Assembly (NCBI RefSeq): GCF_900087015.1 | Contig: NZ_FLKP01000002.1 | Coordinates: 124,001 to 188,000 of the forward strand | Direction of reading: 5' to 3' | Source of the DNA: Christensenella timonensis | GTDB lineage: Bacteria; Bacillota; Clostridia; Christensenellales; Christensenellaceae | DNA length: 64,000 bases | Shown here: positions 1-64,000 of the stretch, in pieces | Layout: every line of letters starts with the position of its first letter | How positions within the stretch are numbered: position 1 is the stretch's first letter | Translations under genes and position numbers: made by a program | Notes under the pieces: generated by a model | What the model was told of the DNA's origin: nothing | Database searches by the model: none | Seen by the model: only the letters and a program-made list of their open reading frames with translations

Positions 1-686
1 GCCGTGACCTGTGCCGCTACCTCTTCCTGTGTTTCCCCGTCCACTTCCTGTACGATCTTGATATCAGGATATTTGGATTCGATTGTTTCGCGGAACCCGT
101 TCGCACGTTCTTCGATATTGAGCTGTCCTACCGTCGCGACAATGGCGACCTCGCCCTTTCCACCCAACAGTTCCGCCATATATTCCGCTGCCGCTACGCC
201 GCCTTCATAATTCTTGGTCGATAAATTGGTGTAGCGCCCGCTGTCGGGTGCGTCCGAATCAAATGTGACGACGGGGATACCTGCCTCGATCGCCTTGTTG
301 ATCGGTTCGATATAGGCGTCGGGGTTCATACAGGTAACTGCGATCCCGGCCGGCTTTTTGGCAATGACCTGCTCTAAAACAGTGATCGCTTTATTGATAT
401 CATATTCCGGCGCGCCGTCATATACCGTTGTCGCGCCGTAAAGCGCGGCCCCGTCTTCAAACCCCGCATAACACTGTTTCCAGAAATCGATGCCCGAAAC
501 GAACGTGACCATATAATATTCCTTTTGCGGGTCGGCCTGCAGCACGCTCCCGCCTGCGTCCCCTCCTGCCGCACTTCCTTCCGCACCCGCTGCCGCGGGC
601 GTGCTCTGGCAGCCGGCCAGCAGCATACATGCGCACAGGCATACCGTAAGTACAACACCCAACATCTTCATCCAATTCTTTTTCAT
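1..686 (-). CDS. Sugar ABC transporter substrate-binding lipoprotein (3' end outside window)
   Basis: This is the periplasmic-binding-type receptor of the ABC importer encoded just upstream. The start ATG at 686 gives MKKNWMKMLGVV, a hydrophobic signal segment and a lipobox ending LLAGC (Cys about residue 26), so the mature protein is a membrane-anchored lipoprotein. A Gly/Ala-rich linker follows, then a type-1 periplasmic-binding fold like RbsB/XylF, with phrases such as FVSGIDFWKQ, VIAKKPAGIAVTC and AIEAGIPVVTFDSD. About 228 residues are inside the window and the C-terminus is cut by the edge. It is the third gene of an ATPase-permease-receptor set on the minus strand. The sugar cannot be told from sequence. 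Confidence 0.9.
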   Translation of the reverse strand, partial: MKKNWMKMLGVVLTVCLCACMLLAGCQSTPAAAGAEGSAAGGDAGGSVLQADPQKEYYMVTFVSGIDFWKQCYAGFEDGAALYGATTVYDGAPEYDINKAITVLEQVIAKKPAGIAVTCMNPDAYIEPINKAIEAGIPVVTFDSDAPDSGRYTNLSTKNYEGGVAAAEYMAELLGGKGEVAIVATVGQLNIEERANGFRETIESKYPDIKIVQEVDGETQEEVAAQVT

Positions 687-730
687 AACTTCCTCCTTCT
701 TTTCCAGGGCATAGAAAACTTCAAATTCTC

Positions 731-1729
731 TTATTCCGCCACCACCAGGTGGCTCGCTTTCCGTTTATGGTTGATGAAATCTATCGTCACTGCCAGCAGC
801 AGGATCAGCCCGCTGATCAGCTCCTGCCAATAGACCGAGATTTTGAGAAGTACCAACGCGTTGCTGATGATATTCAGCAATATGATGCCCAGTACAGCGC
901 CAAAGACCGATCCTTCCCCACCGTTCAAGCTGGTTCCGCCGATGATCGCTGCCGAAATCACGCGCATCTCCGTGCCATCCCCCGAGGTCGGTGTCGCGAC
1001 CCCAAACCGTGCCAGCGAAAGAACGCCGGCAAACGCTGCTAAAAGTGCGCTGGAAAAGTATACGAGCACCTTTACCCTTTTTGTATTGATGCCGGAGAGG
1101 ATCGCCGCCTTTTCATTGCTTCCGGTATAAAAGACTTTACGGAGCGGGGAAGATTTGCGAAGCAGGATATCCCCTACCACAACAAAGGCAATAAAAATAA
1201 TGACCATGACCGGGATCCCGAGCACTTCCCCGCGTCCCAGCGAAAGAAAGCTTTCCGAGGCGTTTTTTAATGAGATCGGGGAACCCGAGGTGATCACATA
1301 GGCGCATCCGCGCGCGATGCTCATCATGGCCAGTGTGATAATAAAAGGGTTGATCCCCACTTTTCCGATAAACAGTCCGCTGACAAGCCCCAGCGCCCCG
1401 CAGATAACGATGGCTACAATGACTCCCATCCAAATATTGATGCCCGAAACAAACATTGCCGCCACAATAGCGCCCGAAAGCCCGACCATGGAGCCGACCG
1501 ATAAATCGAATCCGCCTGATATCAGGGCGATCGTCATGCCGATGACAATGATGCCGTCCGCCGATAACCCAATAGCGGTTGTGCGCAGGTTGTCTGCCGT
1601 TAAGAAAAACGGACTGGCCAGGGAGAGCAGTACCGATATGATGATGATGATCAATAATACCATCGTTTCCCTGATGTCCAGCAGCCTTAAAAACCAGTTC
1701 CTCTTTTTTCCTTTTGCTACCTCTTTCAT
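731..1729 (-). CDS. Sugar ABC transporter permease (RbsC/XylH family)
   Basis: This 332-residue integral membrane protein has about eight to ten hydrophobic segments and the family phrases ADGIIVIGMTIALISGGFDL, SVGSMVGLSG and ISAAIIGGTSLNGGEGSV. It forms the channel of a ribose/xylose/galactose-type importer (CUT2 group), in which one permease gene serves as a homodimer. Its ATG overlaps the stop of the ATPase gene by 4 bases (ATGA), which indicates translational coupling, and an AGAGGTGG ribosome site precedes it. The lipoprotein gene follows downstream. The family call is firm; the substrate is unknown. Confidence 0.93.
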   Translation of the reverse strand: MKEVAKGKKRNWFLRLLDIRETMVLLIIIIISVLLSLASPFFLTADNLRTTAIGLSADGIIVIGMTIALISGGFDLSVGSMVGLSGAIVAAMFVSGINIWMGVIVAIVICGALGLVSGLFIGKVGINPFIITLAMMSIARGCAYVITSGSPISLKNASESFLSLGRGEVLGIPVMVIIFIAFVVVGDILLRKSSPLRKVFYTGSNEKAAILSGINTKRVKVLVYFSSALLAAFAGVLSLARFGVATPTSGDGTEMRVISAAIIGGTSLNGGEGSVFGAVLGIILLNIISNALVLLKISVYWQELISGLILLLAVTIDFINHKRKASHLVVAE

Positions 1730-3252
1730 CTTTCTACCACCTCTGCTTTTTGCTGTGTTTGTTCATTGGAAGCCAGCATAATAATATCTTTTTCATTGAT
1801 GCTCTTTTCGGTGACTTCCCCGGTGATGACGCCTTCCTTCATCACCAGCACCCTGTCGCACATCCCTACGATCTCCGGCAGCTCCGACGATATCACCACC
1901 ACAGCTACCCCTTGGCTTGCAAGGTTGCGCAGGATCCCATGGATCTCCGACTTGGCCCCCACATCGACGCCGCGGGTCGGCTCATCCATGAAAATAACCT
2001 TGGGGGCAATCGCAAGCCATTTTCCGATCATGACTTTTTGCTGGTTGCCGCCGCTCAAATTGTTGACCACTTGCTTTGCCCCGTACGTCTTGATATTGAG
2101 CGTATCGATATATTGGTCTGCAAGGGCTTTTTGTTTTTGGCTCTGGATAAAAATACCATCCGAGACTTGCTGTATCCCCGTTGATGAAATATTGTTCTGG
2201 ATATCCATATCAAGGAACAACCCCTGCTCTTTGCGATCCTCCGTCATATAACAGATGCCCTGCTTGATGGCATCTCCATAGGTATTGGCTGAGAACGGCT
2301 TCCCTTCAAACAGGATCTCGCCGCTGTCTTTTTTATCTACGCCGCACACCGCCCGTGCTACTTCCGTCCTGCCGGAGCCGATCAAGCCCGCGAACCCCAG
2401 CACTTCCCCCCTGCGCACCTCAAAAGAGATATCCACAAAGGCCCCTGCCCGGTTGAGCCCCTTCACTTCGAGGACAGGCTCTCCCGCCGTTTTCGCTTTG
2501 GGCGGATAAAGGCTGGATATTTCCCTTCCCACCATGCTGGTGATCACGTCCTTTTGCGTCGTATCGGCGACCATACAAGTTTTAACGCGGTGGCCGTCCC
2601 GCAAAACGGTGATGCTGTCGCAGATCTCAAACACCTCGCTGATACGGTGGCTGATATATATGATGCTGATCCCCTGCTTTTTCAGACCCCGTATAATATG
2701 GAACAGGGACTCGATCTCTTTTTCCGTAAGGGACGATGTCGGTTCGTCCAAAATGAGCAGGCGGCAGTCAAAGGCCAGCGCTTTGCTGATCTCCACGAGC
2801 TGCTGCTGGGCGATATTTAAGGAACTGGTGACCGCCGCCGGGTTGATCCCTCCGCCAAACATTTCCAGTTTCTCTGCGGCCATCCTGTTAAGCTGCTTGA
2901 AATCGACAAGGCGTGTCCTTTTCCCTACCGGCAGCCTGCCCATAAAAATATTTTCGGCCACGGTAATATGCTGGCACAGCGACAATTCCTGGTGGACGAT
3001 CCCGATCCCGTCCTTCTGCGCTTCCATCGTACTTTTGTATCGTACCTTCCTGCCGCGGAAATACATTTCCCCTTCATTGGGTTCAAACAAACCGGTAATA
3101 ATGTTCATCAGGGTAGATTTCCCGGCGCCGTTTTCTCCCATCAGCGCACAGATCTCGCCTTCGTGCACTTCCAGGTCGACACCGGATAATGCCTTTGTTC
3201 CAGGAAAAAGTTTGGTTATCCCTTTCACGCTCAAAATGACATCCTCTTTCAC
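1726..3252 (-). CDS. Sugar ABC transporter ATPase, tandem nucleotide-binding domains (RbsA/MglA family)
   Basis: This 508-residue protein carries two ABC domains. The first has Walker A GENGAGKST (about residues 38-46), the variant signature LNIAQQQLVEISKAL and Walker B LILDEPTSSL with an ISHR H-loop. The second has the degenerate Walker A GLIGSGRTEVA typical of CUT2 ATPases, then LSGGNQQK and MDEPTRGVD. It powers uptake through the permease that follows. The start is GTG at 3252, preceded by GAGGTGGG. A TTGACA/TAGAAT promoter on this strand lies about 130 bases upstream, and the divergent DeoR-type gene is the obvious candidate regulator. Confidence 0.94.
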   Translation of the reverse strand: MKEDVILSVKGITKLFPGTKALSGVDLEVHEGEICALMGENGAGKSTLMNIITGLFEPNEGEMYFRGRKVRYKSTMEAQKDGIGIVHQELSLCQHITVAENIFMGRLPVGKRTRLVDFKQLNRMAAEKLEMFGGGINPAAVTSSLNIAQQQLVEISKALAFDCRLLILDEPTSSLTEKEIESLFHIIRGLKKQGISIIYISHRISEVFEICDSITVLRDGHRVKTCMVADTTQKDVITSMVGREISSLYPPKAKTAGEPVLEVKGLNRAGAFVDISFEVRRGEVLGFAGLIGSGRTEVARAVCGVDKKDSGEILFEGKPFSANTYGDAIKQGICYMTEDRKEQGLFLDMDIQNNISSTGIQQVSDGIFIQSQKQKALADQYIDTLNIKTYGAKQVVNNLSGGNQQKVMIGKWLAIAPKVIFMDEPTRGVDVGAKSEIHGILRNLASQGVAVVVISSELPEIVGMCDRVLVMKEGVITGEVTEKSINEKDIIMLASNEQTQQKAEVVER

Positions 3253-3382
3253 TCATCCCACCTCGCTATTCTGAAAAGTAATATCCTATTCGATTTGATC
3301 GTTTTAGATTGATTATTTTCGTTTTTTAATGAAAAGCATTGATTTGTTACGATCTTGGAAACGAATTTTTTAAGTTAAATCA

Positions 3383-3411
3383 ATTCTAGATCGTTTTTTT
3401 ATGCATGTCAA
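3383..3411 (-). promoter_or_regulatory. Promoter of the ABC operon
   Basis: On the minus strand TTGACA (3411-3406) is followed after exactly 17 bases by TAGAAT (3388-3383). This is a near-consensus sigma-A promoter giving a leader of roughly 125 bases before the ATPase GTG. Seen directly; activity is inferred. Confidence 0.65.
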
Positions 3412-3523
3412 TACTTTTATGAATTATTTTGCATGTTTATTTTCATTTTAACTTTAATTCGCACAAATTCGTTCATAAAAGCAACATGTTTTCTTTTTGT
3501 ATGATTTGTTTTCCGAATACTTC

Positions 3524-3553
3524 TTGCAATTTTAACGGTGTAAGCGCTATAAT
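3524..3553 (+). promoter_or_regulatory. Promoter of the DeoR-type regulator gene
   Basis: TTGCAA (3524-3529), an 18-base spacer and a perfect TATAAT (3548-3553) stand about 47 bases before the GTG start at 3600. Confidence 0.65.
3539..3552 (+). promoter_or_regulatory. Possible cre (CcpA) site over the -10 box
   Basis: TGTAAGCGCTATAA matches the catabolite-responsive element consensus TGWAARCGYTWNCW at 13 of 14 positions and covers the -10 box. Binding there would repress the regulator/orphan-ATPase transcript. A single site in a palindromic consensus can arise by chance, so confidence is moderate. Confidence 0.4.
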
Positions 3554-3599
3554 AAGAGGCAAATAAAGATTAAAAATTTGCCCTTTTGGAGGATACCCT

Positions 3600-4406
3600 G
3601 TGTTCGGCGCAGAAAGAATTAACAGAATCAAAAAAATATTATCAGAAAAGAAACGCGCTGATGTTTCTACACTCAGCAGCCTGCTGGGTGTATCCGAGGT
3701 AACGATCCGCCGCGATTTGGAAAAGCTGGAAAACGAAGGCTACCTCGTCCGTTCGCACGGCGGCGCCATTTTAAACGAAACGGCGGAAGAGGAAGCAGAC
3801 TTTGAGATCCCCATGCTTTCCTCTTTTGATAACTATGAAGAGCTGGATACAATCGGTAAGATTTGTTCCTTCCTTGTAAAGGACAACGATACCCTTTTTA
3901 TCGGGCCGGGGGTGACCGGGCGTTTCATCGCCCGCCATTTGGAAAAAAAACGCAATATCCAGGTGCTTACCAATGATATCGGCGTTGTCCTCCAGTTTTC
4001 GCGGATCGGCTACGACAAAGAGGTTATTTTCCTCGGCGGCAATATCGATTTCGCCAACCTTCAGACCATGGGGCAGGTCACCTTGGATAACCTGCGCGAT
4101 TTCCATGTGAACACCGCCTTTGTCGAGGTAGACGGCGTTTCCATGGAAAATGGCTACAGTGTTTCCAACACAAATAAAGCGACCATCACACAAAGCATTT
4201 TTTCTGCTTCTTCCCGTACGGTCGCAGTATGCGACGGTTCAAAATTCAATTGCATGTCCTTTTCCGCGCTTGGTCCCATCGACCAATTCCGCTGTATTGT
4301 TTCCAGCCAGAATGTTCCCGAAAATTATAAAAAATATTATTTTGACCACGATATTAAGCTTTATACGACGTTCGATATCTATAAAGGAGCGCTTGTAGGT
4401 GAGTGA
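3600..4406 (+). CDS. DeoR-family transcriptional regulator
   Basis: The 268-residue product starts at GTG 3600 behind GGAGG. Residues about 1-58 form a DeoR winged helix-turn-helix with the diagnostic SLLGVSEVTIRRDLEKLE and LVRSHGGA phrases. The rest is a DeoRC sugar-phosphate sensor domain related to ribose-5-phosphate isomerase, ending in the usual AVCDGSKF segment. Such regulators normally repress sugar operons until a sugar phosphate binds. It lies divergent to the first ABC operon and its end overlaps the next gene by 8 bases, so it probably controls both. Effector unknown. Confidence 0.92.
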   Translation: MFGAERINRIKKILSEKKRADVSTLSSLLGVSEVTIRRDLEKLENEGYLVRSHGGAILNETAEEEADFEIPMLSSFDNYEELDTIGKICSFLVKDNDTLFIGPGVTGRFIARHLEKKRNIQVLTNDIGVVLQFSRIGYDKEVIFLGGNIDFANLQTMGQVTLDNLRDFHVNTAFVEVDGVSMENGYSVSNTNKATITQSIFSASSRTVAVCDGSKFNCMSFSALGPIDQFRCIVSSQNVPENYKKYYFDHDIKLYTTFDIYKGALVGE

Positions 4407-5874
4407 AGCCATCATCAAGCTGGAACGCATTTCCAAATCGATCGGTGCACAGCAGATCTTAAGCAACGTAAGCTTTGAGCTCCCTTCGGGGATGGTGCTG
4501 GCATTGGTCGGGGAAAACGGCGCCGGCAAATCAACGATCGCCAATCTATTATCCGGATGCGATGACGAGTATGCGGGCGTTATTTGCGTAAACGGAAAGC
4601 CAGTCCGTTTTAAATCCCCCTCGCAGGCACTGCGCCACGGCATTGCCGTCGTCGAACAGGATGTGCATTTGTTCGACAATTTTTCCGTTGCGGAAAATAT
4701 TTTTTGCGTAGAAACTGCGCTTGGCATGGGCAAGCGTTTTTGGATCAGCCATACGGAGCAGATGCAAAGGGCCCGGGCATTGCTTTCCTCCCTCTGTTCG
4801 GACATTTGTCCGCAAACCCTCGTTGCCCAGTTGAACCTGGCGCAAAAGCGCATTGTACAGATTGCCAAAGCAATCTCGCAGCGCCCGTCGCTTCTTGTGT
4901 TAGACGAGCCCACTGCCTCTATGACGGTTACGGAACAGGAGAATTTTTTCCAGGTGATCAAAGAGATCAAGCGGCTGGGGACTTCCATCCTTTTCATTTC
5001 GCAAAAAATCAATGATGTCCTGCAAATCGCTGACGAGATCCTGATCATCAAAGACGGTACTTTAACAGGGCAGTTGAATTCCGATACCATCAACTACCTG
5101 CAGCTTTTGCATCTCATGTCCGGAAAGCATTACATCAACCGCTATCCTAAATTTTCGATACAAAAAGGAAAAGAATTGCTTGCCGTAGAAGACCTGTCGG
5201 TGGAAAATTTGCTCCACGATATCAATTTCTCCCTGCAGGAGGGTGAAATCATTGGGATCGCCGGCCTTACCGGTTCCGGGAAGACCACGCTTGCGCGCAG
5301 TCTTTTCGGTATGCAGAAAATCAGCTCCGGCCAGATATTCGTCGACCGTCTGCCGGCCAGCATCACCTCTCCCCAGCGCGCGATAGAAATGGGCATTGCA
5401 TACATTACGGAAGACCGTATGGAGGACGGCTTGTTTGATAATTTATCCTTGTTGAACAACGCGTATCTCTTCCGGAACCAAAAACACTTCTGGATCGACG
5501 ACGCCGCCCGGAACAAGCAGTTCTGTTCCCACGCCAGGGAATTCCATCTTTTCCCCGGCCAGGGCTGCCTTACTCCAAAGGTTTTAAGCGGCGGCAACCA
5601 GCAGAAATTGCTGCTGCTCCGCTGGTTCTTATCCGATTGCAGGGTATTGATCCTGGATGACCCGATGCGTAACGTCGATATCCCATCCAAAACCGACCTT
5701 TACAATATCATCGGTGACGCCCTCCGTAAAAAGGCCGGAATCATCCTCATCAGTTCAGACATTGAAGAATTAATCGGCATGTGCGACCGGATCATGATAC
5801 TCAAAGACGGGACGTTCATTTCAGACCAGGATACATCCCATACGGATTACGAAGAGGTTTTCCGCGCATTATAA
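4399..5874 (+). CDS. Orphan tandem-domain sugar ABC ATPase with altered catalytic residues
   Basis: The 491-residue product looks like RbsA/MglA but has no permease or receptor gene beside it. Its GTG start overlaps the regulator's end by 8 bases, so the two are co-translated. Domain 1 keeps Walker A GENGAGKST (38-46) and LDEPTAS (Glu170), but the H-loop His is Gln202 (FISQK). Domain 2 has a complete Walker A GLTGSGKTT (Lys295), where family members normally carry the degenerate GxGRTE, and its Walker B reads LILDDP with Asp421 in place of the catalytic Glu, followed by MRNVD instead of TRGVD. It may be a partner ATPase for a distant permease or a signalling or regulatory paralogue of the divergent transporter. 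The family is sure, the role is not. Confidence 0.85.
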   Translation: MSEAIIKLERISKSIGAQQILSNVSFELPSGMVLALVGENGAGKSTIANLLSGCDDEYAGVICVNGKPVRFKSPSQALRHGIAVVEQDVHLFDNFSVAENIFCVETALGMGKRFWISHTEQMQRARALLSSLCSDICPQTLVAQLNLAQKRIVQIAKAISQRPSLLVLDEPTASMTVTEQENFFQVIKEIKRLGTSILFISQKINDVLQIADEILIIKDGTLTGQLNSDTINYLQLLHLMSGKHYINRYPKFSIQKGKELLAVEDLSVENLLHDINFSLQEGEIIGIAGLTGSGKTTLARSLFGMQKISSGQIFVDRLPASITSPQRAIEMGIAYITEDRMEDGLFDNLSLLNNAYLFRNQKHFWIDDAARNKQFCSHAREFHLFPGQGCLTPKVLSGGNQQKLLLLRWFLSDCRVLILDDPMRNVDIPSKTDLYNIIGDALRKKAGIILISSDIEELIGMCDRIMILKDGTFISDQDTSHTDYEEVFRAL

Positions 5875-5892
5875 CATGCCCGCCTTTTTCAT

Positions 5893-6783
5893 TCAGCCGC
5901 CGACTTTTACGGATATCCCGCCGGCTTCCAGTATCCCGGCAAGCCTGTCGATGTCCTCCTGCTCCGGCCTGTAAGCCGTGCAGGTATATTCCCCGCCCAG
6001 CTGCCGGTACTTGGATTCCCCCAGCGCGTGGTACGGAAGGAAATGGACTTCTTTGACGCCGCACTCCTGCGCAAAATCCCGCAGCTCCGTGATATTCTCC
6101 TCGCCGGCGTTGACCCCGCCCAAAAGCGGCACCCGGAAAATCATCGGGTATCCGGCCTTTGCCGCTTTCCGTGCGTTCTCCAAAATCAGTTTATTAGATA
6201 CGCCCGTATATTTTTTATGCTTTTCATCGTCCATGTGCTTGATGTCATAGAGCAGTAAATCAAACTTCCGGAATACCCGGTTGGCGATAAACCAGTTGGC
6301 AAAGCCCGTCGTTTCCAGCGCCAGGTGATAGCCCGCTCCCTTTACCGCGTCCGCCAGCTCGCATACAAAGTCCGGATGCATCAACGCTTCCCCGCCGGAA
6401 ATGGTAACGCCGCCGCCCGAATTGCGGTAATAACTTGCGTCGCTGTCGATTTCCGCCATAATCTCTGGAATGCTCATCTCTTCCCCCATCAGCTCCAGCG
6501 CCTGCGCCGGGCACGCTTTTGCGCACAGGCCGCAATGAACGCACCGTTTATCGCGGCCCTGCATGCCTACGCCGATTTTTTGGGGACATACCGCGGCACA
6601 CATCCCACAGCCGATACATTTTTCCTCATGGAAAAAGATACTTGCTGTAAGCGGCTGTGATTCCGGATTGGAGCACCACTCACAGCGCAAAGGACACCCT
6701 TTTAAAAATACGACCGTGCGGATGCCCGGTCCATCGTGGGTACTGAAACGCTGTATATTGAATACTTTTGCTCGATCACTCAT
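5893..6783 (-). CDS. Glycyl radical enzyme activase 1 (radical SAM)
   Basis: The 296-residue protein installs the glycyl radical on the GRE encoded just upstream, using SAM and a 4Fe-4S cluster. The radical SAM motif is GCPLRCEWC (Cys30, Cys34, Cys37). It is followed by two ferredoxin-like CxxCxxC sets (CIGCGMCAAVC and CVHCGLCAKAC, about residues 55-92), as in activases of eliminase-type GREs. SGGEAL is the SAM-binding GGE motif. The ATG at 6783 fits the conserved N-terminus (VFNIQRFSTHDGPG), but I see no good ribosome site, and a terminator-like hairpin stands directly before it. It probably receives a reduced share of the GRE transcript. Confidence 0.93.
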   Translation of the reverse strand: MSDRAKVFNIQRFSTHDGPGIRTVVFLKGCPLRCEWCSNPESQPLTASIFFHEEKCIGCGMCAAVCPQKIGVGMQGRDKRCVHCGLCAKACPAQALELMGEEMSIPEIMAEIDSDASYYRNSGGGVTISGGEALMHPDFVCELADAVKGAGYHLALETTGFANWFIANRVFRKFDLLLYDIKHMDDEKHKKYTGVSNKLILENARKAAKAGYPMIFRVPLLGGVNAGEENITELRDFAQECGVKEVHFLPYHALGESKYRQLGGEYTCTAYRPEQEDIDRLAGILEAGGISVKVGG

Positions 6784-6792
6784 ACCATTTTG

Positions 6793-6828
6793 AAAAAAGC
6801 GGCGCCGAGGCTTTTTCCGCAGCGCCGC
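6793..6828 (-). terminator. Stem-loop with U-run between GRE 1 and its activase
   Basis: GCGGCGC (6799-6805) pairs with GCGCCGC (6822-6828). On the minus strand the stem is followed by six T. It lies after the GRE stop and ends 10 bases before the activase start, so it should act as a partial terminator that lowers activase expression relative to GRE. Confidence 0.7.
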
Positions 6829-6846
6829 TTTTCCTCCCCTTATTTT

Positions 6847-9309
6847 TTACAGGACGTGCTCCGTCCTTGCAATAATGTCTTCCTGCACCTGCGGGCACAA
6901 GCTTACAAAATAACTGCTGAAGCCAGCCACGCGCACAATCAGGTCGCGGTAGTTATCGGGTGCGTCCTGCGCCTGATGTAACGTCGCCGCCGAGACGATA
7001 TTAAACTGGATCTGCATCCCTTTCTTTTCAAACAACGTACGGATGAGCGCCACCCAATGATCGAGACCTTCCTCCGTCTGTACCGAGGTAGGCGTAATTT
7101 TCAGGTTAAACAGCTGTCCGCCGGGCATCAGCACGCTGGGAAGCTTGGAATACGAGTTCATCAGCGCCGTCGGACCTTTGCGGTCTGTCGAGCGGTACGC
7201 CGACGTACCTTCCGTGACCGGTTCGCCCGCTTTGCGGCCGTCTGCCGTCGCGCCCACGAATTCGCCTGCGCCCACGTGCGCCGATACGGTCGCGGTGGAC
7301 GGGATAAAGAACCCGCCGATCGGCCCCTTCCCATAACGCGTATTTTTGTATTGCATCTCGTGCTCCGAGAAATACCGCATGATGTCAGCTGCGATCCGAT
7401 CCGGTTCGTCGTTGTCATTGCCGAACTTGCTGTCCGCATTGAGCAGCATCTGGCGGATCACTTCACCAGACGGCTGCGTCGCCTGGTCCTCGAAGTTCGT
7501 ATCCAGCGCGTGCTTTAATTGCTGCGCGCTAAGAAGCTTCTCATCGAACACCATCTTCTTCACGGTTGCGAGCGCGTTGGCAGCGGAGATCATACCTACG
7601 TTCTGTCCGCCCGTGAAATCGTATTTTGCGCCGCCTTCCTTGATCTCCTTGCCGCGCTCGATGCAGCCCTCGATCATGGACGACAGGAACGGATTGGGCG
7701 TCATCTCTCCCCATGAAAGGTCGACTACGTTGCCCGCCGTTACATGGTGCTTCAGGAAATACCGGAGCTGCGCATAAAATGCCTCCATTACTTCATCGAA
7801 CGATTCAAAGGTTGTGAGATCCTTGTCCTGCGCGCAGCAGGTGATACCGCTGCGCGGATCCTTGCCGCCGTTTAATGCCAGTTCCACCCACTTGGCAAAA
7901 TTCGGGAAACCCGCGCCGAAGCGCCCGCCGATCTTGCCTTGCGGCGCCTGCTCCACACACCCCACCATACCGTAGTCCACGGCGTCCTCATACGAATATC
8001 CGATGTTGAGCATGGATGGAATGATGACCTCGTCGTTAAAGAATGCAGGCAGGCTTCCCACCTTGCGTACCACCTTCACCGCCTCGCGGATAAAGCGGTC
8101 AGGCGTACCATTGAATACGCGTACCGTCAGGGAAGGCTGGATCATGGACAGTTTTTTTGTACATGCGAGCGCGAGGTAGGAAAGCTCGTTCACCGCGTCT
8201 TGTCCGTTAAATGTCTGTCCGCCGATGGTCAGGTTCTGGAACAGCGGATTGCCCACGAAAGCGACTGTGTCCGCCCACGGGCGCAGCTTGGAAAATTCGG
8301 TTACCTTCAGCCACATGCAGCACATAATTTCATAAGCCTTTTCGACCGTCAGCCGCCCTTCCCCGATATCCTTCTTGAAAAACGGATACAAGTATTGGTC
8401 TACACGTCCAAAAGAGATCGAATGGCCGTTGCTTTCCACCTGCACCGGAATATTCACAAAAAACATGGACTGCACCGCTTCGTAGAAGGTGGTCGCCGGT
8501 TCCGCCGGAACCGTCCCACAAATACGCGCCATCTCATTAAGCTCCGCCTTGCGCTGTACGTCTTTTTCATTTGCTGCCATTTCCTTCAGCTTGGCGGCAT
8601 ACCGCGCCGCAAACTTAAGCACCGCTTTATTCGCAATGATGACCGCTTCAAGGAACGGCCGCTTTTGCAGGTCGTCCGGATCCGAAATGTCGAGGGAATC
8701 CAATTTCTGCTGCGCCTGCGCGATCACGCCCTCAAGCCCTATGCGAATGACCTTCTGGTAGTCGGGAATGGTATGGCCGTCCCCACTCACCATGACCCAG
8801 TCCTCGTCGATTGCCTTGACTTCCTTACAAGCTACCCTGGTATCTTCCGGCAGCAGGGATTTCACCCTGTCTTCATGCGTCTTTCCCTTCCAGTAGGGAA
8901 TTACGTCGCGCAGCAATATCTCCTTGGCTTCTTCCGTGATCTGGTAGGCGTCGCCCGGGCGTTTGTCAAAGAAATACGGATCCCCGTTCAGCTCGTTTTC
9001 CCCCCAGTCCACCGCAAACTCCGGAAATACGGGCGCGCCGCGGGGTACGGACGCCATGTTTCCCACCAACAGATCGCCGTCCTTGACATAGATCGTCATT
9101 TCGGACAGGATCTTATCGAGCGCCTTTGCGCGCCTGACAACCATCGGCTGTCCTTCCGTCTCCTGGTAGGACTTTGTAATCAGTACAGCCCGCTCCGGAC
9201 ATACCGATAAATCGCGCGAGAAAAATATCTCCCTTAAGTCTTTTACGCGTGGCGTGAGCTTAATCTTGTCATCGAGCAGCGCAAGGCACTGCTGCATTAC
9301 ATCCTTCAT
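6847..9309 (-). CDS. Glycyl radical enzyme 1 (PFL-like dehydratase/lyase class)
   Basis: The 820-residue protein belongs to the pyruvate formate-lyase superfamily. The C-terminal radical loop reads RVAGF with the radical Gly at 796. The active-site finger loop reads GCVEQ, with the thiyl Cys451 and catalytic-base Glu453 found in C-O/C-N eliminating members (glycerol, diol, choline type) and absent from true PFL, which has Cys-Cys. Most characterised eliminases have Pro after that Glu; here it is Gln, so a known substrate cannot be assigned. It is made behind AAAGGAG and paired with the activase downstream. A LacI-type operator lies about 100 bases upstream. Given the sugar genes around it, a polyol or sugar derivative is a likely substrate, by inference. 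Confidence 0.9.
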   Translation of the reverse strand: MKDVMQQCLALLDDKIKLTPRVKDLREIFFSRDLSVCPERAVLITKSYQETEGQPMVVRRAKALDKILSEMTIYVKDGDLLVGNMASVPRGAPVFPEFAVDWGENELNGDPYFFDKRPGDAYQITEEAKEILLRDVIPYWKGKTHEDRVKSLLPEDTRVACKEVKAIDEDWVMVSGDGHTIPDYQKVIRIGLEGVIAQAQQKLDSLDISDPDDLQKRPFLEAVIIANKAVLKFAARYAAKLKEMAANEKDVQRKAELNEMARICGTVPAEPATTFYEAVQSMFFVNIPVQVESNGHSISFGRVDQYLYPFFKKDIGEGRLTVEKAYEIMCCMWLKVTEFSKLRPWADTVAFVGNPLFQNLTIGGQTFNGQDAVNELSYLALACTKKLSMIQPSLTVRVFNGTPDRFIREAVKVVRKVGSLPAFFNDEVIIPSMLNIGYSYEDAVDYGMVGCVEQAPQGKIGGRFGAGFPNFAKWVELALNGGKDPRSGITCCAQDKDLTTFESFDEVMEAFYAQLRYFLKHHVTAGNVVDLSWGEMTPNPFLSSMIEGCIERGKEIKEGGAKYDFTGGQNVGMISAANALATVKKMVFDEKLLSAQQLKHALDTNFEDQATQPSGEVIRQMLLNADSKFGNDNDEPDRIAADIMRYFSEHEMQYKNTRYGKGPIGGFFIPSTATVSAHVGAGEFVGATADGRKAGEPVTEGTSAYRSTDRKGPTALMNSYSKLPSVLMPGGQLFNLKITPTSVQTEEGLDHWVALIRTLFEKKGMQIQFNIVSAATLHQAQDAPDNYRDLIVRVAGFSSYFVSLCPQVQEDIIARTEHVL

Positions 9310-9408
9310 GATTTTTCTCCTTTTATGTTATTCTATCGTCTTTGTGTTGACTGCGCTTAAAAAACCGTATACAAAACACAGATAGCCGCCGGCCGCCTCT
9401 CCACGTTT

Positions 9409-9422
9409 TTATCACGTGTTAA
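9409..9422. promoter_or_regulatory. LacI-type operator, TTAACACGTGTTAA family (GRE 1)
   Basis: TTATCACGTGTTAA differs at one position from the perfect palindrome found before the LacI gene at 9489-10541. It lies 100 bases upstream of the GRE 1 start. Confidence 0.65.
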
Positions 9423-9488
9423 ATAAAAAGTGCCGACAACATATCTATTTTAACATCAGTGCCCAAATCTCTTTTTTATACAGTTGTT

Positions 9489-10541
9489 TTAATACTCAAA
9501 ATATTCGAGGTTTGAGGCAACAATGACGTCCAGCCTGGAGTAATAGTTGTTTTTTTCAAACGCCCGGTTGTAGCATATGTGGTTGAACAGCAGCTTTGCC
9601 GCCAGATAAGCCTGTCCGGGCAAATCCTGCGATATCATCACATCCACTGCCGAATTCCTGATGTATGGCGCGATCTTCTCATACAGGTCGAACCCCACCA
9701 GCCTGATCTTGTCCTGCTTGCCGCTTTTGATCAACGTGTCCGCCACAGTATCGGTCTTATAGGTGATATCGAATATCCCTTTCAAATCTTTATACTGTTC
9801 CAATAGGTACCTGGTATATTCCGTGGCTTCCTGCTCCGTATTCACTTCCTGCTTGACCGGAAGAACTTCGATATTTTTATACTTTTTGATCTCGTCTGTA
9901 AACCCATCGCAGCGCATTCTGACATAAATATCATGCTCGAGCGTATTGCTGACCATGATCTGCACCTTGCCGCCGTCCGGCAACATCTTACCCATCATTT
10001 CCGCAGCCAAAACGCCGCTCTGGTAATAATCCACCCCCACAAAGACGCGGTTTTCTTCATCCGCATAGCGGCTTAGGTAGACGATGTTACACCCCATTTC
10101 CCGCAATTCCTGTATCTTTTCATGTATCACATCCGCGTCGGCAACCGAGATAATAAAATCCCGGATCCCTTCCTTGAGCATCCTGTCAATATCCTCGACC
10201 TGCTTTTCCGGGTTCCGGTGGCTGGATTCCGCAATCACAATATCAAGGCCGTTGTCCCCGAATTCATCCGTCGCCCGCTTGAGCCCCCATTTCATCATCG
10301 TGAAAAAGTATGAGGCGCTGTAGTCCATGCCGACATAGCCGATCGTATGGCGGCGATGCCGCGCAAGGTCCCTCGCATTCAGATTTGGGATGTATTTATA
10401 TTTTTTCAAGGCGTCTTCCACGATTTTTTTTGTGGAATCCTTCACATATCCTTTATTATTGATGACTTTGTATAATGTGGTCCTGGAAATATTGATTTTT
10501 TTCGATATCTCTTCCAGAGACATCCGTTGCGTCTTCCTCAT
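9489..10541 (-). CDS. LacI-family transcriptional regulator 1
   Basis: The 350-residue product has an N-terminal LacI helix-turn-helix (MSLEEISKKINISRTTLYKV followed by INNKGYV) and a periplasmic-binding-like effector domain with IGYVGMDYSASYF and VVLVGFDLYEK-like phrases. I chose ATG 10541 because AAAGGGG precedes it by 5-6 bases. The longer reading from 10589 would begin inside the operator palindrome at 10583-10596 and adds residues with no family match. The palindrome next to its own promoter indicates autorepression, and copies before both GREs and the ABC operon mark the likely regulon. The effector is probably the imported sugar or a product. Confidence 0.9.
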   Translation of the reverse strand: MRKTQRMSLEEISKKINISRTTLYKVINNKGYVKDSTKKIVEDALKKYKYIPNLNARDLARHRRHTIGYVGMDYSASYFFTMMKWGLKRATDEFGDNGLDIVIAESSHRNPEKQVEDIDRMLKEGIRDFIISVADADVIHEKIQELREMGCNIVYLSRYADEENRVFVGVDYYQSGVLAAEMMGKMLPDGGKVQIMVSNTLEHDIYVRMRCDGFTDEIKKYKNIEVLPVKQEVNTEQEATEYTRYLLEQYKDLKGIFDITYKTDTVADTLIKSGKQDKIRLVGFDLYEKIAPYIRNSAVDVMISQDLPGQAYLAAKLLFNHICYNRAFEKNNYYSRLDVIVASNLEYFEY

Positions 10542-10582
10542 GTTTCCCCTTTTCCTACAGCATACAAAGAACGCGCCGCTTG

Positions 10583-10596
10583 TTAACACGTGTTAA
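10583..10596. promoter_or_regulatory. Perfect LacI-type operator TTAACACGTGTTAA (autoregulatory)
   Basis: This is a perfect 14-base palindrome just downstream of the predicted transcription start of the LacI gene, as expected for an autorepressor. It is the reference copy for the other five sites. Confidence 0.8.
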
Positions 10597-10611
10597 ACAC
10601 GCTCTGTTTAT

Positions 10612-10640
10612 ACTGTATTATATTTTGTTTTATTTGTCAA
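10612..10640 (-). promoter_or_regulatory. Promoter of LacI regulator 1
   Basis: On the minus strand TTGACA (10640-10635), 17 bases, TACAGT (10617-10612). Transcription would start near 10605, with the operator directly downstream. Confidence 0.55.
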
Positions 10641-10710
10641 TAGATATATTATAGATTAAAATGCTTTAATTTGCCCGCTTTTTCATGAAAAATTCCCAGA
10701 ATTTTCAAAT

Positions 10711-10737
10711 AAAAAAGCGCCCGGATTCTCGCGGGCG
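10711..10737 (-). terminator. Terminator of LacI regulator 2
   Basis: CGCCCG (10718-10723) pairs with CGGGCG (10732-10737) and on the minus strand is followed by a C and six T. It lies about 40 bases past the regulator's stop. Confidence 0.75.
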
Positions 10738-10777
10738 TAAACAGGCAAACTATCTTTACTTTGTCACATAATCCAAA

Positions 10778-11800
10778 TCACAGGTTTTCCAGGATTTTGA
10801 TTTCGTTTTTGACAATAAACCGCTCTTTGTACGGCTTCATGCCGCTCACCACATAGTCAAACGCAATATGTACGGATTTATTTCCCTGTGTAAACGGCTG
10901 CTGGCAGATCGTCGCTTTGATCAATCCCTTTTTCATCATTTCGACGGTGGACGGGATTGCGTCAACACACACAATGGTAATTTCTCCAGCCTTCCCCAGC
11001 GATTCCACCGCGCTGCATACGCCGTACGTTCCGGCTGCCGCCACGAACAGCGCCGTTATTTGCGGATGCGCACATAGCATCTGCCGCGCGGCCTCAAACG
11101 CGACCACGTCGTCGTCGTTCGTTTCCGCCATATCTACTATTTCCATCTGCGGATACCTCTCCCGCATCACCGCGCGAAAACCCTCTACGCGCTGGTTATG
11201 TCCCAGTATCTTTTTGGAGCCGAGCAAGACGCCCACCCTGGCCTGCCCGCCGGTCAGAAGCCCCATCATGCCGCAGGCGGCATTTCCGCCGCGCACATAA
11301 TCGCACCCCACATAACACAGCCGCTCGCAATTTTCAATATCGTTGTTCATGGCGACGATGCCGATCCCGCTTTCCTGCATTTCGCTTAAAAGCTTTGCGA
11401 TCCTACGATCGTTGATCGGGTTTAGGATAAGCGCGCTGACCCGATCCTTTATTTCCATGATCAGTTCAAGCTGCCGCACGACGTCGTAGCCCTTCATTTG
11501 TATGAGCAACACGCGCACGCCGTAATCCTTAAGCTCCTCTTCCGCCCTTGCGACCCCGCGCAGGACTTCGTCAAAAAAAGGGTTCTCCTCCGAAGAAACG
11601 ATTACGCCGATCACCGGCGCTTTTTTACGCACGGCAAGCGCTTTTCCCGCCAGATTCGGTTTGTAGCCGAGCTGCCGTGCAACAGCGCGTACCTTCTCCT
11701 CTGTCGCCGACTTTACCTTTCCCCTGTTATTGAGAACCCTGTCCACGGTTCCCCGCGAAACACCGGCCAATTCCGCTATTTGCTTGATCGTTGCCGACAT
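10778..11800 (-). CDS. LacI-family transcriptional regulator 2
   Basis: The 340-residue product begins MSATIKQIAELAGVSRGTVD, a standard LacI helix-turn-helix with hinge region YKPNLAGKALA, followed by a sugar-binding-protein-like effector domain (IGVIVSSEENPFFDEVLRGV, and CVDAIPSTVEMMKKGLI near the end). The start at 11800 is supported by an AAAGGAT ribosome site; an upstream extension to 11899 lacks family similarity. A palindrome TGTGC-N4-GCACA stands 26 bases before the start and a second copy overlaps the start region of the divergent DUF4867/isomerase operon, so it probably represses both. Confidence 0.9.
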   Translation of the reverse strand: MSATIKQIAELAGVSRGTVDRVLNNRGKVKSATEEKVRAVARQLGYKPNLAGKALAVRKKAPVIGVIVSSEENPFFDEVLRGVARAEEELKDYGVRVLLIQMKGYDVVRQLELIMEIKDRVSALILNPINDRRIAKLLSEMQESGIGIVAMNNDIENCERLCYVGCDYVRGGNAACGMMGLLTGGQARVGVLLGSKKILGHNQRVEGFRAVMRERYPQMEIVDMAETNDDDVVAFEAARQMLCAHPQITALFVAAAGTYGVCSAVESLGKAGEITIVCVDAIPSTVEMMKKGLIKATICQQPFTQGNKSVHIAFDYVVSGMKPYKERFIVKNEIKILENL

Positions 11801-11825
11801 AGGTATCCTTTCTCGTGGTTTTTTT

Positions 11826-11839
11826 TGTGCCCATGCACA
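11826..11839. promoter_or_regulatory. Operator TGTGC-CCAT-GCACA before LacI regulator 2
   Basis: A 14-base inverted repeat with 5-base arms close before the regulator start. A weaker TGTGCA-containing near-palindrome is at 11906-11919. The same arms recur at 12031-12046. Confidence 0.55.
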
Positions 11840-11991
11840 TTGCTTTCTTCCCATCATACTGCCATCCCCCTTTTTCGTCAATCCATTTTCCACCGCCATC
11901 TGGCCAAATGTGCATATTTTTCTATGATTACGCGATTAAATAGCATTTTTCAACGCTGCTATTTTTTCTTGTATTTTTTGTTGCAAATTAT

Positions 11992-12020
11992 TTGACAAAG
12001 CATCAAAACGGTGTTATGTT
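11992..12020 (+). promoter_or_regulatory. Promoter of the DUF4867/isomerase operon
   Basis: TTGACA (11992-11997), a 17-base spacer, TATGTT (12015-12020). Expected start near 12027, just before the operator. Confidence 0.65.
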
Positions 12021-12030
12021 TAATTTATAA

Positions 12031-12046
12031 ATGTGCTCGTGCACAT
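12031..12046. promoter_or_regulatory. Operator ATGTGC-TCGT-GCACAT
   Basis: A 16-base inverted repeat with 6-base arms, placed a few bases after the predicted transcription start, an ideal repressor position. It matches the site before LacI regulator 2. Confidence 0.65.
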
Positions 12047-12095
12047 AGTTTAAAATGCGCACCTGCCAAGGCTGGTATTACGGGAGTAAAATGAT

Positions 12096-12719
12096 ATGGA
12101 TATCCAATCGGTTTCTTCGCCGTCTTTTGGAAAGTACGGCAGGGTCTTAAGCGCCTGCGCCTATCCGCAACTTATGCGCGCGATGGAAGAAACGCCCCTT
12201 CCTGACGGCGTCGTCTATGAACCAAGCGCTTTCGGGCCGGATGCATCCACAGAAGGGCAGCAGCTTCAAAATTCCGTTTTTGGCGGGATGCCGATACAGA
12301 TCGGTTACTGTAACGGCAAAAACGATACGCTGAACGCCGTGGAATACCACCGGAGCAGTGAAATCAATATCGCGTGCAGCGACCTTGTCCTCCTGCTGGG
12401 TATGGAGCAGGACCTCAACCGGCCAGACAATACCTATGATACCGCCCGCATGGAAGCGTTTCTCGTTCCGCAGGGAACGGCGGTAGAGCTTTATGCCACT
12501 ACGCTGCATTACGCCCCCTGCGCGCAGGGCGGGCAAAAATTCCGCTGTATCGTCGTGCTCCCCGCAGGCACCAACCTGCCGCTCGAAAGCCCGGCGGGCA
12601 CGCAGGGAGAAGATCGACTCTTATTCGCGCAAAACAAATGGCTGATCGCCCATCCGCAAAGCGGTCTTGACAAAGACGGCGCTTTTTTGGGGCTAATTGG
12701 CCGCAACCTTACTATATAA
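12096..12719 (+). CDS. DUF4867 family protein
   Basis: The 207-residue protein matches, from memory, the DUF4867 family, often found next to L-fucose-isomerase-like proteins. It is a soluble protein with no signal peptide or membrane segment. Conserved-looking phrases are PIQIGYCNG, VEYHRSSEINIA and VLLLGMEQDL, with His at the YH and LHYAPC positions that could bind metal in a cupin-like fold. It starts at ATG 12096 behind GGGAG and is first in a two-gene operon with a sigma-A promoter and operator. Its reaction is not known to me; a role in handling the sugar substrate of the isomerase-like partner is inferred. Confidence 0.75.
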   Translation: MDIQSVSSPSFGKYGRVLSACAYPQLMRAMEETPLPDGVVYEPSAFGPDASTEGQQLQNSVFGGMPIQIGYCNGKNDTLNAVEYHRSSEINIACSDLVLLLGMEQDLNRPDNTYDTARMEAFLVPQGTAVELYATTLHYAPCAQGGQKFRCIVVLPAGTNLPLESPAGTQGEDRLLFAQNKWLIAHPQSGLDKDGAFLGLIGRNLTI

Positions 12720-12739
12720 AAAAAATGGAGGATCCCAAA

Positions 12740-14221
12740 ATGAACAATATCCCGGAAGTAAAGCTTGGCCTGATCGCCGTAAGCCGCGACTGCTTTGTCA
12801 TTTCGCTTTCCGAGCGCCGGCGCGCTGCCGTACGGCAGGCATGCGAAGAGAAAGGCATGCACATCTATGAAGCGAAAACGACCGTAGAGAACGAAACCGA
12901 TATGCTAAAGGCGGTCGAGGAAGTAAAGGCTGCTGGCTGCAACGCCCTCGTCGTATTTTTAGGGAATTTCGGGCCGGAGACGCCGGAAACGCTGATCGCA
13001 CAGCGTTTCGACGGGCCGGTCATGTACGCCGCCGCAGCCGAAGAATCGGGGAACGACCTGTTAGGCGGGCGCGGAGACGCTTACTGCGGTATGCTCAACT
13101 GCTCTTACAACCTGGCGCTGCGTAAGATTCCGGCGGTTATCCCCTCTTACCCTGTCGGCACAGCGCAGGAGGTCGCGCAAATGATCGCGGACTTTGTCCC
13201 CGTTGCGCGCACGCTCATCGGGCTTTCCCATTTGAAAATCATCACCTTTGGGCCGCGTCCGCAGGACTTTTTTGCATGCAACGCGCCGATCAAGCCCTTG
13301 TATGATATTGGCGTGGAAATACAGGAAAATTCCGAACTTGACCTGCTCGTCGCCTACCACGCGCACAAAGGCGACCCGCGGATCGCCGAGGTTGCCGCAG
13401 ATATGGCCGCCGAACTTGGTATGGGCAATACCTATCCCGACCTGCTGCCCCGCATGGCTCAGTACGAGCTCACGCTCAAGGACTGGGCGGAGCAAAACAA
13501 GGGCGCGCGCGATTATATCGTGTTTGCCAATAAATGCTGGCCCGCATTCCCTGAGGAATTCGGTTTTGAACCGTGCTACGTCAACAGCCGCCTTGCTTCG
13601 CAGGGATACCCGGTGGCCTGTGAAGTAGATATTTACGGCGCGCTTTCCGAATATATCGGCGCATGCGTAACACAAGACGCGGTAACGCTGCTCGACATCA
13701 ACAACAGCGTGCCTGCCGACCTTTATGAAGCGGAAATCAAAGGCAAATATGATTATACATTACATGACACGTTCATGGGCTTCCACTGTGGCAACACGCC
13801 GATGTGCAAGCTTTCGCAGGGCGCGGTCAAATACCAGCTTATCCAAAACCGCCTGTTGGAAGACGGCGGCGAGCCTGACTTTACGCGCGGCACGCTGGAA
13901 GGCGATATTGCCCCCGGCAAGATCACGTTTTTCCGCCTGCAGAGCACGGCGGACGCCCAGCTTACTTCTTACATCGCGCAGGGCGAGGTCTTGCCTGTAG
14001 CGACGCGCAGCTTTGGCGGGATCGGTATTTTCGCCATCCCCCAGATGGGACGGTTTTACCGCCATGTGCTGATCGAAAAGCATTATCCCCATCATGGCGC
14101 GGTTGCTTTTGCCCACTGTGGGCGGGCGCTGCACACGATTTTCAGATACCTTGGCGTTAAAGATATTGCCTTTAACCAGCCGCAGGGCATGCTCTACCCC
14201 ACTGAAAACCCCTTTGATTGA
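12740..14221 (+). CDS. L-fucose/L-arabinose isomerase family protein
   Basis: The 493-residue protein resembles the ketol-isomerase family of FucI/AraA, which interconvert aldoses and ketoses with a divalent metal. Family-like features are an N-terminal Rossmann region (VKLGLIAVSRDCF), a middle region with FANKCWPAF and a C-terminal beta domain. The start is taken as ATG 12740 because GGAGG (12727-12731) lies just before it and overlaps the alternative ATG at 12725. The gene follows DUF4867 by about 20 bases and ends before a strong terminator. Some relatives of this family are not isomerases for the classic sugars, so the substrate is open. Confidence 0.85.
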   Translation: MNNIPEVKLGLIAVSRDCFVISLSERRRAAVRQACEEKGMHIYEAKTTVENETDMLKAVEEVKAAGCNALVVFLGNFGPETPETLIAQRFDGPVMYAAAAEESGNDLLGGRGDAYCGMLNCSYNLALRKIPAVIPSYPVGTAQEVAQMIADFVPVARTLIGLSHLKIITFGPRPQDFFACNAPIKPLYDIGVEIQENSELDLLVAYHAHKGDPRIAEVAADMAAELGMGNTYPDLLPRMAQYELTLKDWAEQNKGARDYIVFANKCWPAFPEEFGFEPCYVNSRLASQGYPVACEVDIYGALSEYIGACVTQDAVTLLDINNSVPADLYEAEIKGKYDYTLHDTFMGFHCGNTPMCKLSQGAVKYQLIQNRLLEDGGEPDFTRGTLEGDIAPGKITFFRLQSTADAQLTSYIAQGEVLPVATRSFGGIGIFAIPQMGRFYRHVLIEKHYPHHGAVAFAHCGRALHTIFRYLGVKDIAFNQPQGMLYPTENPFD

Positions 14222-14291
14222 TGGTAACCTTCCTTCCTTATTATATGGGACTGGCCTCATGACCAGCGCAATGCTCTCTCCTGAAACACAC

Positions 14292-14330
14292 GCAAAAACA
14301 CCGTCTCCGAAAGAAAGACGGTGTTTTTGC
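14292..14330. terminator. Bidirectional terminator
   Basis: A perfect 15-base-pair stem, 14292-14306 with 14316-14330, and a 9-base loop; the arms carry A5 and T5 runs. It lies between the convergent isomerase-like and alcohol dehydrogenase genes and serves both. Confidence 0.85.
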
Positions 14331-14340
14331 ATTGTATATT

Positions 14341-15420
14341 TTAGTCGATTACCATGATGCCCTTAATCTTCTTTTCCTTGGATTCCCGCATGAATTTGAT
14401 GCCTTCTTCGATATCGTCAAGCGCAAAACGGTGCGTAATCAGCGAATCCAGCTTGACACGGCCGTTTGCAAGCGCGGTGAATACGTTGTCCCAAACGAGC
14501 GGAGCCAGCCACGAGAACTTGATGTTCCTGTCGTTATAGATCGCGTCCAACGCCGGAACCTGCAACACTGCGTCCGCCTTGGACGGCAGTCCGAAGTATA
14601 CGATCGTGGAGCACGGGGCCGTCACTTCCAGCGCCTGCTGCCATGCGCTCATTGCGCCCGTGGGCAGGATCGCCCTGTCCGCAAGGCGGCCGTTGTTGAT
14701 ATCGCGGATACTTTGCGCCAAATCCGCCGTGTAATATTTGGAATCCTGATCAAGCGTATTGAACGCATGCAGCGCGCCCATCTCAAGCGCTTTTTCGAGG
14801 TTATAATCCACTACGTCGACCGCGATCACCTGCCCTGCCCCGTTCATGTGCGCAAGCTGTACGTCGATGAGGCCGATTGTGCCGCAGCCGAATACGATAG
14901 CCGTATCGCCCTGCTGGATATCGAGCTTTTTGATGCCGTAGCTTGCGCAGGCCATGGGCTCTGCAAGCGCGCCCATCTCAAGCGACATGCCTTCCGGGAT
15001 CTTATAAACGTTGGTCGCCGCAGCCTTCACATATTCTGCAAACGCGCCATTCTCGCCTACGCCATAAACCTTGACGTTGTCGCACTCGTTGTAATGCCCG
15101 TGCAGGCACGGTTTGCAGGCAAAGCACGGAGCCACCGGGTTCACAACGACCTCGTCGCCTTTTTTCAGGCCCATGGAAGCGCCGATTTCGCCCGGGTCTT
15201 CCACGATCCCAGCCGTCTCGTGCCCCAGGATCAGCGGCCCTTTGCCGTCCGGCGTGGTTAGCGGACTGCCGCCGTAATAATACTCGAGGTCTGAGCCGCA
15301 GATTCCCACCGCTTTTACCTTTACAAGGACTTCATTGGCCGCGATTTCAGGGATGTCCACTTCCTCCATTTGCATCTTAAAGGGTTCATAAAATACACTG
15401 GCTTTCATTTTACTCATCAT
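14341..15420 (-). CDS. Zinc-dependent alcohol/polyol dehydrogenase (MDR family)
   Basis: The 359-residue NAD(P)-dependent medium-chain dehydrogenase resembles sorbitol and threonine dehydrogenases. It carries catalytic zinc motifs GICGSD and GHETAG, the structural-zinc lobe with four Cys (PCFACKPCLHGHYNEC), and a Rossmann motif in FGCGTIGL. It would oxidise a polyol or reduce a carbonyl, for example an aldehyde or ketone made by GRE 2. I chose ATG 15420 because AAAGGTG precedes it; a GTG two codons upstream is possible. It is the last gene of the GRE 2 set and ends 10 bases before a strong terminator. Confidence 0.9.
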   Translation of the reverse strand: MMSKMKASVFYEPFKMQMEEVDIPEIAANEVLVKVKAVGICGSDLEYYYGGSPLTTPDGKGPLILGHETAGIVEDPGEIGASMGLKKGDEVVVNPVAPCFACKPCLHGHYNECDNVKVYGVGENGAFAEYVKAAATNVYKIPEGMSLEMGALAEPMACASYGIKKLDIQQGDTAIVFGCGTIGLIDVQLAHMNGAGQVIAVDVVDYNLEKALEMGALHAFNTLDQDSKYYTADLAQSIRDINNGRLADRAILPTGAMSAWQQALEVTAPCSTIVYFGLPSKADAVLQVPALDAIYNDRNIKFSWLAPLVWDNVFTALANGRVKLDSLITHRFALDDIEEGIKFMRESKEKKIKGIMVID

Positions 15421-15463
15421 TTTCACCTTTCCTTTGCTTTGATTTACTTTTTTTGAATATTTT

Positions 15464-16117
15464 TTAACCTATAATCGTTCTGAATTTTGCAATCTGGTCT
15501 TTGCGGCTGCCCGCACTGAATATTGCGGAACCTACGATAAACCAATCTGCGCCAAGGGCTTTGAGCTTATGTGCACGTTCCAAATCCACCGAGCCGTCCG
15601 CCCCTATTGGGATATCCCTTCTGGTTGAAACGAAAAATTCTTTTAACTCCCCGACCTTTTGGTAAACGCTTTCCTCAAAGACCTGGTTGCCAAAGCCGGG
15701 TTCGACGCCCATCATGATGATATAATCCGCATAATCTGTAAGGTGCTTCAAATTTTCCCATGGGTCTGCCGGATTAAGCGCTATCCCGGCCATCATTCCC
15801 CTTGTTCGTATTTCCTTTAACAGGCGGATCGGATTTGCCGTTGTCCCCAACTGGAATACGAGCGCGTCCGCCCCGGCCTGGTCAAACATTTCCACGTAGT
15901 TTTCCGGGTTGTGGAGCTCTAAATGCACTTCCACCTTCGTATCGGAAAAACTTTTGATATCGCTCACTGTTTTTGGGCCAAATGCGATATTTTTGACATA
16001 TACCCCATCCATGATATCCACATGGACAAAATCGGCGCCGGCCTCTTCGGCCTCTTCTATACTTTCCCCCAAAAACATTGCATTACAACCTAAAATCGAT
16101 GCAGACAGTATTGACAA
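15464..16117 (-). CDS. Ribulose-phosphate 3-epimerase family protein
   Basis: The 217-residue TIM-barrel protein matches Rpe and allulose-6-phosphate epimerases: N-terminal SILSASILGCNAMFLG, the metal/acid segment VHVDIMDGVYV, VHLEL, MMGVEPGF and GADGSVD with the second acid Asp. The last motif differs from the usual VDGGI, which with the catabolic context suggests a paralogue acting on an unusual ketose phosphate rather than the pentose-phosphate Rpe. The start is TTG at 16117 with GGAGAGGA 6-7 bases upstream. It lies 43 bases from the dehydrogenase and 29 bases from the SorC-type regulator. Confidence 0.88.
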   Translation of the reverse strand: MSILSASILGCNAMFLGESIEEAEEAGADFVHVDIMDGVYVKNIAFGPKTVSDIKSFSDTKVEVHLELHNPENYVEMFDQAGADALVFQLGTTANPIRLLKEIRTRGMMAGIALNPADPWENLKHLTDYADYIIMMGVEPGFGNQVFEESVYQKVGELKEFFVSTRRDIPIGADGSVDLERAHKLKALGADWFIVGSAIFSAGSRKDQIAKFRTIIG

Positions 16118-16146
16118 AGCTGTCCTCTCCTTTCGCTTTGGTCTTT

Positions 16147-17118
16147 CTATCGCCGTCCCGTCACCTCCCGTTCAACAAGGATCGCCGTTTCTTCATCCGT
16201 GACCAGCGTATCGATATATCCGCCGCGCAAGGCGGCCGCTATCGGGGCGACCTTATGTTTTCCGCCTGCAATCGCAATGACGTTCCCGATCTTCCTTAAA
16301 TCATTAAGCTCGATACCGATGACCCTGTCGTTATATTCGATTCCTGCCCTCCTGCCGTCCATATCGATATGCCTGCCGCAGATATGGCATTTGATGCCGC
16401 TGTTCCAAAGCTGCTCCGATTCCTTCTTGGTGATGTAATTGGAATGTACCATAGAGCTTACATCCGCAAAGTTGCTCCCAATACCGATCACCGCGATATC
16501 AAGCTTCCTGGCCATTTCAAAATGGCGCAGGATATCGTCCTCCTGCATCAACAGGTCGTGTACCTGCCTTGTCTTCACCGTCAGCGGGGAATGCAGCATT
16601 TTGGCGCTGCCTCCGACCTTGTCCGCAAAGCTTAAGATCAGCTGTACGCCGTACATATACGAATCATCCCAGGCAGTCCCGCCCATAAGCTGCACAACGT
16701 CAATATTGGCGCGGACGACCGGTGTAAAGCGGAATATCGTTTGGTATACGCTCAGGCCCCACGATACTCCGACCTTCATATCGTCCTTTAATTGCTTTTC
16801 CAAATACCGCGCCGCCGTCACGCCGATGTTGGAAAGATTGATATTTGGGTCGTGGTTCGACGGCACAACGATCATTTGCTTGAGGGCAAACATGTCCTTG
16901 AGCTTTTCACTGATCTCAATCGATTTCAGGGAAGCGTCGTTGATCCTGATATCCACGATGTCCATTTCCCGGGACATGCGCAGCAGGCGTGACACATTAG
17001 ACCTCGATACTTCCAGTACGTCGGCGATCGCCTGCTGGGACATATTGTCGTAATAATACATCTTGGCGATGCGTACCATCAGCCTGCGCTGCGCAGTCAA
17101 TTTCTGTGCTTTTACCAT
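16147..17118 (-). CDS. SorC/DeoR-type sugar-binding transcriptional regulator
   Basis: The 323-residue product has a short N-terminal helix-turn-helix (YYDNMSQQAIADVLEVSRSN) and a large sugar-phosphate-binding domain of the SorC family with VGVSWGLSVYQTI, VVQLMGGTAW and VIGIGSNF. Such proteins are activators or repressors that sense phosphorylated sugars. It lies inside the catabolic operon between the kinase and the epimerase, so it probably senses the kinase product. No clear ribosome site is seen before ATG 17118. Confidence 0.9.
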   Translation of the reverse strand: MVKAQKLTAQRRLMVRIAKMYYYDNMSQQAIADVLEVSRSNVSRLLRMSREMDIVDIRINDASLKSIEISEKLKDMFALKQMIVVPSNHDPNINLSNIGVTAARYLEKQLKDDMKVGVSWGLSVYQTIFRFTPVVRANIDVVQLMGGTAWDDSYMYGVQLILSFADKVGGSAKMLHSPLTVKTRQVHDLLMQEDDILRHFEMARKLDIAVIGIGSNFADVSSMVHSNYITKKESEQLWNSGIKCHICGRHIDMDGRRAGIEYNDRVIGIELNDLRKIGNVIAIAGGKHKVAPIAAALRGGYIDTLVTDEETAILVEREVTGRR

Positions 17119-17203
17119 AGTCTGCGTTCATAACTTGTTTTGCATCTGCGGTACATGACAGCGGTTCCATAGAAATTTTGCAAAAATTCCTCCATGGAAT
17201 ATG

Positions 17204-18751
17204 TCAGGGGCAACCGTGCATTGTCAAGCTATGCATCCATCCCTTCGCTAATTCATAGAACTCTGCATATTTATTGTAGTAAAACAGGTATTCCTCATGC
17301 CTCGTTTGATCCGGCTTGATCTTTCTTTCGATCGTTACCATGCTGTTTGCCGCCGTTTCGATCTTATCGTATACGCCGGCCGCAACCGCGCCGAGGATCG
17401 CCGATCCGAGACACGGGCCTTCCGTCACCTTCGGAATATAGATCGGCAAATTGCATACGTCCGCGTGCATCTGCGTCCATAGTTCGCTTTTGACTGCGCC
17501 GCCGGAAATATAGATTCCCTCCGGCTGCATGCCGCCTTTGCGGAACACGTCCATAATCAGTTCCGTCCCATAGCAGATAGATTCCAGAATCGCCCGGTAC
17601 AGGTGATACGGCGTGTGCCTTAAGGACAGGCCATAAAACATACCGCGGACATCCGGGTCTGCATGCGGCGTGCGGTTGCCCTGGAAGTAATCGAGGGCAA
17701 GCAGGCCCTCCGCACCGGCCGGCAGTTTGGACGCTCCTTCGTTTAAGAGATCGTAAACGCTTTTTCCCTGCTCCTTCGCCGCCCTTGCAATATCGCCGCA
17801 GTAACCTGATTGAAACCAGTTTACGATGGCGCCGGTGGATGTTTGCCCGCCTTCGATGAGCTGCAGCCCGGGAACTACTGCGTCCGGATACGAGCCCCAC
17901 ATGCCCTGCGCGTGCATTTCCTTATCCGTAAGTCCGAGGTGCAGGTGCGAGGTGCCGGTGATCATCGCAATACTGCCGGGAGATACGACGTTTAATCCCA
18001 GCATGCCGACAAACGCATCCGCACCGCCTTCGCCGACGGGGATTCCTTCTGCAAGCCCCAGCTCCTGCGCCGCCTGTTTTTGCAGGGCGCCGACCTTGAC
18101 GCCCAGATCAAGGACAGCATCCGGAAACTTCCCCAGTACGTCCGCAAGCCCGATCTCTTCGTAAAGGGAAACCGGCCAGCCGCCTTCCGCCCTGTTGTAG
18201 TACCAGCGCGGGGATGTTGTGTCGATGCTTGCCACAAGCTCGCCGGTGAGCTTATACATCAGCCAGTCCACGCATTCAAAAACGTGCTCCGCCTTTGCAT
18301 ACAGCTCGTTTTCATTTTCCTTCAGCCACAGCGCCTTTGCCGGCATGGATTCCGCCGATACATTGCCATAGCCGTTATATTTGAGCGCGTCGTTTCCTGT
18401 TGCCGTTATTCTCTTTGCCTGCGCCGACGCGCGCACATCCATCCACATAATCGCAGGGCCCAGGATGTTCATGTGCCCATCTGCCATGAGCACGGTGCAG
18501 CATGTCGTATCGACGCTCATGCCACGAATACTGTCCGGCGTTATACCGCTTTTTTCCATGACCGCCCTGGTAGCAGTACAAATCGCGCTCCACCATTCGT
18601 CCGTCTTTTGCTCGGCCCAACCGGATTTTGGCGTATAGAGCGGATAAGAAGCATCCGCAAAAGCAACCGGCTGTCCCTGCAAGTCAAAGAGACCTACTTT
18701 GACGCTGCTTGTTCCCATATCGATTCCGAGTACACATTCCGTCCTGCTCAT
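17204..18751 (-). CDS. FGGY-family carbohydrate kinase (xylulokinase-like)
   Basis: The 515-residue kinase starts MSRTECVLGIDMGTSSVKVG, with the phosphate-binding loop of the actin-like ATPase fold, and continues with SGWAEQKTDEWW, TCCTVLMADG and ISGGAVKSELW (adenosine site). It phosphorylates a ketose or polyol so that the epimerase and central metabolism can use it. ATG 18751 is chosen because GGGGA lies 7-8 bases before it; an earlier in-frame ATG at 18769 overlaps the activase stop. The protein has normal family length. Substrate not set; xylulose- or deoxyketose-like is an inference from neighbours. Confidence 0.9.
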   Translation of the reverse strand: MSRTECVLGIDMGTSSVKVGLFDLQGQPVAFADASYPLYTPKSGWAEQKTDEWWSAICTATRAVMEKSGITPDSIRGMSVDTTCCTVLMADGHMNILGPAIMWMDVRASAQAKRITATGNDALKYNGYGNVSAESMPAKALWLKENENELYAKAEHVFECVDWLMYKLTGELVASIDTTSPRWYYNRAEGGWPVSLYEEIGLADVLGKFPDAVLDLGVKVGALQKQAAQELGLAEGIPVGEGGADAFVGMLGLNVVSPGSIAMITGTSHLHLGLTDKEMHAQGMWGSYPDAVVPGLQLIEGGQTSTGAIVNWFQSGYCGDIARAAKEQGKSVYDLLNEGASKLPAGAEGLLALDYFQGNRTPHADPDVRGMFYGLSLRHTPYHLYRAILESICYGTELIMDVFRKGGMQPEGIYISGGAVKSELWTQMHADVCNLPIYIPKVTEGPCLGSAILGAVAAGVYDKIETAANSMVTIERKIKPDQTRHEEYLFYYNKYAEFYELAKGWMHSLTMHGCP

Positions 18752-18768
18752 CTGTCTTCCCCGGCGCA

Positions 18769-19704
18769 TCAGCCGCCAATGCAGGCGTTGATGCCCGCCT
18801 TAACCATGCGGTCTTTCATCTTTTCCACGATCTTTTTATCCATATCCTTGAATTCGCCCAATGCATAGTCATAATCAAGCGAATCATATTTATATTTTCC
18901 AAGCTGGTGGAAGGGCAGCAAGTCTACGTCCTTGATATCGAGCTCTTTCGCCCACTTAATCAAATTGCCGATATGCTCGTCGTTGTCGTTGAGCGTCGGT
19001 ATAATCGGGCAGCGCATTTTCACATATTTCCCATGCTCGCGCAGCTTCCTTAAGTTTTCCTTGATCACGGAAAGCGGTACGTTCGAGATGGTCTTGAACT
19101 GCTCCTCATTTGTGAATTTTACGTCCATCAGGATCTCGTCCACATACTGCGCGATTTGCCACAACGTTTCAAACGATACGGCGCCTGCCGTTTCCATAGC
19201 GACATCGATATACCGCCTGCGGGCAGCTTGTGCCAGTTCGCTTGCAAAGACCGGCTGCATACACGGTTCCCCGCCGGAGATCGTCATGCCGCCGCCGGAA
19301 TTTTTATAATACGCGCTGTCCTTTTCCACTTCCTTGATTACTTCCGCTACGCTCATTTCCTTGCCATACAGCTCGCGCGCGGAATTAGGGCACATCTCTA
19401 CGCATTTCCCGCATAATGTACATTTTTCCTTGTCGATGGCGATGGTTCCGTCTTCTTTTTGCGTGATCGCATCCTGCGGACACAATGTAACGCAGCAGTA
19501 ACCGCATTTTGTGCAAAGGTTATTGTGAATGACCAGCTGCGGCGTGCAAACCTGGGATTCGGGGTTGCAACACCAGGGGCACCAAAGGTTGCAACCCTTT
19601 AAAAATACATTCGTCCGAATCCCTTCACCATCATGGACATGATAATGTTCCACGTTAAAAACGTTCCCTTTTGTTTCCTGTTCTACCTTATCGCTCCAAA
19701 ACAT
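18769..19704 (-). CDS. Glycyl radical enzyme activase 2 (radical SAM)
   Basis: The 311-residue activase partners GRE 2 encoded directly upstream. The radical SAM cluster motif is GCNLWCPWC (Cys38, Cys42, Cys45), followed by Cys46. Two ferredoxin-type clusters follow (CTKCGYCCVTLC and CTLCGKCVEMC), then SGGEP as the SAM-binding motif. AGAGGT lies 7 bases before ATG 19704. It is clearly paralogous to activase 1 but divergent, matching a different GRE. Confidence 0.93.
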   Translation of the reverse strand: MFWSDKVEQETKGNVFNVEHYHVHDGEGIRTNVFLKGCNLWCPWCCNPESQVCTPQLVIHNNLCTKCGYCCVTLCPQDAITQKEDGTIAIDKEKCTLCGKCVEMCPNSARELYGKEMSVAEVIKEVEKDSAYYKNSGGGMTISGGEPCMQPVFASELAQAARRRYIDVAMETAGAVSFETLWQIAQYVDEILMDVKFTNEEQFKTISNVPLSVIKENLRKLREHGKYVKMRCPIIPTLNDNDEHIGNLIKWAKELDIKDVDLLPFHQLGKYKYDSLDYDYALGEFKDMDKKIVEKMKDRMVKAGINACIGG

Positions 19705-19854
19705 GATGCATACCTCTGACCTGAAAATTTTTGCTGCAATTCTTCGTATGATCCACAGGGCTGCCGATTTGCACGCCGAGCCTGCTCTTTCGTTCGCAAA
19801 GCATCGGCGTCAAATCGCACATTCCTGCTTTTATTTTTATATTGTTGTCCTCAG

Positions 19855-22329
19855 TCAGACCGCGTGCTCCGTACGTTCGATGATGTCGTCCTGCAACGCC
19901 TTGTCAAGCGGCGTAAACAATGCGCTGTATCCTGCCACACGCACCATCAGGTCTTTGTATTCGGACGGATTGTCCTGCGCCGCCTTGAGCGTATCCGCCG
20001 ATACGCAGTTGATCTGTACATGCATTCCCTTATAGTCGCTGAAATATGTGCGTACAACGTCTACCAGCTTCTTGAGGTTCGGTCCGGGCTCTAAGGACGC
20101 CGGCATAACCTTTACGTTCAGAAGCTGTCCGCCGGATACGAGAACTGTCGGCAGCTTGCCTACCGATTTTAAGGACGACGTGATCCCGTTGGTATCCGTG
20201 CCGTGCATCGGCGAAGAAGTATCCGCAAGCGCGTCGCCCGCTTTTCTTCCGTCCGGCGTCGCGCCCACAAAGGAGCCGAACGGTACGTTGGAAGAAACCG
20301 AGCTGGTGGACGGCTGCCATGTGCCGCCGATGGGGCCGCGGCCATATCTTGTCGTGTGGTATTTCGCCGTCTCCTCGCAGATGAAGCGGAAATAATCCAC
20401 CATGATATCGTCTACATAATCGTCGTCGTTCCCGTATTTAGGGGCATCCAGCATCATTTTCTGGATTTCCGCGCCCGTGGGCTTTGTCGTCATATCTTCG
20501 TAGTTTGTTTCCAGCGCGTGCATAAGCTGCTCTGCCGTAATCTTCTTGTCGTCGAAAACGACCTTCTTGATCGCCGCGAGTGAGTTTCCGACATTGGCAA
20601 CGCCTACATAAAGCGGCCCGCAGTAATCGTAGATCGCGCCGCCGGCTTTCATGACCTTGCCGCGCTCGATGCAATCGTGCACCAGCGAAGAAACGTACGG
20701 ATCGGCGATCCCCAGCTCCGTGCACTGGTCGATGATGTTATCCGTCATGATCTGCTGCTTGAAATAATATCTTGCCTGCGTCTTGAACGCTTCGTACAGT
20801 TCTTCATAATTTTTGAAATCAGACAGCGTTCCCGTGCCTTCGCACATGCAGATGTCCGTATTCGGGTCTTTCCCGTTGTAAAGCGAAAGTTCGAGGATTT
20901 TGCCGAGGTTGATGAAGCCTGCGCCGTTTGGGCGGCCTGTCTGCTTTCCTTCGACGATCGCTTCCACGCAGCCTACGATGGAATAGTTGACGGCGTCCTC
21001 CCACGGGATTCCCCTGTTAACAAGCGCCGGAATATAAACTTCATCGCTGTACATGGCCGGCTGTCCGCCGCCGATCCGAACCACGTCGAAAGACGCGTAC
21101 AGCAGCCTCTCATTGATGCGGTTGTGGTAACGCAGGGAGATGGACGGCGTATTGAGCGCGATCGCCGCCTGTGCATTGAGCACGAGGAACGATACTTCGT
21201 TGGCGCTGTCCTTTCCGTTGATATCCTGTCCGCCCACCGTAAAGTTCTGGAACAGCTGGTATCCGCTGAAAGCCTTTGTATTGTCCCAGCAAGTGATTTT
21301 CTGGAGCTGGAACATCTTCAGGAATACGCATTCGATGATTTCGAGCGCGTCGTCGTATTCGATATTGCCCGCTTCCACGTCCTTTTTGTAGATATCGATC
21401 ATCGTCTGGTCGTAACGGCCGAACGAGATGGAGTGGCCGTTGTTCTCGATCTGCATCGTCAAATTGATGAACCACAGCGACTGCGCCGCCTCGTGGAAAT
21501 CCCTCGCCGGGTTTTCCGGTACGTTCTGGCATACTTCCGCGATCTTCATCAGTTCTTTTTTACGCTGCGCGTCCTTTTCCGTTTTTGCCATTTCCACCGC
21601 CAGCTGTGCATAACGGTGAGCAAAAGCTATGACCGCTTCGCAGGTGATGACGACGGATTCCAAAAACGGTTTTTGTTCGATCGCATCCGGCTCGGAAAGG
21701 TCGAGCTGTGCAAGGCGCTTTTGCGCACGGGCGATCACGTCCTTAAGCCCCTTATCGGCAACGCTTTTGAGGTCTACCGTCAGGTGTCCGTCGCCGCCGA
21801 TCATCAGCCAGTAGGAATCCGTAACGCCGATCTTCTTGCCGATCTCCGTTTCCTTTGGCAGCATCGCCTTGCACCGCGATTCATGGTCGTTCCCATGCCA
21901 GAAGCTGTGGATTTCCCGCAGTACCTTTTCATCCTCTTCGTCGATCAGGTAACGGTCGCCCGGACGCTGCTCCGGCCGTACCGGATTGCCGTCCAGTTCT
22001 TCGATGACCCAGTCCATCCCGAATTCAGGAAAGATCGGCGCGCACCTCAGTTTAACGCCGAGGCTGCCTACGATAAGCTCCCCCGGAAGTATGCTGATCC
22101 GCATGTTTTCGAGAATATGCCTGAAGGCCTTTGCACGCTTTAAGACAGTCGGTTCAGATTGGTATGTCTGGTATGCCTGCGTCAAAAGCTTTGCCCTATC
22201 CGAGCATATCTGCGGCGTTGCATCGATCAGCAGGTCGCGCAGGTCGTTTATCCTTTTGCTGCGCACAACAGGACGTCCCAAAAATTCATGTTTGGTGTCT
22301 GTCTGTCCTTGCTCCTCATAATATTTCAT
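19855..22329 (-). CDS. Glycyl radical enzyme 2 (PFL-like dehydratase/lyase class)
   Basis: The 824-residue GRE has radical loop RVAGY with Gly800 and finger loop GCVEA, with thiyl Cys454 and Glu456 as in eliminase-type GREs. Ala follows the Glu in place of the common Pro. The region after it reads EGKQTGRPNGAGF, different from the choline, diol and glycerol enzymes I know. It resembles GRE 1 throughout (SNGHSISFGR / NNGHSISFGR, GGQ.FN and GRGPIGG) but is far from identical. Strong AGGAGG precedes ATG 22329, and an operator of the CACGTG family is 58 bases upstream. It heads the activase-kinase-regulator-epimerase-dehydrogenase run and is probably the key step of that pathway. Confidence 0.9.
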   Translation of the reverse strand: MKYYEEQGQTDTKHEFLGRPVVRSKRINDLRDLLIDATPQICSDRAKLLTQAYQTYQSEPTVLKRAKAFRHILENMRISILPGELIVGSLGVKLRCAPIFPEFGMDWVIEELDGNPVRPEQRPGDRYLIDEEDEKVLREIHSFWHGNDHESRCKAMLPKETEIGKKIGVTDSYWLMIGGDGHLTVDLKSVADKGLKDVIARAQKRLAQLDLSEPDAIEQKPFLESVVITCEAVIAFAHRYAQLAVEMAKTEKDAQRKKELMKIAEVCQNVPENPARDFHEAAQSLWFINLTMQIENNGHSISFGRYDQTMIDIYKKDVEAGNIEYDDALEIIECVFLKMFQLQKITCWDNTKAFSGYQLFQNFTVGGQDINGKDSANEVSFLVLNAQAAIALNTPSISLRYHNRINERLLYASFDVVRIGGGQPAMYSDEVYIPALVNRGIPWEDAVNYSIVGCVEAIVEGKQTGRPNGAGFINLGKILELSLYNGKDPNTDICMCEGTGTLSDFKNYEELYEAFKTQARYYFKQQIMTDNIIDQCTELGIADPYVSSLVHDCIERGKVMKAGGAIYDYCGPLYVGVANVGNSLAAIKKVVFDDKKITAEQLMHALETNYEDMTTKPTGAEIQKMMLDAPKYGNDDDYVDDIMVDYFRFICEETAKYHTTRYGRGPIGGTWQPSTSSVSSNVPFGSFVGATPDGRKAGDALADTSSPMHGTDTNGITSSLKSVGKLPTVLVSGGQLLNVKVMPASLEPGPNLKKLVDVVRTYFSDYKGMHVQINCVSADTLKAAQDNPSEYKDLMVRVAGYSALFTPLDKALQDDIIERTEHAV

Positions 22330-22386
22330 GATCCATTCCTCCTGTAATCCTTGAATACACGGCCGGTCTCTCGCCCGGCAATTTAT

Positions 22387-22400
22387 TTAACACGTGTACC
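22387..22400. promoter_or_regulatory. LacI-type operator (GRE 2)
   Basis: TTAACACGTGTACC shares 11 of 14 positions with the perfect palindrome at 10583-10596, including the whole left half and CACGTGT core, and 13 of 14 with the site before the ABC ATPase. Confidence 0.65.
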
Positions 22401-22548
22401 TAAAATATAGAAATGCATACTGCTATGTTTCTGCGCTTATCATAACATCGAATATCCATTATGTCAATTGCTATTTTTTAAATTTTTATTGTCATATGGC
22501 AATTTCTCTTTATCGTTTTTTGCCAAATATCCATATCCTGCGGGCCGG

Positions 22549-23715
22549 TCAATCTCCCATCGACCATTTTGGCAGGTTTACAGGCATCGTCGACGGCCGC
22601 TTGCACGTGCTCTTCATCTCGTAATACGTTCCGGATTCCGCAGAATCATAGAAACCGTGCATCATTTCCAGCACATGGTATGCCATTTCCCCATTCGCAC
22701 GGAAATCCCCGCCCTTGCGGATCGCGCGGGCCATGTCGGAAAGGCCGAGGCCGCGGCTGTTTTCCATGTAATCAAAACAGGGCGGGATGACCGACCACGG
22801 CGTCGCCTCCTCGAGCCTCGGGAGCGGCACAGGCGTATCTACCCAGTCGGAAGCGTCTTTCCTGCGCAGCTTGGTTTCGCCATGGAAAATGTCCGGCCCG
22901 GCAAGCGGATCGGGATCCGTCTGGCTCATCGTGCCTTCCGTACCATAGATCTCGAAGCGCGGCAGGTTGTTGTCCCACATATCAAAGCTCATGATCATGG
23001 TGGCGATCGCACCGTTTTCAAACTCAATGGTTCCGCTCACATGCGTAGGTACCTCCACGTCGATAACCTTGCCTGCCAGCGGCTGGCTGGTGATCATTCT
23101 CTGTTTATACGTCGTTGCCGTAGCGCCGCTGATACGTTTTGCCGGCCCCAAAAGGGCAACCAGCGCCGTCAGGTAATACGGCCCCATATCAAAAAGCGGG
23201 CCTGCGCCTTCCTTGTAATAAAATTCAGGGCTCGGATGCCATGTTTCATGGCCGAATGTCGTCATGAACGCCGTTGCGGCAATCGGTTTACCGATCCAGC
23301 CGTCGTCTAAAAGCTTGCTCATGGTCTGCAGGCGTCCGCCTAAAAACGTATCCGGCGCACAACCTACGAGCAGCCCCCTTTTCTTCGCTGTCTCCAGGAT
23401 TTCCTTGCCTTGCTCCCGCGTAATCGCCAGGGGCTTTTCGCTGTATACGTGCTTTCCTGCCATAAGAGCCTGCATATCCACATCGTAATGCGCAGCCGGG
23501 ATCGTCAAATTGAGGATGACCTCTACCTGCGGGTCTGCCATGATCTCTTCTACGCTCATCGCCTTGCATCCATACTGCTCGCCGCGCTCTTTTGCCCGGT
23601 CGATCATCAGGTCTGCACATGCATATACCTCGATATTTTCAAATTTGGCAATGTTCTCGAAATAAATGTCCGAAATATTGCCGCAACCTACGACTCCTAC
23701 TTTTACTGTTTCCAT
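22549..23715 (-). CDS. Gfo/Idh/MocA family oxidoreductase
   Basis: The 388-residue protein has an N-terminal NAD(P)-binding fold (METVKVGVVGCGNISDIYF) and the EKPLA signature (YSEKPLAIT), followed by the C-terminal alpha/beta domain with GPYYLTALV. Family members oxidise or reduce sugars, inositols and sugar acids. ATG 23715 sits behind AAGGAG; upstream codons in the frame lack homology. It lies between the sugar ABC transporter and GRE 2 on the same strand, and probably performs the first redox step on the imported compound. Substrate unknown. Confidence 0.9.
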   Translation of the reverse strand: METVKVGVVGCGNISDIYFENIAKFENIEVYACADLMIDRAKERGEQYGCKAMSVEEIMADPQVEVILNLTIPAAHYDVDMQALMAGKHVYSEKPLAITREQGKEILETAKKRGLLVGCAPDTFLGGRLQTMSKLLDDGWIGKPIAATAFMTTFGHETWHPSPEFYYKEGAGPLFDMGPYYLTALVALLGPAKRISGATATTYKQRMITSQPLAGKVIDVEVPTHVSGTIEFENGAIATMIMSFDMWDNNLPRFEIYGTEGTMSQTDPDPLAGPDIFHGETKLRRKDASDWVDTPVPLPRLEEATPWSVIPPCFDYMENSRGLGLSDMARAIRKGGDFRANGEMAYHVLEMMHGFYDSAESGTYYEMKSTCKRPSTMPVNLPKWSMGD

Positions 23716-23770
23716 TTCATTTCTCCTTTTTATTTGCTGGTTATTGAAAACTTTTCTATTCATTCCGGTA

Positions 23771-23791
23771 TTTTTGTGTACAAAAACACAA
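23771..23791. repeat. Overlapping inverted repeats before the oxidoreductase gene
   Basis: TTTTTGT-GT-ACAAAAA (23771-23786) overlaps TTGTGT-ACAAAA-ACACAA (23774-23791), about 60 bases upstream of the Gfo/Idh/MocA start. A regulator site is possible, for example for the SorC-type protein, but no second copy was identified. Confidence 0.35.
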
Positions 23792-23894
23792 GCTTGCTCC
23801 ACTGCGGCTGCTTCCTTTTACCGGTTATTCTTTTTTTCATATTGGATGTAAGAGAGTTATGCCGGACTTCAAAGTCCCTGATCAATTATTGTAC

Positions 23895-23916
23895 CCGGCC
23901 GCTTTTCAGCGGCCGG
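23895..23916. terminator. GC-rich hairpin after the ABC lipoprotein gene
   Basis: CCGGCCGC pairs perfectly with GCGGCCGG around a TTTTCA loop. There is no U-run on either strand, so it may be an mRNA-stabilising or processing hairpin rather than an efficient terminator. Confidence 0.45.
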
Positions 23917-24040
23917 TACAAACACAATCAAAAGCCTTTCTTAATATAAGGTTATACTAAGAGATTATCTTCTTTCATGTTAATTCTAAGTAATAAAACA
24001 GTTTTTCCAGTTTCTTAAATTCTTATTCTACTACTTTTTC

Positions 24041-25075
24041 TCAGTTGAAGTATTCGTCCATGTTATCCTTTGTCACGAGTTCAAAGGGAATCCATGTCTC
24101 TTTTTCAACCTGCTCGCCGTTGATCAGTGCAAGGGCAACATCAACGGACTGGTAGCCCTGGCCATAGCCATCCTGGAATACGTCCGCAGCCAGCCTGCCG
24201 TCAGCCAGATATTCTTTTGCATCATCTACAAGGTCGATACCCGTTACCTGGATCTTGCCTGTCATGCCGGCGTTCTCGATTGCGTTGCAAGCGCCGATGG
24301 CCATCTCGTCATTCTGGGCAAATACGCCTGCCAATTCTTCCCCATAGGTATTGAGCCAGTTTTCCATGATCGTCATCGCTTCGTCACGTGACCAGTTTCC
24401 GATATCCTCAACAATGATCTCGATGTCCGGATATTTTTCTTCGAGCAGCTTCTTCGCCGCGTCGCCGCGGATCACTTCGGAAGACTGGCCTGCGATACCG
24501 CGGATCATACCGATTTTGCCTTTGCCGCCGATCGCGTCTGCAAGGGCCGTTACCGCGAGCTCGGCAGACTGGTTATCGTCGGAACCAACGAATGCATCAG
24601 GCTGGAGGTCTCCCTCGAACGTTGTGCAAACGCCGATAACCGGGATGCCGGCAGCATTGCACTTTTCAATGATCGGTACACAAGCCTGCGCGTCGACCGG
24701 CGTTACAATGATCGCATCCATCTGTTGAGCGATCATGGATTCGCACTGTGAAATCTGCGTGGACGGGTCGCCGTCCGCATCGTTTACCGTCAGCGAAATT
24801 CCCAGTTCGTCACAACGGGTCTGAATGCCTTCAGCAATGCTAAGCATGAACTCCGTCGTCTGTGTCTGAACAAGATATCCAAACGACATCTCGCTCGGGT
24901 CTTTGCCTGCCGCCGCGCTTGCGGATTCCACCGCCTGCGAAGCTTCCGCGCTTGCGGATTCCGCCGGCGCCGAAGACTCTGCCGGTGCCGAAGATTCTGC
25001 CGGCGCCTGCGAGCAACCTGCAAACGCTGTTACCACAAGCACGAGTGCCAGTACAACTACTAATACTTTTTTCAT
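24041..25075 (-). CDS. Sugar ABC transporter substrate-binding lipoprotein 2
   Basis: The 344-residue receptor starts MKKVLVVVLALVLVV and has lipobox AFAGC (Cys about residue 20). A low-complexity linker of repeated PAESSA units follows, then a type-1 sugar-binding fold (MSFGYLVQTQTTEFML, AQQMDAIIVTPVDAQAC, GKIGMIRGIAGQSSEV). It captures the sugar outside the membrane for the permease and ATPase encoded upstream. AGGAGG precedes the ATG. A hairpin after the gene may keep its mRNA level high, as is usual for receptor genes. Confidence 0.93.
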   Translation of the reverse strand: MKKVLVVVLALVLVVTAFAGCSQAPAESSAPAESSAPAESASAEASQAVESASAAAGKDPSEMSFGYLVQTQTTEFMLSIAEGIQTRCDELGISLTVNDADGDPSTQISQCESMIAQQMDAIIVTPVDAQACVPIIEKCNAAGIPVIGVCTTFEGDLQPDAFVGSDDNQSAELAVTALADAIGGKGKIGMIRGIAGQSSEVIRGDAAKKLLEEKYPDIEIIVEDIGNWSRDEAMTIMENWLNTYGEELAGVFAQNDEMAIGACNAIENAGMTGKIQVTGIDLVDDAKEYLADGRLAADVFQDGYGQGYQSVDVALALINGEQVEKETWIPFELVTKDNMDEYFN

Positions 25076-25168
25076 GTTTTCCTCCTAAATACCCTTGTTT
25101 TTTATTACTTATTCATTAACATCGCGAAACGTTTACGCCCCGCAACTTTATAAACAGTGGTTACGCCT

Positions 25169-26152
25169 TTATTTTTTATCAGTGCGGTCAAGCAGAACTG
25201 CAGCAATAATGATCGCGCCGCTGATTACCTGCTGCCAATAAGAGGATACGCCCAAAAGGTCAAGGCCGTTGTTTAAGACGCCGATGATAAACGCGCCGAC
25301 GATTGTTCCCCACATTTTGCCAACGCCGCCCGAAAGCGCCGTACCGCCGATCACAACAGCGGAGATCGCGTCCAGTTCATATCCTTGTCCGATGTTTGGC
25401 TGGCCGACAACGATACGACAGGATTGCAGCACGCCTGCGATACCGCAGATCAGGCCGGAAATGATATAAGTTGTCATTTTGATGTTGGAAGCAGGGATAC
25501 CGGAAGCGCGCGCCGCTTCCTCGTTGCCGCCAACCGCATACACGTAACGGCCAAACTTGGTCTTTGAAAGGACAAACATGGCGATAACCGCTACGATAAT
25601 CATTACAATAACGAGATATGGAATTCCGCCCAGCGTGCCGCTGCCGAACGCTTTAAAGGTCGGCGCCATATTCGATACCGGCCGGCCGTTTGATAAGAGC
25701 AGTGCCGTGCCGCGCGCGATCGTAAGCGTTCCTAGCGTCACGATAAACGGGGCAACCTTTGCTTTTGCCACGATAACGCCATTGAACACGCCGAAAGCAA
25801 GCCCTACCAGAATCCCCATAATGACCGCGACCAAAGCCGGGTACATCATGACGCCATTATCGTCCACCTGCGCAAACATGGCGAACACCACGCCGGACAC
25901 CGCCAGTACCGAGCCAACCGAAAGATCGATACCGCCTGTCAGGATAACAAACGTTACGCCGATCGCCAGCAACGCATTGATGGACGTCTGCGTCAGGATC
26001 GTAATGAGATTGTTGGGCGTGAAAAATTTATTTGTCGCGATCGTAAGGGCGATAATCAAAATAATAAGCGCCAATACAATACCATACTTTCTGAAAATTT
26101 CTCCCGCCGTCATCCCCCTGCCTGATTCCAGCGAATTACTTTTACTAACCAT
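25169..26152 (-). CDS. Sugar ABC transporter permease 2 (RbsC family)
   Basis: The 327-residue permease has about eight or more hydrophobic segments and the family phrases TSINALLAIGVTFVILTGGI, DLSVGSVLAVSG and AISAVVIGGTALSGGVG. It is the CUT2-type channel subunit between the ATPase (17 bases upstream) and the lipoprotein. GGGGGAGG precedes ATG 26152. Confidence 0.94.
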   Translation of the reverse strand: MVSKSNSLESGRGMTAGEIFRKYGIVLALIILIIALTIATNKFFTPNNLITILTQTSINALLAIGVTFVILTGGIDLSVGSVLAVSGVVFAMFAQVDDNGVMMYPALVAVIMGILVGLAFGVFNGVIVAKAKVAPFIVTLGTLTIARGTALLLSNGRPVSNMAPTFKAFGSGTLGGIPYLVIVMIIVAVIAMFVLSKTKFGRYVYAVGGNEEAARASGIPASNIKMTTYIISGLICGIAGVLQSCRIVVGQPNIGQGYELDAISAVVIGGTALSGGVGKMWGTIVGAFIIGVLNNGLDLLGVSSYWQQVISGAIIIAAVLLDRTDKK

Positions 26153-26171
26153 CTTTTTTTCCTCCCCCAGT

Positions 26172-27665
26172 TTATTGAGCTAATACATACTCCATAATTT
26201 TTTCCTGTTTTATTTCTTCTCTTTGGTTGATCTCGCCTCTGATTTTACCTTCATGCATGACGATCACACGATCGGAAAGCCCGATTAGCTCCGGCATTTC
26301 CGACGAGACGACGATCACCGCTTTTCCCTGCTGGGCAAGACCATTAATAAGCTGGTATATTTCTGCCTTCGCGCCGATATCGATACCCCTTGTCGGTTCG
26401 TCCATGATGAGGATATCCGATTCGTCCAGCAGGATCTTTCCCAAAACAACCTTTTGCTGGTTCCCGCCGGAGAGGTTTCCCACAGCCTGGTTCCTCGTCG
26501 GCGTTTTAATGGTAAGGTCTTCGATTTGCTTATCCGCCAGTTCATTCTCCTTTTTTTGATTGATGATAGGCGACTTAAAATACTTATTGACGTTGGAAAG
26601 CGTCAGGTTGTGCTTGACAGAAAGCGGAAGCACGAGGCCCACGCCCTTGCGGTCTTCGTTTACAAGTCCGATCCCGCTTGCGATCGCGTCTTTTGGGGTA
26701 CGGATGGTGGTTTCCTTCCCCTTTATGAATACCTTGCCGCTATCGAGCTTATCGAGTCCATAAATACAGCGCATCGTTTCCGTCCTGCCCGCACCCATCA
26801 GTCCCGCAAAGCCGACCACTTCACCGCGCCGCACAGAAAACGAAACGTTTTCAAACACACCCTTTCTCGTCAGTCCTTCCACGCGCAGCATTTCCTCACC
26901 CGCCTGCGTATCACGTTTTGGAAATACGTCCGTCAGCTTACGGCCGACCATAGCTACGACGATCTGGTCGATATCCACGTCGCACGCATTGAACGTATCT
27001 ACGAGGCATCCGTCGCGGAACACGGTCACGCGGTCGCTGATTTTAAGGATCTCATCCATCTTATGCGATATGTAGATGATCGCGACTCCCTTTGCCTTAA
27101 GCTCATTGATCACACGGAACAGGTTTTCCACTTCCCGATCCGTAATTGCCGAAGTCGGTTCATCCATGACGATCACGCTCGCATCGTAAGAAACCGCCTT
27201 CGCGATTTCCACCATCTGCTGTTCAGACACCATCAGGCTGTTCATCGTACGCTTGGGGTTTAGGCCGACGCCCACATTTTTGAGCCATTCCGCTGCTTTT
27301 ACATTCATTTCCTTTTGCTGCAGGACGCCGTGTCTTACGATTTCCCTGCCGAGAAACATATTTTCGGCAATGGTCAGGTAGGGGACGTAAGAGAGCTCCT
27401 GATGAATGATCGCGATCCCCTTGGAAAGCGTTAGCCTTTCATCGCGTTTTTCAAGCACCTCGCCCTTATAAACGACGTCGCCGACGTCCTGTTTATAGGT
27501 TCCCGTCAGGATCTTCATCAGTGTGGATTTCCCTGCGCCATTCTCCCCCATCAGCGCGTGCACTTCGCCTTCCTCCAATTCAAAGGAAACACGATCAAGC
27601 GCTTTGACGCCCGGAAAAGTTTTGCAGATATTTTTCATCTCCAGTAAATGCCCTTGACTGCTCAC
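26172..27665 (-). CDS. Sugar ABC transporter ATPase 2 (RbsA/MglA family)
   Basis: The 497-residue ATPase has two ABC domains: domain 1 with GENGAGKST, VSEQQMVEIAKAVS, MDEPTSAI and ISHK; domain 2 with the degenerate Walker A GLMGAGRTE, LSGGNQQK and MDEPTRGID. These are the standard residues, in contrast to the orphan paralogue at 4399-5874. The start is GTG 27665 with AAGGAG 8 bases before. A promoter with an embedded operator lies about 120 bases upstream. First gene of the ATPase-permease-lipoprotein operon. Confidence 0.94.
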   Translation of the reverse strand: MSSQGHLLEMKNICKTFPGVKALDRVSFELEEGEVHALMGENGAGKSTLMKILTGTYKQDVGDVVYKGEVLEKRDERLTLSKGIAIIHQELSYVPYLTIAENMFLGREIVRHGVLQQKEMNVKAAEWLKNVGVGLNPKRTMNSLMVSEQQMVEIAKAVSYDASVIVMDEPTSAITDREVENLFRVINELKAKGVAIIYISHKMDEILKISDRVTVFRDGCLVDTFNACDVDIDQIVVAMVGRKLTDVFPKRDTQAGEEMLRVEGLTRKGVFENVSFSVRRGEVVGFAGLMGAGRTETMRCIYGLDKLDSGKVFIKGKETTIRTPKDAIASGIGLVNEDRKGVGLVLPLSVKHNLTLSNVNKYFKSPIINQKKENELADKQIEDLTIKTPTRNQAVGNLSGGNQQKVVLGKILLDESDILIMDEPTRGIDIGAKAEIYQLINGLAQQGKAVIVVSSEMPELIGLSDRVIVMHEGKIRGEINQREEIKQEKIMEYVLAQ

Positions 27666-27781
27666 TCATAACACTCCTTTTCTGTTTTTTTGGTACCCTG
27701 TTTCTTGGAAATCTTTATCTGTTACGAATTGTTTTTTCTCAAATCTTTTGTTTTAACAGATGTAACAATTCGCCATATTAC

Positions 27782-27810
27782 ATAATTTAACACGTGTACT
27801 TATTTTTCAA
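27782..27810 (-). promoter_or_regulatory. Promoter of ABC operon 2
   Basis: On the minus strand TTGAAA (27810-27805), 17 bases, AATTAT (27787-27782). The operator lies almost wholly in the spacer, so repressor and polymerase would compete. Confidence 0.5.
27787..27800. promoter_or_regulatory. LacI-type operator (ABC operon 2)
   Basis: TTAACACGTGTACT, nearly identical to the site before GRE 2 (one base differs). Confidence 0.65.
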
Positions 27811-28089
27811 TAACAGATCGATCACATGCATTTTCATCTGAAAAGATCAAGTCGTCTTAAATTTCTCTCCTGGCTTTTTCGATTAGGTTAAGTTCTCAAA
27901 AAATGGATGTCTTGGTTCCGTCAACTTTACAGCTATCATAACGCCGAATAAGGCATTTGTCAATATTTTGATTAAAAATGTCATTTGTCATTTTTTCTTT
28001 TCGGCTACATTTCTTCAAAAACCCTTTATTCATGGGCATTTCACCAAGTTTCCATATTCTTGATAATCACTGGTTGTTCCGCTTACCCG

Positions 28090-28118
28090 TTGACAGAGGT
28101 TTGCCGCGATGCTAGTAT
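28090..28118 (+). promoter_or_regulatory. Candidate promoter toward the DUF1326 cluster
   Basis: TTGACA (28090-28095), 17 bases, TAGTAT (28113-28118). The implied leader is about 335 bases and contains the two operators at 28281-28315. Confidence 0.4.
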
Positions 28119-28280
28119 AGGAGGTAAAGCGCGGTCATCAACGGCCGGTCTTATGTTTTGCAGCAAAGGTATCATGGCCTTTTACATCCCTTATCTTGGA
28201 AATCCCGATCACACTGACTGCTGGTAGCACGTAAGGATCCATGTGTTACCGGGAAAAAAGGCGTTTTTCCAGCCCATTGC

Positions 28281-28294
28281 TGCACACGTGTTAA
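28281..28294. promoter_or_regulatory. LacI-type operator, tandem copy 1
   Basis: TGCACACGTGTTAA. Its centre is 21 bases from the centre of copy 2, two helical turns, so both would be bound from the same DNA face. Confidence 0.55.
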
Positions 28295-28301
28295 AAATTA
28301 T

Positions 28302-28315
28302 TTTACACGTGTTTA
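28302..28315. promoter_or_regulatory. LacI-type operator, tandem copy 2
   Basis: TTTACACGTGTTTA, a symmetric core with flanks close to the perfect palindrome. Lies about 150 bases before the DUF1326 gene. Confidence 0.55.
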
Positions 28316-28461
28316 GAAGTATTCTACCAGAGAACGCATACAATTGCAATAAAAAATTAAAATGAAATCTTTTTCAATACATCGCGATACGCCTTCCGCT
28401 TGCTGCGGGCGGGGATCGATACCTTTAAATTTATCTTGAACTACCGAAAGGAGAACCAGAA

Positions 28462-29139
28462 ATGAGTAAAGAAAAAAACAAAACACAATGGCCGGACTGG
28501 AAGCTGGACGGCGAGTACATCGAGAGCTGCAGCTGCGATGTGAGCTGTCCGTGCCTCATCAGCGCGCAGGCGCACAACACGATCCTGCCCGACTATCTTC
28601 CCTGCGACGTCCTTTTGAGCTTCATTATCGATAAGGGGCATTATGAGGACGTTATCCTGGACGGATGCAAATTTGTCGTTGCCTTTTCCACCCCACGTGA
28701 AATGTGCCTGAAAAACTGGACGACCGCCTATTACATCGACGCGAAAACGCCCGAGCAGCAGGCGGCGCTGACGACGATCGTAACCGGGCAGGCCGGCGGC
28801 CCTACTGCCGGGATGGCAGAGCATACGGAAGAAGGTTATGGCGTCAAGCTGGTGGACATCAGCTATGAGCGCCCGGACATTTACGGACGTGAAGCGGAAA
28901 TCCCCGGGATCATGAAGGTCAAGATCAAGGCAAAGATCGGCCAGCACGACAATATGCCGATCGTATACGAAAATGCCAGCGACATCGCTTATGTGATCAC
29001 GCAGTCTTATGGTACGGACGTGCGCTATACAGACAACATGAAGGTCATGAACAATACGGGCCGCAACGCTTTTTACGGCCGGTATGTATGGGTTCCCGAG
29101 TCCCCGATCGGCATCAAATATGACCGCTGCGAAAAATAA
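28462..29139 (+). CDS. DUF1326 domain protein
   Basis: The 225-residue soluble protein matches the DUF1326 family. A compact Cys motif near the N-terminus reads ESCSCDVSCPC (Cys23, 25, 29, 31), suited to binding a metal ion or forming disulfides. There is no signal peptide. The start ATG is preceded by AAAGGAG. It is first in a plus-strand set with DUF4418, an FtsX-type transporter and DUF2182; in other genomes, as I recall, DUF1326 and DUF2182 genes are often neighbours. The biochemical role is unknown to me; metal handling is inferred from the Cys cluster and partner proteins. Confidence 0.8.
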   Translation: MSKEKNKTQWPDWKLDGEYIESCSCDVSCPCLISAQAHNTILPDYLPCDVLLSFIIDKGHYEDVILDGCKFVVAFSTPREMCLKNWTTAYYIDAKTPEQQAALTTIVTGQAGGPTAGMAEHTEEGYGVKLVDISYERPDIYGREAEIPGIMKVKIKAKIGQHDNMPIVYENASDIAYVITQSYGTDVRYTDNMKVMNNTGRNAFYGRYVWVPESPIGIKYDRCEK

Positions 29140-29211
29140 AGCGTGAAGGACGGTAAGCCTCGGATCGGCGGGGCTTACCATCCTGCTGAAATCAAACCAG
29201 AGGTGTTCTCC

Positions 29212-29634
29212 ATGAAAAAAAACGTATTTGGAATCATTACGCTTGTTTTGGGTATATTGCTCATATTGACCGTACAGTTCATCCTGCCCGTATGCGATAA
29301 AACGTTGGAGCTTGCAAACGGTAACGCCGTACCCATGGCCTGCCACTATACGGGGCTTTTTACCACGGCGGCCGGAGTCCTGATTATTTTCTCAGGCGTA
29401 CTTTCCCTTTTCTTCCGCAAGGCACAGGCTTGTATTGTTTTAGGCTTGCAATCCCTCGCGCTCGCGCTGGTAACAGTCTTAATGTCAACCAGCTTTATCG
29501 GCGTCTGTAAAAACGCGACCATGCCTTGCCATATGGGCACGCAGCCCGGAATCATCGTGGTTTGTGTATTGATCATCGTGTGCGGCGTAGCGCAGGTGTT
29601 CGCCGGGATCAAAAAGGCGGGTACCGGTCAATGA
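29212..29634 (+). CDS. DUF4418 family membrane protein
   Basis: The 140-residue protein has four predicted membrane segments (about residues 6-27, 46-68, 73-96 and 112-132). Two equivalent loops carry the same M-x-C-H pattern: PMACHYTG (Cys44, His45) and TMPCHMGT (Cys106, His107), each preceded by a further Cys (28 and 99). This internal symmetry suggests a redox or metal site at one membrane face. ATG 29212 follows AGAGGTG; an upstream GTG frame start is less likely. The stop overlaps the next ATG by 4 bases, so it is coupled to the permease and may be part of the transporter complex. Confidence 0.75.
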   Translation: MKKNVFGIITLVLGILLILTVQFILPVCDKTLELANGNAVPMACHYTGLFTTAAGVLIIFSGVLSLFFRKAQACIVLGLQSLALALVTVLMSTSFIGVCKNATMPCHMGTQPGIIVVCVLIIVCGVAQVFAGIKKAGTGQ

Positions 29635-30836
29635 AAGTAAAACGGCTGACCGGCGCTGCGCTGGCTTTTGCAAATGTCCGGCGCAAACCCATGCGTACCA
29701 TGGGGCTCGCAATCATTGTCGCCGTCTTTGCTTTTGCCCTTTTTTGCGGCAGTATACTGACACAAAGCCTGAAAAGCGGGATCGAAAGCATGTCCGGACG
29801 GATCGGCGCCGACCTGATGGTCGTACCGCGAGGCAGCGGCACAGACCTGCAAAATTCCCTTTTACGCAGCGAACCCAGTACCTTTTATCTGGAAGACGGT
29901 ATAATAGACGGCCTTTCCTCAATCGACGGTGTGGCGCAGACCTCTCCCCAGCTTTTTATCGCTTCCCTGAACGCCGCCTGCTGCACGGTACCCGTACAGC
30001 TGATCGGCTATGACCCGGCTACCGATTTCACGATCGCGCCCTGGATGACCAATACCCTGTCCGAGCCCCTTGGCAGCGGCCAGGTGGTAGTCGGCAGCCT
30101 TGTGCTCGCCGAGCCGGGAGACGAGGTGTATTTCTACGGCCAGCCGTTTCAGGTAGCCGCGAAGCTGGCGGAGACAGGTATGGGCTTTGACTCTTCCATC
30201 TTTATGACCACAGATACGGCGCAGCATATGATCGACCTGTCCGGCGAAAAGGCTGTGCACCCCGCCGGCAGCGGCGAGGGACTGGTATCGTCCATTTTGA
30301 TCCGCCTTGACGCGGATGCGGACGCCACGCAGGTCGCAGACGAAATCATCGACCGTTTCCCTCACACAGATGTGGTGATATCCGACGATTTCATGCGTAA
30401 TATCGCAGGCGAGCTTTTAGATACCAGTAGCCTTACACTCGCCATCACGATCCTCCTGTGGGTGGTCGCTGTACTCGTGTTGTTGTTCGTGTTCTCCATT
30501 ACCTTCAACGAACGCAAAAAAGAATTTGCCCTTTTGGGCGCGCTAGGCGCCACCCGGGGCAAGATCGCAGGCGTCATCCTCTGTGAGTCGCTCATTACCG
30601 CAGCGATCGGAACGGCATGCGGCCTGCTTGCAGCGTGCCTCATCCTGTTTCCGTTCCAAACGCTCATCGCGACGTCCATGGGCCTTCCTTACCTGACGCC
30701 CGGCGCAGGCTCCGTCCTGGTAAACCTGCTTATAAGCGCGGGCATCTCCGTTCTCATCGGGCCGCTTTCCTGCCTCTATTCGGCAGTCCGCCTAAGCAAG
30801 ACGGATACATATTTCACGATAAGGGAGAATGAATGA
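29631..30836 (+). CDS. FtsX/MacB-like ABC transporter permease
   Basis: The 401-residue protein has one membrane segment near the N-terminus (about residues 20-42), a large extracytoplasmic domain (about 43-265), and three C-terminal segments, the classic MacB/FtsX layout. Phrases such as MRTMGLAIIVAVFAFALFCG and FSITFNERKKEFALLGALGA are typical. Such permeases usually perform mechanotransmission or export rather than sugar uptake. It overlaps DUF4418 and the ATPase by 4 bases on either side, so all three should form one complex. Substrate unknown. Confidence 0.9.
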   Translation: MKVKRLTGAALAFANVRRKPMRTMGLAIIVAVFAFALFCGSILTQSLKSGIESMSGRIGADLMVVPRGSGTDLQNSLLRSEPSTFYLEDGIIDGLSSIDGVAQTSPQLFIASLNAACCTVPVQLIGYDPATDFTIAPWMTNTLSEPLGSGQVVVGSLVLAEPGDEVYFYGQPFQVAAKLAETGMGFDSSIFMTTDTAQHMIDLSGEKAVHPAGSGEGLVSSILIRLDADADATQVADEIIDRFPHTDVVISDDFMRNIAGELLDTSSLTLAITILLWVVAVLVLLFVFSITFNERKKEFALLGALGATRGKIAGVILCESLITAAIGTACGLLAACLILFPFQTLIATSMGLPYLTPGAGSVLVNLLISAGISVLIGPLSCLYSAVRLSKTDTYFTIRENE

Positions 30837-31525
30837 TGTTACTGAAATGTGAGCAGGTCACCAGAAAATACAGCCGGGGCGAAAAAAATTTTTTTACAGC
30901 CGTAAACAAAGCCGGCTTTTCCGTTGAGGCGGGCGACTTTGTCAGTATCATCGGAAAATCCGGCAGTGGAAAATCCACGCTCCTCAATATGATCGCCGGA
31001 CTTTTGCACCCCACGTCCGGCCGCATCCTATTGAATGGAAAAGAATTCTGGACAGAGGATGAAAAGCAAATGGCGTATGTCCGCAACACCAGCCTCGGGT
31101 ATATCCCGCAGGGCCTGAGCCTTCTTGCAAATTTGACCGCCCTTGATAATGTCCGCCTGCCTTATTTCTTACACAAACGCGAGGGCGACGGCGCGGCGCG
31201 GGCGGAAATGCTGCTCGGGAAAGTCGGCCTTAAGGGACGGGGAGGCAGCTATCCATCCCAGCTTTCCGGCGGTGAAATGAAACGCGTCGCCATTGCGCGC
31301 GCGCTGATAAATGAACCTCTTTTGCTGCTCGCGGACGAACCCACGGCGGATATCGACGAGGATACCACGCGCGAGGTGATGGAGCTTTTCACGGAAATCC
31401 GTGCCGAAGGCAGCACCATATTAATGGCTACGCACGAGCTTGATAACGTGGGCTACGGCAACCGCGTGTTCCGCATGTCCGGCGGGAATCTTTCCGAAGC
31501 TTCGATACAGGACTATCAGAAATAA
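30833..31525 (+). CDS. ABC transporter ATPase (LolD/MacB-like)
   Basis: The 230-residue single ABC domain has Walker A GKSGSGKST (about residues 43-51), signature LSGGEMKRVAIARAL and Walker B LLLADEPTADID, with the H-loop in MATHELD. It is the energising subunit for the FtsX-type permease, with which it overlaps by 4 bases (ATGA). Two consecutive ATGs leave the exact start open by one codon. Confidence 0.93.
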   Translation: MMLLKCEQVTRKYSRGEKNFFTAVNKAGFSVEAGDFVSIIGKSGSGKSTLLNMIAGLLHPTSGRILLNGKEFWTEDEKQMAYVRNTSLGYIPQGLSLLANLTALDNVRLPYFLHKREGDGAARAEMLLGKVGLKGRGGSYPSQLSGGEMKRVAIARALINEPLLLLADEPTADIDEDTTREVMELFTEIRAEGSTILMATHELDNVGYGNRVFRMSGGNLSEASIQDYQK

Positions 31526-31552
31526 GCAATCAAAGGATAAAAAGGGATTTTC

Positions 31553-32392
31553 ATGGAACAGGCAAAAAAATTTCATCTCAACAAACAGCAGGCCATCGTG
31601 CTCATCGTTATCATTGCCTTAACGGTATGCGCATGGATCTATACTGCCGTCAATGCCAGCTCAAGCGGTATGGACGGTATGTCTATGGACATGACGGGCG
31701 CGGCCGATCCGGAAATGGATGCGCAAATGGCAGAGCGGCTGGCTGCAGCCGCCTATTCTCCCACAATGCCGCCTTTTTCGATGTTTGTGCCGATGTGGAT
31801 CGTCATGTGTATCGGCATGATGCTGCCCACGGCGGTACCGATGATCTTCGCTTTCGATACGATCAGTAAACGCCGCCGCGCGCAAGGCTTCGGCAACTCC
31901 CCTACTTACCTGTTCATCCTCGGCTACGTCCTTTTGTGGGCGCTGTTCGGCGTAGTCTGCTGGCTGGTCGGGGAAGGAATCATCGCCTTGATCGGCGGCT
32001 GCTTTACCAGTTGGACGCACACGCTCATCGGCGTAGCCGTCATTTTCCTGGTCGCGGGCGTTTACCAGCTAAGCCCGCTCAAAAACGCCTGTATGCGCGG
32101 GTGCCAGCATCCGCTCGCCTTTGTACTGCATAACTGGAAAGCAGGCGGCTCCGGCGCGCTTCTGATGGGCATGAAACACGGCATGGAATGCATCGGCTGC
32201 TGCTGGGCGCTTATGGTCGTGCTCTTCCCCCTGGGGATGATGAACCTCTTTTGGATGGGGCTGTTTACGCTGATCATGTTCTTTGAAAAAAATGCAAAAT
32301 TCGGAACCTTACTAAGCAAAATCGTCGGTTGGCTCCTGATTGTGGCAGGTGCGATCCTCTGTATTATGGGCGGCTTCTTACTTGCATTATAA
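31553..32392 (+). CDS. DUF2182 family integral membrane protein
   Basis: The 279-residue protein has about seven hydrophobic segments and the DUF2182 hallmarks: FVPMWIVMCIGMMLPTAVPM and MKHGMECIGCCWALMVV (His209, Cys213, Cys216, Cys217). A Met/Asp-rich extracytoplasmic segment (SSGMDGMSMDMTG, about residues 37-50) could bind soft metal ions such as copper. Families of this type are annotated as predicted metal-binding membrane proteins. It starts 27 bases after the ATPase behind AAGGGA and closes the cluster. Confidence 0.8.
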   Translation: MEQAKKFHLNKQQAIVLIVIIALTVCAWIYTAVNASSSGMDGMSMDMTGAADPEMDAQMAERLAAAAYSPTMPPFSMFVPMWIVMCIGMMLPTAVPMIFAFDTISKRRRAQGFGNSPTYLFILGYVLLWALFGVVCWLVGEGIIALIGGCFTSWTHTLIGVAVIFLVAGVYQLSPLKNACMRGCQHPLAFVLHNWKAGGSGALLMGMKHGMECIGCCWALMVVLFPLGMMNLFWMGLFTLIMFFEKNAKFGTLLSKIVGWLLIVAGAILCIMGGFLLAL

Positions 32393-32480
32393 AAATTTGG
32401 CCATTCTCTTATCGCGCAATCGCCGGTTAGGAGACGCCTGCCTGTACCGGACATAGGCAAATCGTCAATTTCTTACCGCA

Positions 32481-34517
32481 TTACGGCTCCACGATATTGA
32501 AGAAGAACTCGTAGGACACCATATGTTCCGTCAGCTTTTGCAGAATATCCCCGTCTCCTTCGACCGTGATATTCTGTTTTTGTTTTGTTTCGTCTTTGGC
32601 GAGGATCGAAAACATCGCCGACCGCGGCAGCGTGAGCGTCGCGTCCGCGTCGTCCGCCCGTGTGCCTTTTTGGTAGAGCAGCACGCCGTTTTTGACCGTC
32701 ACGAGATACGGCTCCCCGTCCGTGATATCAAAGTTGATGGTAAGGTTCAAATCTTGAGCAGCGTTCGCGTCAAGCAATATCCCCATCTGGGCCAGCATCA
32801 TTTCCGGCGTCATGGCCATCTGCAGGTCGGCGCTGCCCGTTGCTTTTTTGGCCAGGTCGTTTGTCGTACCCTCGCGCAGCTCCTTTGCGCCCGAAAGATA
32901 GACGTTGCGCCATGTGCCCGATTCCGCCCGGTAGGCAAGCTGCTCGAGCGCGTCCGCGCACAAATACCGCGCCTGCTCGTTTCCCGGATCGGCAAACACC
33001 AGCACGTTCGTGATTTCCGCCACCCACTGGTATTCGCCGCTTGCAAAATCCTCTTTGGCTTTTTTCAGCACCTCGTTTGTGTCTCCCATGTACTCCACGT
33101 ATTTTTTGGCGCTGTCCGAAGGCGAAAGCGGATTTAAATTCACGGGATTCGCGTCGTACCAGCCCATGTATTTCTGGTAGACCGCTTTCGCGTTATGCGC
33201 CACCGTTCCGTAATACTGCCGCGTATACCAATTCTGTTCCAGCGCCGCCGGCAATTCAATCATGTTTGAAATCTCATCCGAGGTATAGCCCTGGTTGATA
33301 TACAGCAACGTCTGGTCGTTGATGAACTTGTACATGGCTGCCGTATTTTCCATGTATTCGCCGATGATATCGTTGCCCCAGTGCGGCCAGTTGTGCGACT
33401 GGAACACCACCTGCACCTCATCGCCGTAGCGCGCAGCCGCCTCCATGATGTACCCGGCCCAGGCGCTGCCGTCGCGCACCTGTGCCCCCCGCAGCGTATA
33501 CAGGTTGTGCAGCGTACCCGTGCAGTTTTCCGCCAGCCACAGCGCATTTTTCTGCGGGAACCACGTGTTCATTTCCGCCGGAGCCTCGGTGCCCGGGGTC
33601 ATCTGAAATTCCATCTTCACCCCGTCCACTGTGCGCGTCTCGCCCGTTTTGGTGATCTCGTCGTTGGGCACGATATAGGAGACTGTGCCCTTTGATTGCC
33701 CCATGCCGATGCCGATGGAAAGGGAGCCCGCTTCCCCCGGCTCCAGGATGGTGCCGTACTGATAGCCCGCGCGCCTGCCCATGGCGTTGCCCGCGTATAC
33801 ATTCTCGCTCACCGCGTGCTCGTGAAAGCCCTCCGGCACGATGATGGGAATGTTGCGTTCCACAACATCTTCCTCCGACACGATTCCCTTGATCCCGCCG
33901 TAGTGATCCACATGCGGATGGCTCATGACGATGCCGGTAACAGGCCGTTTGCCCAGCGTTTCGTTTACCAAGGCAAGCGCCGCAGCAGAACATTCTGTGC
34001 TCATCAGCGGGTCGAACACGATCCAGCCGGTGTCGCCTTTGATAAACGTGATGTTGGTCATGTCGTACCCGCGCACCTGGTAGACGCCGTCCGTTACCTC
34101 AAACAAGCCGTAGATGTGGTTTAACTGCGCGTTGCGCCACAGGCTGGGGTTCGCCGTGTCCGGCGCGTCTCCCTCGAGGAATGCGTACGCCGTCTGGCTC
34201 CACACGATTTTGCCGTTTTCATCCTTGATTTCCAGTGCGTCCGGCGCGGCAAGAAGCCCTTTCTGCGCACACTCCTTTTCCCGTTCGTCGGAAAAATCGA
34301 GCAGGGCGTAAACCTCTTCGTTTGCGGCAACCGTCTGTTCGGTCGGCTGTTTGGCGGACACGTCCGATACCTTCACGCTTTCCTGTTCCGCCTGCGACGG
34401 CTGCACAGGCGGAACGGACGTTTCATTCGCGATTTCTCCCTGCTGAGGCTGCGCCCCGCAGGCCGTTATGCCGAACAAAAGCAATGCGGTAATCAACACA
34501 AAACAGGTTTTTTTCAT
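32481..34517 (-). CDS. Secreted alkylsulfatase-like metallo-beta-lactamase-fold lipoprotein
   Basis: The 678-residue protein begins MKKTCFVLITALLLFGITAC with a lipobox Cys at 20, so it is lipid-anchored outside the cell. A disordered Gln/Val/Ser linker leads into an SdsA1-type domain: SHPHVDHYGG (the HxHxDH dizinc site, about 196-206), TPGTEAPAEMNTW, ENCTGTLHNLYTLRG and SHNWPHWGND. The C-terminus resembles the SCP2-like domain of alkylsulfatases. These enzymes hydrolyse linear primary alkyl sulfates. ATG 34517 is chosen because it gives the signal peptide; further upstream codons run into the next gene. It is convergent with the DUF2182 cluster and downstream of the giant surface protein. Confidence 0.88.
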   Translation of the reverse strand: MKKTCFVLITALLLFGITACGAQPQQGEIANETSVPPVQPSQAEQESVKVSDVSAKQPTEQTVAANEEVYALLDFSDEREKECAQKGLLAAPDALEIKDENGKIVWSQTAYAFLEGDAPDTANPSLWRNAQLNHIYGLFEVTDGVYQVRGYDMTNITFIKGDTGWIVFDPLMSTECSAAALALVNETLGKRPVTGIVMSHPHVDHYGGIKGIVSEEDVVERNIPIIVPEGFHEHAVSENVYAGNAMGRRAGYQYGTILEPGEAGSLSIGIGMGQSKGTVSYIVPNDEITKTGETRTVDGVKMEFQMTPGTEAPAEMNTWFPQKNALWLAENCTGTLHNLYTLRGAQVRDGSAWAGYIMEAAARYGDEVQVVFQSHNWPHWGNDIIGEYMENTAAMYKFINDQTLLYINQGYTSDEISNMIELPAALEQNWYTRQYYGTVAHNAKAVYQKYMGWYDANPVNLNPLSPSDSAKKYVEYMGDTNEVLKKAKEDFASGEYQWVAEITNVLVFADPGNEQARYLCADALEQLAYRAESGTWRNVYLSGAKELREGTTNDLAKKATGSADLQMAMTPEMMLAQMGILLDANAAQDLNLTINFDITDGEPYLVTVKNGVLLYQKGTRADDADATLTLPRSAMFSILAKDETKQKQNITVEGDGDILQKLTEHMVSYEFFFNIVEP

Positions 34518-34639
34518 ATGGCTTTTTCCACGCTTTCTCTTTTCTTCACTTTCAGTATTGCAAGCACATCCGCACTTGTCAAGACGGCAGGCGGGTTTCA
34601 CAGGCTCGCGCGGCGCTCTTTCCCGTCCGGTAAAGAGTC

Positions 34640-37600
34640 TTACTGTCTTTTCAACAGCTTTCTTCCCAGGAAAACAAGGCATACCGCGGCAGCCGCCGCG
34701 ATTGCGAGCCAAATCCAAACAGGCAGGGTCTCGTCGCCCGTCTTCGCACCACCGCCGGGTGTGGGGGTATGCGTTGATTCCGACGCATTCTCGGCAAGCG
34801 TGAATGTGACCTGCGCCTGTACCGTGTCGTTCGTATCCTTCCATGCGCCGCTTTCATACCGCTCCAGTGCAAAGGTCACAGTGAGGGTATGCGCGCCCAT
34901 CGCCATATCTTTCGTTTCAAACGAGGCGGTGTAGGGCGGCCCGCTCCACGTGCCGGACGGGTTGACCGACCAGCTTTTGGGTACATGCCTTTCGTCGCCC
35001 TCGATGGGATGGTCGTTGTCCATACCCGCACCAACCGCCGTGAATTCAAACGTACTGCCGTGGGCGTACGTTTTGCCGTCTTCGATGCCGAGGATTTTGC
35101 TGTCGCCGGGAGCGGGCTTCACCGGCCCGCGTGGGCGCCATTTGGCGTACAATGTAAGGTCCGACTGCACCTCGCTGGCAAAATCATAGGGGATGGTCAG
35201 CGCATCGTCCTCGTACCAGCCGAGGAACATTTTGTCTTGCAGCGCCGGATCGGCAGGTTTTGCCACCGTTTTGCCTTCCTGCACCCGCTGCGCAGGGACG
35301 GCGGTACCGCCGTTCGGCTCAAAGGAGACATTGTAATACATCTCCCGCAGCCCCGCGTACAGCGTAAAGCCGCCGCCTGTGAGGTTTGTGGGAACCGTAT
35401 CGCTCCCAAAATTCCATTGCTGGGTGAGCGCTTTATCCCTGTACCACTTACCGTCGAACGCATAGCCGTAGTGATCGGGCGTAACGCCCGGATCGGCGAT
35501 CTTTTGCCCCTTGACGCCGTAGTTCTGGTAGACCTCCTCATCGTCCAACGGGTCGAGCCAATGGAGCTCCACCTGCCCGGCTGCGGGCGTCCACGCAGCG
35601 TACAGTGTGTGCAGCGACTTCGCCGGATTGAGATGATAGGATTCGCCCGCGGCGTAGTTTTGGCTCACGTCGCTATCGTCCGCCACCACCTCGCCGTTCA
35701 CGGTCTTTGCCTGCCCGCACCAAAGGGAGAAGTCAAACCCCTGGCGGGTTGCGGAGCTCAAGGGGACATCCGTATCCTTAGCTGCGATATACGGGTTGTC
35801 GCCGCTGTATTCGCCGCCGAGCGGCTGGAAATGGAGCATAGCGTTCTTAAATCCGGGCTTGGCGTACAGGGAGAGGGGACCGGTGGTTCCCGCCGCGATC
35901 TGCGTAATTTGGGTCGTATATTCCGCGTCCGTATACCAGCCTTTGAATTCGATCGGCTTGCCCGTGTAATCCACATTATTCAGCATCACAGTATCCTCTA
36001 CGGTATAGGTGTCGGGGTTGCTGCCCTTGCCGTCCGCGAAAGGCGTGTGATAGGTGATGGGGTATTCTATGGCCTCCCACTTTGCGCGCAGGGTCACATC
36101 CGCGTCCACCCAGTCGCCCTTTTTGTCAAGGAGCGGCAGGGAATAGACGGATTTTGTCTTGTCCACATCGGCGCTGGGACTACTGCTCTCAAAATACCAG
36201 CCCATGAAGCGGTAGCCCGCTTTCTCCGGCTCGCGCAGGATAGCGCCGTCCAGCAGCGTGTACTTGTCCGGGTTATCCGGGTGGTTGGTCCCGCCGTCCA
36301 GGTCATACGTAATATCATACTCCGTCGCCGTCCACTTTGCGTACAGCACATACGGCCCGCTGCCGCCTGCCAGCTTTTGCGCGATGCGCATGGGATCGAC
36401 GTACTCAATTTTTTGCTTAAATGCCGCGTCGTCATACCAGCCGTCAAACGTCGCGCCCACCCGCGTGGGATCCGCAAGCGCAGTCGGGGCGGCATTCCTG
36501 CCGATGGCGTTCGGGTTGGCCGCGCTGTTCGTGCCGCCGTTCAGCTCGTAGCGAACGAGATACCCCTCGTCTCTGATCAGGCCCACATGTATGGCGATGG
36601 GAGCCGACACAGCGATGTTCGCTGCGCTGCGGGCACTGCCTGCCGCTTCGGTGAGCTGTGCAGGTCCAACCGCTGCGGTTGGCGTTGGGACGGTAGAAGT
36701 AGTCTCTGTTGGTTGAGGCGACGCCGTTCTCGTTTGGGTGGGCGCAGGAGCCTCCGCCGGTGCTGCCGTAGCCTCCGGTGTTGCGGTTGCCGATGGCTCA
36801 GCCAATGTGGCCGCCGTTGTTGGTTCAGCCGCGTCCTCCGCAGCGGTCAGCGCCAGCGGCTCTATCCCCGGTTCATGAAGGCTGGCAGGGCCTGCGGTGT
36901 TTTCGTCCGCAGGCTCAACTGGCGGGTCAGGCGTCAGCGTCGGCTGCTCCGTCGGCGTCGCAGTTGGCGTGGGTGTTTCATCCGGCGTTTGCGTGGGCGA
37001 AGTGGTAGGCCCAGCCGTCGGCTCGGCGGGCGTATTTTCCGGTGCGCCGCTTATAAAAGAGCTGCCTGTTCCTGTATAGACCGCAACCAGATCGTACCCG
37101 CCGGACTCCGAGGGCGTCCATTCGTGCGTCACAATGCCGTTCGCAGGCGTTAGGCCGCTTGCGATCAACGTTTCCGCACCCCCGTCCTTGCGGCAGAACA
37201 GGGATAAGGTTCCGTCGCTGATGTCTGTTACGTTCTTCTTGGTCACTTCCGCTTTAAGCGTCACCTTCCCGCCGGAGCGCAGGAAGTACGCACCGCCGCG
37301 TTCCCGTGGCAGCTCGGCACCGTCCGCCGACTTCGCCGAAAGGGCCACGGAGAAGCGTGGGTCGGCCCCCACATGCACGGTTGCCACGCGAGAGATCACT
37401 GTTTGTGTCTCGGCGCTGTACTGAAAATGTTTGTCGACACGCGAGGAAACCACGCAGCGGTATTTGGCTCCGTCGTCCCCAGACGATAGCCTTTCGTAGC
37501 AGGTATCTGTGTCTATGCCCAAGTCTACCCATTCGCCAATGTAGCCTTCGCTTACCTCGTATTTTTGCCACCTGTATTCAATCAAATTGCCCCCATCCGA

Positions 37601-40600
37601 TTCTGATGCTTTCACAGTAAGGTTGCAGTCAATAGTCCCCTGGGGGTTCGGTGTTGCATAATAATCCGCCGGCGTTGTGGGATCGACGTGCAGCGTGGCG
37701 GCCTTGGCCGTGGTGGCGGTCAGCGGGCTAGAAAGCCCGCCGTTTTGCCCGTTAAGGGGCAGGGCCTTGAACGCGAAATCGTAGGTCGTGCCCGGCATGA
37801 GGCCGGTGACGGTCATAAAGTTCTGCTTCATGGCTTCTACCTTGCCGACCGTCTGGTAGTCACTGGGCGACGCACCCGTGTTTTTATAAAACACTTCGTA
37901 CTCGCTCGCAAGGCGGGTATCGGAGGCGGTGGGCTCATTCCACGCCAGCACCAGGAACGCCTTGCCGTTAGTTTGCATCCCCGTTTCGTATACGTACGGG
38001 TTTTCCGGCGGTTTGGGCGGAGCGTCCGCTTTGGGCGCTACGATAAAGCCGGTGGTGAGCAGCGCGCCCTGCCCCACGCACGGCCACACGCCCATTGTGG
38101 TCTGGTAGCCGTAATCGCCGTAACCCGTGGGCAGGGGGTTAATGGACGCGCCCGTGCCAATGGAAAAGTTAAAGCCTGCGCGCATATTTATGTTTGCACC
38201 CCGGCTTTCGGCGAATCCACCGGACAACCCTGTTTTTTCGCTGCCGAGAAACTGTACCTGCCCGGTTATCCCAGCCTGTACGGAGTCGGAGACCTGGATG
38301 CCCACCGTTCCGTCCCATTCGATCCCCGCGGCGCCTGGGAAATCGATTTGGCTGTCCGCGCCGCCCGTGGCGATGTTTTTGGGGGAGGAAACCATGTTTT
38401 CCGCGCTGTCATAATGCGCGATATCGGAAAAACCGCGCTGATAGGTACTTGGGTCGCCCACGGTAAAGTCGTAGGCGCTCATATCGAGCTTGTCCGTGCC
38501 CAGGTTGTGCCTTTTGTACGCCTCGTTGTATTGATCCATGGGGATGAGCGAATACGTGGGCGAATAGGGCACGTGGATGTTGTAGCTGTACCAGCCCGCG
38601 GGCACGGTGTCGCCGACATCGTAGACGGTTCCGTTCTCGTTTTTCAGCGTGTCGCTGTTTGCCAGCTCCTTGTATTTTTTAGCGGTCTCCTCCGTCACCC
38701 GGAAAGCTGGGAGCCATACCTTGTACTTATAGGTCACGATGGGCGTGGCATACACCAGCACATGGTTTTCATCCACCGGTACTCTGAAGGTCTGGGTGTT
38801 GCGGTTGGAGAGCCTGTCCCGCAGCTCGCCGCTGGCTGCCAGCGTGCCGTTCAGGTCGGTCGAAAAGCCCGCCAGGGCCTCGCTGCCCAACGCGCCCGCA
38901 CCCGCCATGGCGGTGAGCGAGCCCGTTGAGCCCACCGAATAGTTCATGCTTTCTCCTGCCGGGGGCGGGAGCTCGTAGGTATTGCTGACCGAGAACGTAA
39001 CGTCTCCCACGCCGTTCTCGTAGGGAAGTTCCTTCCAGTAAGGGGCTGCGGGCAGGGCCATGAGCGCGTCCGGCGCGCTCCAGCCATAGCTTTTTTCCAT
39101 ATATTTGTAGTTGGCGCGGTGCTCCGTATCCTCCACCCGCGCAAGGGAAAGGAATGTGCCGTTCCTGCTTGCGGAGCGTGTTTTCAGGTATTGGGTGTTG
39201 GTATCGTGCTGCGTCACGACGTTGTTTTCCATCCACAGCCAGGTGATGCTGCCGTCCACGACAGCGCCGGGCCGGGAATAATTGTCGTTCCACACAAGCG
39301 CGATCTGCTCGCTGCCCGCGTGGTCTGCGGCAAAACGGCCGGAAACCGCGTGACTCACCGTGACCGTCTGGGGATTCATCCTCATCTCAAATGTCCCTGT
39401 CAGTTTTCCGCCCGCAAGCTGCATCTGCTCGCCGTCTGCTTTCTGTGCGTTGTTAGTCGCGGAAAACGACAGCACCGCGCCCTCGAGCAGCAGGTAGTCG
39501 TTATCCGTCTCCTCGCTTAAAGCGGCTGCCGTAAGCGCGACCGGCTCGCTCATGGCATAAGCGCTGTCCGCTGCCATTGCCTTTTTTACGCTGCCCGTGG
39601 GCGTGTATTCCATGGGTTTGGTATAGGCCATGCGGTAGGCATCCGCGTCTTTGTCCCAGGTAAGCAGGTTGACGCAGTACTTCTGGAACGGATGGTCTTT
39701 TAGCTTTTGTTTTTTCGTATCCGTCCATGTATCCGCGTATCCGGCGACCACAAGCTCGCCGGTTCCGTTGCCGTTCACATCCGCCTCCACGGTTGCGGGA
39801 AAGCGCATATAATAATCGCCGTAATCGAGATGGTCGAAGAACAGGCGCTTCATGGCGCTTCCGTCCTGTTCGTAAACGGCGAGCGCGGGAAGCTGGCTGT
39901 GCCCTTTATAAGACTCCGCGTCGCTGCGCGGAAGGCACGCGCTCACCACAAGGTGGTCTCTGGTGCCCCCGTCTGCGCGCGCAAGGCCGGAGGTGCCAAG
40001 GTTTACGATTGGCAGGTTCCAGCCGGAAAAAGCAAAGTTGTATTGCGCCCAATCGTTGTCCGTGTGCAGATCGTTAAGCGGAATGCGGGAGCCCTCTGCG
40101 ATGTCTCCGTTTATCCCGATGTCGTAAACCTGGATATAGGGATTATCAAACCGCGGCACATACACCGCCAGCTCGTCTATCCCGTCGCCGTCGTAATCGC
40201 CCGCGCAGACGGCGTTCAGCCCCTGCGCGGCGCGTACGTCGATTTCGCCGATCCTGGTATTTGAATTTGCCAGCTTTGTATAACTTGTGCTTTGGGGAAC
40301 ATAGCCGTTTCCTTTTTTCACCAGCGTGACCACGCCCAGCCAGCTTGTATTCTTGGCGTTAGCGACGCCCTTCTCCCTGCCCGTCAGCAGTACAGCCTCG
40401 CAGATCACCGGGGGGATGCCGCCCGACCCGTCCGCGTTCGTTCCCATATCGAGGGAAACGGTATTGAGCGTACGGTATTTGGAGTTGTCCACCCGGAGGG
40501 AGGCGTATTCCGCGGGAGCGCTCACGGGCGAAGCGTCAAGGTATCCCGCAGCGCCGCTGCCGCTGATGGTCGCCCCCTGCGCGCTGCGGGCGGGCATGGT

Positions 40601-40960
40601 GTCAAACACGGCATAACTGCCCTGCTGCGCTTTGCTTTTGTTCATATAGCCCACGAAAAGCCGGGACATGGCCGTCCCCTCAAAGCCTTTGAGCGGCTGC
40701 TCATCCGATGTAAACGCCTCCCGGTCGGGCAAAGACGGCAAATACGGGATGCCGAAATCCTTGTACTTCCAATCATCAAGCGCATTTTCGGGCGTTGCGG
40801 TCCCGCTTTGCGCAACGAGCGGCGCATTTGCCGCGTCCTGATTCCCAGACTCCTGCCCGCCGCTTTCCGCCATGGCGGGCAGCGCCGCAGGCAGCAGCGA
40901 TAATGCCATCGCCACCGCGCTTGCCAGCGCAACGATCTTTTTTCCAAAACGTGTTTTCAT
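34640..40960 (-). CDS. Giant surface protein with FG-GAP-like, fibronectin III and InlB-type repeats
   Basis: The 2106-residue product starts MKTRFGKKIVALASAVAMAL with a cleavable signal ending near AMA-ES. Residues about 240-420 have FG-GAP/dockerin-like calcium loops (GDYDGDGIDE, DVNGNGTGE). A fibronectin type III module lies near 980-1090. A T/P/E-rich linker covers about 1305-1450. Six InlB B-type (Flg_new) repeats with the hallmark ...GGT...F.GWY follow (about 1460-1945), then an Ig-like segment. The end reads AKTGDETLPVW plus a membrane segment and GRKLLKRQ, a sorting-signal-like tail without canonical LPxTG. GGGAGG precedes ATG 40960. Probable adhesin or host/polymer-binding protein. 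Confidence 0.85.
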   Translation of the reverse strand: MKTRFGKKIVALASAVAMALSLLPAALPAMAESGGQESGNQDAANAPLVAQSGTATPENALDDWKYKDFGIPYLPSLPDREAFTSDEQPLKGFEGTAMSRLFVGYMNKSKAQQGSYAVFDTMPARSAQGATISGSGAAGYLDASPVSAPAEYASLRVDNSKYRTLNTVSLDMGTNADGSGGIPPVICEAVLLTGREKGVANAKNTSWLGVVTLVKKGNGYVPQSTSYTKLANSNTRIGEIDVRAAQGLNAVCAGDYDGDGIDELAVYVPRFDNPYIQVYDIGINGDIAEGSRIPLNDLHTDNDWAQYNFAFSGWNLPIVNLGTSGLARADGGTRDHLVVSACLPRSDAESYKGHSQLPALAVYEQDGSAMKRLFFDHLDYGDYYMRFPATVEADVNGNGTGELVVAGYADTWTDTKKQKLKDHPFQKYCVNLLTWDKDADAYRMAYTKPMEYTPTGSVKKAMAADSAYAMSEPVALTAAALSEETDNDYLLLEGAVLSFSATNNAQKADGEQMQLAGGKLTGTFEMRMNPQTVTVSHAVSGRFAADHAGSEQIALVWNDNYSRPGAVVDGSITWLWMENNVVTQHDTNTQYLKTRSASRNGTFLSLARVEDTEHRANYKYMEKSYGWSAPDALMALPAAPYWKELPYENGVGDVTFSVSNTYELPPPAGESMNYSVGSTGSLTAMAGAGALGSEALAGFSTDLNGTLAASGELRDRLSNRNTQTFRVPVDENHVLVYATPIVTYKYKVWLPAFRVTEETAKKYKELANSDTLKNENGTVYDVGDTVPAGWYSYNIHVPYSPTYSLIPMDQYNEAYKRHNLGTDKLDMSAYDFTVGDPSTYQRGFSDIAHYDSAENMVSSPKNIATGGADSQIDFPGAAGIEWDGTVGIQVSDSVQAGITGQVQFLGSEKTGLSGGFAESRGANINMRAGFNFSIGTGASINPLPTGYGDYGYQTTMGVWPCVGQGALLTTGFIVAPKADAPPKPPENPYVYETGMQTNGKAFLVLAWNEPTASDTRLASEYEVFYKNTGASPSDYQTVGKVEAMKQNFMTVTGLMPGTTYDFAFKALPLNGQNGGLSSPLTATTAKAATLHVDPTTPADYYATPNPQGTIDCNLTVKASESDGGNLIEYRWQKYEVSEGYIGEWVDLGIDTDTCYERLSSGDDGAKYRCVVSSRVDKHFQYSAETQTVISRVATVHVGADPRFSVALSAKSADGAELPRERGGAYFLRSGGKVTLKAEVTKKNVTDISDGTLSLFCRKDGGAETLIASGLTPANGIVTHEWTPSESGGYDLVAVYTGTGSSFISGAPENTPAEPTAGPTTSPTQTPDETPTPTATPTEQPTLTPDPPVEPADENTAGPASLHEPGIEPLALTAAEDAAEPTTAATLAEPSATATPEATAAPAEAPAPTQTRTASPQPTETTSTVPTPTAAVGPAQLTEAAGSARSAANIAVSAPIAIHVGLIRDEGYLVRYELNGGTNSAANPNAIGRNAAPTALADPTRVGATFDGWYDDAAFKQKIEYVDPMRIAQKLAGGSGPYVLYAKWTATEYDITYDLDGGTNHPDNPDKYTLLDGAILREPEKAGYRFMGWYFESSSPSADVDKTKSVYSLPLLDKKGDWVDADVTLRAKWEAIEYPITYHTPFADGKGSNPDTYTVEDTVMLNNVDYTGKPIEFKGWYTDAEYTTQITQIAAGTTGPLSLYAKPGFKNAMLHFQPLGGEYSGDNPYIAAKDTDVPLSSATRQGFDFSLWCGQAKTVNGEVVADDSDVSQNYAAGESYHLNPAKSLHTLYAAWTPAAGQVELHWLDPLDDEEVYQNYGVKGQKIADPGVTPDHYGYAFDGKWYRDKALTQQWNFGSDTVPTNLTGGGFTLYAGLREMYYNVSFEPNGGTAVPAQRVQEGKTVAKPADPALQDKMFLGWYEDDALTIPYDFASEVQSDLTLYAKWRPRGPVKPAPGDSKILGIEDGKTYAHGSTFEFTAVGAGMDNDHPIEGDERHVPKSWSVNPSGTWSGPPYTASFETKDMAMGAHTLTVTFALERYESGAWKDTNDTVQAQVTFTLAENASESTHTPTPGGGAKTGDETLPVWIWLAIAAAAAVCLVFLGRKLLKRQ

Positions 40961-40989
40961 CCTTTTTCCTCCCATGTTATCGTCGGCTT

Positions 40990-41109
40990 CCCCGCCATGC
41001 GCGGGGCTTGCTTTTATCCTGCTGTAATTTCTTGCAGACGGATATTTCCGGAACCGCCTGCAAGAAACTGCAAAACAGGTATACCGGAAGGGATAGTTCC
41101 TTCCGGTAT
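40990..41109. repeat. Three hairpins upstream of the giant gene
   Basis: CCCCGC/GCGGGG (40990-41006), TTTCTTGCAG/CTGCAAGAAA (41028-41037 with 41058-41067), and ATACCGGAAGG/CCTTCCGGTAT (41081-41091 with 41099-41109). None has a strong U-run. They fill the gap between the truncated surface gene and the giant gene and may be a structured leader or remnant terminators. Confidence 0.5.
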
Positions 41110-41151
41110 GCGGCCTGTTCTTCCCTTTTTGTATGCCTTTGTCCGGCGGAA

Positions 41152-41440
41152 TTATTTTCTTCTGCCCCGGGCGCGCTTTGACCTTGTCACGAGCACGACC
41201 ACCACAATGACCACCACCGCGATGATAACGACGATCAGTATCCAGAAATACGGATGGAAAGCGTCCGCTGCCGCTTCTCCCGTGATTTCGATTACGGTAT
41301 TGGATATTTCATTGGTGAACGCGCCCGTTTCGTCAAGAAGCTGCGCGGTGATCGCTACCTCCGCTCCGGGGGCGATCCCTGTTATAATTGCTTCTTCCGG
41401 CGCACCCTCTTTGGGCGTGACCGTAGCCAGCGCTTCATCG
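41152..41440 (-). pseudogene. C-terminal remnant of a surface protein
   Basis: On the minus strand an open frame without a start codon ends at TAA 41152. It encodes an extracellular beta-rich piece (ALATVTPKEGAPEEAIITGI ...), a membrane segment (ILIVVIIAVVVVIVVVV) and a basic end SKRARGRRK. This is a convincing surface-protein tail, similar in layout to the protein at 57396-58667. Going upstream, the frame meets a stop a few codons past the LuxR junction. Its 5' part is missing, so the gene is a remnant or one side of a deletion. Confidence 0.75.
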
Positions 41441-42748
41441 CTGCATGTGCTTTACGCATGGTATTATTACCTCACCAGCCGCCACGAAGAATATGCGTTC
41501 CACATGGACGCAATCATGCGCAACCTGCCGCGCATTGCCATGCTGGCCTTCCATGTTGACTACCGCAAAAGTCTGAAAAAGCAGGTGCAGCTATATACCG
41601 TATTCGGTAAAGTGCTGAAAAAATTCACGCAGGAGGGGCTTGCAACGAATATCGCGTCCTTTACGCACAACCTTCCGTATATGCACCGCAGTAACAGGGA
41701 CTATTCGGAGATCGCGCTCGATCCTAAAATACTTTCCAAAATAGACGGCACGTTCGCGCCGCTGCTCGGCCCGGAGTGGGAATACCTGCGCCCGGGCATC
41801 CTCGCGTGCTTTACGTACGAGAGAAATCACCTTAATGAGGCGCTTTGCGAAAACGAAAGCGTCATGGCCCTGCTCACCAGGGAAAGCAAGGCGGACGGCC
41901 GAATCTGCGTAATGATACTCCAGCACAGCGCACTCTGGCAGCTTGGGCGCAGGCAAGAAGCGGAGAGCCTGATGGACGGACTGTGCGCATTTGTGGATGC
42001 CTGCGCGCAATACTTCATTCCCAACCTGACGGCCTATCAAACCAAACTGAAATTGCTGGACGGCGACAAAGCCGCCGCGCACGAATGGCTGAATAGCTAT
42101 TATGTGACGGAGACGAACCACATCGAGTTTTTCCGTTCCTTCCAGCACTTCACCACGGCGCGGGCATATATCGCGACGGGCAATACCGAGCGCGCGTTGC
42201 ATTACCTGTCGCTCCTGAAGAAGTTTGGCGAAAACTTAAGCCGCCCTCTGGACAGGTGCGAGGCAGGGGCCATCCTCGCGGCGCTTTACTGGGCGCTTGG
42301 CCGCAAAAAGGAAGCCGAAACCCAGCTTATAGAAACGCTTGCGGTATTACAGCCGTATGGTTTCATACGTGTGGTTGCCGACGAAGGGGCGGGCGTCGTT
42401 CCCATATTAAAACGGATATTATCTAAATTGAGCGATAACGGTTACAAAGGCCCGCTCACCCGCGCGTACTTAAGCGAGGTTATGCTTGCCGCGCACAGCT
42501 TTGCGGGCAGCCACGTTGGTTACATTGCGGGGATTGGCAAAAAGGATAAGCCGGTGAAGCTCTCGGGACAGCAAAAGCATATGCTGGAGCTTTTATCCCA
42601 AGGCTACAAAAACGCGGAGATTTCCGAAATGACCGGGCTTTCCATCCCCACCATCAAAACGCACACGTCGCTTGCCTACAAGAAGCTGGACGTCAACAAC
42701 GCGATGGACGCGGTTTTAAAGGCACGGGAGCTGGGCCTGATCGAATAG
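41441..42748 (+). pseudogene. Truncated LuxR/MalT-type transcriptional regulator
   Basis: From about HVLYAWYYYLTSRHEEYAF onward the plus strand encodes some 435 residues: helical TPR-like repeats and a LuxR helix-turn-helix at the end (LSGQQKHMLELLSQGYKNAE, GLSIPTIKTHTS). Proteins of this type usually have some 800 or more residues, with an N-terminal AAA/NB-ARC ATPase region, which is absent. The open frame extends left to 40997, but that part is only the antisense of the surface-protein remnant. No proper start or ribosome site exists at the junction, so it is probably non-functional unless a fused product is made. Confidence 0.75.
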
Positions 42749-42795
42749 CATTGCTTACAAACGCTTTCTTCCAAGATGCTGATATTGGGGTTTAC

Positions 42796-42825
42796 GCAAA
42801 AAGGACAGGCTCACCGCCTGTCCTT
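42796..42825 (-). terminator. Terminator after tRNA-Val
   Basis: AAGGACAGGC (42801-42810) pairs perfectly with GCCTGTCCTT (42816-42825). On the minus strand a run of five T follows. It also lies 50 bases past the LuxR remnant stop. Confidence 0.75.
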
Positions 42826-42884
42826 AAACTGATTGTCATTCCGAACACTTCATTCAAGAGGAAGAGGTTCGGATATGACCGATG

Positions 42885-42961
42885 TGGTGGAGACAGCTGG
42901 GCTCGAACCAGCGACCCCCTACATGTGAAGCAGGTACTCTGACCAACTGAGCTATGCCTCC
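42885..42961 (-). tRNA. tRNA-Val (anticodon CAC)
   Basis: The minus strand folds as a cloverleaf: acceptor GGAGGCA/TGTCTCC, D stem GCTC/GAGT, anticodon stem CCTGC/GTAGG with loop TTCACAT (anticodon CAC, reading GUG), T arm GCTGG-TTCGAGC-CCAGC, and an encoded CCA end. The 77-base length includes CCA. Confidence 0.93.
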
Positions 42962-43008
42962 GTGAGAAATATTATATCACATTTTTAATATCTTGCAAAA
43001 GTTTTTAT

Positions 43009-43035
43009 AAAAAAAGAGCGGATAATTTCCACTCT
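43009..43035 (-). terminator. Terminator of gcvH
   Basis: AGAGCGGA (43015-43022) pairs with TCCACTCT (43028-43035), with one G-T pair in the minus-strand RNA, followed by a T run. It lies 20 bases after the gcvH stop. Confidence 0.7.
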
Positions 43036-43054
43036 CCTAATTTTAACCGTTTTT

Positions 43055-43429
43055 TTAAAGCCCTTCTACAAATTTCCCATATTCGTCAGCATTCATCCAG
43101 CCTTCGTCCTTTAAACCGCGCACTTCCACCAGCCACGCGCCGTATGCGTCCTCGTTTACCTTTTGCGGCTGCTGTACAAGACCCATGTTCGCCGTCAGGA
43201 TCCTGCCGTCCATCGGCATGTATATCTCGGCTTCCATTTTTACAGATTCTACATCCGCGAAGATGTCGCCTTTCTTATACTCTTCCCCGGAATGTGGCAG
43301 GCTCACATACACAATATCGCCCAGCGCCTGCTGCGCATAATCCGTGATCCCTATTTTTGCCTTTCCGTCCTCTAAAAAAGCGATCCACTCATGCGTTTTC
43401 GTATATTTTAAATTTTGCGGTGCATGCAT
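43055..43429 (-). CDS. gcvH: Glycine cleavage system H protein (lipoyl carrier)
   Basis: The 124-residue protein matches GcvH: YTKTHEWI near the start, IGITDYAQQALGDIVYVSLP, and the lipoylation site ESVKMEAEIY with Lys64. GcvH carries the aminomethyl group in glycine cleavage and can pass lipoate to other enzymes. I chose ATG 43429 because GGGGGAG lies about 10 bases before it and family length fits; longer in-frame starts exist up to 43549. No gcvP, gcvT or lipoate ligase gene is near, so it stands alone between a tRNA and a P-type ATPase. Confidence 0.9.
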   Translation of the reverse strand: MHAPQNLKYTKTHEWIAFLEDGKAKIGITDYAQQALGDIVYVSLPHSGEEYKKGDIFADVESVKMEAEIYMPMDGRILTANMGLVQQPQKVNEDAYGAWLVEVRGLKDEGWMNADEYGKFVEGL

Positions 43430-43608
43430 CTTTCTCATCTCCCCCGCTATGGGCTTCTTTGTTCCCTTATATAAACGACTAACCGACTTTTCAATCCAAA
43501 TTTCGTAATTTTTTATGTTTTCGTCATGAAATCGTTCGCCTTTCTTCATACACTCTCCATAAAATATGATATAATAACACTACAATAATTGTTATCGAAA
43601 GGGACGTT

Positions 43609-46014
43609 ATGGCAGATATCCAGCGCTACGAGTCGCCGTGCAAGTCCGGGCTGACCCAGGAGCAGGTTCGTTCGCGTGTCGAGCAGGGCCTCACCAACGC
43701 ATACAATACGCATACGACAAAAACTTACCGGCAGATTTTCAAGGATAACTTCCTGACGTTTTTCAATATTTTAAACGCGGTGTTCACCGTACTCATTGTG
43801 ATGACCGGCTACATCAAGGAACTTGTGTTCCTTCTCGTTGTCGGCGGCAACCTGATCATCGGGCTCGTGCAGGAGCTCACTACCAAAAAAACGCTTGATA
43901 AGCTCTCCGTCCTCGTCACAGCCAAGGTGACGGTCGTGCGGGATTGCAAGGAAAGCACCATAAACGTTACAGAGCTTGTCTTAGATGATATCATGCTGCT
44001 GAAGACAGGCAACCAGATCAGCGCAGACAGTATCCTTTTGGAAGGTACGCTTGAAGTCAACGAATCCCTGATCACCGGAGAATCTGACGTCATCATCAAA
44101 TCTCCCGGCGATTTTCTTTATTCGGGCAGCTTCGTTGTTTCAGGCAATGCCTATGCGCGCGTGGAACACGTTGGGCTGGACAATTACGCCAACAAAATTT
44201 CCGCAGACGCCAAGGTCACGAAAAAGCGTCATTCGGAGCTTCGCAGCGCACTGAATAAAATACTGAAGGTGATCAGCATTATTATCATCCCCATCGGTAT
44301 TTTGCTGTTCTTAAAGCAGTGGCTGGCCGTCGGGCTTCCCATTGCGGACAATACCGTCAAAACCGTGGGTGCGCTGATCGGTATGATCCCGGAGGGGCTC
44401 ATCCTGCTGACGAGTATTTCCCTCGCAGCGAGCGCGGTCATCCTGGCCACCAAACACACGCTGGTACAGGATTTATATTGCATTGAAACGCTTGCGCGCG
44501 TAGACGTGTTGTGCCTTGATAAAACGGGCACGATTACCGAAGGCCGCATGCAGGTAGAAGATATCGTGCCGCTGCGCAAGGCCGATATTCCCAATCTTCT
44601 CGCCAATATGGCCGGGGCGCTGCCCGATGACAATGCGACCATGAATGCCATCCGCGAAAAATTCGGCAAGCGCTTTGATTACGCCGTCAAGCATATCATC
44701 CCCTTCTCCTCTGCACGCAAATACAGCGGCGTGGCCTTTGAAGATCGCGGGACTTACCTTCTCGGCGCATATGAATTTATTTTTCCGGAACCTTTTGAAG
44801 GCGTCGATCCGGATCAGTATGCACAGGACGGTTACCGGGTGCTCGTACTCGCGCACAGCGACTATTTTGCAGAGGATAACGCAGTCCCACAGGGCATGCA
44901 TCCGCTTGCTTTTATTATGATCGCCGACCGGATCCGGACAGATGCGGCGGAAACGCTGGCATTTTTCGAGCAGCAAAAAGTAGATATCAAAATCATATCC
45001 GGCGACAGCCCGGTTACGGTAAGCGCCATCGCGCGGCGCGCGGGCGTCAAAAACCCGGATGCTGTAGACGCTACCACGCTCGATACCCCGGAAAAAATCG
45101 ACGAGGCGGCTAAGAAATACAGCGTATTCGGGCGCGTAACGCCCAACCAGAAGAAAGAACTGATCGCCGCGCTCAAAAGGCAGGATCATACCGTTGCCAT
45201 GACGGGCGACGGCGTCAATGACGTACTGGCTCTCAAGGAATCAGACTGTAGTATTGCCATGGCTTCGGGCAGCGACGCTGCCAAAAATATTTCCAACCTC
45301 GTGCTGCTGGATTCTAATTTTGCAACCATGCCCTCCATCGTCAACGAGGGCCGCAAGGTCATCAACAATATCCAGCGCGTAGCCACGCTTTTCATTACCA
45401 AAACAGTCTACGCCGTTCTGATCGCGCTTATGACGCTCATTTTGGTGGACAGCAGCTATCCGTTCACGCCGCTCCAGCTTACGCTGATCAGCTTTGTCAA
45501 TATCGGTTTCCCGGCATTTTTCCTTGCCCTGGAGCCAAATTACGCACCCATCGAAAAGCATTTTCTCATCAGCATCCTGGAAAAATCACTTCCCGGTGGT
45601 TTGTGCGTCGTCATCAGTATTTTAGTGGTCGACCTTTTGGGGGGCGTTTTCCAGTATTCGCCCGACTCCGTTTCCACCATGTGCATGATGCTTGCGGTGG
45701 CGGCGGGCCTGTGGGTCGTCGTCAAGGTGAGCCAGCCGTTCACCACGGCGCGCAAGATCATATTGGGCAGCTCCATCGGCGTCTTTGTGCTTTGCCTCAT
45801 TTTCCTGCGCGGCTTCTTCGATATTTCGCCTCTGAGCCTGCCCCAGACTGTTGTGATCGCTGTAAACGTCATCCTGATGCCGTTCATCATGAAAGGGATC
45901 GAGCATATCGTCACCAAGGGAGCGTTTTCCGTCCTCATGAAAAAACAGCAGAAAAAAATCATGGATCGCCTGGAGAAGAAAGAAAGGGAAACCGGCAAAA
46001 GAAAGGATGTGTAG
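43609..46014 (+). CDS. P-type cation-transporting ATPase (CtpE-like)
   Basis: The 801-residue pump has all P-type hallmarks: LITGESD actuator motif, the phosphorylated DKTGTITEG (Asp304), GDGVNDVLALKESD hinge, and about ten membrane segments with PEGLILLTS in M4. The closest pattern I know is the CtpE/Ca2+-uptake or related group rather than the copper or KdpB types, because no N-terminal metal domain or CPC motif is present. It starts at ATG 43609 behind GAAAGGG. It is divergent from gcvH and co-transcribed with the small zinc-ribbon protein 3 bases downstream. Ion not proven. Confidence 0.9.
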   Translation: MADIQRYESPCKSGLTQEQVRSRVEQGLTNAYNTHTTKTYRQIFKDNFLTFFNILNAVFTVLIVMTGYIKELVFLLVVGGNLIIGLVQELTTKKTLDKLSVLVTAKVTVVRDCKESTINVTELVLDDIMLLKTGNQISADSILLEGTLEVNESLITGESDVIIKSPGDFLYSGSFVVSGNAYARVEHVGLDNYANKISADAKVTKKRHSELRSALNKILKVISIIIIPIGILLFLKQWLAVGLPIADNTVKTVGALIGMIPEGLILLTSISLAASAVILATKHTLVQDLYCIETLARVDVLCLDKTGTITEGRMQVEDIVPLRKADIPNLLANMAGALPDDNATMNAIREKFGKRFDYAVKHIIPFSSARKYSGVAFEDRGTYLLGAYEFIFPEPFEGVDPDQYAQDGYRVLVLAHSDYFAEDNAVPQGMHPLAFIMIADRIRTDAAETLAFFEQQKVDIKIISGDSPVTVSAIARRAGVKNPDAVDATTLDTPEKIDEAAKKYSVFGRVTPNQKKELIAALKRQDHTVAMTGDGVNDVLALKESDCSIAMASGSDAAKNISNLVLLDSNFATMPSIVNEGRKVINNIQRVATLFITKTVYAVLIALMTLILVDSSYPFTPLQLTLISFVNIGFPAFFLALEPNYAPIEKHFLISILEKSLPGGLCVVISILVVDLLGGVFQYSPDSVSTMCMMLAVAAGLWVVVKVSQPFTTARKIILGSSIGVFVLCLIFLRGFFDISPLSLPQTVVIAVNVILMPFIMKGIEHIVTKGAFSVLMKKQQKKIMDRLEKKERETGKRKDV

Positions 46015-46017
46015 ACC

Positions 46018-46506
46018 ATGCCTTTTTGTCCGAAGTGCTGTGCTGAATATGATGAGGGGTATTCCGTATGCTCTGACTGCGGCTGCGGGCTTGTAGATCA
46101 GCTTCCTGCCCCGCCCGAAGAACCAACGCCGCACGCTATGCATCCGGTGCTGCTGTATTCCACGGACGACCTTAATAGTAAAATCCTCACCAATATCTTA
46201 GAGCAGGAGGGTATCCCTGTCCTGGCTCGGTCTAAAACGCTTGCCGGGGATTATGTCAGCATCTATTCCGGTTATTCCGTATACGGTAAGAAGCTTTATG
46301 TGGATCAAGCAGACCTTTCGCGCGCCCGGGAGATACTGGAGAATTTTTTGGCTGTCGAAACGCCAGAAGACGAATCGCAGGAGGATATGTCTTCCCGCCG
46401 GTTACGCAAGCGGGCACTGACGCTTTTTCTTATCTTTTTTGGCATTCCTTTGGGAAGTGCATTTGTCATTTGGATCATCGGGTTGCTTTCCCGGTTTTTC
46501 GTTTAA
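46018..46506 (+). CDS. Zinc-ribbon DUF2007-type membrane protein
   Basis: The 162-residue protein begins with a four-Cys zinc ribbon (FCPKCCAEY, CSDCGCG). A DUF2007-like signal-transducing domain follows (VLLYSTDDLNSKILTNILEQ then EGIPVLARSK), and one membrane segment is at the C-terminus (about 138-158). It begins 3 bases after the P-type ATPase stop with AAGGATG as ribosome site, so it may modulate the pump. Function of the family is not established. Confidence 0.75.
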   Translation: MPFCPKCCAEYDEGYSVCSDCGCGLVDQLPAPPEEPTPHAMHPVLLYSTDDLNSKILTNILEQEGIPVLARSKTLAGDYVSIYSGYSVYGKKLYVDQADLSRAREILENFLAVETPEDESQEDMSSRRLRKRALTLFLIFFGIPLGSAFVIWIIGLLSRFFV

Positions 46507-46518
46507 ATAAACAAAAAC

Positions 46519-46547
46519 GGGACTGCCGGCAGGCAATCCCATTTTTT
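46519..46547 (+). terminator. Terminator after the ATPase/zinc-ribbon operon
   Basis: GGGA-C-TGCC pairs with GGCA-A-TCCC around a 4-base loop, followed by ATTTTTT. Confidence 0.75.
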
Positions 46548-46560
46548 CTTTGCTTTTCGA

Positions 46561-47133
46561 TCAATTATTCAGCCCACGCCATTCGTCGAAAGGAAAAATA
46601 ACCGCCATCGCGTGCCCGACGATCTGGTCGTGCGGGATCGCGCCGACCATCCTGCTGTCCATCGAATTCGCCCGGTTATCCCCCATCACGAAAACGCTGT
46701 CTTCCGGCACGACTGCGGCAGGCATATCCTGATACGGCTCCGGGCTGACGTATGCTTCCTCAAGCGCCTGTCCATCGACATAGACCGTACTGCCTTTGAT
46801 TTCCACCGTTTCCCCCGGCAGAGCAATGACACGCTTCACATAGTTCCGGTTCGTCCCGTCCGGGTAATGCACGATAATGATCTCCCCGCGCTGCGGAAGC
46901 CCTCCGTACCGCGTCACCTTCTCCACCGCCAGACGCTCGTCCGTGTGCAGCGTAGGCTGCATGGATGGGCCGTCCACCATAATGATCTCGAACAGGAATG
47001 CACGAATCAAAAATGCCGCCGCCACCGCGATCACGATCGCCAGCACCCAGCCCCATATCGCCTTTTTCTTCACTTTAGCTTCATTTCTATTTCGTTTGAC
47101 ACGGCTCTGTGTCCGGCTCCGATTTTCTTCCAT
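46561..47133 (-). CDS. lepB: Signal peptidase I
   Basis: The 190-residue enzyme cleaves signal peptides of exported proteins at the outer membrane face. It has a basic N-terminus, one membrane segment (about 25-48), the catalytic Ser57 in GPSMQPT and Lys100 in NYVKRVIALPGE, and box E GDNRANSMDSR. ATG 47133 is chosen for the basic start MEENRS; a longer frame runs into glmS. It follows glmS by 10 bases in a minus-strand run. Confidence 0.92.
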   Translation of the reverse strand: MEENRSRTQSRVKRNRNEAKVKKKAIWGWVLAIVIAVAAAFLIRAFLFEIIMVDGPSMQPTLHTDERLAVEKVTRYGGLPQRGEIIIVHYPDGTNRNYVKRVIALPGETVEIKGSTVYVDGQALEEAYVSPEPYQDMPAAVVPEDSVFVMGDNRANSMDSRMVGAIPHDQIVGHAMAVIFPFDEWRGLNN

Positions 47134-47143
47134 ATTCTTTCTT

Positions 47144-48970
47144 TTATTCCACTGTGACGCTCTTCGCCAGGTTTCTCGGCTTGTCCACGTCGCATCCCTT
47201 CTGCACCGCCATATAATAGGCAAATATCTGCATGGGGATGATCGCCGTCATTGTCGCAGCAAAATCCGCCGCATCCGGGATCGCGATCAGCTTATCCGCT
47301 ACATCCTTTGCCATATCCTTATATTTTTCCTGCGTGATCACTAGCACAACCGCGCCGCGTGCCGTTACCTCCTTGACATTGCTCAGGGCTTTTTCAATCA
47401 AATCCCCCTGCGTCAATACCGCCACGACGAGCGTTCCCTCTTCGATCAGCGCAATGGTACCGTGCTTCAGTTCGCCTGCGGCATAGGCTTCTGAATGGAT
47501 ATAGCTGATCTCCTTTAATTTGAGCGACCCTTCCATTGCAAGCGCATAGTCCAGTCCGCGCCCGATATAAAAAACACTTTTTTCCGTAAAATGTTCATAA
47601 GCAAATTTTTGCAGCAAATCCTTTTGACCCAGGATATCCGCCACCTTATCCGGGATAGCGGCAAGCCCCGACACATTCGCGCGGTATTCTTCCGGCGCCA
47701 TTTTCCCTTTGGCATAAGCAAGCTTCAGGCAAAAGAGGTACAGGCACATCAGCTGCGTCGTGTACGCCTTGGTGGACGCCACCGCGATCTCCATGCCCGC
47801 ACGCGTATAAAGCACGCTGTCCGCCTCGCGCGCAACGGTGGATCCTACCACATTGGCGATCGCCATCACATATGCCCCGCGCTTTTTCGCTTCACGCAGC
47901 GCGGCGATCGTATCCGCCGTTTCGCCCGACTGGCTGACGACGATCACAAAATTGTCCCCATTCATAATCGGGTTTTTATAGCGGAATTCCGAAGCAATCT
48001 CCACTTCTACCGGCACGCGCGCAAAGCGCTCGATGATATACTTACCCACGTAGGAGGCATGATAAGCCGTCCCGCAAGCGATGATGGTGATTTTTTTGAT
48101 CTTTTTCAGCGCATCGTCTGTGAGCCCTACCTCATCAAAACACACTTCCCCGTCTTTTAAACGCGGTGTCAACGTATCTGCAAGCACGCGCGGCTGCTCC
48201 TCGATCTCCTTGATCATAAAATGCGGATAACCCGCTTTTTCCGCCTGGGAAACATCCCATTCCACGGTATAAGGTTCGCATGCGATGGGGTTCAGCACCT
48301 CGTCGAACAGCTCCACCCCGTCTTTTTTGATGACCGCGATTTCGCCATTGTTGAGGAAATACACATCGCGCGTATACTCAAGGATCGCCGGGATATCCGA
48401 AGCGATCAGGTTCTCGCCTTTCCCCAGTCCCACAACGAGCGGGCTGTCCTTTCTTACCGCCACGATCTCATCCGGGAACCGTTCGCTGATCACGCCCAGC
48501 GCATAGCTGCCCTTCAGCTTGGAAATCGCTGTAGACACCGCTTCTTTGAGGTCGTCTTTCAGATAATAGTGGATCAGGTGCACGATCACTTCCGTGTCCG
48601 TTTGGGAAACAAAGCGTATCCCTTTTCTCTCCAGGGATTCTTTTAATTGCAGGTAGTTCTCGATGATGCCGTTGTGCACGATCGCCAGATCGCCTACCAT
48701 ATTGATGTGCGGATGCGCATTTGCACAGCTCGGCTCGCCATGTGTTGCCCAGCGCGTATGCCCGATCCCGATCGTATGCTCCGCACACTTTCCTTTCACC
48801 AGCTTTTCCAGGCCGGCCAGTTTACCTTTTTCCTTGATGACGTTCATCTTCCCGCCATCAAGATAAGCAACGCCCGCACTGTCATAGCCGCGGTATTCCA
48901 GCTTTTGCAGTCCGCCGATCAGTACCGGGATCACATTTTTATCGCCTGCATACCCAACAATTCCACACAT
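47144..48970 (-). CDS. glmS: Glutamine--fructose-6-phosphate aminotransferase
   Basis: The 608-residue enzyme makes glucosamine-6-phosphate for peptidoglycan. After Met, the mature N-terminal Cys2 nucleophile is in CGIVGYAG; the glutaminase domain (1-240) is followed by two SIS sugar-isomerase domains (ACGTAYHASYVG, SQSGETADTIAALREAK) and ends KSVTVE. It lies 21 bases after glmM, so GlcN-1-P synthesis is co-expressed. There is no space for, and no sign of, a glmS ribozyme in front. Confidence 0.95.
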   Translation of the reverse strand: MCGIVGYAGDKNVIPVLIGGLQKLEYRGYDSAGVAYLDGGKMNVIKEKGKLAGLEKLVKGKCAEHTIGIGHTRWATHGEPSCANAHPHINMVGDLAIVHNGIIENYLQLKESLERKGIRFVSQTDTEVIVHLIHYYLKDDLKEAVSTAISKLKGSYALGVISERFPDEIVAVRKDSPLVVGLGKGENLIASDIPAILEYTRDVYFLNNGEIAVIKKDGVELFDEVLNPIACEPYTVEWDVSQAEKAGYPHFMIKEIEEQPRVLADTLTPRLKDGEVCFDEVGLTDDALKKIKKITIIACGTAYHASYVGKYIIERFARVPVEVEIASEFRYKNPIMNGDNFVIVVSQSGETADTIAALREAKKRGAYVMAIANVVGSTVAREADSVLYTRAGMEIAVASTKAYTTQLMCLYLFCLKLAYAKGKMAPEEYRANVSGLAAIPDKVADILGQKDLLQKFAYEHFTEKSVFYIGRGLDYALAMEGSLKLKEISYIHSEAYAAGELKHGTIALIEEGTLVVAVLTQGDLIEKALSNVKEVTARGAVVLVITQEKYKDMAKDVADKLIAIPDAADFAATMTAIIPMQIFAYYMAVQKGCDVDKPRNLAKSVTVE

Positions 48971-48991
48971 ATACCCTATCTTCTCACTTTC

Positions 48992-50338
48992 CTATTTCAA
49001 GCGTGCTTCAATCAATTTTGCCATGGAAACGGCGTGCTTGGTGATCGCATCCTTATCTTTTCCTTCGATCATCACGCGCACAAGCGGCTCCGTCCCCGAC
49101 GTCCGGATCAATACCCTGCCTTCCCCGTGGAATTCCTGCTCCAGCTTTTTGATCTCACTGGCGATCATCCCATCCGTTTCATAATCGTGTTTTTTGTCGT
49201 CGCTCACCTTCGCGTTCACAAGCACCTGCGGATAGATACTGACAGGCCGCGCAAGGCGTGCGAGCGGCTTATCCTCACGCTTCATGACCGCCGCAAGCTG
49301 TACGCCCGAAAGGATTCCGTCCCCGGTGGTGCTATGGTCGAGGAATATGATGTGCCCTGACTGCTCCCCGCCAAAATTGTATCCGTCCTTGAGCATTTCT
49401 TCCAGCACGTAGCGGTCGCCGACGTCCGAGCGAACCATATTGATCCCGTTTTCCTTGAGCGTCACTTCCATTCCCATATTGCTCATTACCGTCGTGACCA
49501 CCGTATCCTTTTTCAGCACGCCACGTTTTTTCATATCCATCGCGCTGATCGCCATAATCTTATCGCCATCCACAATGCTGCCATGTTCGTCCACGGCAAT
49601 CAAGCGATCTGCATCGCCGTCAAACGCCAGCCCCAAATCCGCTCCCAGCTCCGATACCAGCCGCGACAGCTGTTCCGGATGCGTGGAACCGCAGTTTTCA
49701 TTGATATTGTTTCCATCCGGCGTGTTATAGTACGGAATGACCTCCGCTCCTAAAAGCTTGAATATCCACGGTGCTACCTCGCTCGCCGCACCGTTCGCGC
49801 AGTCAAGGACGATCTTTAAACCATCCAGGTTCACATCCGTCGTTTCCACGACAAAATCGATATAATCCTGCGCCGCTTTTTTGAGGCGTACCCGCCTGCC
49901 GATCTTCTTGCCCGTCGGCTGCGGGATCTCTTCCGCATCGTTCATAATGATATTTTCAATGCGGTCTTCGATCTCGTCCGCCAGCTTATATCCATTGGAA
50001 TTGAAAAATTTGATCCCATTGTATTCCACCGTATTGTGGGAGGCGGAAATCACGACCCCCGCGTCATATCCGGAATGCCGCGTCAGATACGCGATCGCGG
50101 ACGTTGGCAGCGTGCATGCCACGACAGCTTCCGCCCCCGCGGAACAGATACCCGCCACCATCGCCGATTCCAGCATATCGCCGCTGCCGCGCGTGTCCTT
50201 CCCAATCAGTATCCGCGCGCTGTGTATCTCATTTGTCAGGCAGTAGGCGCCTGCACGCCCCAGGTCGTACGCCAGTTTCGACGTCAGTTTTTCATTGGCG
50301 ATGCCGCGCACCCCATCCGTACCAAAAAGTCTTGCCAT
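48992..50338 (-). CDS. glmM: Phosphoglucosamine mutase
   Basis: The 448-residue enzyme converts glucosamine-6-P to glucosamine-1-P. It has MARLFGTDGVRGIAN, the phosphoserine loop VISASHNTVEYNG, DGDADR and the C-terminal RTSGTEPLVRVMIEG. GAGGAAAAGC precedes ATG 50338; the longer frame to 50578 lies in trxB and is not supported. It is followed by glmS, and trxB lies 28 bases upstream. Confidence 0.95.
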   Translation of the reverse strand: MARLFGTDGVRGIANEKLTSKLAYDLGRAGAYCLTNEIHSARILIGKDTRGSGDMLESAMVAGICSAGAEAVVACTLPTSAIAYLTRHSGYDAGVVISASHNTVEYNGIKFFNSNGYKLADEIEDRIENIIMNDAEEIPQPTGKKIGRRVRLKKAAQDYIDFVVETTDVNLDGLKIVLDCANGAASEVAPWIFKLLGAEVIPYYNTPDGNNINENCGSTHPEQLSRLVSELGADLGLAFDGDADRLIAVDEHGSIVDGDKIMAISAMDMKKRGVLKKDTVVTTVMSNMGMEVTLKENGINMVRSDVGDRYVLEEMLKDGYNFGGEQSGHIIFLDHSTTGDGILSGVQLAAVMKREDKPLARLARPVSIYPQVLVNAKVSDDKKHDYETDGMIASEIKKLEQEFHGEGRVLIRTSGTEPLVRVMIEGKDKDAITKHAVSMAKLIEARLK

Positions 50339-50366
50339 GCTTTTCCTCACTTTTATCCTTTGTAAA

Positions 50367-51272
50367 TTATATTTCAAACCCCAGCGCGGCCGTAGCGGCC
50401 ACGGCGCCGTCAGCCACCGCCGTAACGATCTGCCGCAAGGGCTTGCTGCGGATATCCCCCGCGCAAAATACGTTAGGAAGGTTGGTCTTGCATCCTTCAT
50501 CCGATTTGATATAGCCGCCTTCGTCCAGCTCCACCTGCCCTGCGACAAGCTTTGTCTTGGGGATCTGCCCCACTGCAAAAAATACGCCCGTTACAAAGAT
50601 CTGGCGTTCTTCGCCCGTATCGTTGTGCTTTACGGACAAACTCTGCACCGTATATTCCCCGTTCACGGATAGCGGAATACTGTTTAAAACAAACTCGATA
50701 TTATCAAGCTTTTGCGCCGCCTCCACCAGAGAAGGGCTCGCCCGGAACTGGTCCCTGCGGTGCACCAGGTAAATTTTTTTGCAAAATTTTGCCAAATACA
50801 GCGCATCTTCCACAGCCGTATTCCCTCCGCCGATGACTGCGACCTCTCCATCCTTGAAAAAGGCGCCGTCGCACGTTGCGCAATAAGATACGCCCGCACC
50901 GATCATCTCTTCTTCCCCCGGGATGCACAGCCGCTTTGGTTCCGCGCCCATCGCCAAAATGACCGACTTGGCCTCATAGGTATTTTTGCTGGTCGCCACT
51001 TTCTTGGTCTCGCCCGTAAGCTCAAAGGACTTGATCTCTTCCGTGACCATATCGGCGCCCGATTTTTGCGCCTGCAGCTTCATGCTGTTGGCGAGGGCAG
51101 CGCCCGTTACTTCGTTTTCAAACCCCGGATAATTATCGATCATATGGCTGATCGCCATTTGCCCGCCGGCAAACGCACGTTCTATGAGCAGCGTTTTAAG
51201 GCCGCTCCTGCATGCATAGATCGCCGCGGTCAATCCTGCCGGGCCGGAGCCTGCAATAATCAAATCATACAT
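50367..51272 (-). CDS. trxB: Thioredoxin reductase
   Basis: The 301-residue flavoprotein has an FAD motif (LIIAGSGPAGLTAAIYA), redox-active CATC (Cys131, Cys134) and an NADPH motif VIGGGNTAVEDALYL, ending FCAGDIRSKPLRQIV. It reduces thioredoxin with NADPH. AAGGAG precedes ATG 51272. It is the first gene of the trxB-glmM-glmS-lepB run. No thioredoxin gene is in the window. Confidence 0.94.
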   Translation of the reverse strand: MYDLIIAGSGPAGLTAAIYACRSGLKTLLIERAFAGGQMAISHMIDNYPGFENEVTGAALANSMKLQAQKSGADMVTEEIKSFELTGETKKVATSKNTYEAKSVILAMGAEPKRLCIPGEEEMIGAGVSYCATCDGAFFKDGEVAVIGGGNTAVEDALYLAKFCKKIYLVHRRDQFRASPSLVEAAQKLDNIEFVLNSIPLSVNGEYTVQSLSVKHNDTGEERQIFVTGVFFAVGQIPKTKLVAGQVELDEGGYIKSDEGCKTNLPNVFCAGDIRSKPLRQIVTAVADGAVAATAALGFEI

Positions 51273-51389
51273 TTTGTTCCATCTCCTTAGAAATGCTTTG
51301 CAAACCGCTCTTTTACAAATTACTATTATTATACAGGAAAGACACGGATCCTGTCTATCCAGTTATCCATCAACAGCCGCATATTCCCT

Positions 51390-51968
51390 TTAACTGCACT
51401 TTTTACTTTTCAGATACCGCTTCCCTAGCTTTCCCTTTAAAAACGATGCAAACTCCTGCAGCGTTATCCCCTCTATTTGTCCTTTGGGGATCAGGAATGC
51501 ATTGATGTCATTGATGAACAGGTAAAATGCCACCGGCGTTTCATACGCATAGACAAGGTCGTCATACGCAAACTCGGCCAGCGTTTCGCGTTCTTCTTCC
51601 GCATCATACTCGCGCACTTCCATCTGCTTTTGCGTGAACGTATACTTCTGCGGGTTTTCCACCGCTTCCTGTACCGTCTTGTACTGCCTCTTGGGCTGCG
51701 TCCTCGTCACGGTGACATAACAGGATACGAAAGCAGCCGCGACCGCCCCTAAAAGAATCACCGGCACCACTCCCATGGCGTTGTCGAGCAAAGCATAATT
51801 GCATATGATCAGTACCACCGCAATACCGATAAGGATACACAGAACCGTCACAAATTTGGCAAACGCATTCATCTTGCCGTTCGGGCCCTTTTTTTCAAAC
51901 AGCGAAAACATCCAATAATCTTTAAATATCTGGTAATCCGTCTTTGTCGTAAAATTGATATCCTGCAT
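51390..51968 (-). CDS. YcxB-like membrane protein
   Basis: The 192-residue protein has two membrane segments (about 38-58 and 65-88) and a C-terminal YcxB-like domain (YTFTQKQMEVRE, FAYDDLVYAYETP, FLIPKGQIEG). GGAGGG precedes ATG 51968. The family is found in many Bacillota without a known reaction. It stands alone, about 117 bases from trxB. Confidence 0.7.
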   Translation of the reverse strand: MQDINFTTKTDYQIFKDYWMFSLFEKKGPNGKMNAFAKFVTVLCILIGIAVVLIICNYALLDNAMGVVPVILLGAVAAAFVSCYVTVTRTQPKRQYKTVQEAVENPQKYTFTQKQMEVREYDAEEERETLAEFAYDDLVYAYETPVAFYLFINDINAFLIPKGQIEGITLQEFASFLKGKLGKRYLKSKKCS

Positions 51969-52049
51969 AGCCGCCCTCCGATACTGCCTTATATTTTACA
52001 CCAATTCCATGTAAAAATCCATAAAAAAGGCCTTGCCCGGATTGTAAAT

Positions 52050-52080
52050 AAAAAAGCGTACCTGCAATGCAGGTACGCTT
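52050..52080 (-). terminator. Terminator after the LCP genes
   Basis: AAGCGTACCTGC (52054-52065) pairs perfectly with GCAGGTACGCTT (52069-52080), followed on the minus strand by a T run. It lies 18 bases after the LCP stop. Confidence 0.85.
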
Positions 52081-52098
52081 ATAAAAGCATGATGCTAC

Positions 52099-53238
52099 TC
52101 AATCGTCGCTCGGCGATTCCGTTTCCCCTGAAGAAAGCGCTCCGCCCGGGCTGCCATCCACCGGTGTGTAATAACGCTCCAGCATCTTCGTCATCAGTTC
52201 ATCCTCGTCCATAATAAAGTAATTCAGCTTGGATGGGCTGGTCACGATCGGGTCGGGGAAGTTCTGCCAGCAGTCGTCCCGTTCCTCAAATGTTTCCATC
52301 TTGATGTTGTCGATGGAACCGATCTTATCGAGCACGCCTGCCATCGCGACAATCTGGTCAAGTCCCAAATTCGTCTGCAACACGTCGCCCGAAAGCTGCG
52401 AGAACAGTTTGGATGCGGACTGCACCGCGCCCAGCTTCTTGATCTTTTTGGCGATCGCCATCATGAATTCCTGCTCGTGGCGCTGGCGCGACAATTCACC
52501 GTCGTCCATCTGCTTCCTGTTCTGCAAATAGAGGCGAACCGCATTGCCTTCCAGCGTGATCGTATCGCCTTTGCTCCCGATATCCGGATAATCCTGGTCG
52601 AGCGTCACTTCCACGCCGCCCAGCGCTGCCGCAAGGTCTGCCAGATGCTCTAAGTCAATGGATATATAGTACTGGATCGGGATACTGAGCTGTCCTTCCA
52701 CTTCCACCAGATCCTCTGTAGCGCGCATTGCGTTCTGCGGCCCCCATTTCGTGGTGTCGTTGCCGCCGCCCAGGATATAAGCATGGTTGATCTTTGTCAG
52801 GTACTCTTTGGATTCCACCTTGCCCGTCTTCTGGTCTACCTTATGCACGATCGTACGCGTATCGCGCGGAATGGAAAGGAAAGATATCTCGTTGTTTTCC
52901 ATATCGACCGTGCACAGCATGATCATATCGCTGCGCGCACCCGTCGCGTCCTTGACCTGCGTGCCGTCCCAATCGATACCCAGCATCAGGATGCTGACCA
53001 CATTCGGATTCTTCTGGTAAGTCTTCCCGTCGATGGTCACCGTTTCAACGTTTGCATTCGCGTCAAAGTTGATGTCGTCCGATGCGACCGCCGCCGGCGC
53101 CGGCGTATTGAACGCCGCGATCGAGTTTGCCTTCAAATCCGTATATGTTCCGTAAAGGGCATACGTGACACCGCCTGCGCTTAATACCAGCACGATCAAT
53201 ATGACCGTCAATATTTTGATTGCTTTTTTATAATTCAA
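52099..53238 (-). CDS. LytR-CpsA-Psr family protein 1
   Basis: The 379-residue protein has an N-terminal membrane anchor (about 8-30) and an LCP domain: NVVSILMLGIDWDG, ARSDMIMLCTVD, FLSIPRDTRT and INHAYILGGG. LCP enzymes join teichoic acids or capsular polymers to peptidoglycan outside the membrane, using the conserved Arg and Asp to bind the pyrophosphate lipid. The start is TTG 53238 with AGGAGG 8 bases upstream. A tandem paralogue lies upstream; they share the lipid-facing motif IGSIDNI.METFEE. Confidence 0.9.
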   Translation of the reverse strand: MNYKKAIKILTVILIVLVLSAGGVTYALYGTYTDLKANSIAAFNTPAPAAVASDDINFDANANVETVTIDGKTYQKNPNVVSILMLGIDWDGTQVKDATGARSDMIMLCTVDMENNEISFLSIPRDTRTIVHKVDQKTGKVESKEYLTKINHAYILGGGNDTTKWGPQNAMRATEDLVEVEGQLSIPIQYYISIDLEHLADLAAALGGVEVTLDQDYPDIGSKGDTITLEGNAVRLYLQNRKQMDDGELSRQRHEQEFMMAIAKKIKKLGAVQSASKLFSQLSGDVLQTNLGLDQIVAMAGVLDKIGSIDNIKMETFEERDDCWQNFPDPIVTSPSKLNYFIMDEDELMTKMLERYYTPVDGSPGGALSSGETESPSDD

Positions 53239-53330
53239 CTGTTAGTCCTCCTAACAAAATCAAATCAAAACCTGTTCAACATTATAATATAAATTAACCC
53301 TGAATACCACTGTTTAGCCAAAATTTTCTT

Positions 53331-54416
53331 TCATTGGCCGCCTGGCGGAACATAATAAAGGGAGAGCATCGTATCCAATAATTCCTGGTCGTCCATGACA
53401 TAATAATTCAACTCCGGCGGGTTTGGAACGATCGGATCCGGAAAGTCCTGCCAGCTGTCGTCCTTTTCCTCAAATGTTTCCATGCTGATATTGTCGATCG
53501 AACCGATCTTGTCGAGCACACCCGCAGTCGCCGCCACCTGGTCTAAGTTCATATTCGTCTGTACACCGATTTCCTCCAGTCTCGGCAGCAGCCTCACCGC
53601 CGTCTGTGCCGCGCCCAGCTTCTTCACTGCCTTGGCGATGGCTTTGATGAAGGCCTGCTGGTGGCGCTGGCGCGACATTTCGCCGCCTACGTCCTTGCGT
53701 TTTTCGAGGTAATGCCGCACATTATCCCCCTGCAGAAGTACGGTTTCGCCCTTGTTCCCGATCCCGGGGATATCCTGGTCAAGCTCTACCTCTACGCCGC
53801 CCAGTACGTTTGCTAAGTCAGGCAGGTTCGCCAGCTCCAATGAAACGTAATATGCCACGGGGATATCGAGCTGTTTCCCGCAATCGATCAGCTCCTGCAC
53901 TGCCAGCATTTCGTTTTCGGCGCCCGCTTCGTCGCTGTGCAGCGCACCCAGCGCATACGCGTGGTTGATCTTTGTGAGATACGTTTCATCCTGTATCTTG
54001 CCTGTTTTTTTATCCACAGCATGCACCGTGGTTCGCGTATCGCGCGGGACCGAATGGAAATCGATGGTATTTTTTACCATATCAATCGTACAGAGGATAA
54101 TCATATCGCTGCGCTTTCCATCATCAGCGCGCTCTGCCGACCCGTCCCAGTCGACCCCCAACATGAGGATCGTGACCACGTTTGGATTTTTTCCGTACCG
54201 CTTCCCGTCGACGGTCACAAACTCCGTAGGCTGTGCGAACGTTTTCCCTTCGGAAACGACCGTTCCTTCCCCGGAGAATGTTTCAAACGCTGTCATCGGA
54301 TTTTCCTTGAGTTCCGTATACCTGCCGTAAAAAAACGCCGCCACCGTTCCTGCGGCCGCGCCCAGTGCGACCAACACAATGATCAATATTTTAATGATTT
54401 TTTTGTAGTCCACCAT
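53331..54416 (-). CDS. LytR-CpsA-Psr family protein 2
   Basis: The 361-residue paralogue of the preceding gene product has the same membrane anchor and LCP motifs (VTILMLGVDWDG, KRSDMIILCTID, FHSVPRDTRT, INHAYALG) and C-terminal METFEEKDDSWQDFPDPIVP. AGGGGGC precedes ATG 54416. The tandem copies probably arose by duplication and attach different polymers or act at different times. Confidence 0.9.
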   Translation of the reverse strand: MVDYKKIIKILIIVLVALGAAAGTVAAFFYGRYTELKENPMTAFETFSGEGTVVSEGKTFAQPTEFVTVDGKRYGKNPNVVTILMLGVDWDGSAERADDGKRSDMIILCTIDMVKNTIDFHSVPRDTRTTVHAVDKKTGKIQDETYLTKINHAYALGALHSDEAGAENEMLAVQELIDCGKQLDIPVAYYVSLELANLPDLANVLGGVEVELDQDIPGIGNKGETVLLQGDNVRHYLEKRKDVGGEMSRQRHQQAFIKAIAKAVKKLGAAQTAVRLLPRLEEIGVQTNMNLDQVAATAGVLDKIGSIDNISMETFEEKDDSWQDFPDPIVPNPPELNYYVMDDQELLDTMLSLYYVPPGGQ

Positions 54417-54534
54417 GCAGCCCCCTAAACGGTTTTACGCCCCTGCCGCCTTTTATCATAATACACATGTAATCATTTGTACCCGTTTTCACGCAATATT
54501 CACAAATTATTAAAACAAATGATGCAATTCCATA

Positions 54535-54568
54535 TAAAAAGAACCGCCTTAACCATAAGACGGCTCTT
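54535..54568 (-). terminator. Terminator after the mreB-like gene
   Basis: A 13-base-pair stem (54539-54551 with 54556-54568, two G-T pairs in the minus-strand RNA) is followed by five T. Confidence 0.8.
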
Positions 54569-54588
54569 CTATCCATTTTGTTCCCTGA

Positions 54589-55638
54589 TTAATATCCCTG
54601 GTTATAATAATCCCCGCGGCGGTAATCATAAACCGCGCCCGCGCTGTATACGTCAATGCTCTCAAGCGCCTTGCCCGTACCGATCGCCACACACGAAACC
54701 GCGTCCTCCGCCACATAGCAGGGAATCTTCGTCCGCTCTGTTAAAAGCCTGTCCAGGCCATAAAGGAGCGATCCGCCGCCCGTCATGCAAATGCCGTTTT
54801 CCGCGATATCCGCCGTAAGCTCCGGCGGCGTGCGCTCGAGCACGCTGTGCATGGTCTCCATAATCCGGTCGAGCGGCTCCTGCATCGCTTCGATCGTCTC
54901 GTTGGAGCTGATGGTGATGGTCTTGGGCAGACCAGAAATCAGGTTGCGCCCCGTGACTTCCATGTATGCTTCTTCCTTACGCGGGAACGCGCTGCCGATG
55001 TTGATCTTGATCTCCTCTGCCGTGCGCTCACCGATCAGCATATTATATTTTTTCTTGATATACCTTGAAATATATTCATCGAACGTGTCTCCCGCGATCT
55101 TGATCGAATCGCTGATGACCGCGCCGCCCAGCGAGATCACAGCCATATCCGCCGTACCGCCGCCGATGTCGAGTACCATATTGCCCTGCGGTGCGCCGAT
55201 ATCGATGCCCGCGCCGATCGCCGCGGCAATCGGCTCCTCGATCAGGCACGTATGGCGTGCGCCCGCTTCTTCCGTCGCCTCGATCACCGAACGCTTTTCC
55301 ACTTCCGTAACGCCCGACGGCACGCACACGACCACCCGGGGTTTAAAGAACAGCCTCTTGCCGATCACCTTCCGAAGGAAGTACCGCAGCATCCGTTCCG
55401 TATCGTGGAAGTTGGAGATCACGCCTTCCCGAAGGGGCCTTACCGCCACGATGTTGCCCGGCGTACGCCCCAGCATGATGCGCGCTTCTTCACCGATCGC
55501 AAGCATCCTGCCCGAAAGCCTGTCCACCGCAACAACGGAGGGTTCCCGCAGAACGATCCCCTTTCCCCTGACGTATACGAGCACTGTCGCCGTACCGAGG
55601 TCGATTCCTATATCATTAAAATTTCCGAACACGCCCAT
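54589..55638 (-). CDS. mreB: Rod shape-determining protein MreB/Mbl
   Basis: The 349-residue actin homologue has the phosphate loops DIGIDLGTATVLVYVRGKG and VLDIGGGTADMAVISLG, and the adenosine loop CMTGGGSLLYGLDRL. It polymerises under the membrane to guide cell-wall synthesis in rod cells. No mreC/mreD follow, so it could be an Mbl or MreBH paralogue. Start ATG 55638 has GAGG about 9 bases upstream. It is divergent from the phosphohexomutase gene. Confidence 0.92.
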   Translation of the reverse strand: MGVFGNFNDIGIDLGTATVLVYVRGKGIVLREPSVVAVDRLSGRMLAIGEEARIMLGRTPGNIVAVRPLREGVISNFHDTERMLRYFLRKVIGKRLFFKPRVVVCVPSGVTEVEKRSVIEATEEAGARHTCLIEEPIAAAIGAGIDIGAPQGNMVLDIGGGTADMAVISLGGAVISDSIKIAGDTFDEYISRYIKKKYNMLIGERTAEEIKINIGSAFPRKEEAYMEVTGRNLISGLPKTITISSNETIEAMQEPLDRIMETMHSVLERTPPELTADIAENGICMTGGGSLLYGLDRLLTERTKIPCYVAEDAVSCVAIGTGKALESIDVYSAGAVYDYRRGDYYNQGY

Positions 55639-55849
55639 TCACGCAAGCCTCACTTTATCATACTTTGCTTTTCATATGGCATAATACATGCCTATATACC
55701 ATATATCATAATACAATGGCACTTATATTTCAACTGTTTTGTGACGATTTTGTCATATTCTCTCTCTTGAACTACCCGCCGATACCAGTTACAATAAAAC
55801 GTATCAACAAAGATTTTTTTATTTTACCATATGGGAGGAGACATTCATT

Positions 55850-57340
55850 ATGGATTATCGCAAACTGCAAAACGGCAGCGACATACGCGGTATCGCCCTG
55901 GGGGAAGGTACCAGCCTGACGGCGCAGGCCGCACGCGACTTGTCGCTTGCGTTCGCCTCATGGCTCAAACAAAAAACGGGCGCTCAAAAGCCTAAAATCG
56001 CCATCGGTACGGATTCGCGCGTCACCGGCCCCGACTTAAAAAAGGCGTGTATCGAAGGCTTTGTAAGCGCAGGCGCCGATGTTGTGGACTGCGGCATGGC
56101 TTCTACGCCCGCTATGTTCATGACCACCGTTACCGACGGCTTTTTATGCGACGGTTCGGTGATGGTCACAGCAAGCCACCTGCCCGCAAACCGCAACGGC
56201 CTCAAGTTTTTTACCAGGCAGGGGGGACTTGAAAAAGAGGATATTGCGGAGCTCATCCGCATCGCCGATACGGCAAAGGACGGCGACAACAGCGGCAGCG
56301 TGACACAAGCGGATTTCATGAGCGTATATGCAAAGATCCTTGCCGACAAGATCCGCGATGCCACAGGCAAAGACAAGCCCTTTGCAGGTTTTAAAATCAT
56401 CGTGGACGCCGGAAACGGGGCGGGCGGTTTTTATGTAGACAAGGTCTTAAAGCCCCTCGGCGCGGATACTGACGGCAGCCAATTTTTGGAACCGGACGGT
56501 ACGTTTCCCAACCATGTCCCCAATCCGGAAGACCAGAAGGCCATGGACAGCATCGTAGGCGCCGTCAAAAAGACAAACGCAGATTTCGGCCTGATCTTTG
56601 ATACGGACGTCGACCGCGCCGGCGCAGTCGACAAAGGCGGCAGCGTGCTCAACAAAAACCGCCTGATCGCGGCCATATCCGCTATCCTGTTAAAGGAATT
56701 CCCCGGCACGACCATCGTGACGGATTCCATCACTTCGAGCGGGCTTGCGCAGTTCATCAAAGCGCACGGCGGCGCGCACCATCGTTTTAAACGCGGCTAT
56801 AAAAACGTGATCAACGAATCCATCCGCTTAAATGAAAGCGGAACGGATTCCCAGCTCGCGATCGAGACCTCCGGCCACGCGGCACTCAAAGAAAATTACT
56901 TTCTCGATGACGGCGCCTACCTGGTAACGCGCCTGCTGATCGAGCTGGCAAAACTCAAAAAGGATGGGCACAGTATCTCTGACCTGATTGCCGACCTGAA
57001 AGAACCGGTGGAAAGCGAGGAATTCCGCCTGAATATCGGCGAGGAGGATTTCAAGGCATATGGCAACCGTCTGATCGCGGACTTAACGGCATATGCGGAA
57101 AAGGAACCCTCCTTCCGGATCGCACCGGACAACCACGAGGGCATCCGCGTTTCCTTTGACAAGGATCATGGCGACGGCTGGTTCCTCGTCCGATTGTCCC
57201 TGCACGACCCGCTCATCCCCGTCAATGTGGAGAGCGACGAGAAGGGCGGCGCACGCATCATCACGGAAAAGCTGTATGCGTTTTTAAAGCAATACGATAA
57301 GCTTGACCTGTCCCCGGTCAAAAATTACCTGGGCGTATAA
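55850..57340 (+). CDS. Phosphomannomutase/phosphoglucomutase
   Basis: The 496-residue phosphohexomutase begins with MDYRKLQNGSDIRGIAL, carries the phosphoserine loop VTASHLPANRNGLKFF (Ser109), the metal loop FDTDVDRAGAVD and the substrate loop ETSGHAALKENYF. The DTDVDR loop differs slightly from the standard DGDxDR. It interconverts hexose-6-P and hexose-1-P for polymer synthesis. GGGAGGAG precedes ATG 55850. Next to LCP and MreB genes it fits the cell-envelope group; the exact sugar is open. Confidence 0.88.
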   Translation: MDYRKLQNGSDIRGIALGEGTSLTAQAARDLSLAFASWLKQKTGAQKPKIAIGTDSRVTGPDLKKACIEGFVSAGADVVDCGMASTPAMFMTTVTDGFLCDGSVMVTASHLPANRNGLKFFTRQGGLEKEDIAELIRIADTAKDGDNSGSVTQADFMSVYAKILADKIRDATGKDKPFAGFKIIVDAGNGAGGFYVDKVLKPLGADTDGSQFLEPDGTFPNHVPNPEDQKAMDSIVGAVKKTNADFGLIFDTDVDRAGAVDKGGSVLNKNRLIAAISAILLKEFPGTTIVTDSITSSGLAQFIKAHGGAHHRFKRGYKNVINESIRLNESGTDSQLAIETSGHAALKENYFLDDGAYLVTRLLIELAKLKKDGHSISDLIADLKEPVESEEFRLNIGEEDFKAYGNRLIADLTAYAEKEPSFRIAPDNHEGIRVSFDKDHGDGWFLVRLSLHDPLIPVNVESDEKGGARIITEKLYAFLKQYDKLDLSPVKNYLGV

Positions 57341-57351
57341 AAAACAATCAT

Positions 57352-57382
57352 AAAAGGGCGGTACATATGCACCGCCCTTTTT
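57352..57382. terminator. Bidirectional terminator
   Basis: AAAAGGGCGGT (57352-57362) pairs with ACCGCCCTTTT (57371-57381) around an 8-base loop between convergent genes. Confidence 0.85.
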
Positions 57383-57395
57383 CATGTCTAAAACC

Positions 57396-58667
57396 TTAGA
57401 ATCTTGACCTGTCGTCAAATTTATTGGCTCCGCCCGTTCGTTTTGGGCCTTCCTGTTCCTTCATCTTTGCATCCGCTTTGGATTCTTCAAATTCCTTTTC
57501 CCTGCCGCGGAATTCGTTCTGTTTTACCTGGTATGCTTTTTTCTTCTTCCTGCTGCGGTTCACCAGTACGATGATGACCACGACCACCACAATGATCACG
57601 ATCATGGCAATGATGCCCACAAGCATGGAGCTGATGCCGCTTGACGCCTGGTCTGAAACCTTGTCCAGTACAAATTTGCCGCTGGCGTCCTGCTTGAAAT
57701 CCATGTACAGGTCTTTTGCCGCCGCGGACATTTCCACCACATACCCGTCGCTTGTCGTTTCAGCGATCTTTGTCTGCGTGCCCTGGCGGAACTCGATATT
57801 CAGCACCGTTGCGCTGTCCGCTTCCGCGTTTGGCGCGAGGATCGTCCAAACATATGTCTTGAACGCCGCGTTGTTGAAAACGAACTTCCCATCCGCTCCT
57901 GTCGCGCCGACCGAAGGCGTAGGCAGCTCGCTTTCCGTTACCGTCACGGTAACGCCGCCGATCGCCTTGTCCGAGGAATCTTTAAAATTCGCTGTAACGT
58001 TGAAGCTTCCCGTCGCGGGAGTAGGCGTAGCTGCCGCCTCGGGCGGATTGGGCTTCGATGTGCCCGCGGAATAGATCTGCAACGCTTCTTCCGGCACGTA
58101 GACCGCGCCCAGATACAGGTTGGTCACGTCCTGTCCGACAGAAATACTGTATTTTCCACCCATGGCCTGTTCCGTAATGCCCGTCGTATTTCCGCGCGAC
58201 AGGTGAAGCATCCCTGTGGAAAGCTTTCCATTCGCATCTTTGACGGAAATGTTGTGTTCTTCCACCGTGACGCCGGGAAATGTTACCATACCGTCTTTAT
58301 TTGCCGTCTGCGAACTTTTATCTATGATGACGGTATAACCGTCCGCGCCCTGTCCTTCCTGCGTATATACATAGATCGTCAGATTGATGTCCTGTTCTTC
58401 CGACGGTTCCGGGGTCGGCTCTTCGGACGGTGTAGGCGCAGGCGTCGCTGTCGGTGTCGCCGTTGGCGTTGCCGTCGGTTTTTGTGTGGGTGTGGGCGTC
58501 GCTGTCGGCGTAGGCGTAGGAGTCGGCGTTGCCGTGGGCGTCGCTGTCGGCTCCACTGTATCCGTAGGCTGCGGGTCTTCCGTTTCTGCAAACGCTACCG
58601 GTGCGAACATGGCAAGCATCAGCACGACTGCCAGAAGAATCCCCAATATTTTCTTTGTCTGTTTCAT
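57396..58667 (-). CDS. T/P-rich membrane-anchored surface protein
   Basis: The 423-residue protein has a signal peptide (KILGILLAVVLMLAMFAP ... AFA), a linker of TPTPTAT-type repeats (about 32-85), two carboxypeptidase-regulatory/Cna-B-like beta domains (GYTVIIDKSSQTANKDG; GGVTVTVTESELPTP ... GADGKFVFNN), a membrane segment (about 345-370) and a long basic-acidic cytoplasmic tail of some 50 residues. No sortase motif is present, so it is held by the membrane helix. No homologue of known function is recognised. The tail end of the truncated gene at 41152 has the same helix-plus-basic layout. Confidence 0.8.
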   Translation of the reverse strand: MKQTKKILGILLAVVLMLAMFAPVAFAETEDPQPTDTVEPTATPTATPTPTPTPTATPTPTQKPTATPTATPTATPAPTPSEEPTPEPSEEQDINLTIYVYTQEGQGADGYTVIIDKSSQTANKDGMVTFPGVTVEEHNISVKDANGKLSTGMLHLSRGNTTGITEQAMGGKYSISVGQDVTNLYLGAVYVPEEALQIYSAGTSKPNPPEAAATPTPATGSFNVTANFKDSSDKAIGGVTVTVTESELPTPSVGATGADGKFVFNNAAFKTYVWTILAPNAEADSATVLNIEFRQGTQTKIAETTSDGYVVEMSAAAKDLYMDFKQDASGKFVLDKVSDQASSGISSMLVGIIAMIVIIVVVVVIIVLVNRSRKKKKAYQVKQNEFRGREKEFEESKADAKMKEQEGPKRTGGANKFDDRSRF

Positions 58668-58775
58668 TCAGTTCACCTCATAACTATGATTCCGTATTGA
58701 TCATGACAACCATTAGACGTATTCTATCATACAAATGTTCCTAAACGCAATTTTACGTTCCCAATCCCATTCTTC

Positions 58776-58809
58776 AAAAAAATCCCTGTTTTTTGAAAAC
58801 AGGGATTTT
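58776..58809 (-). terminator. Terminator after prs
   Basis: AAAATCCCTGTTTT (58779-58792) pairs with AAAACAGGGATTTT (58796-58809), followed on the minus strand by a T run. Confidence 0.85.
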
Positions 58810-58825
58810 ATATCCGAAAAACAGC

Positions 58826-59851
58826 TTAGTCTTCTTCGCACGCGCATACGCATGCACACGGCGCATCCGGGATATCCTCTTTGATCTTCTCCGGCACTGC
58901 CGAGAACAGCGTGCTCACCGATTCACGCTCATGGATCCTGTACACCGCTTCTGCAAAGAGCGGGGCAACGGAAACCGTGAGGAACTTCTGGTGTCCGACA
59001 ATAAACGGATTTTCCACACTGTCCGTCGAAATGACATATTCGATCGGGCTGTCGTTGATCGCCTTTACGCCCTTTTCACGCAGCATGATATGCGCAAGGC
59101 AGGAAACGATGCGCTTTGCGCCGCGCGCTTTCAGCATATGCGCCACATCGACGAGCGTGCCGCCGGAAATGGAGAAATCGTCCACGATGATGCAGTTTTT
59201 GCCTTCCACATTACCGATCAGTTCCAGAATCTGTGCGTTTTCGTCATGGCCGCTGCGCGTTTTATCGCCGATCGCGACCGGAACGCCCAAATAATCCGCA
59301 TACTTCCTGGCCATCTTAGCAAAGCCCGCGTCCGGGGAAACGACCACCGCGTCTTCCATGATGTCCATGCCCTTGATGTATTCGCAAAGGATCGGCAGGG
59401 AACGAAGGTGATCCACCGGGATCTTGAAAAAGCCCTGCACCTGCGCACTGTGCAGGTCCATCGTAATCACGCGGTCAGCGCCCGCCGTCTCAAGGCAGTC
59501 GGCGCATACCCGTGCGCGGATCGACACCCTCGGTTCGTCCTTCTTGTCGCCTTTGGCATAGCCATAGTAGGGGACGATTGCCGTGACCGAGCTTGCGCTT
59601 GCGCGTTTGAAAGAGTCCATCCAAAATAAAAGCTCCACTAACTCGTTGTTTGGATCCAAACCGATAGGGAGCACCACATAAACGTCTTTGTCACGTACCG
59701 TTTCTTTGATACGTATAAAAATATTTCCGTCGGAAAAATGTATAACCTCGGAAGCGCCCAACTCCGCCCCCAGGTAATTGCACATTTTCTTTGCGAAAGG
59801 GAGACCAGAGGAGCCTGCGAAGATCTTGATATCCGGATTACCACTAAGCAT
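58826..59851 (-). CDS. prs: Ribose-phosphate pyrophosphokinase with Cys-rich tail
   Basis: The 341-residue enzyme makes PRPP from ribose-5-P and ATP for nucleotides, His and Trp. Features are the Mg/ATP region with GDKKDEPRVSIRAR, the catalytic DLHSAQVQGFF, VVSPDAGFAKMARKYA and the PRPP loop DDFSISGGTL. It is about 20-25 residues longer than usual, and the end reads APCACVCACEED, with four Cys in a row of alternating residues. I chose ATG 59851 behind AAGGATGG over the longer 59875 start, which has no ribosome site. Confidence 0.9.
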   Translation of the reverse strand: MLSGNPDIKIFAGSSGLPFAKKMCNYLGAELGASEVIHFSDGNIFIRIKETVRDKDVYVVLPIGLDPNNELVELLFWMDSFKRASASSVTAIVPYYGYAKGDKKDEPRVSIRARVCADCLETAGADRVITMDLHSAQVQGFFKIPVDHLRSLPILCEYIKGMDIMEDAVVVSPDAGFAKMARKYADYLGVPVAIGDKTRSGHDENAQILELIGNVEGKNCIIVDDFSISGGTLVDVAHMLKARGAKRIVSCLAHIMLREKGVKAINDSPIEYVISTDSVENPFIVGHQKFLTVSVAPLFAEAVYRIHERESVSTLFSAVPEKIKEDIPDAPCACVCACEED

Positions 59852-59918
59852 AAAATCATACCATCCTTGTTTCATGTGATTATATGTTTATTATAGCACC
59901 CGCCCTATGCCTTTTCAA

Positions 59919-60749
59919 TCAAATTGCATAGTTTTGGATTAAAAATTTGATGGAATCCGTGAGTCTTTCGCCCGTACGTTTTTCGCACGCGATCGCCGCG
60001 TACGGGCGCATTTTCCCGTGGTAATCGCTGCCCTGCGTTACCAGCAGGTCGTTTGCCTGTGCGATATCCAGGTACTTCTTCACTTCCGCGTCCGTATGCG
60101 CGGGATAATATGCTTCAATGCCCTGAAGGCCTAATGTTTTCATATCCGCGACCAGCGAAGCGATATCGTCCGTTTTCACAAACTTGGGGTGCGCCAGCAC
60201 AGGCACGCCGCCCGCGTCCAGGATCAGGTCCAGGGCTTGCTGCATATTGAGCTTGCGCCTCTGCACATAGCAAAGCCCGTTTTCGTTCAGGTATTTGACG
60301 AACGCATCCTGCAAATCGCCCGCATACCCCTTTTCAATGAGCGCAAGCGCAACGTGCGGCCTTCCCAGCGTATTGCCGCCCGCAAAGCGCTCCACATCCT
60401 CAAAGGTAATATTGATGTTGTGTTCTTTTAAAGCCTTGATGATCGCGTATACACGTTCGACGCGCGAAGTACGCAGATCCTCCATCATTGTTTTGAGCGC
60501 CTCGTTTTCAATATCCACGCCGTAGCCCAGAAGGTGAAGCTCCCCTAAGTGCCGCACGGAAATTTCCACCCCCGTAATATAGCGTATCTTATGTGCTTTT
60601 GCCGTATCGATCGCTTCTCTTTGCGCATCGATCGTATCATGATCCGTGATCGCGGAAAGCTCCAGTCTTAGTTTTGCGCACTTCGTGACGATCTCCCTCG
60701 GCGTATCCGTACCGTCCGACGCTGTTGAGTGCATATGTAAATCAAGCAT
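59919..60749 (-). CDS. PHP-domain metal-dependent phosphoesterase
   Basis: The 276-residue protein has the PHP metal sites: LDLHMHSTASDG, AITDHDTIDAQ, VLAHPKF and GSDYHG. Relatives hydrolyse nucleotide or oligoribonucleotide phosphates (for example 3',5'-bisphosphate or RNase AM type). It lies 67 bases after prs and before ftsH on the same strand. The exact substrate cannot be read from sequence. Confidence 0.88.
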   Translation of the reverse strand: MLDLHMHSTASDGTDTPREIVTKCAKLRLELSAITDHDTIDAQREAIDTAKAHKIRYITGVEISVRHLGELHLLGYGVDIENEALKTMMEDLRTSRVERVYAIIKALKEHNINITFEDVERFAGGNTLGRPHVALALIEKGYAGDLQDAFVKYLNENGLCYVQRRKLNMQQALDLILDAGGVPVLAHPKFVKTDDIASLVADMKTLGLQGIEAYYPAHTDAEVKKYLDIAQANDLLVTQGSDYHGKMRPYAAIACEKRTGERLTDSIKFLIQNYAI

Positions 60750-60763
60750 TTGTTTACTCCATG

Positions 60764-60799
60764 AAAAAATAGGAAAGCGCGACGTATCGCGCTCCTATT
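60764..60799 (-). terminator. Terminator after ftsH
   Basis: AATAGGA-(AA bulge)-GCGCGA pairs with TCGCGCTCCTATT, followed on the minus strand by a run of T. Confidence 0.75.
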
Positions 60800-60895
60800 A
60801 TTTGTATTTAAGGAAGTTCCGTTTTGCTCCGCAAGACGAAACCGCTGAACTGCATAAAATCAATTGCCGCCTTTGGCTCTATTGATTTTCGCATT

Positions 60896-62899
60896 TCATG
60901 TGTCTTCCGGCTTGGGCGGAGTTACAATGATCGTTTCCACCGCTTCCGCGTCTATCGGCTGATCCGGCGGGGAGATCGGCTCCGGTTCTTTTTCCGTATC
61001 CTTTTTCTCCTCGACCGTCCATGCTTCCGGGTCATCGACGTCGATCTCATCCTCGAACAGGCGTTTGAACTCTTCGCCCGTCAGCTTTTCTTTGCGCATC
61101 AGCACTTCGCCGATGTTGATCAGCTTCTTTAGGTTCGTGCTCAGGATCTCCTTTGCACGCCCATATGCGCCTTCCACGATCTTCGTCACTTCCGCATCGA
61201 TCTTGGCTGCCGTCGTTTCCGAATATTCAGGCGTCTGTCCAAAGTCTTTGCCGAGGAACACCTCGTGCCCGGAGGCTAAAAATACCGGCCCCAGCTCGTC
61301 GCTCATGCCATATTTCATAACCATATCCTTTGCCGTTTCCGTCGCCCGCTGCAAATCGCTGATCGCGCCGGTGGAAACATCCTTTAAGGTCAGCGCTTCC
61401 GCCACACGCCCGCCCAGCATCATCGTGATCTCGTCCACAAGCTTGCTCTTGAAAACGTGCTGCTTATCTTCTTCGGGCAATGTCATCGTATAACCGGCCG
61501 CCATGCCGCGCGGGATAATGGATACCTCGTGCACCGGGTCTGTCTTGTCGAGCACATGCGCCAAAATCGCGTGTCCTACTTCATGGTAAGCCGTGCACCG
61601 CTTGTCGGCTTCCGTCATGACACGGCTCTTCTTTTCCGGCCCCGCGATCACGCGCGTGATCGCTTCCTCGATTTCCGGCATACCGATCTTTTTCTTGCGC
61701 CGGCGCGCAGCCAAAATCGCCGCTTCGTTGAGTACGTTCTCAAGATCCGCGCCGATAAAGCCCGGCGTCCTCCTCGCGATCACCTTAAAGTCCACATCGC
61801 TCTCGAACGGTTTGCCCTTTGCGTGCACCTTCAGGATATCTTCCCTGCCCTTTACGTCCGGGTAGTTGACGATGATCTGCCTGTCAAAGCGTCCCGCCCT
61901 CAAAAGCGCCGGGTCAAGGATATCTTTCCTGTTCGTCGCCGCCATCACGATAATGCCTTCGTTCACTTCAAATCCATCCATCTCGACGAGCAGCTGGTTT
62001 AAGGTCTGCTCACGCTCGTCGTGGCCGCCGCCCAGGCCTGCGCCCCTCTGGCGCCCGACCGCGTCGATTTCGTCGATGAACACGATACACGGTGCGTTCT
62101 TCTTCGCATTTTCAAACAGGTCGCGTACGCGCGATGCGCCCACGCCTACGAACATTTCCACAAAATCAGAACCGCTGATCGAGAAGAACGGCACCTTTGC
62201 TTCGCCGGCCACCGCTTTGGCGAGCAACGTTTTACCGCCGCCGGGAGGGCCTACCAGCAAAACGCCCTTTGGGATCCGCGCCCCCAGCTCCTTAAACCGC
62301 GCCGGGTTCTTCAGGAACTGGACGATCTCCACCAGTTCTTCTTTTTCTTCATCCGCACCGGCAACGTCCGCGAACGTCTTATGCGTTTCGCCGCCGTCCG
62401 TCATCCTCGCCTTGCTCTTGCCAAACGACATCGCGCTGCCCGTGCCGCCCGCGCCGCCTTGGGCGCGGCGGATGATAACCATCCACAACACTAAGAACAA
62501 TACGATCAGGATCAGGTACGGCAGGAACTGCAGGAATATATTCGGTTCCGGCGTCGGGACATAGTTAAGCTGAAACCCATAGTCCGTAGGGTTCGAGCTT
62601 CCCGTTACCTGCGCGATATCCTGGTTGAACTGCCCGATCGATTCGGGGATTGTCGTCGAAAAATCATATTCCCGTGGGAAATTCTCATCCGTGACCTTGG
62701 TATCGTTGGTACGTCCAACAAGCGTCCGGTCCTGGATCGCAACATCCTTTACATCTTTTGCAGCTACCTTATCCAAAAACTGATAATACTGCAACTCTTC
62801 TACCGTTGAGGTTTCCGGGTTGCCCAGAAACTGTGCCGCTATAATGATGACAACAATAATCAATATATAGATAAACGGCCCTCTGAAAAATTTTGCCAA
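60896..62899 (-). CDS. ftsH: ATP-dependent zinc metalloprotease FtsH
   Basis: The 667-residue membrane protease has two N-terminal membrane segments, an AAA module (Walker A GPPGGGKT, about 216-224; second region of homology [21 protein letters not shown]) and the zinc site HEVGH (His439, Glu440, His443). It degrades membrane and regulatory proteins. The start is read as TTG 62899 because AGGAGG lies 8 bases before it and gives [13 protein letters not shown]; the first ATG upstream (62953) adds 18 residues without family match. The tilS-hpt-ftsH order is conserved in Bacillota. Confidence 0.95.
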
Positions 62900-63005
62900 A
62901 CTTTCTATCCTCCTGCCTTGGGGCATCCACTGCTTATTGAGTATAACCCCCAAAATTACTTACTTTATATTTTTACCAACGCAGATGCCTTTTCAAACAA
63001 CCAGC

Positions 63006-63554
63006 TTATTCGTAAACGCTGCGTTTCAAAATGCCCACGCTTTCATAATTCCTGTATTTTGCCGCATAATCGAGGCCATATCCCACCACGAATTCATCCG
63101 GGATATCAAACCCGATATACTTCACCGGGACTTCTACCTCGCGCCTGTCCTGCTTATTAAGAAGACAGCATATCTCGATACTTGCCGGCTGGCGGCCGTG
63201 TAAAAGCTTTGTCAGGTTTTTAAGCGTCCATCCGGAATCGATGATGTCTTCAATGATCAGCAAATGCTTTCCGCGGATGTCCTCTTGCATATCGTACTTG
63301 ATCTGTACGCTGCCCGTGGAAGAACTGCCCTGTCCGTAGCTTGAAACTGCCATAAAATCAATTTCCATCGGGATTTTGATTTGGCGCATCAAATCCGAAA
63401 AAAACACGACGCTGCCGCGCAAAATGCCGACCGCGATAAAATCTTTCCCTTCATAATCCTTGGATATCTGTTCCCCCAGCTCCATTACCCGCTCTGCGAT
63501 CTTCTCTTTGGAAAGCAGAACGCTTTCAATGTCCCTCTCTACATAATGCTCCAT
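63006..63554 (-). CDS. hpt: Hypoxanthine phosphoribosyltransferase
   Basis: The 182-residue purine salvage enzyme has the PRPP loop LLIIEDIIDSGWTL (Glu102, Asp103, Asp106), SSYGQGSSSTG and YIGFDIPDEFVVGYGLDY at the end. It makes IMP or GMP from hypoxanthine or guanine. AGGAGG precedes ATG 63554, whose A is the last base of the tilS stop (TAATG), so the pair is translationally coupled. Confidence 0.94.
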   Translation of the reverse strand: MEHYVERDIESVLLSKEKIAERVMELGEQISKDYEGKDFIAVGILRGSVVFFSDLMRQIKIPMEIDFMAVSSYGQGSSSTGSVQIKYDMQEDIRGKHLLIIEDIIDSGWTLKNLTKLLHGRQPASIEICCLLNKQDRREVEVPVKYIGFDIPDEFVVGYGLDYAAKYRNYESVGILKRSVYE

Positions 63555-64000
63555 TATGCATCCTCCTGCTTTTTTGTATATTTCAAACAGTAAATGCGCG
63601 TTGTATCCCCTGTTACGCGGCATTCATCATCTATCACATGCCCGGCCGCCCAAATGATCCGGCTTCCGTCCGCTAAGAGCGGCGTCCTTTCGCGCTCCTG
63701 GCGGGGCAGCTTCTTGTCGATAAAATAATCCTTCAGCTTCTTTTTCCCCGGCGCGCCCAGCGGATGTATCGTATCTCCGCGGTACCGCGTCCGGAGCATC
63801 AACCTCTGCGGCAGCTTGTCCGCATCCACATAAGCGACGTCCGGGTCGCTGTTTTCATAGTCGCATTCGTATACCTCACCGCATATTATCCTGCTGCCGT
63901 CCGGCAGTTCGTTCGCCGCTTCAAAATCAAAGGGCATACAGAAGCTCACATCCGCCTCCCGGGCAGAAAACCCGATCAGCAGCTTTCCATATTCCACAGC
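63554..64000 (-). CDS. tilS: tRNA(Ile)-lysidine synthetase, C-terminal part
   Basis: The visible 148 residues are the C-terminal domain of TilS: RYRGDTIHPLGAPGKKKLKDYF and LPRQERERTPLLADG, with the final segment TTRIYCLKY. TilS changes C34 of the AUA-reading tRNA-Ile to lysidine. The N-terminal PP-loop ATPase lies outside the window. It is followed by hpt with a one-base overlap. Confidence 0.92.
   Translation of the reverse strand, partial: AVEYGKLLIGFSAREADVSFCMPFDFEAANELPDGSRIICGEVYECDYENSDPDVAYVDADKLPQRLMLRTRYRGDTIHPLGAPGKKKLKDYFIDKKLPRQERERTPLLADGSRIIWAAGHVIDDECRVTGDTTRIYCLKYTKKQEDA

Follow-up and report, generated by a model that had tools for sequence, protein, structure and literature searches.

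A glycyl radical eliminase clade beside YbiW in Christensenella timonensis and its possible role in a breakdown route through 1-deoxy-D-xylulose-5-phosphate

The GRE2 gene and its neighbours

The DNA analysed here, called the window throughout, is a stretch of 64,000 nucleotides from Christensenella timonensis (G000:C2:124001-188000). On its reverse strand, an open reading frame that starts with ATG (19855..22329, (-)) encodes GRE2, a glycyl radical eliminase of 824 amino acids. Pfam and NCBIfam both place GRE2 in the PFL2/glycerol-dehydratase family well over threshold, with Pfam matches to PFL-like (E 2e-201) and Gly_radical (E 2e-28) and a TIGR01774 score of 772 bits against a cut-off of 678; judged on its sequence, this family match is far beyond chance. 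Residues were compared in an alignment that took in glycerol dehydratase, E. coli YbiW and PflD, CutC, HypD and diol dehydratase, together with other glycyl radical enzymes (GREs) of the same genome. Cys454, Glu456 and the radical-bearing Gly800 are intact, and the Gly800 codon (19930..19932, (-)) lies in an RVAGYS motif and aligns with Gly763 of glycerol dehydratase. An earlier note on this DNA had called GRE2 a radical eliminase on the strength of Cys454 and Glu456, and this was borne out by the alignment, the Pfam and NCBIfam matches, Gly800 and the activase gene.

The finger loop extends from Cys454 to Phe472 (20914..20970, (-)) and reads GCVEAIVEGKQTGRPNGAGF. It contains Glu456, followed by Ala457, and Arg466, which is invariant across 17 aligned relatives. 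Three glycerol-dehydratase positions are replaced in GRE2 (Asp447 by Gly469, Tyr339 by Phe360 and Tyr640 by Ser676) and two are kept, His164 as His182 and Ser282 as Ser300. The loop skeleton GK...R..G..F is common to GRE2 and YbiW. The claim that the loop differs from the glycerol, diol, choline and PFL types stands, but it is not unusual among all known types, being of the YbiW kind in length and skeleton. An AlphaFold model of GRE2 built from five sequences reached a pLDDT of 52, too poor for a fold search.

GRE2 belongs to a set of ten consecutive genes of the same orientation, spaced -1 to 238 bp apart, in the order RbsABC-type ABC transporter, Gfo/Idh/MocA oxidoreductase, GRE2, activase, FGGY kinase, SorC regulator, Rpe-like epimerase and zinc dehydrogenase. 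The transporter comprises an RbsA-type ATPase (26172..27665, (-)) and an RbsC-type permease (25169..26152, (-)), both recognised by sequence and conserved in the loci L016, L036 and L069, and a sugar-binding lipoprotein (24041..25075, (-); PF13407). The Gfo/Idh/MocA enzyme (22549..23802, (-); PF01408) possibly reduces an imported precursor; it weakly matches the glycoside-oxidising DgpA, its nearest hit (73 bits), and the 1,5-anhydrofructose reductase 2glx (58 bits). The activase adjoining GRE2 (18769..19704, (-)) is a radical SAM protein with a CX3CX2C motif and ferredoxin-like clusters, and passes the TIGR02494 cut-off (313 vs 174 bits). By its profile matches the FGGY kinase (17204..18769, (-)), which recurs with GREs, is ribulokinase/pentulose-kinase-like; it scores well under the AI-2 kinase cut-off (226 vs 528 bits) and is proposed to be a 1-deoxypentulose 5-kinase. 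Beyond a SorC/DeoR-type sugar-binding regulator (16147..17118, (-); PF04198) lies the Rpe-like 3-epimerase (15464..16117, (-)), which is proposed to convert 1-deoxyribulose-5-phosphate to 1-deoxy-D-xylulose-5-phosphate (DXP). Its TIGR01163 score of 198 bits is under the cut-off of 213, and it scores 143 bits with D-allulose-6-phosphate 3-epimerase. The run closes with a zinc-dependent medium-chain dehydrogenase (14341..15426, (-); PF08240/PF00107) that is conserved in L017 and L036. All the neighbours listed in the earlier note (Gfo/Idh/MocA, FGGY kinase, epimerase, zinc dehydrogenase and sugar ABC transporter) are thereby accounted for.

Neither an FSA nor a PTS gene was found in the GRE2 cluster by Pfam and a gene-neighbourhood survey; the genome has one FSA-family gene, away from the cluster. 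Genes for deoxyribose-phosphate aldolase or deoxyribokinase were likewise not seen in the clusters. By the zinc-dehydrogenase end of the operon, an opposite-strand sugar pair (12096-14221, (+)) encodes a DUF4867 protein and a fucose-isomerase-C-domain protein.

Placement of GRE2 beside YbiW

A maximum-likelihood family tree of 38 rows recovered a YbiW supergroup with support of 100/98. Within it, YbiW (100/99), GRE1 (100/100) and GRE2 (100/100) each have a clade of their own, the latter two being sister groups (95/91); glycerol and diol dehydratase, CutC, HypD and PflD fall outside. Equivalog scores of GRE2 for CutC, HypD, sulfopropanediol dehydratase, HPAD and indoleacetate decarboxylase were 325-586 bits against cut-offs of 1000-1150, and the sulfonate and choline cut-offs of NCBIfam were missed by more than 400 bits. 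The sulfonate and arylacetate GREs are set apart by these scores only and are not knowingly in the tree. Clustering with a characterised GRE family, which the earlier note had named as the finding that would overturn it, was not observed: GRE2 has its own fully supported clade and all NCBIfam equivalogs are far under cut-off. On sequence and phylogeny, GRE2 represents a distinct GRE eliminase clade beside YbiW, with YbiW as its nearest characterised relative.

Several identities were considered and rejected. Scores, clade and residues speak against membership in the glycerol/propanediol dehydratase, CutC or HypD families, the NCBIfam score against sulfopropanediol dehydratase, and the separate clade and a cluster with neither FSA nor PTS against plain YbiW orthology.

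The genome is rich in such enzymes, with 16 GREs in 2.65 Mb, most of which match no named family; six of the 16 lie on a 337-kb contig (C1) and two inside the window. GRE1 (6847..9309, (-)), placed by the tree in the sister clade, founds another uncharacterised clade with the loop GKIGGRFGAGF, and in L016 a 70% relative of it is the gene directly before the GRE2 relative. A divergent GRE of 861 amino acids (L037:5514-8099, (+); G000:C2 about 931.5-934.1 kb) adjoins a ROK kinase in a paralogous cluster; its Gly_radical match is weak (36.5 bits) and its GCVE and RVTGFS motifs are intact.

Partner genes of GRE2 relatives

Besides a paralog in the window's own genome (77%), core relatives of GRE2 occur in one other species of the genus (98%) and in single MAGs of Christensenellaceae (79%) and Family XIII (74%). 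Among 391 genomes of the class and 349 from the family to which L016 belongs, almost no further close relatives were found, and the subfamily is rare in the sampled collections. L036, L037 and L017 each contain both the FGGY kinase and the Rpe-like epimerase, L016 keeps the latter plus a kinase fragment at the locus edge, and the zinc dehydrogenase is kept in three genomes. In L016 an AKR gene lies near the GREs with no Gfo/Idh/MocA gene, which would fit a reductase step on an imported sugar. The other contig of the window's own genome carries a GRE from a different clade together with a separate activase (L049:5714-12877, (-); G000:C1 about 40.7-47.9 kb); the kinase and epimerase beside this GRE share 71% and 39% identity with their counterparts in the window. 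Since two different radical enzymes share the kinase-epimerase pair, this suggests that the pair acts on a common product, after the radical step. GRE2-clade members outside the core (L039, L040) are accompanied by a XylB-like kinase, an AraD-like 4-epimerase and a UlaE-like L-ribulose-5-phosphate 3-epimerase, which in L039 passes the cut-off of TIGR00542. Relatives of the window kinase also occur elsewhere: in L103 (6361-10676, (-)) and L104 (62-64%) they lie with an Rpe-like epimerase, an FBA-type aldolase and a TIM-like isomerase, with no GRE nearby, which we read as another route using this kinase type, and a 52% relative sits in a transketolase/DAK cluster.

The second recurring partner is an acetoin-dehydrogenase-like complex, with E1a, E1b, E2 and E3 in one operon in L016, L040, L066, L098 and L099. 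In L016 the operon goes on past the epimerase without a break to the genes for E1a, E1b, E2 and a lipoyl-E3. Elsewhere in the window's own genome, a paralog cluster (L037/L066) of GRE, activase, kinase, RbsD, SorC and Rpe is followed by an E1-E2-E3 set, with one opposite-strand gene between; this set lies outside the window and was out of sight of the earlier note. In genome G001 (L040) the set lies upstream of the kinase and GRE, the GRE sharing an operon with the XylB-like kinase and not clearly with E1-E3. In G005 (L099), kinase, SorC and Rpe lead into E1-E2-E3 with no GRE, and G017, which has a core GRE2, carries the set on another contig (L098). The GRE2 cluster of the window is itself without E1-E3. 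E1b proteins of these loci are 79-86% identical across lineages, as against 55-61% to the two other E1b sets of the window's genome. The sampled family genera g2, g3 and g4 had neither a core GRE2 nor a close E1b, and a phylum-wide search for the partner E1b returned the window's genome only. The association amounts to about three independent cases, as G000 and G005 share ancestry; a span of ±10 kb covers <1% of such a genome.

More distant E1 relatives on rhizobial plasmids adjoin a DRL oxidoreductase whose score against the Brucella structure 3upl is 720 bits and which has the diagnostic residues, as taken from PMC3847144, of DXR-II, an enzyme of DXP metabolism; a Deinococcus DRL, used as contrast, is without them. 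The rhizobial DRL loci also carry SorC, joined in one of them by PTS genes of the glucitol type, and a Priestia stretch (L112) combines an FGGY kinase (47%), a DRL with the diagnostic residues, SorC genes, E1-E3 and a glucitol-type PTS. Between the E1 proteins next to DXR-II and those next to GRE2, identity is only about 57%. A search for DRL in the window's own genome gave no match, and control genomes were equally silent. DXR-II occurs with SorC and, depending on the locus, with a glucitol-type PTS and/or E1-E2-E3 in L109 and L110 (rhizobial plasmids), L112 and L113 (a Listeria plasmid), an arrangement that suggests catabolism of methylerythritol or deoxyxylulose by way of DXP. In rhizobia and Priestia, the occurrence of this E1 family next to DXR-II would indicate methylerythritol catabolism as a second pathway.

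A possible route through DXP and its alternatives

From the clade and the gene context we infer substrate, product and cleavage. Our proposal, quite possibly correct but tentative, is that GRE2 starts the breakdown of a C5 polyol or anhydropolyol, which would proceed through a 1-deoxypentulose and DXP to acetyl-CoA and glyceraldehyde-3-phosphate. The activase would put a radical on Gly800, which would make a thiyl radical on Cys454, and this in turn would abstract a hydrogen from C2 of a D-ribo/D-arabino pentitol or anhydropentitol, possibly after reduction of an imported precursor by the Gfo/Idh/MocA enzyme (or the AKR in L016). With Glu456 as acid/base, the C1-O bond, either hydroxyl or ring ether, would break to give a 1-deoxypentulose, as YbiW gives 1-deoxyfructose-6-phosphate. 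The FGGY kinase would phosphorylate this product, the Rpe-like enzyme would epimerise the resulting 1-deoxyribulose-5-phosphate to DXP, and DXP would be cleaved with CoA and NAD+ by the E1-E2-E3 complex whose genes lie next to the paralogous GRE cluster.

A C5 substrate and a 1-deoxypentulose product are favoured because the conserved partner genes encode putative pentulose-phosphate enzymes. Rpe converts D-ribulose-5-phosphate to D-xylulose-5-phosphate, and UlaE together with UlaF converts L-xylulose-5-phosphate to the same compound, and both partner sets (FGGY with Rpe; XylB-like with UlaE/AraD-like) lead to D-xylulose-5-phosphate stereochemistry. GRE eliminations leave a deoxy carbon, and if the product is a 1-deoxyketose, like that of YbiW, both sets would end at DXP. 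Since DXP has a CH3-CO-CHOH-R unit it would suit cleavage of the acetoin dehydrogenase type, and the gene context points to DXP rather than acetoin as the E1-E2-E3 substrate. This chemistry appears within reach of the E1 class because a mutant pyruvate dehydrogenase E1 makes DXP in E. coli (PMC3424233). As GRE2 belongs to the YbiW supergroup, analogy favours a cyclic anhydropentitol over an open pentitol as substrate. The earlier suggestion of a polyol or sugar-derived substrate, ranging over pentitols, hexitols, anhydro- and deoxy-sugars, holds as to a sugar pathway, and within that range the partner enzymes favour C5. The idea of an uncharacterised radical step in sugar breakdown likewise survives, with GRE2 in its own clade and among sugar-pathway genes; the loop, however, is not unique.

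We count in favour of the DXP route the catalytic residues, the activase and the place in the tree next to YbiW, the recurrence of kinase and epimerase both with GRE2 relatives and with the unrelated-clade GRE of L049, and the E1-E2-E3 genes adjoining GRE2-type and/or FGGY and Rpe genes in L016, L037/L066, L040 and L099. To these are added the cross-lineage E1b identity, the partners in L039/L040, the DXR-II neighbours and the mutant pyruvate dehydrogenase. Counted against it are the lack of E1-E3 in the window cluster and of a GRE in L099, the L040 GRE that is not clearly in an operon with E1-E3, the mere 57% or so between the DXR-II-linked and GRE2-linked E1 proteins, and the kinase relatives in FBA/TIM-like clusters without GRE and in the transketolase/DAK cluster.

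The supergroup membership and loop type would also agree with a hexitol substrate. GRE2 would then ring-open an unphosphorylated 1,5-anhydrohexitol (anhydroglucitol, anhydromannitol or an epimer) to a 1-deoxyhexulose, handled by FGGY kinase, an Rpe/AlsE-like epimerase and an FSA-like aldolase or E1-E3. The Gfo/Idh/MocA and AKR fold families both include anhydrofructose reductases, and the weak 2glx match, the AKR that stands instead in L016, the FSA-family gene of the genome and the score of the Rpe-like protein with D-allulose-6-phosphate 3-epimerase would fit such a scheme. We consider it unlikely, since the partner enzymes score best as pentulose-phosphate enzymes, the single FSA gene lies away from a cluster that has no PTS gene either, and related E1 proteins occur with DXR-II, which speaks for C5. 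Very unlikely is a reaction like that of glycerol or diol dehydratase, in which a pentitol would be dehydrated to a 2-deoxypentose for the zinc dehydrogenase to reduce or oxidise, FGGY and Rpe belonging to an ordinary pentitol route that runs in parallel. In its favour, glycerol dehydratase ranks with the top sequence matches at 624 bits, GRE2 retains the equivalents of His164 and Ser282, and the zinc dehydrogenase is conserved in three genomes; however, Asp447, Tyr339 and Tyr640 are replaced, GRE2 lies outside the glycerol/propanediol dehydratase clade, the clusters showed no deoxyribose-phosphate aldolase or deoxyribokinase, and the E1-E3 link would be left unexplained.

The gene context could itself mislead, if E1-E3 were an ordinary acetoin or pyruvate dehydrogenase, the kinase and epimerase served an unrelated pentose, and GRE2 acted on, for example, a glycoside or an amino- or sulfo-sugar. 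With 16 GREs and many transporters in the genome, chance could account for some of the neighbourhoods; DgpA is the closest match of the Gfo/Idh/MocA enzyme, and the window cluster has no E1-E3. The recurrence of kinase and epimerase with GREs of two clades, that of E1-E3 with kinase and/or GRE in separate lineages, and the wide gap to the sulfonate and choline cut-offs make this improbable.

Extending the DXP route, several GRE clades might turn stereoisomeric C5 polyols or anhydropolyols into 1-deoxypentuloses, which kinases and epimerases would bring together at DXP for cleavage to acetyl-CoA and glyceraldehyde-3-phosphate by a dedicated thiamine-dependent E1-E2-E3 complex, a generalisation we regard as possible but rather doubtful. 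If true, this radical DXP shunt would be a catabolic reversal of the bond-forming step of DXP synthase and a radical counterpart of phosphoketolase. DXP, the precursor of isoprenoids, thiamine and PLP, would also serve fermenting bacteria as an intermediate of catabolism, and acetyl-CoA could be formed from polyols without passing through pyruvate. No account of a GRE-to-DXP pathway was found in the PMC open subset of the literature. For many of the GREs that are abundant in the gut, no function is known (PMC11574389); the GRE2 clade now carries a specific prediction of carbon number, product and downstream steps.

Among known systems, the closest is YbiW, the E. coli GRE that ring-opens 1,5-anhydroglucitol-6-phosphate (structures 8yjn, 8id7). 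According to PMC12441222, which summarises Ma et al. 2024, YbiW and PflD open anhydrohexitol-6-phosphates to 1-deoxyfructose-6-phosphate. YbiW and GRE2 share about 39% identity, the supergroup and the catalytic triad. Their loops (GKWGYRCTGMSF / GCIETAVGGKWGYRCTGMSF in YbiW, as against that of GRE2 given above) are of equal length with Arg, Gly and Phe in register, and both have a RYGRGP(I/V)GG insertion that glycerol dehydratase is without. They differ in some loop residues and in their fully supported separate clades, and the GRE2 cluster, with ABC import, FGGY kinase and a pentulose-phosphate epimerase, is without PTS or FSA aldolase, unlike YbiW; in E. coli fsaA adjoins ybiW. PflD (8yjo), acting on 1,5-anhydromannitol-6-phosphate, resembles our proposal in ring-opening during sugar breakdown but lies outside the YbiW supergroup and has a glycerol-dehydratase-like HD loop. 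B12-independent glycerol dehydratase and GRE propanediol dehydratase (1r8w, 5i2a) share with GRE2 the fold family, Cys/Glu/Gly and the His164 and Ser282 equivalents, whereas GRE2 has Asp447, Tyr339 and Tyr640 replaced, a separate clade, a loop one residue longer and a cluster without microcompartment or aldehyde genes. Acetoin dehydrogenase (AcoABCL) cleaves a methyl ketone beside a hydroxyl and has the same E1a/E1b/E2 and lipoyl-E3 families as the partner complex, which differs in its linkage to FGGY, Rpe and GRE genes and in its proposed substrate, DXP. Finally, autoinducer-2 (Lsr) catabolism combines an FGGY kinase acting on a 1-deoxypentulose-like compound with a SorC regulator and an Rbs-type ABC transporter, and ends in acetyl-CoA and triose phosphate; in contrast to the pathway proposed for GRE2, it is without a GRE and releases its acetyl unit by the thiolase-like LsrF, not by E1-E3.

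Follow-up and report, generated by a model that had tools for sequence, protein, structure and literature searches.

In the stretch of 64,000 nucleotides of Christensenella timonensis DNA analysed here (the window), five genes run on the forward strand from 28462 to 32392 and encode a DUF1326 protein, a DUF4418 protein, an FtsX/MacB permease, an ATPase and a PpoB2 protein, each scoring above its cut-off in the Pfam search. The original prediction of five co-directional genes and their motifs is thus borne out by the coordinates, the Pfam matches and the sequence. These genes (the cassette), together with the elements and neighbours discussed below, are as follows.

28462..29139, + strand: DUF1326 protein, 225 aa, predicted cytosolic, acetoacetate-decarboxylase-like barrel predicted; C23, C25, C29, C31 and C48 invariant
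29212..29634, + strand: DUF4418 protein, 140 aa, four predicted transmembrane helices; outward loops with C28/M42/C44 and C99/M104/C106, each of the form C...MxC(H)
29631..30836, + strand: FtsX and MacB_PCD permease of the DUF4418-linked subfamily, conserved extracytoplasmic CC pair
30833..31525, + strand: ABC_tran ATPase of the LolD/FtsE/MacB type
31553..32392, + strand: PpoB2 (PF09948, formerly DUF2182) membrane protein, Met-rich outward loop; C105/C109, H134 and C138/C141/C142 kept (domain numbering)
28284..28312, no strand assigned: two ACACGTGT elements (28284-28291 and 28305-28312), candidate operators, about 150-180 bp before DUF1326
27787..27800, + strand: TTAACACGTGTACT, candidate operator before the divergent rbsA
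26172..27665, - strand: RbsA-like sugar ABC ATPase, divergent neighbour; its orthologues are found with the cassette in genomes G002 and G012 and at loci L043/L044
25169..26152, - strand: RbsC-like permease
24044..25075, - strand: RbsB-like lipoprotein (Peripla_BP_4)
22390..22397, no strand assigned: ACACGTGT before a glycyl-radical enzyme gene (19858-22329, - strand)
10583..10596, no strand assigned: TTAACACGTGTTAA, candidate operator some 42 bp upstream of a LacI-family gene (9492-10541, - strand)

The DUF4418, FtsX and ATPase genes are connected by two ATGA overlaps of four bases (29631-29634 and 30833-30836), and the gaps at the cassette ends are 72 bases (DUF1326/DUF4418) and 27 bases (ATPase/PpoB2). 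The ATG at 29212 is the best choice for the DUF4418 start and is consistent with aligned relatives; a GTG frame opening at 29143 was rejected as a mechanical maximum only.

It had been supposed that none of these families has a function that can be named, which does not hold for the last gene. PF09948 now carries the Pfam name 'PpoB2, copper chaperone', and PpoB2 of Marinomonas mediterranea is described as the first member of COG5486 to be given a role, the transfer of copper to a tyrosinase, as demonstrated genetically (PMC2855505). The cassette protein matches PF09948 with 186 bits against a cut-off of 28.7 and contains the motifs GMDGMSMDM and HGMECIGCC. In an 81-row alignment, K102, C105, C109, H134-G, C138, C141, C142, M10, M14, M15, M155 and E170-K (domain numbering) occur in 76-81 rows, and the window protein retains every conserved Cys, His and Met position except for one Leu-to-Met change; judged by its sequence and these ligand positions, it is a member of the family. 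Its N-terminus is positive, hence, by the positive-inside rule, the Met-rich loop (nine Met) that follows the first helix should face outward; such loops are present in many PpoB2 proteins, but not in all. Among the cassette genes and scanned neighbours no copper enzyme or copper oxidase client is recognisable, which weakens the functional analogy to the Marinomonas protein and leaves the family membership unaffected.

The DUF1326 motif, CSCDVSCPC, follows the pattern CxCx3CxC, and an alignment of 39 diverse sequences, some of them from haloarchaea and cyanobacteria, shows no variation at C23, C25, C29, C31, C48, G59 and D93; a conserved Lys corresponding to the Schiff-base lysine of the acetoacetate decarboxylase superfamily was sought in the same set and not found. 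Since topology analysis revealed no hydrophobic segment, the protein is predicted to be cytosolic. Hence, the system envisaged earlier as an 'envelope' one is not such as a whole. The DUF1326 structure model (pLDDT 91) resembles acetoacetate decarboxylases (Foldseek E 6e-5, TM 0.43; VIA Z 10.9, rmsd 6.1, 175 aligned), and no solved structure related by sequence to DUF1326, DUF4418 or PpoB2 was found.

In DUF4418, the two motifs MACH and MPCH belong to the patterns PxC...MxC and GxC...MxC, whose Cys and Met are each present in 33-36 of 36 aligned sequences; across alignments of 30 to 36 sequences, these sites vary little or not at all. Hence, the expected conservation of motif residues was confirmed for DUF1326, DUF4418 and PpoB2, and the near-invariance of Met alongside Cys in DUF4418 would suit Cu(I) better than a pure disulfide exchange. 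Given the positive charge at the N-terminus, middle loop and C-terminus of this four-helix protein, the positive-inside rule suggests that both Cys/Met loops face outward. Its model (pLDDT 92, tetraspan) matches generic four-helix tetraspans of the claudin/TARP types, with VKOR weakly among them, and such matches do not indicate a function. Treponema carries a half-size DUF4418 with one hairpin, which suggests hairpin duplication as the origin of the usual protein.

An extracytoplasmic CC pair is found in 28 of 31 DUF4418-linked FtsX proteins and does not occur in the other eight FtsX-domain matches of the genome. In the tree, the DUF4418-linked FtsX proteins constitute one clade (support 100/98), separate from the other FtsX of the genome and from Fet-type FtsX, including the Fusobacterium Fet-type pair, so that the cassette permease falls outside the FetB/FetC branch. 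Five cassette copies group together (95/93), while the copy from genome G009 has no settled place. By sequence and phylogeny, the DUF4418-linked FtsX is a dedicated subfamily with a CC pair, and the window carries the characteristic triad: adjacent DUF4418, FtsX and ATPase genes, an FtsX of the CC subfamily and C...MxC twice in DUF4418.

The families were expected to be linked elsewhere, and indeed they are, as two modules: DUF1326-PpoB2 (module A) and DUF4418-FtsX-ATPase (module B). Module A was counted in the best 80 DUF1326 relatives in named genomes, which come from Streptomyces, Solirubrobacterales, Rokubacteria, Binataceae/Deltaproteobacteria, Gammaproteobacteria, Chloroflexi and a few Bacillota. 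PpoB2 immediately adjoins DUF1326 in 64 of these 80 loci (56 on the same strand, 8 divergent), lies further on with DUF4418-FtsX-ATPase in between in five, and is not in the stretch examined in the remaining 11. Within the sampled phylum, DUF1326 occurs in one of 348 genomes, the window's own, PpoB2 is similarly rare, and DUF4418 is found in 13 of 348; at 22 of the 27 non-cassette DUF4418 sites in two Bacillota genome samples, an FtsX of the same subfamily lies within 4 kb and module A is absent. Because the two sets of genes are found apart, we regard them as separate modules, and the gene orders indicate that the cassette is a fusion of the two, module B being inserted between both genes of module A. 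The complete five-gene order is present in the window genome (G000), G002, G009 (Christensenella sp. UBA5399), G012 (Christensenellaceae OttesenSCG-928-K19) and three assemblies from Lachnospiraceae (L042-L044); in the set of 61 relatives, all four genomes with a DUF1326 gene have the cassette. DUF4418 relatives were not found in viral contigs, nor on plasmids in a tblastn search with the window protein as query.

The neighbourhoods of the modules in other genomes vary. In roseobacters, PpoB2-DUF1326 lies upstream of DMSP demethylase genes, in Marinovum additionally with a protein of SBP56, the family to which the Cu-dependent methanethiol oxidase belongs (PMC5739008), while in Chroococcidiopsis DUF1326 lies upstream of a DevBCA exporter and a protein annotated as copper-binding. 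Outside Bacillota, the neighbours of DUF1326-PpoB2 are lineage-specific (M16 peptidases, acyl-CoA dehydrogenase, hydrolases), with no common client. Module B is found near cytochrome b/Rieske, nitrogenase-like, corrinoid-methyltransferase-type and cysteine-synthase-type genes, as well as NMT1-type importers, molybdopterin enzymes, an HMA-DsbD-cupredoxin protein and cupredoxins, several of which were identified by eye alone. The Treponema copy has importer genes on one side and a cysteine synthase on the other. In Fusobacterium vincentii, DUF4418-FtsX(CC)-ATPase comes directly after genes for an FtrD-like protein, two FtsX, an ATPase and an FMN-binding lipoprotein, arranged as in the Fet/Sif iron systems. 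These settings have in common metal or thiol chemistry outside the cytosol, but no single client. One locus (L033), considered as a nitrous-oxide-reductase locus, was dropped since Pfam gives a cupredoxin/Fer4_5 protein.

Upstream of the cassette, ACACGTGT is the recurrent element: it occurs five times in the window against 0.41 expected, and no shuffle gave five. Two copies precede the cassette and one each precedes rbsA, the glycyl-radical enzyme gene and the LacI-family gene; the same five placements are found in G002. The copy at 28305-28312 falls inside the genome-rare match TAAACACGTGTAAA (minus strand). A near-palindrome, TWAACACGTGTWNW, has three sites in the 2.65 Mb genome, all inside the window (before the cassette, the divergent RbsACB importer and the LacI gene), a count that measures rarity elsewhere and not discovery, because the pattern was derived from these sites; its reversed control has no match in the genome. 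The element was not found at the G009, G012 or Lachnospiraceae loci. RbsACB orthologues lie beside the cassette in G002, G012 and Lachnospiraceae (57-95% identity for the SBP, 74-95% for the ATPase), and in the latter some 25-50 bp separate the SBP gene from DUF1326, which places importer and cassette in a single run. Among the 61 relatives, SBP homologues with more than 55% identity are confined to cassette genomes. The UBA5399 importer adjoining the cassette does not rank as the best orthologue of the window importer and was therefore left out of the conserved-synteny count; the Cys residues of the SBP are not conserved across all cassette loci. Given the shared rare element and its placements, the cassette is very likely co-regulated with the RbsACB importer and, on similar sequence grounds, probably with glycyl-radical enzymes. 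No copper-type (CopY-type) operator, TACANNTGTA, was found near the operon, and the part of the window from 24 to 35 kb gave no Rfam match.

The family assignments, conserved ligands, module structure and likely co-regulation are supported by these observations, and from them we infer a metal, its direction and target, complex formation and a purpose for the relay. Our preferred, still tentative reading, which we would put somewhat short of an even chance, is that the operon encodes a unit of the cytoplasmic membrane that handles a soft metal, most likely Cu(I). Cytosolic DUF1326 would bind Cu(I) and pass it to PpoB2, which would display it at the outer face via the Met-rich loop and the conserved Cys/His/Met sites; the DUF4418/FtsX pair would take up or release Cu(I) via its outward C...MxC and CC sites, while ATP might power conformational cycling of this unit (mechanotransmission, by analogy with MacB). 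Production of the unit would probably be controlled by a LacI-type switch that also governs the Rbs-type sugar importer and glycyl-radical enzymes, and the unit may serve to shield the Fe-S activases of the co-made enzymes from copper or to supply an extracytoplasmic partner. The fuller claim, held with more doubt, is of an ATP-assisted copper or soft-metal relay not described before, in which a cytosolic Cys-cluster protein, PpoB2 and a DUF4418/FtsX(CC) ABC unit act as one complex that a sugar-responsive regulator deploys in anaerobes with the importer and with oxygen- and copper-sensitive glycyl-radical enzymes.

We count in favour of copper the PF09948 family, the module A linkage, the invariant DUF1326 Cys, the kept PpoB2 ligands, the DUF4418 Met and the FtsX CC clade, as well as the SBP56, copper-binding-annotated, cupredoxin and HMA-DsbD neighbours elsewhere, and the operator and synteny shared with RbsACB. 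The genome's own HMA-domain proteins, found in a search for copper genes by this domain, are also counted; there are two, one opening a 740-codon frame that by eye resembles a metal P-type ATPase. Against copper stand the organism, which looks like a strict anaerobe judging from its family and glycyl-radical enzymes, the lack of a nearby copper enzyme or copper-type operator, and several module B loci that adjoin cysteine synthase, nitrogenase-like, corrinoid methyltransferase or cytochrome bc genes and not copper genes. Moreover, the role of PpoB2 is known from one species, and soft-ligand motifs could equally fit iron, zinc, haem or thiols.

The strongest rival, because DUF4418 modules often adjoin sulfur genes, is thiol or persulfide handling, which we consider rather unlikely. 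Here, the outward Cys pairs of DUF4418 and FtsX would serve in disulfide relay or as binding sites for sulfane sulfur or volatile thiols, the ABC unit would move reducing power or thiols across the membrane, and PpoB2 and DUF1326 would feed or protect it. The two Cys-containing outward loops of the four-helix DUF4418 model and its weak VKOR likeness among many tetraspans are consistent with this, as are the Treponema operon of importer and cysteine synthase genes that encloses module B, the cysteine synthase, NifX-like and nitrogenase-like genes near other copies, and the DMSP demethylase beside PpoB2-DUF1326, whose pathway gives methanethiol; furthermore, the analogous FtsX ABC unit FetBCD has been proposed to relay reducing power (PMC10783030). 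However, the DUF4418 Met is conserved to the same degree as the Cys, and the sole characterised family member, PpoB2, is a copper chaperone.

By analogy with FetBCD, an accessory role in Fe2+ acquisition comes next and appears improbable: the ABC module would power metal release or a redox step at the membrane on behalf of an importer, as in P19/Fet systems. The direct continuation of Fet/Sif-order genes into module B in Fusobacterium vincentii speaks for it, together with the impairment of fetB, fetC and fetD mutants (PMC10783030) and the importance of Sif genes for Bifidobacterium breve (PMC5449479) under iron limitation, whereas FTR1, P19 and FtrD are absent from the five genes and scanned neighbours and the cassette FtsX lies outside the Fet-type branch. 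Least probable to us is that DUF1326 is a sugar-pathway enzyme and the rest an ordinary MacB-type exporter alongside. The acetoacetate decarboxylase fold match, the operator common to the cassette and sugar genes, and the 92-93% identity of DUF1326 between families would fit this, but the protein has five conserved Cys and no conserved Lys, and the DUF1326-PpoB2 pair spans phyla with unrelated neighbours.

With copper as the preferred reading, the earlier metal/thiol interpretation is upheld in part; it had missed the FtsX CC pair, the two-module fusion and the operator common with the sugar importer. PpoB2, DUF1326 and DUF4418 are widespread and almost unstudied: our literature search returned no paper on DUF1326, DUF2182 or the Pfam accessions, and one table entry for DUF4418. 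The cassette ties the three together under a candidate operator and is of interest because they become jointly testable. Its parts suggest that metal or thiol ligands are arranged from the cytosol to the outside, and it is a candidate new mechanism for dealing with copper or similar metals at the cell membrane; its function would help to explain an FtsX subfamily repeatedly found near redox and sulfur enzymes in anaerobes.

Among known systems, NosDFY-NosL, which delivers copper to nitrous oxide reductase, is similar as an ABC unit working with a copper chaperone, but the cassette has no NosD, NosL or NosZ and its permease family is unrelated. MacB, LolCDE and DevBCA share the permease and ATPase domain architecture; unlike them, the cassette has a small Cys/Met tetraspan partner and a conserved outward CC, and no membrane-fusion protein, as required for a MacB tripartite exporter, was found in the operon or scanned neighbours. 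FetBCD/SifBCD of the P19-FTR1 iron systems likewise combine an FtsX/MacB permease with an ATPase, for metal acquisition, and the Fusobacterium DUF4418 module is joined to such a locus, whereas the cassette has one permease instead of two, from another branch and with CC, DUF4418 in place of FtrD, and no FTR1 or P19. Since the defining Fet and MacB tripartite features were looked for and are absent, the cassette is a member of neither. Marinomonas PpoB2 shares the protein family, the Cys/His/Met positions and the membrane location, but here the partners are DUF1326 and an ABC module, there is no tyrosinase, and the organism is an anaerobe of the gut. The DUF1326-PpoB2 pair of Actinomycetota, Pseudomonadota, Chloroflexota and haloarchaea comprises the same families, with DUF1326 followed by PpoB2 in most loci; the two genes are adjacent there, whereas DUF4418-FtsX-ATPase intervenes here, so that what is new is the dedicated ABC module added to the known copper-chaperone pair.

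The cassette (DUF1326-DUF4418-FtsX-ATPase-PpoB2) apparently belongs to a LacI-type regulon that is marked by ACACGTGT palindromes and also comprises the LacI gene, a glycyl-radical enzyme and the divergently oriented sugar ABC importer RbsACB. The palindromes, and the glycyl-radical enzymes of the region, lie at these positions:

10583-10596, 22390-22397, 27787-27800 and 28284-28312: ACACGTGT palindromes
5896-9309 and 18772-22329: a pair of glycyl-radical enzymes, each accompanied by activase, in a single sugar region

A stricter form of the palindrome, found before the cassette, rbsA and the LacI gene, has no further match in the genome, and both glycyl-radical enzymes score under every equivalog cut-off. 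Convergent to the cassette lies a gene for an alkyl-sulfatase-like protein of metallo-beta-lactamase fold (32481-34844); a very large surface-type protein (34640-40975; 2111 aa) carries FG-GAP, fibronectin and Listeria-Bacteroides repeats.

In Roseobacter loci, PpoB2-DUF1326 adjoins DMSP demethylase genes (L122:5230-11872 and L124:5196-8748), accompanied in L122 by a gene for SBP56, of the methanethiol-oxidase family; the pair is thus a candidate copper chaperone pair for this enzyme. In Christensenella sp. UBA5399, DUF1326 is encoded once more (L048:7974-8633), there with neither PpoB2 nor DUF4418 as a neighbour.

Elsewhere, genes for nitrogenase-like proteins, NifH, corrinoid methyltransferase and cysteine synthase occur near DUF4418 (L026, L034, L036, L140, L142, L154), and hence an organosulfur link of the DUF4418-FtsX-ATPase module is possible. 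A DUF4418 of Treponema saccharophilum (L154:6774-6977) is half-sized (67 aa) with one hairpin, which suggests that DUF4418 arose by duplication of a two-helix unit. Near a DUF4418 gene in L140, an 80-residue protein without a Pfam match (8856-9095) consists mostly of Met and Cys (MMMCDAYWKKMCTEMSMMMMTM...).
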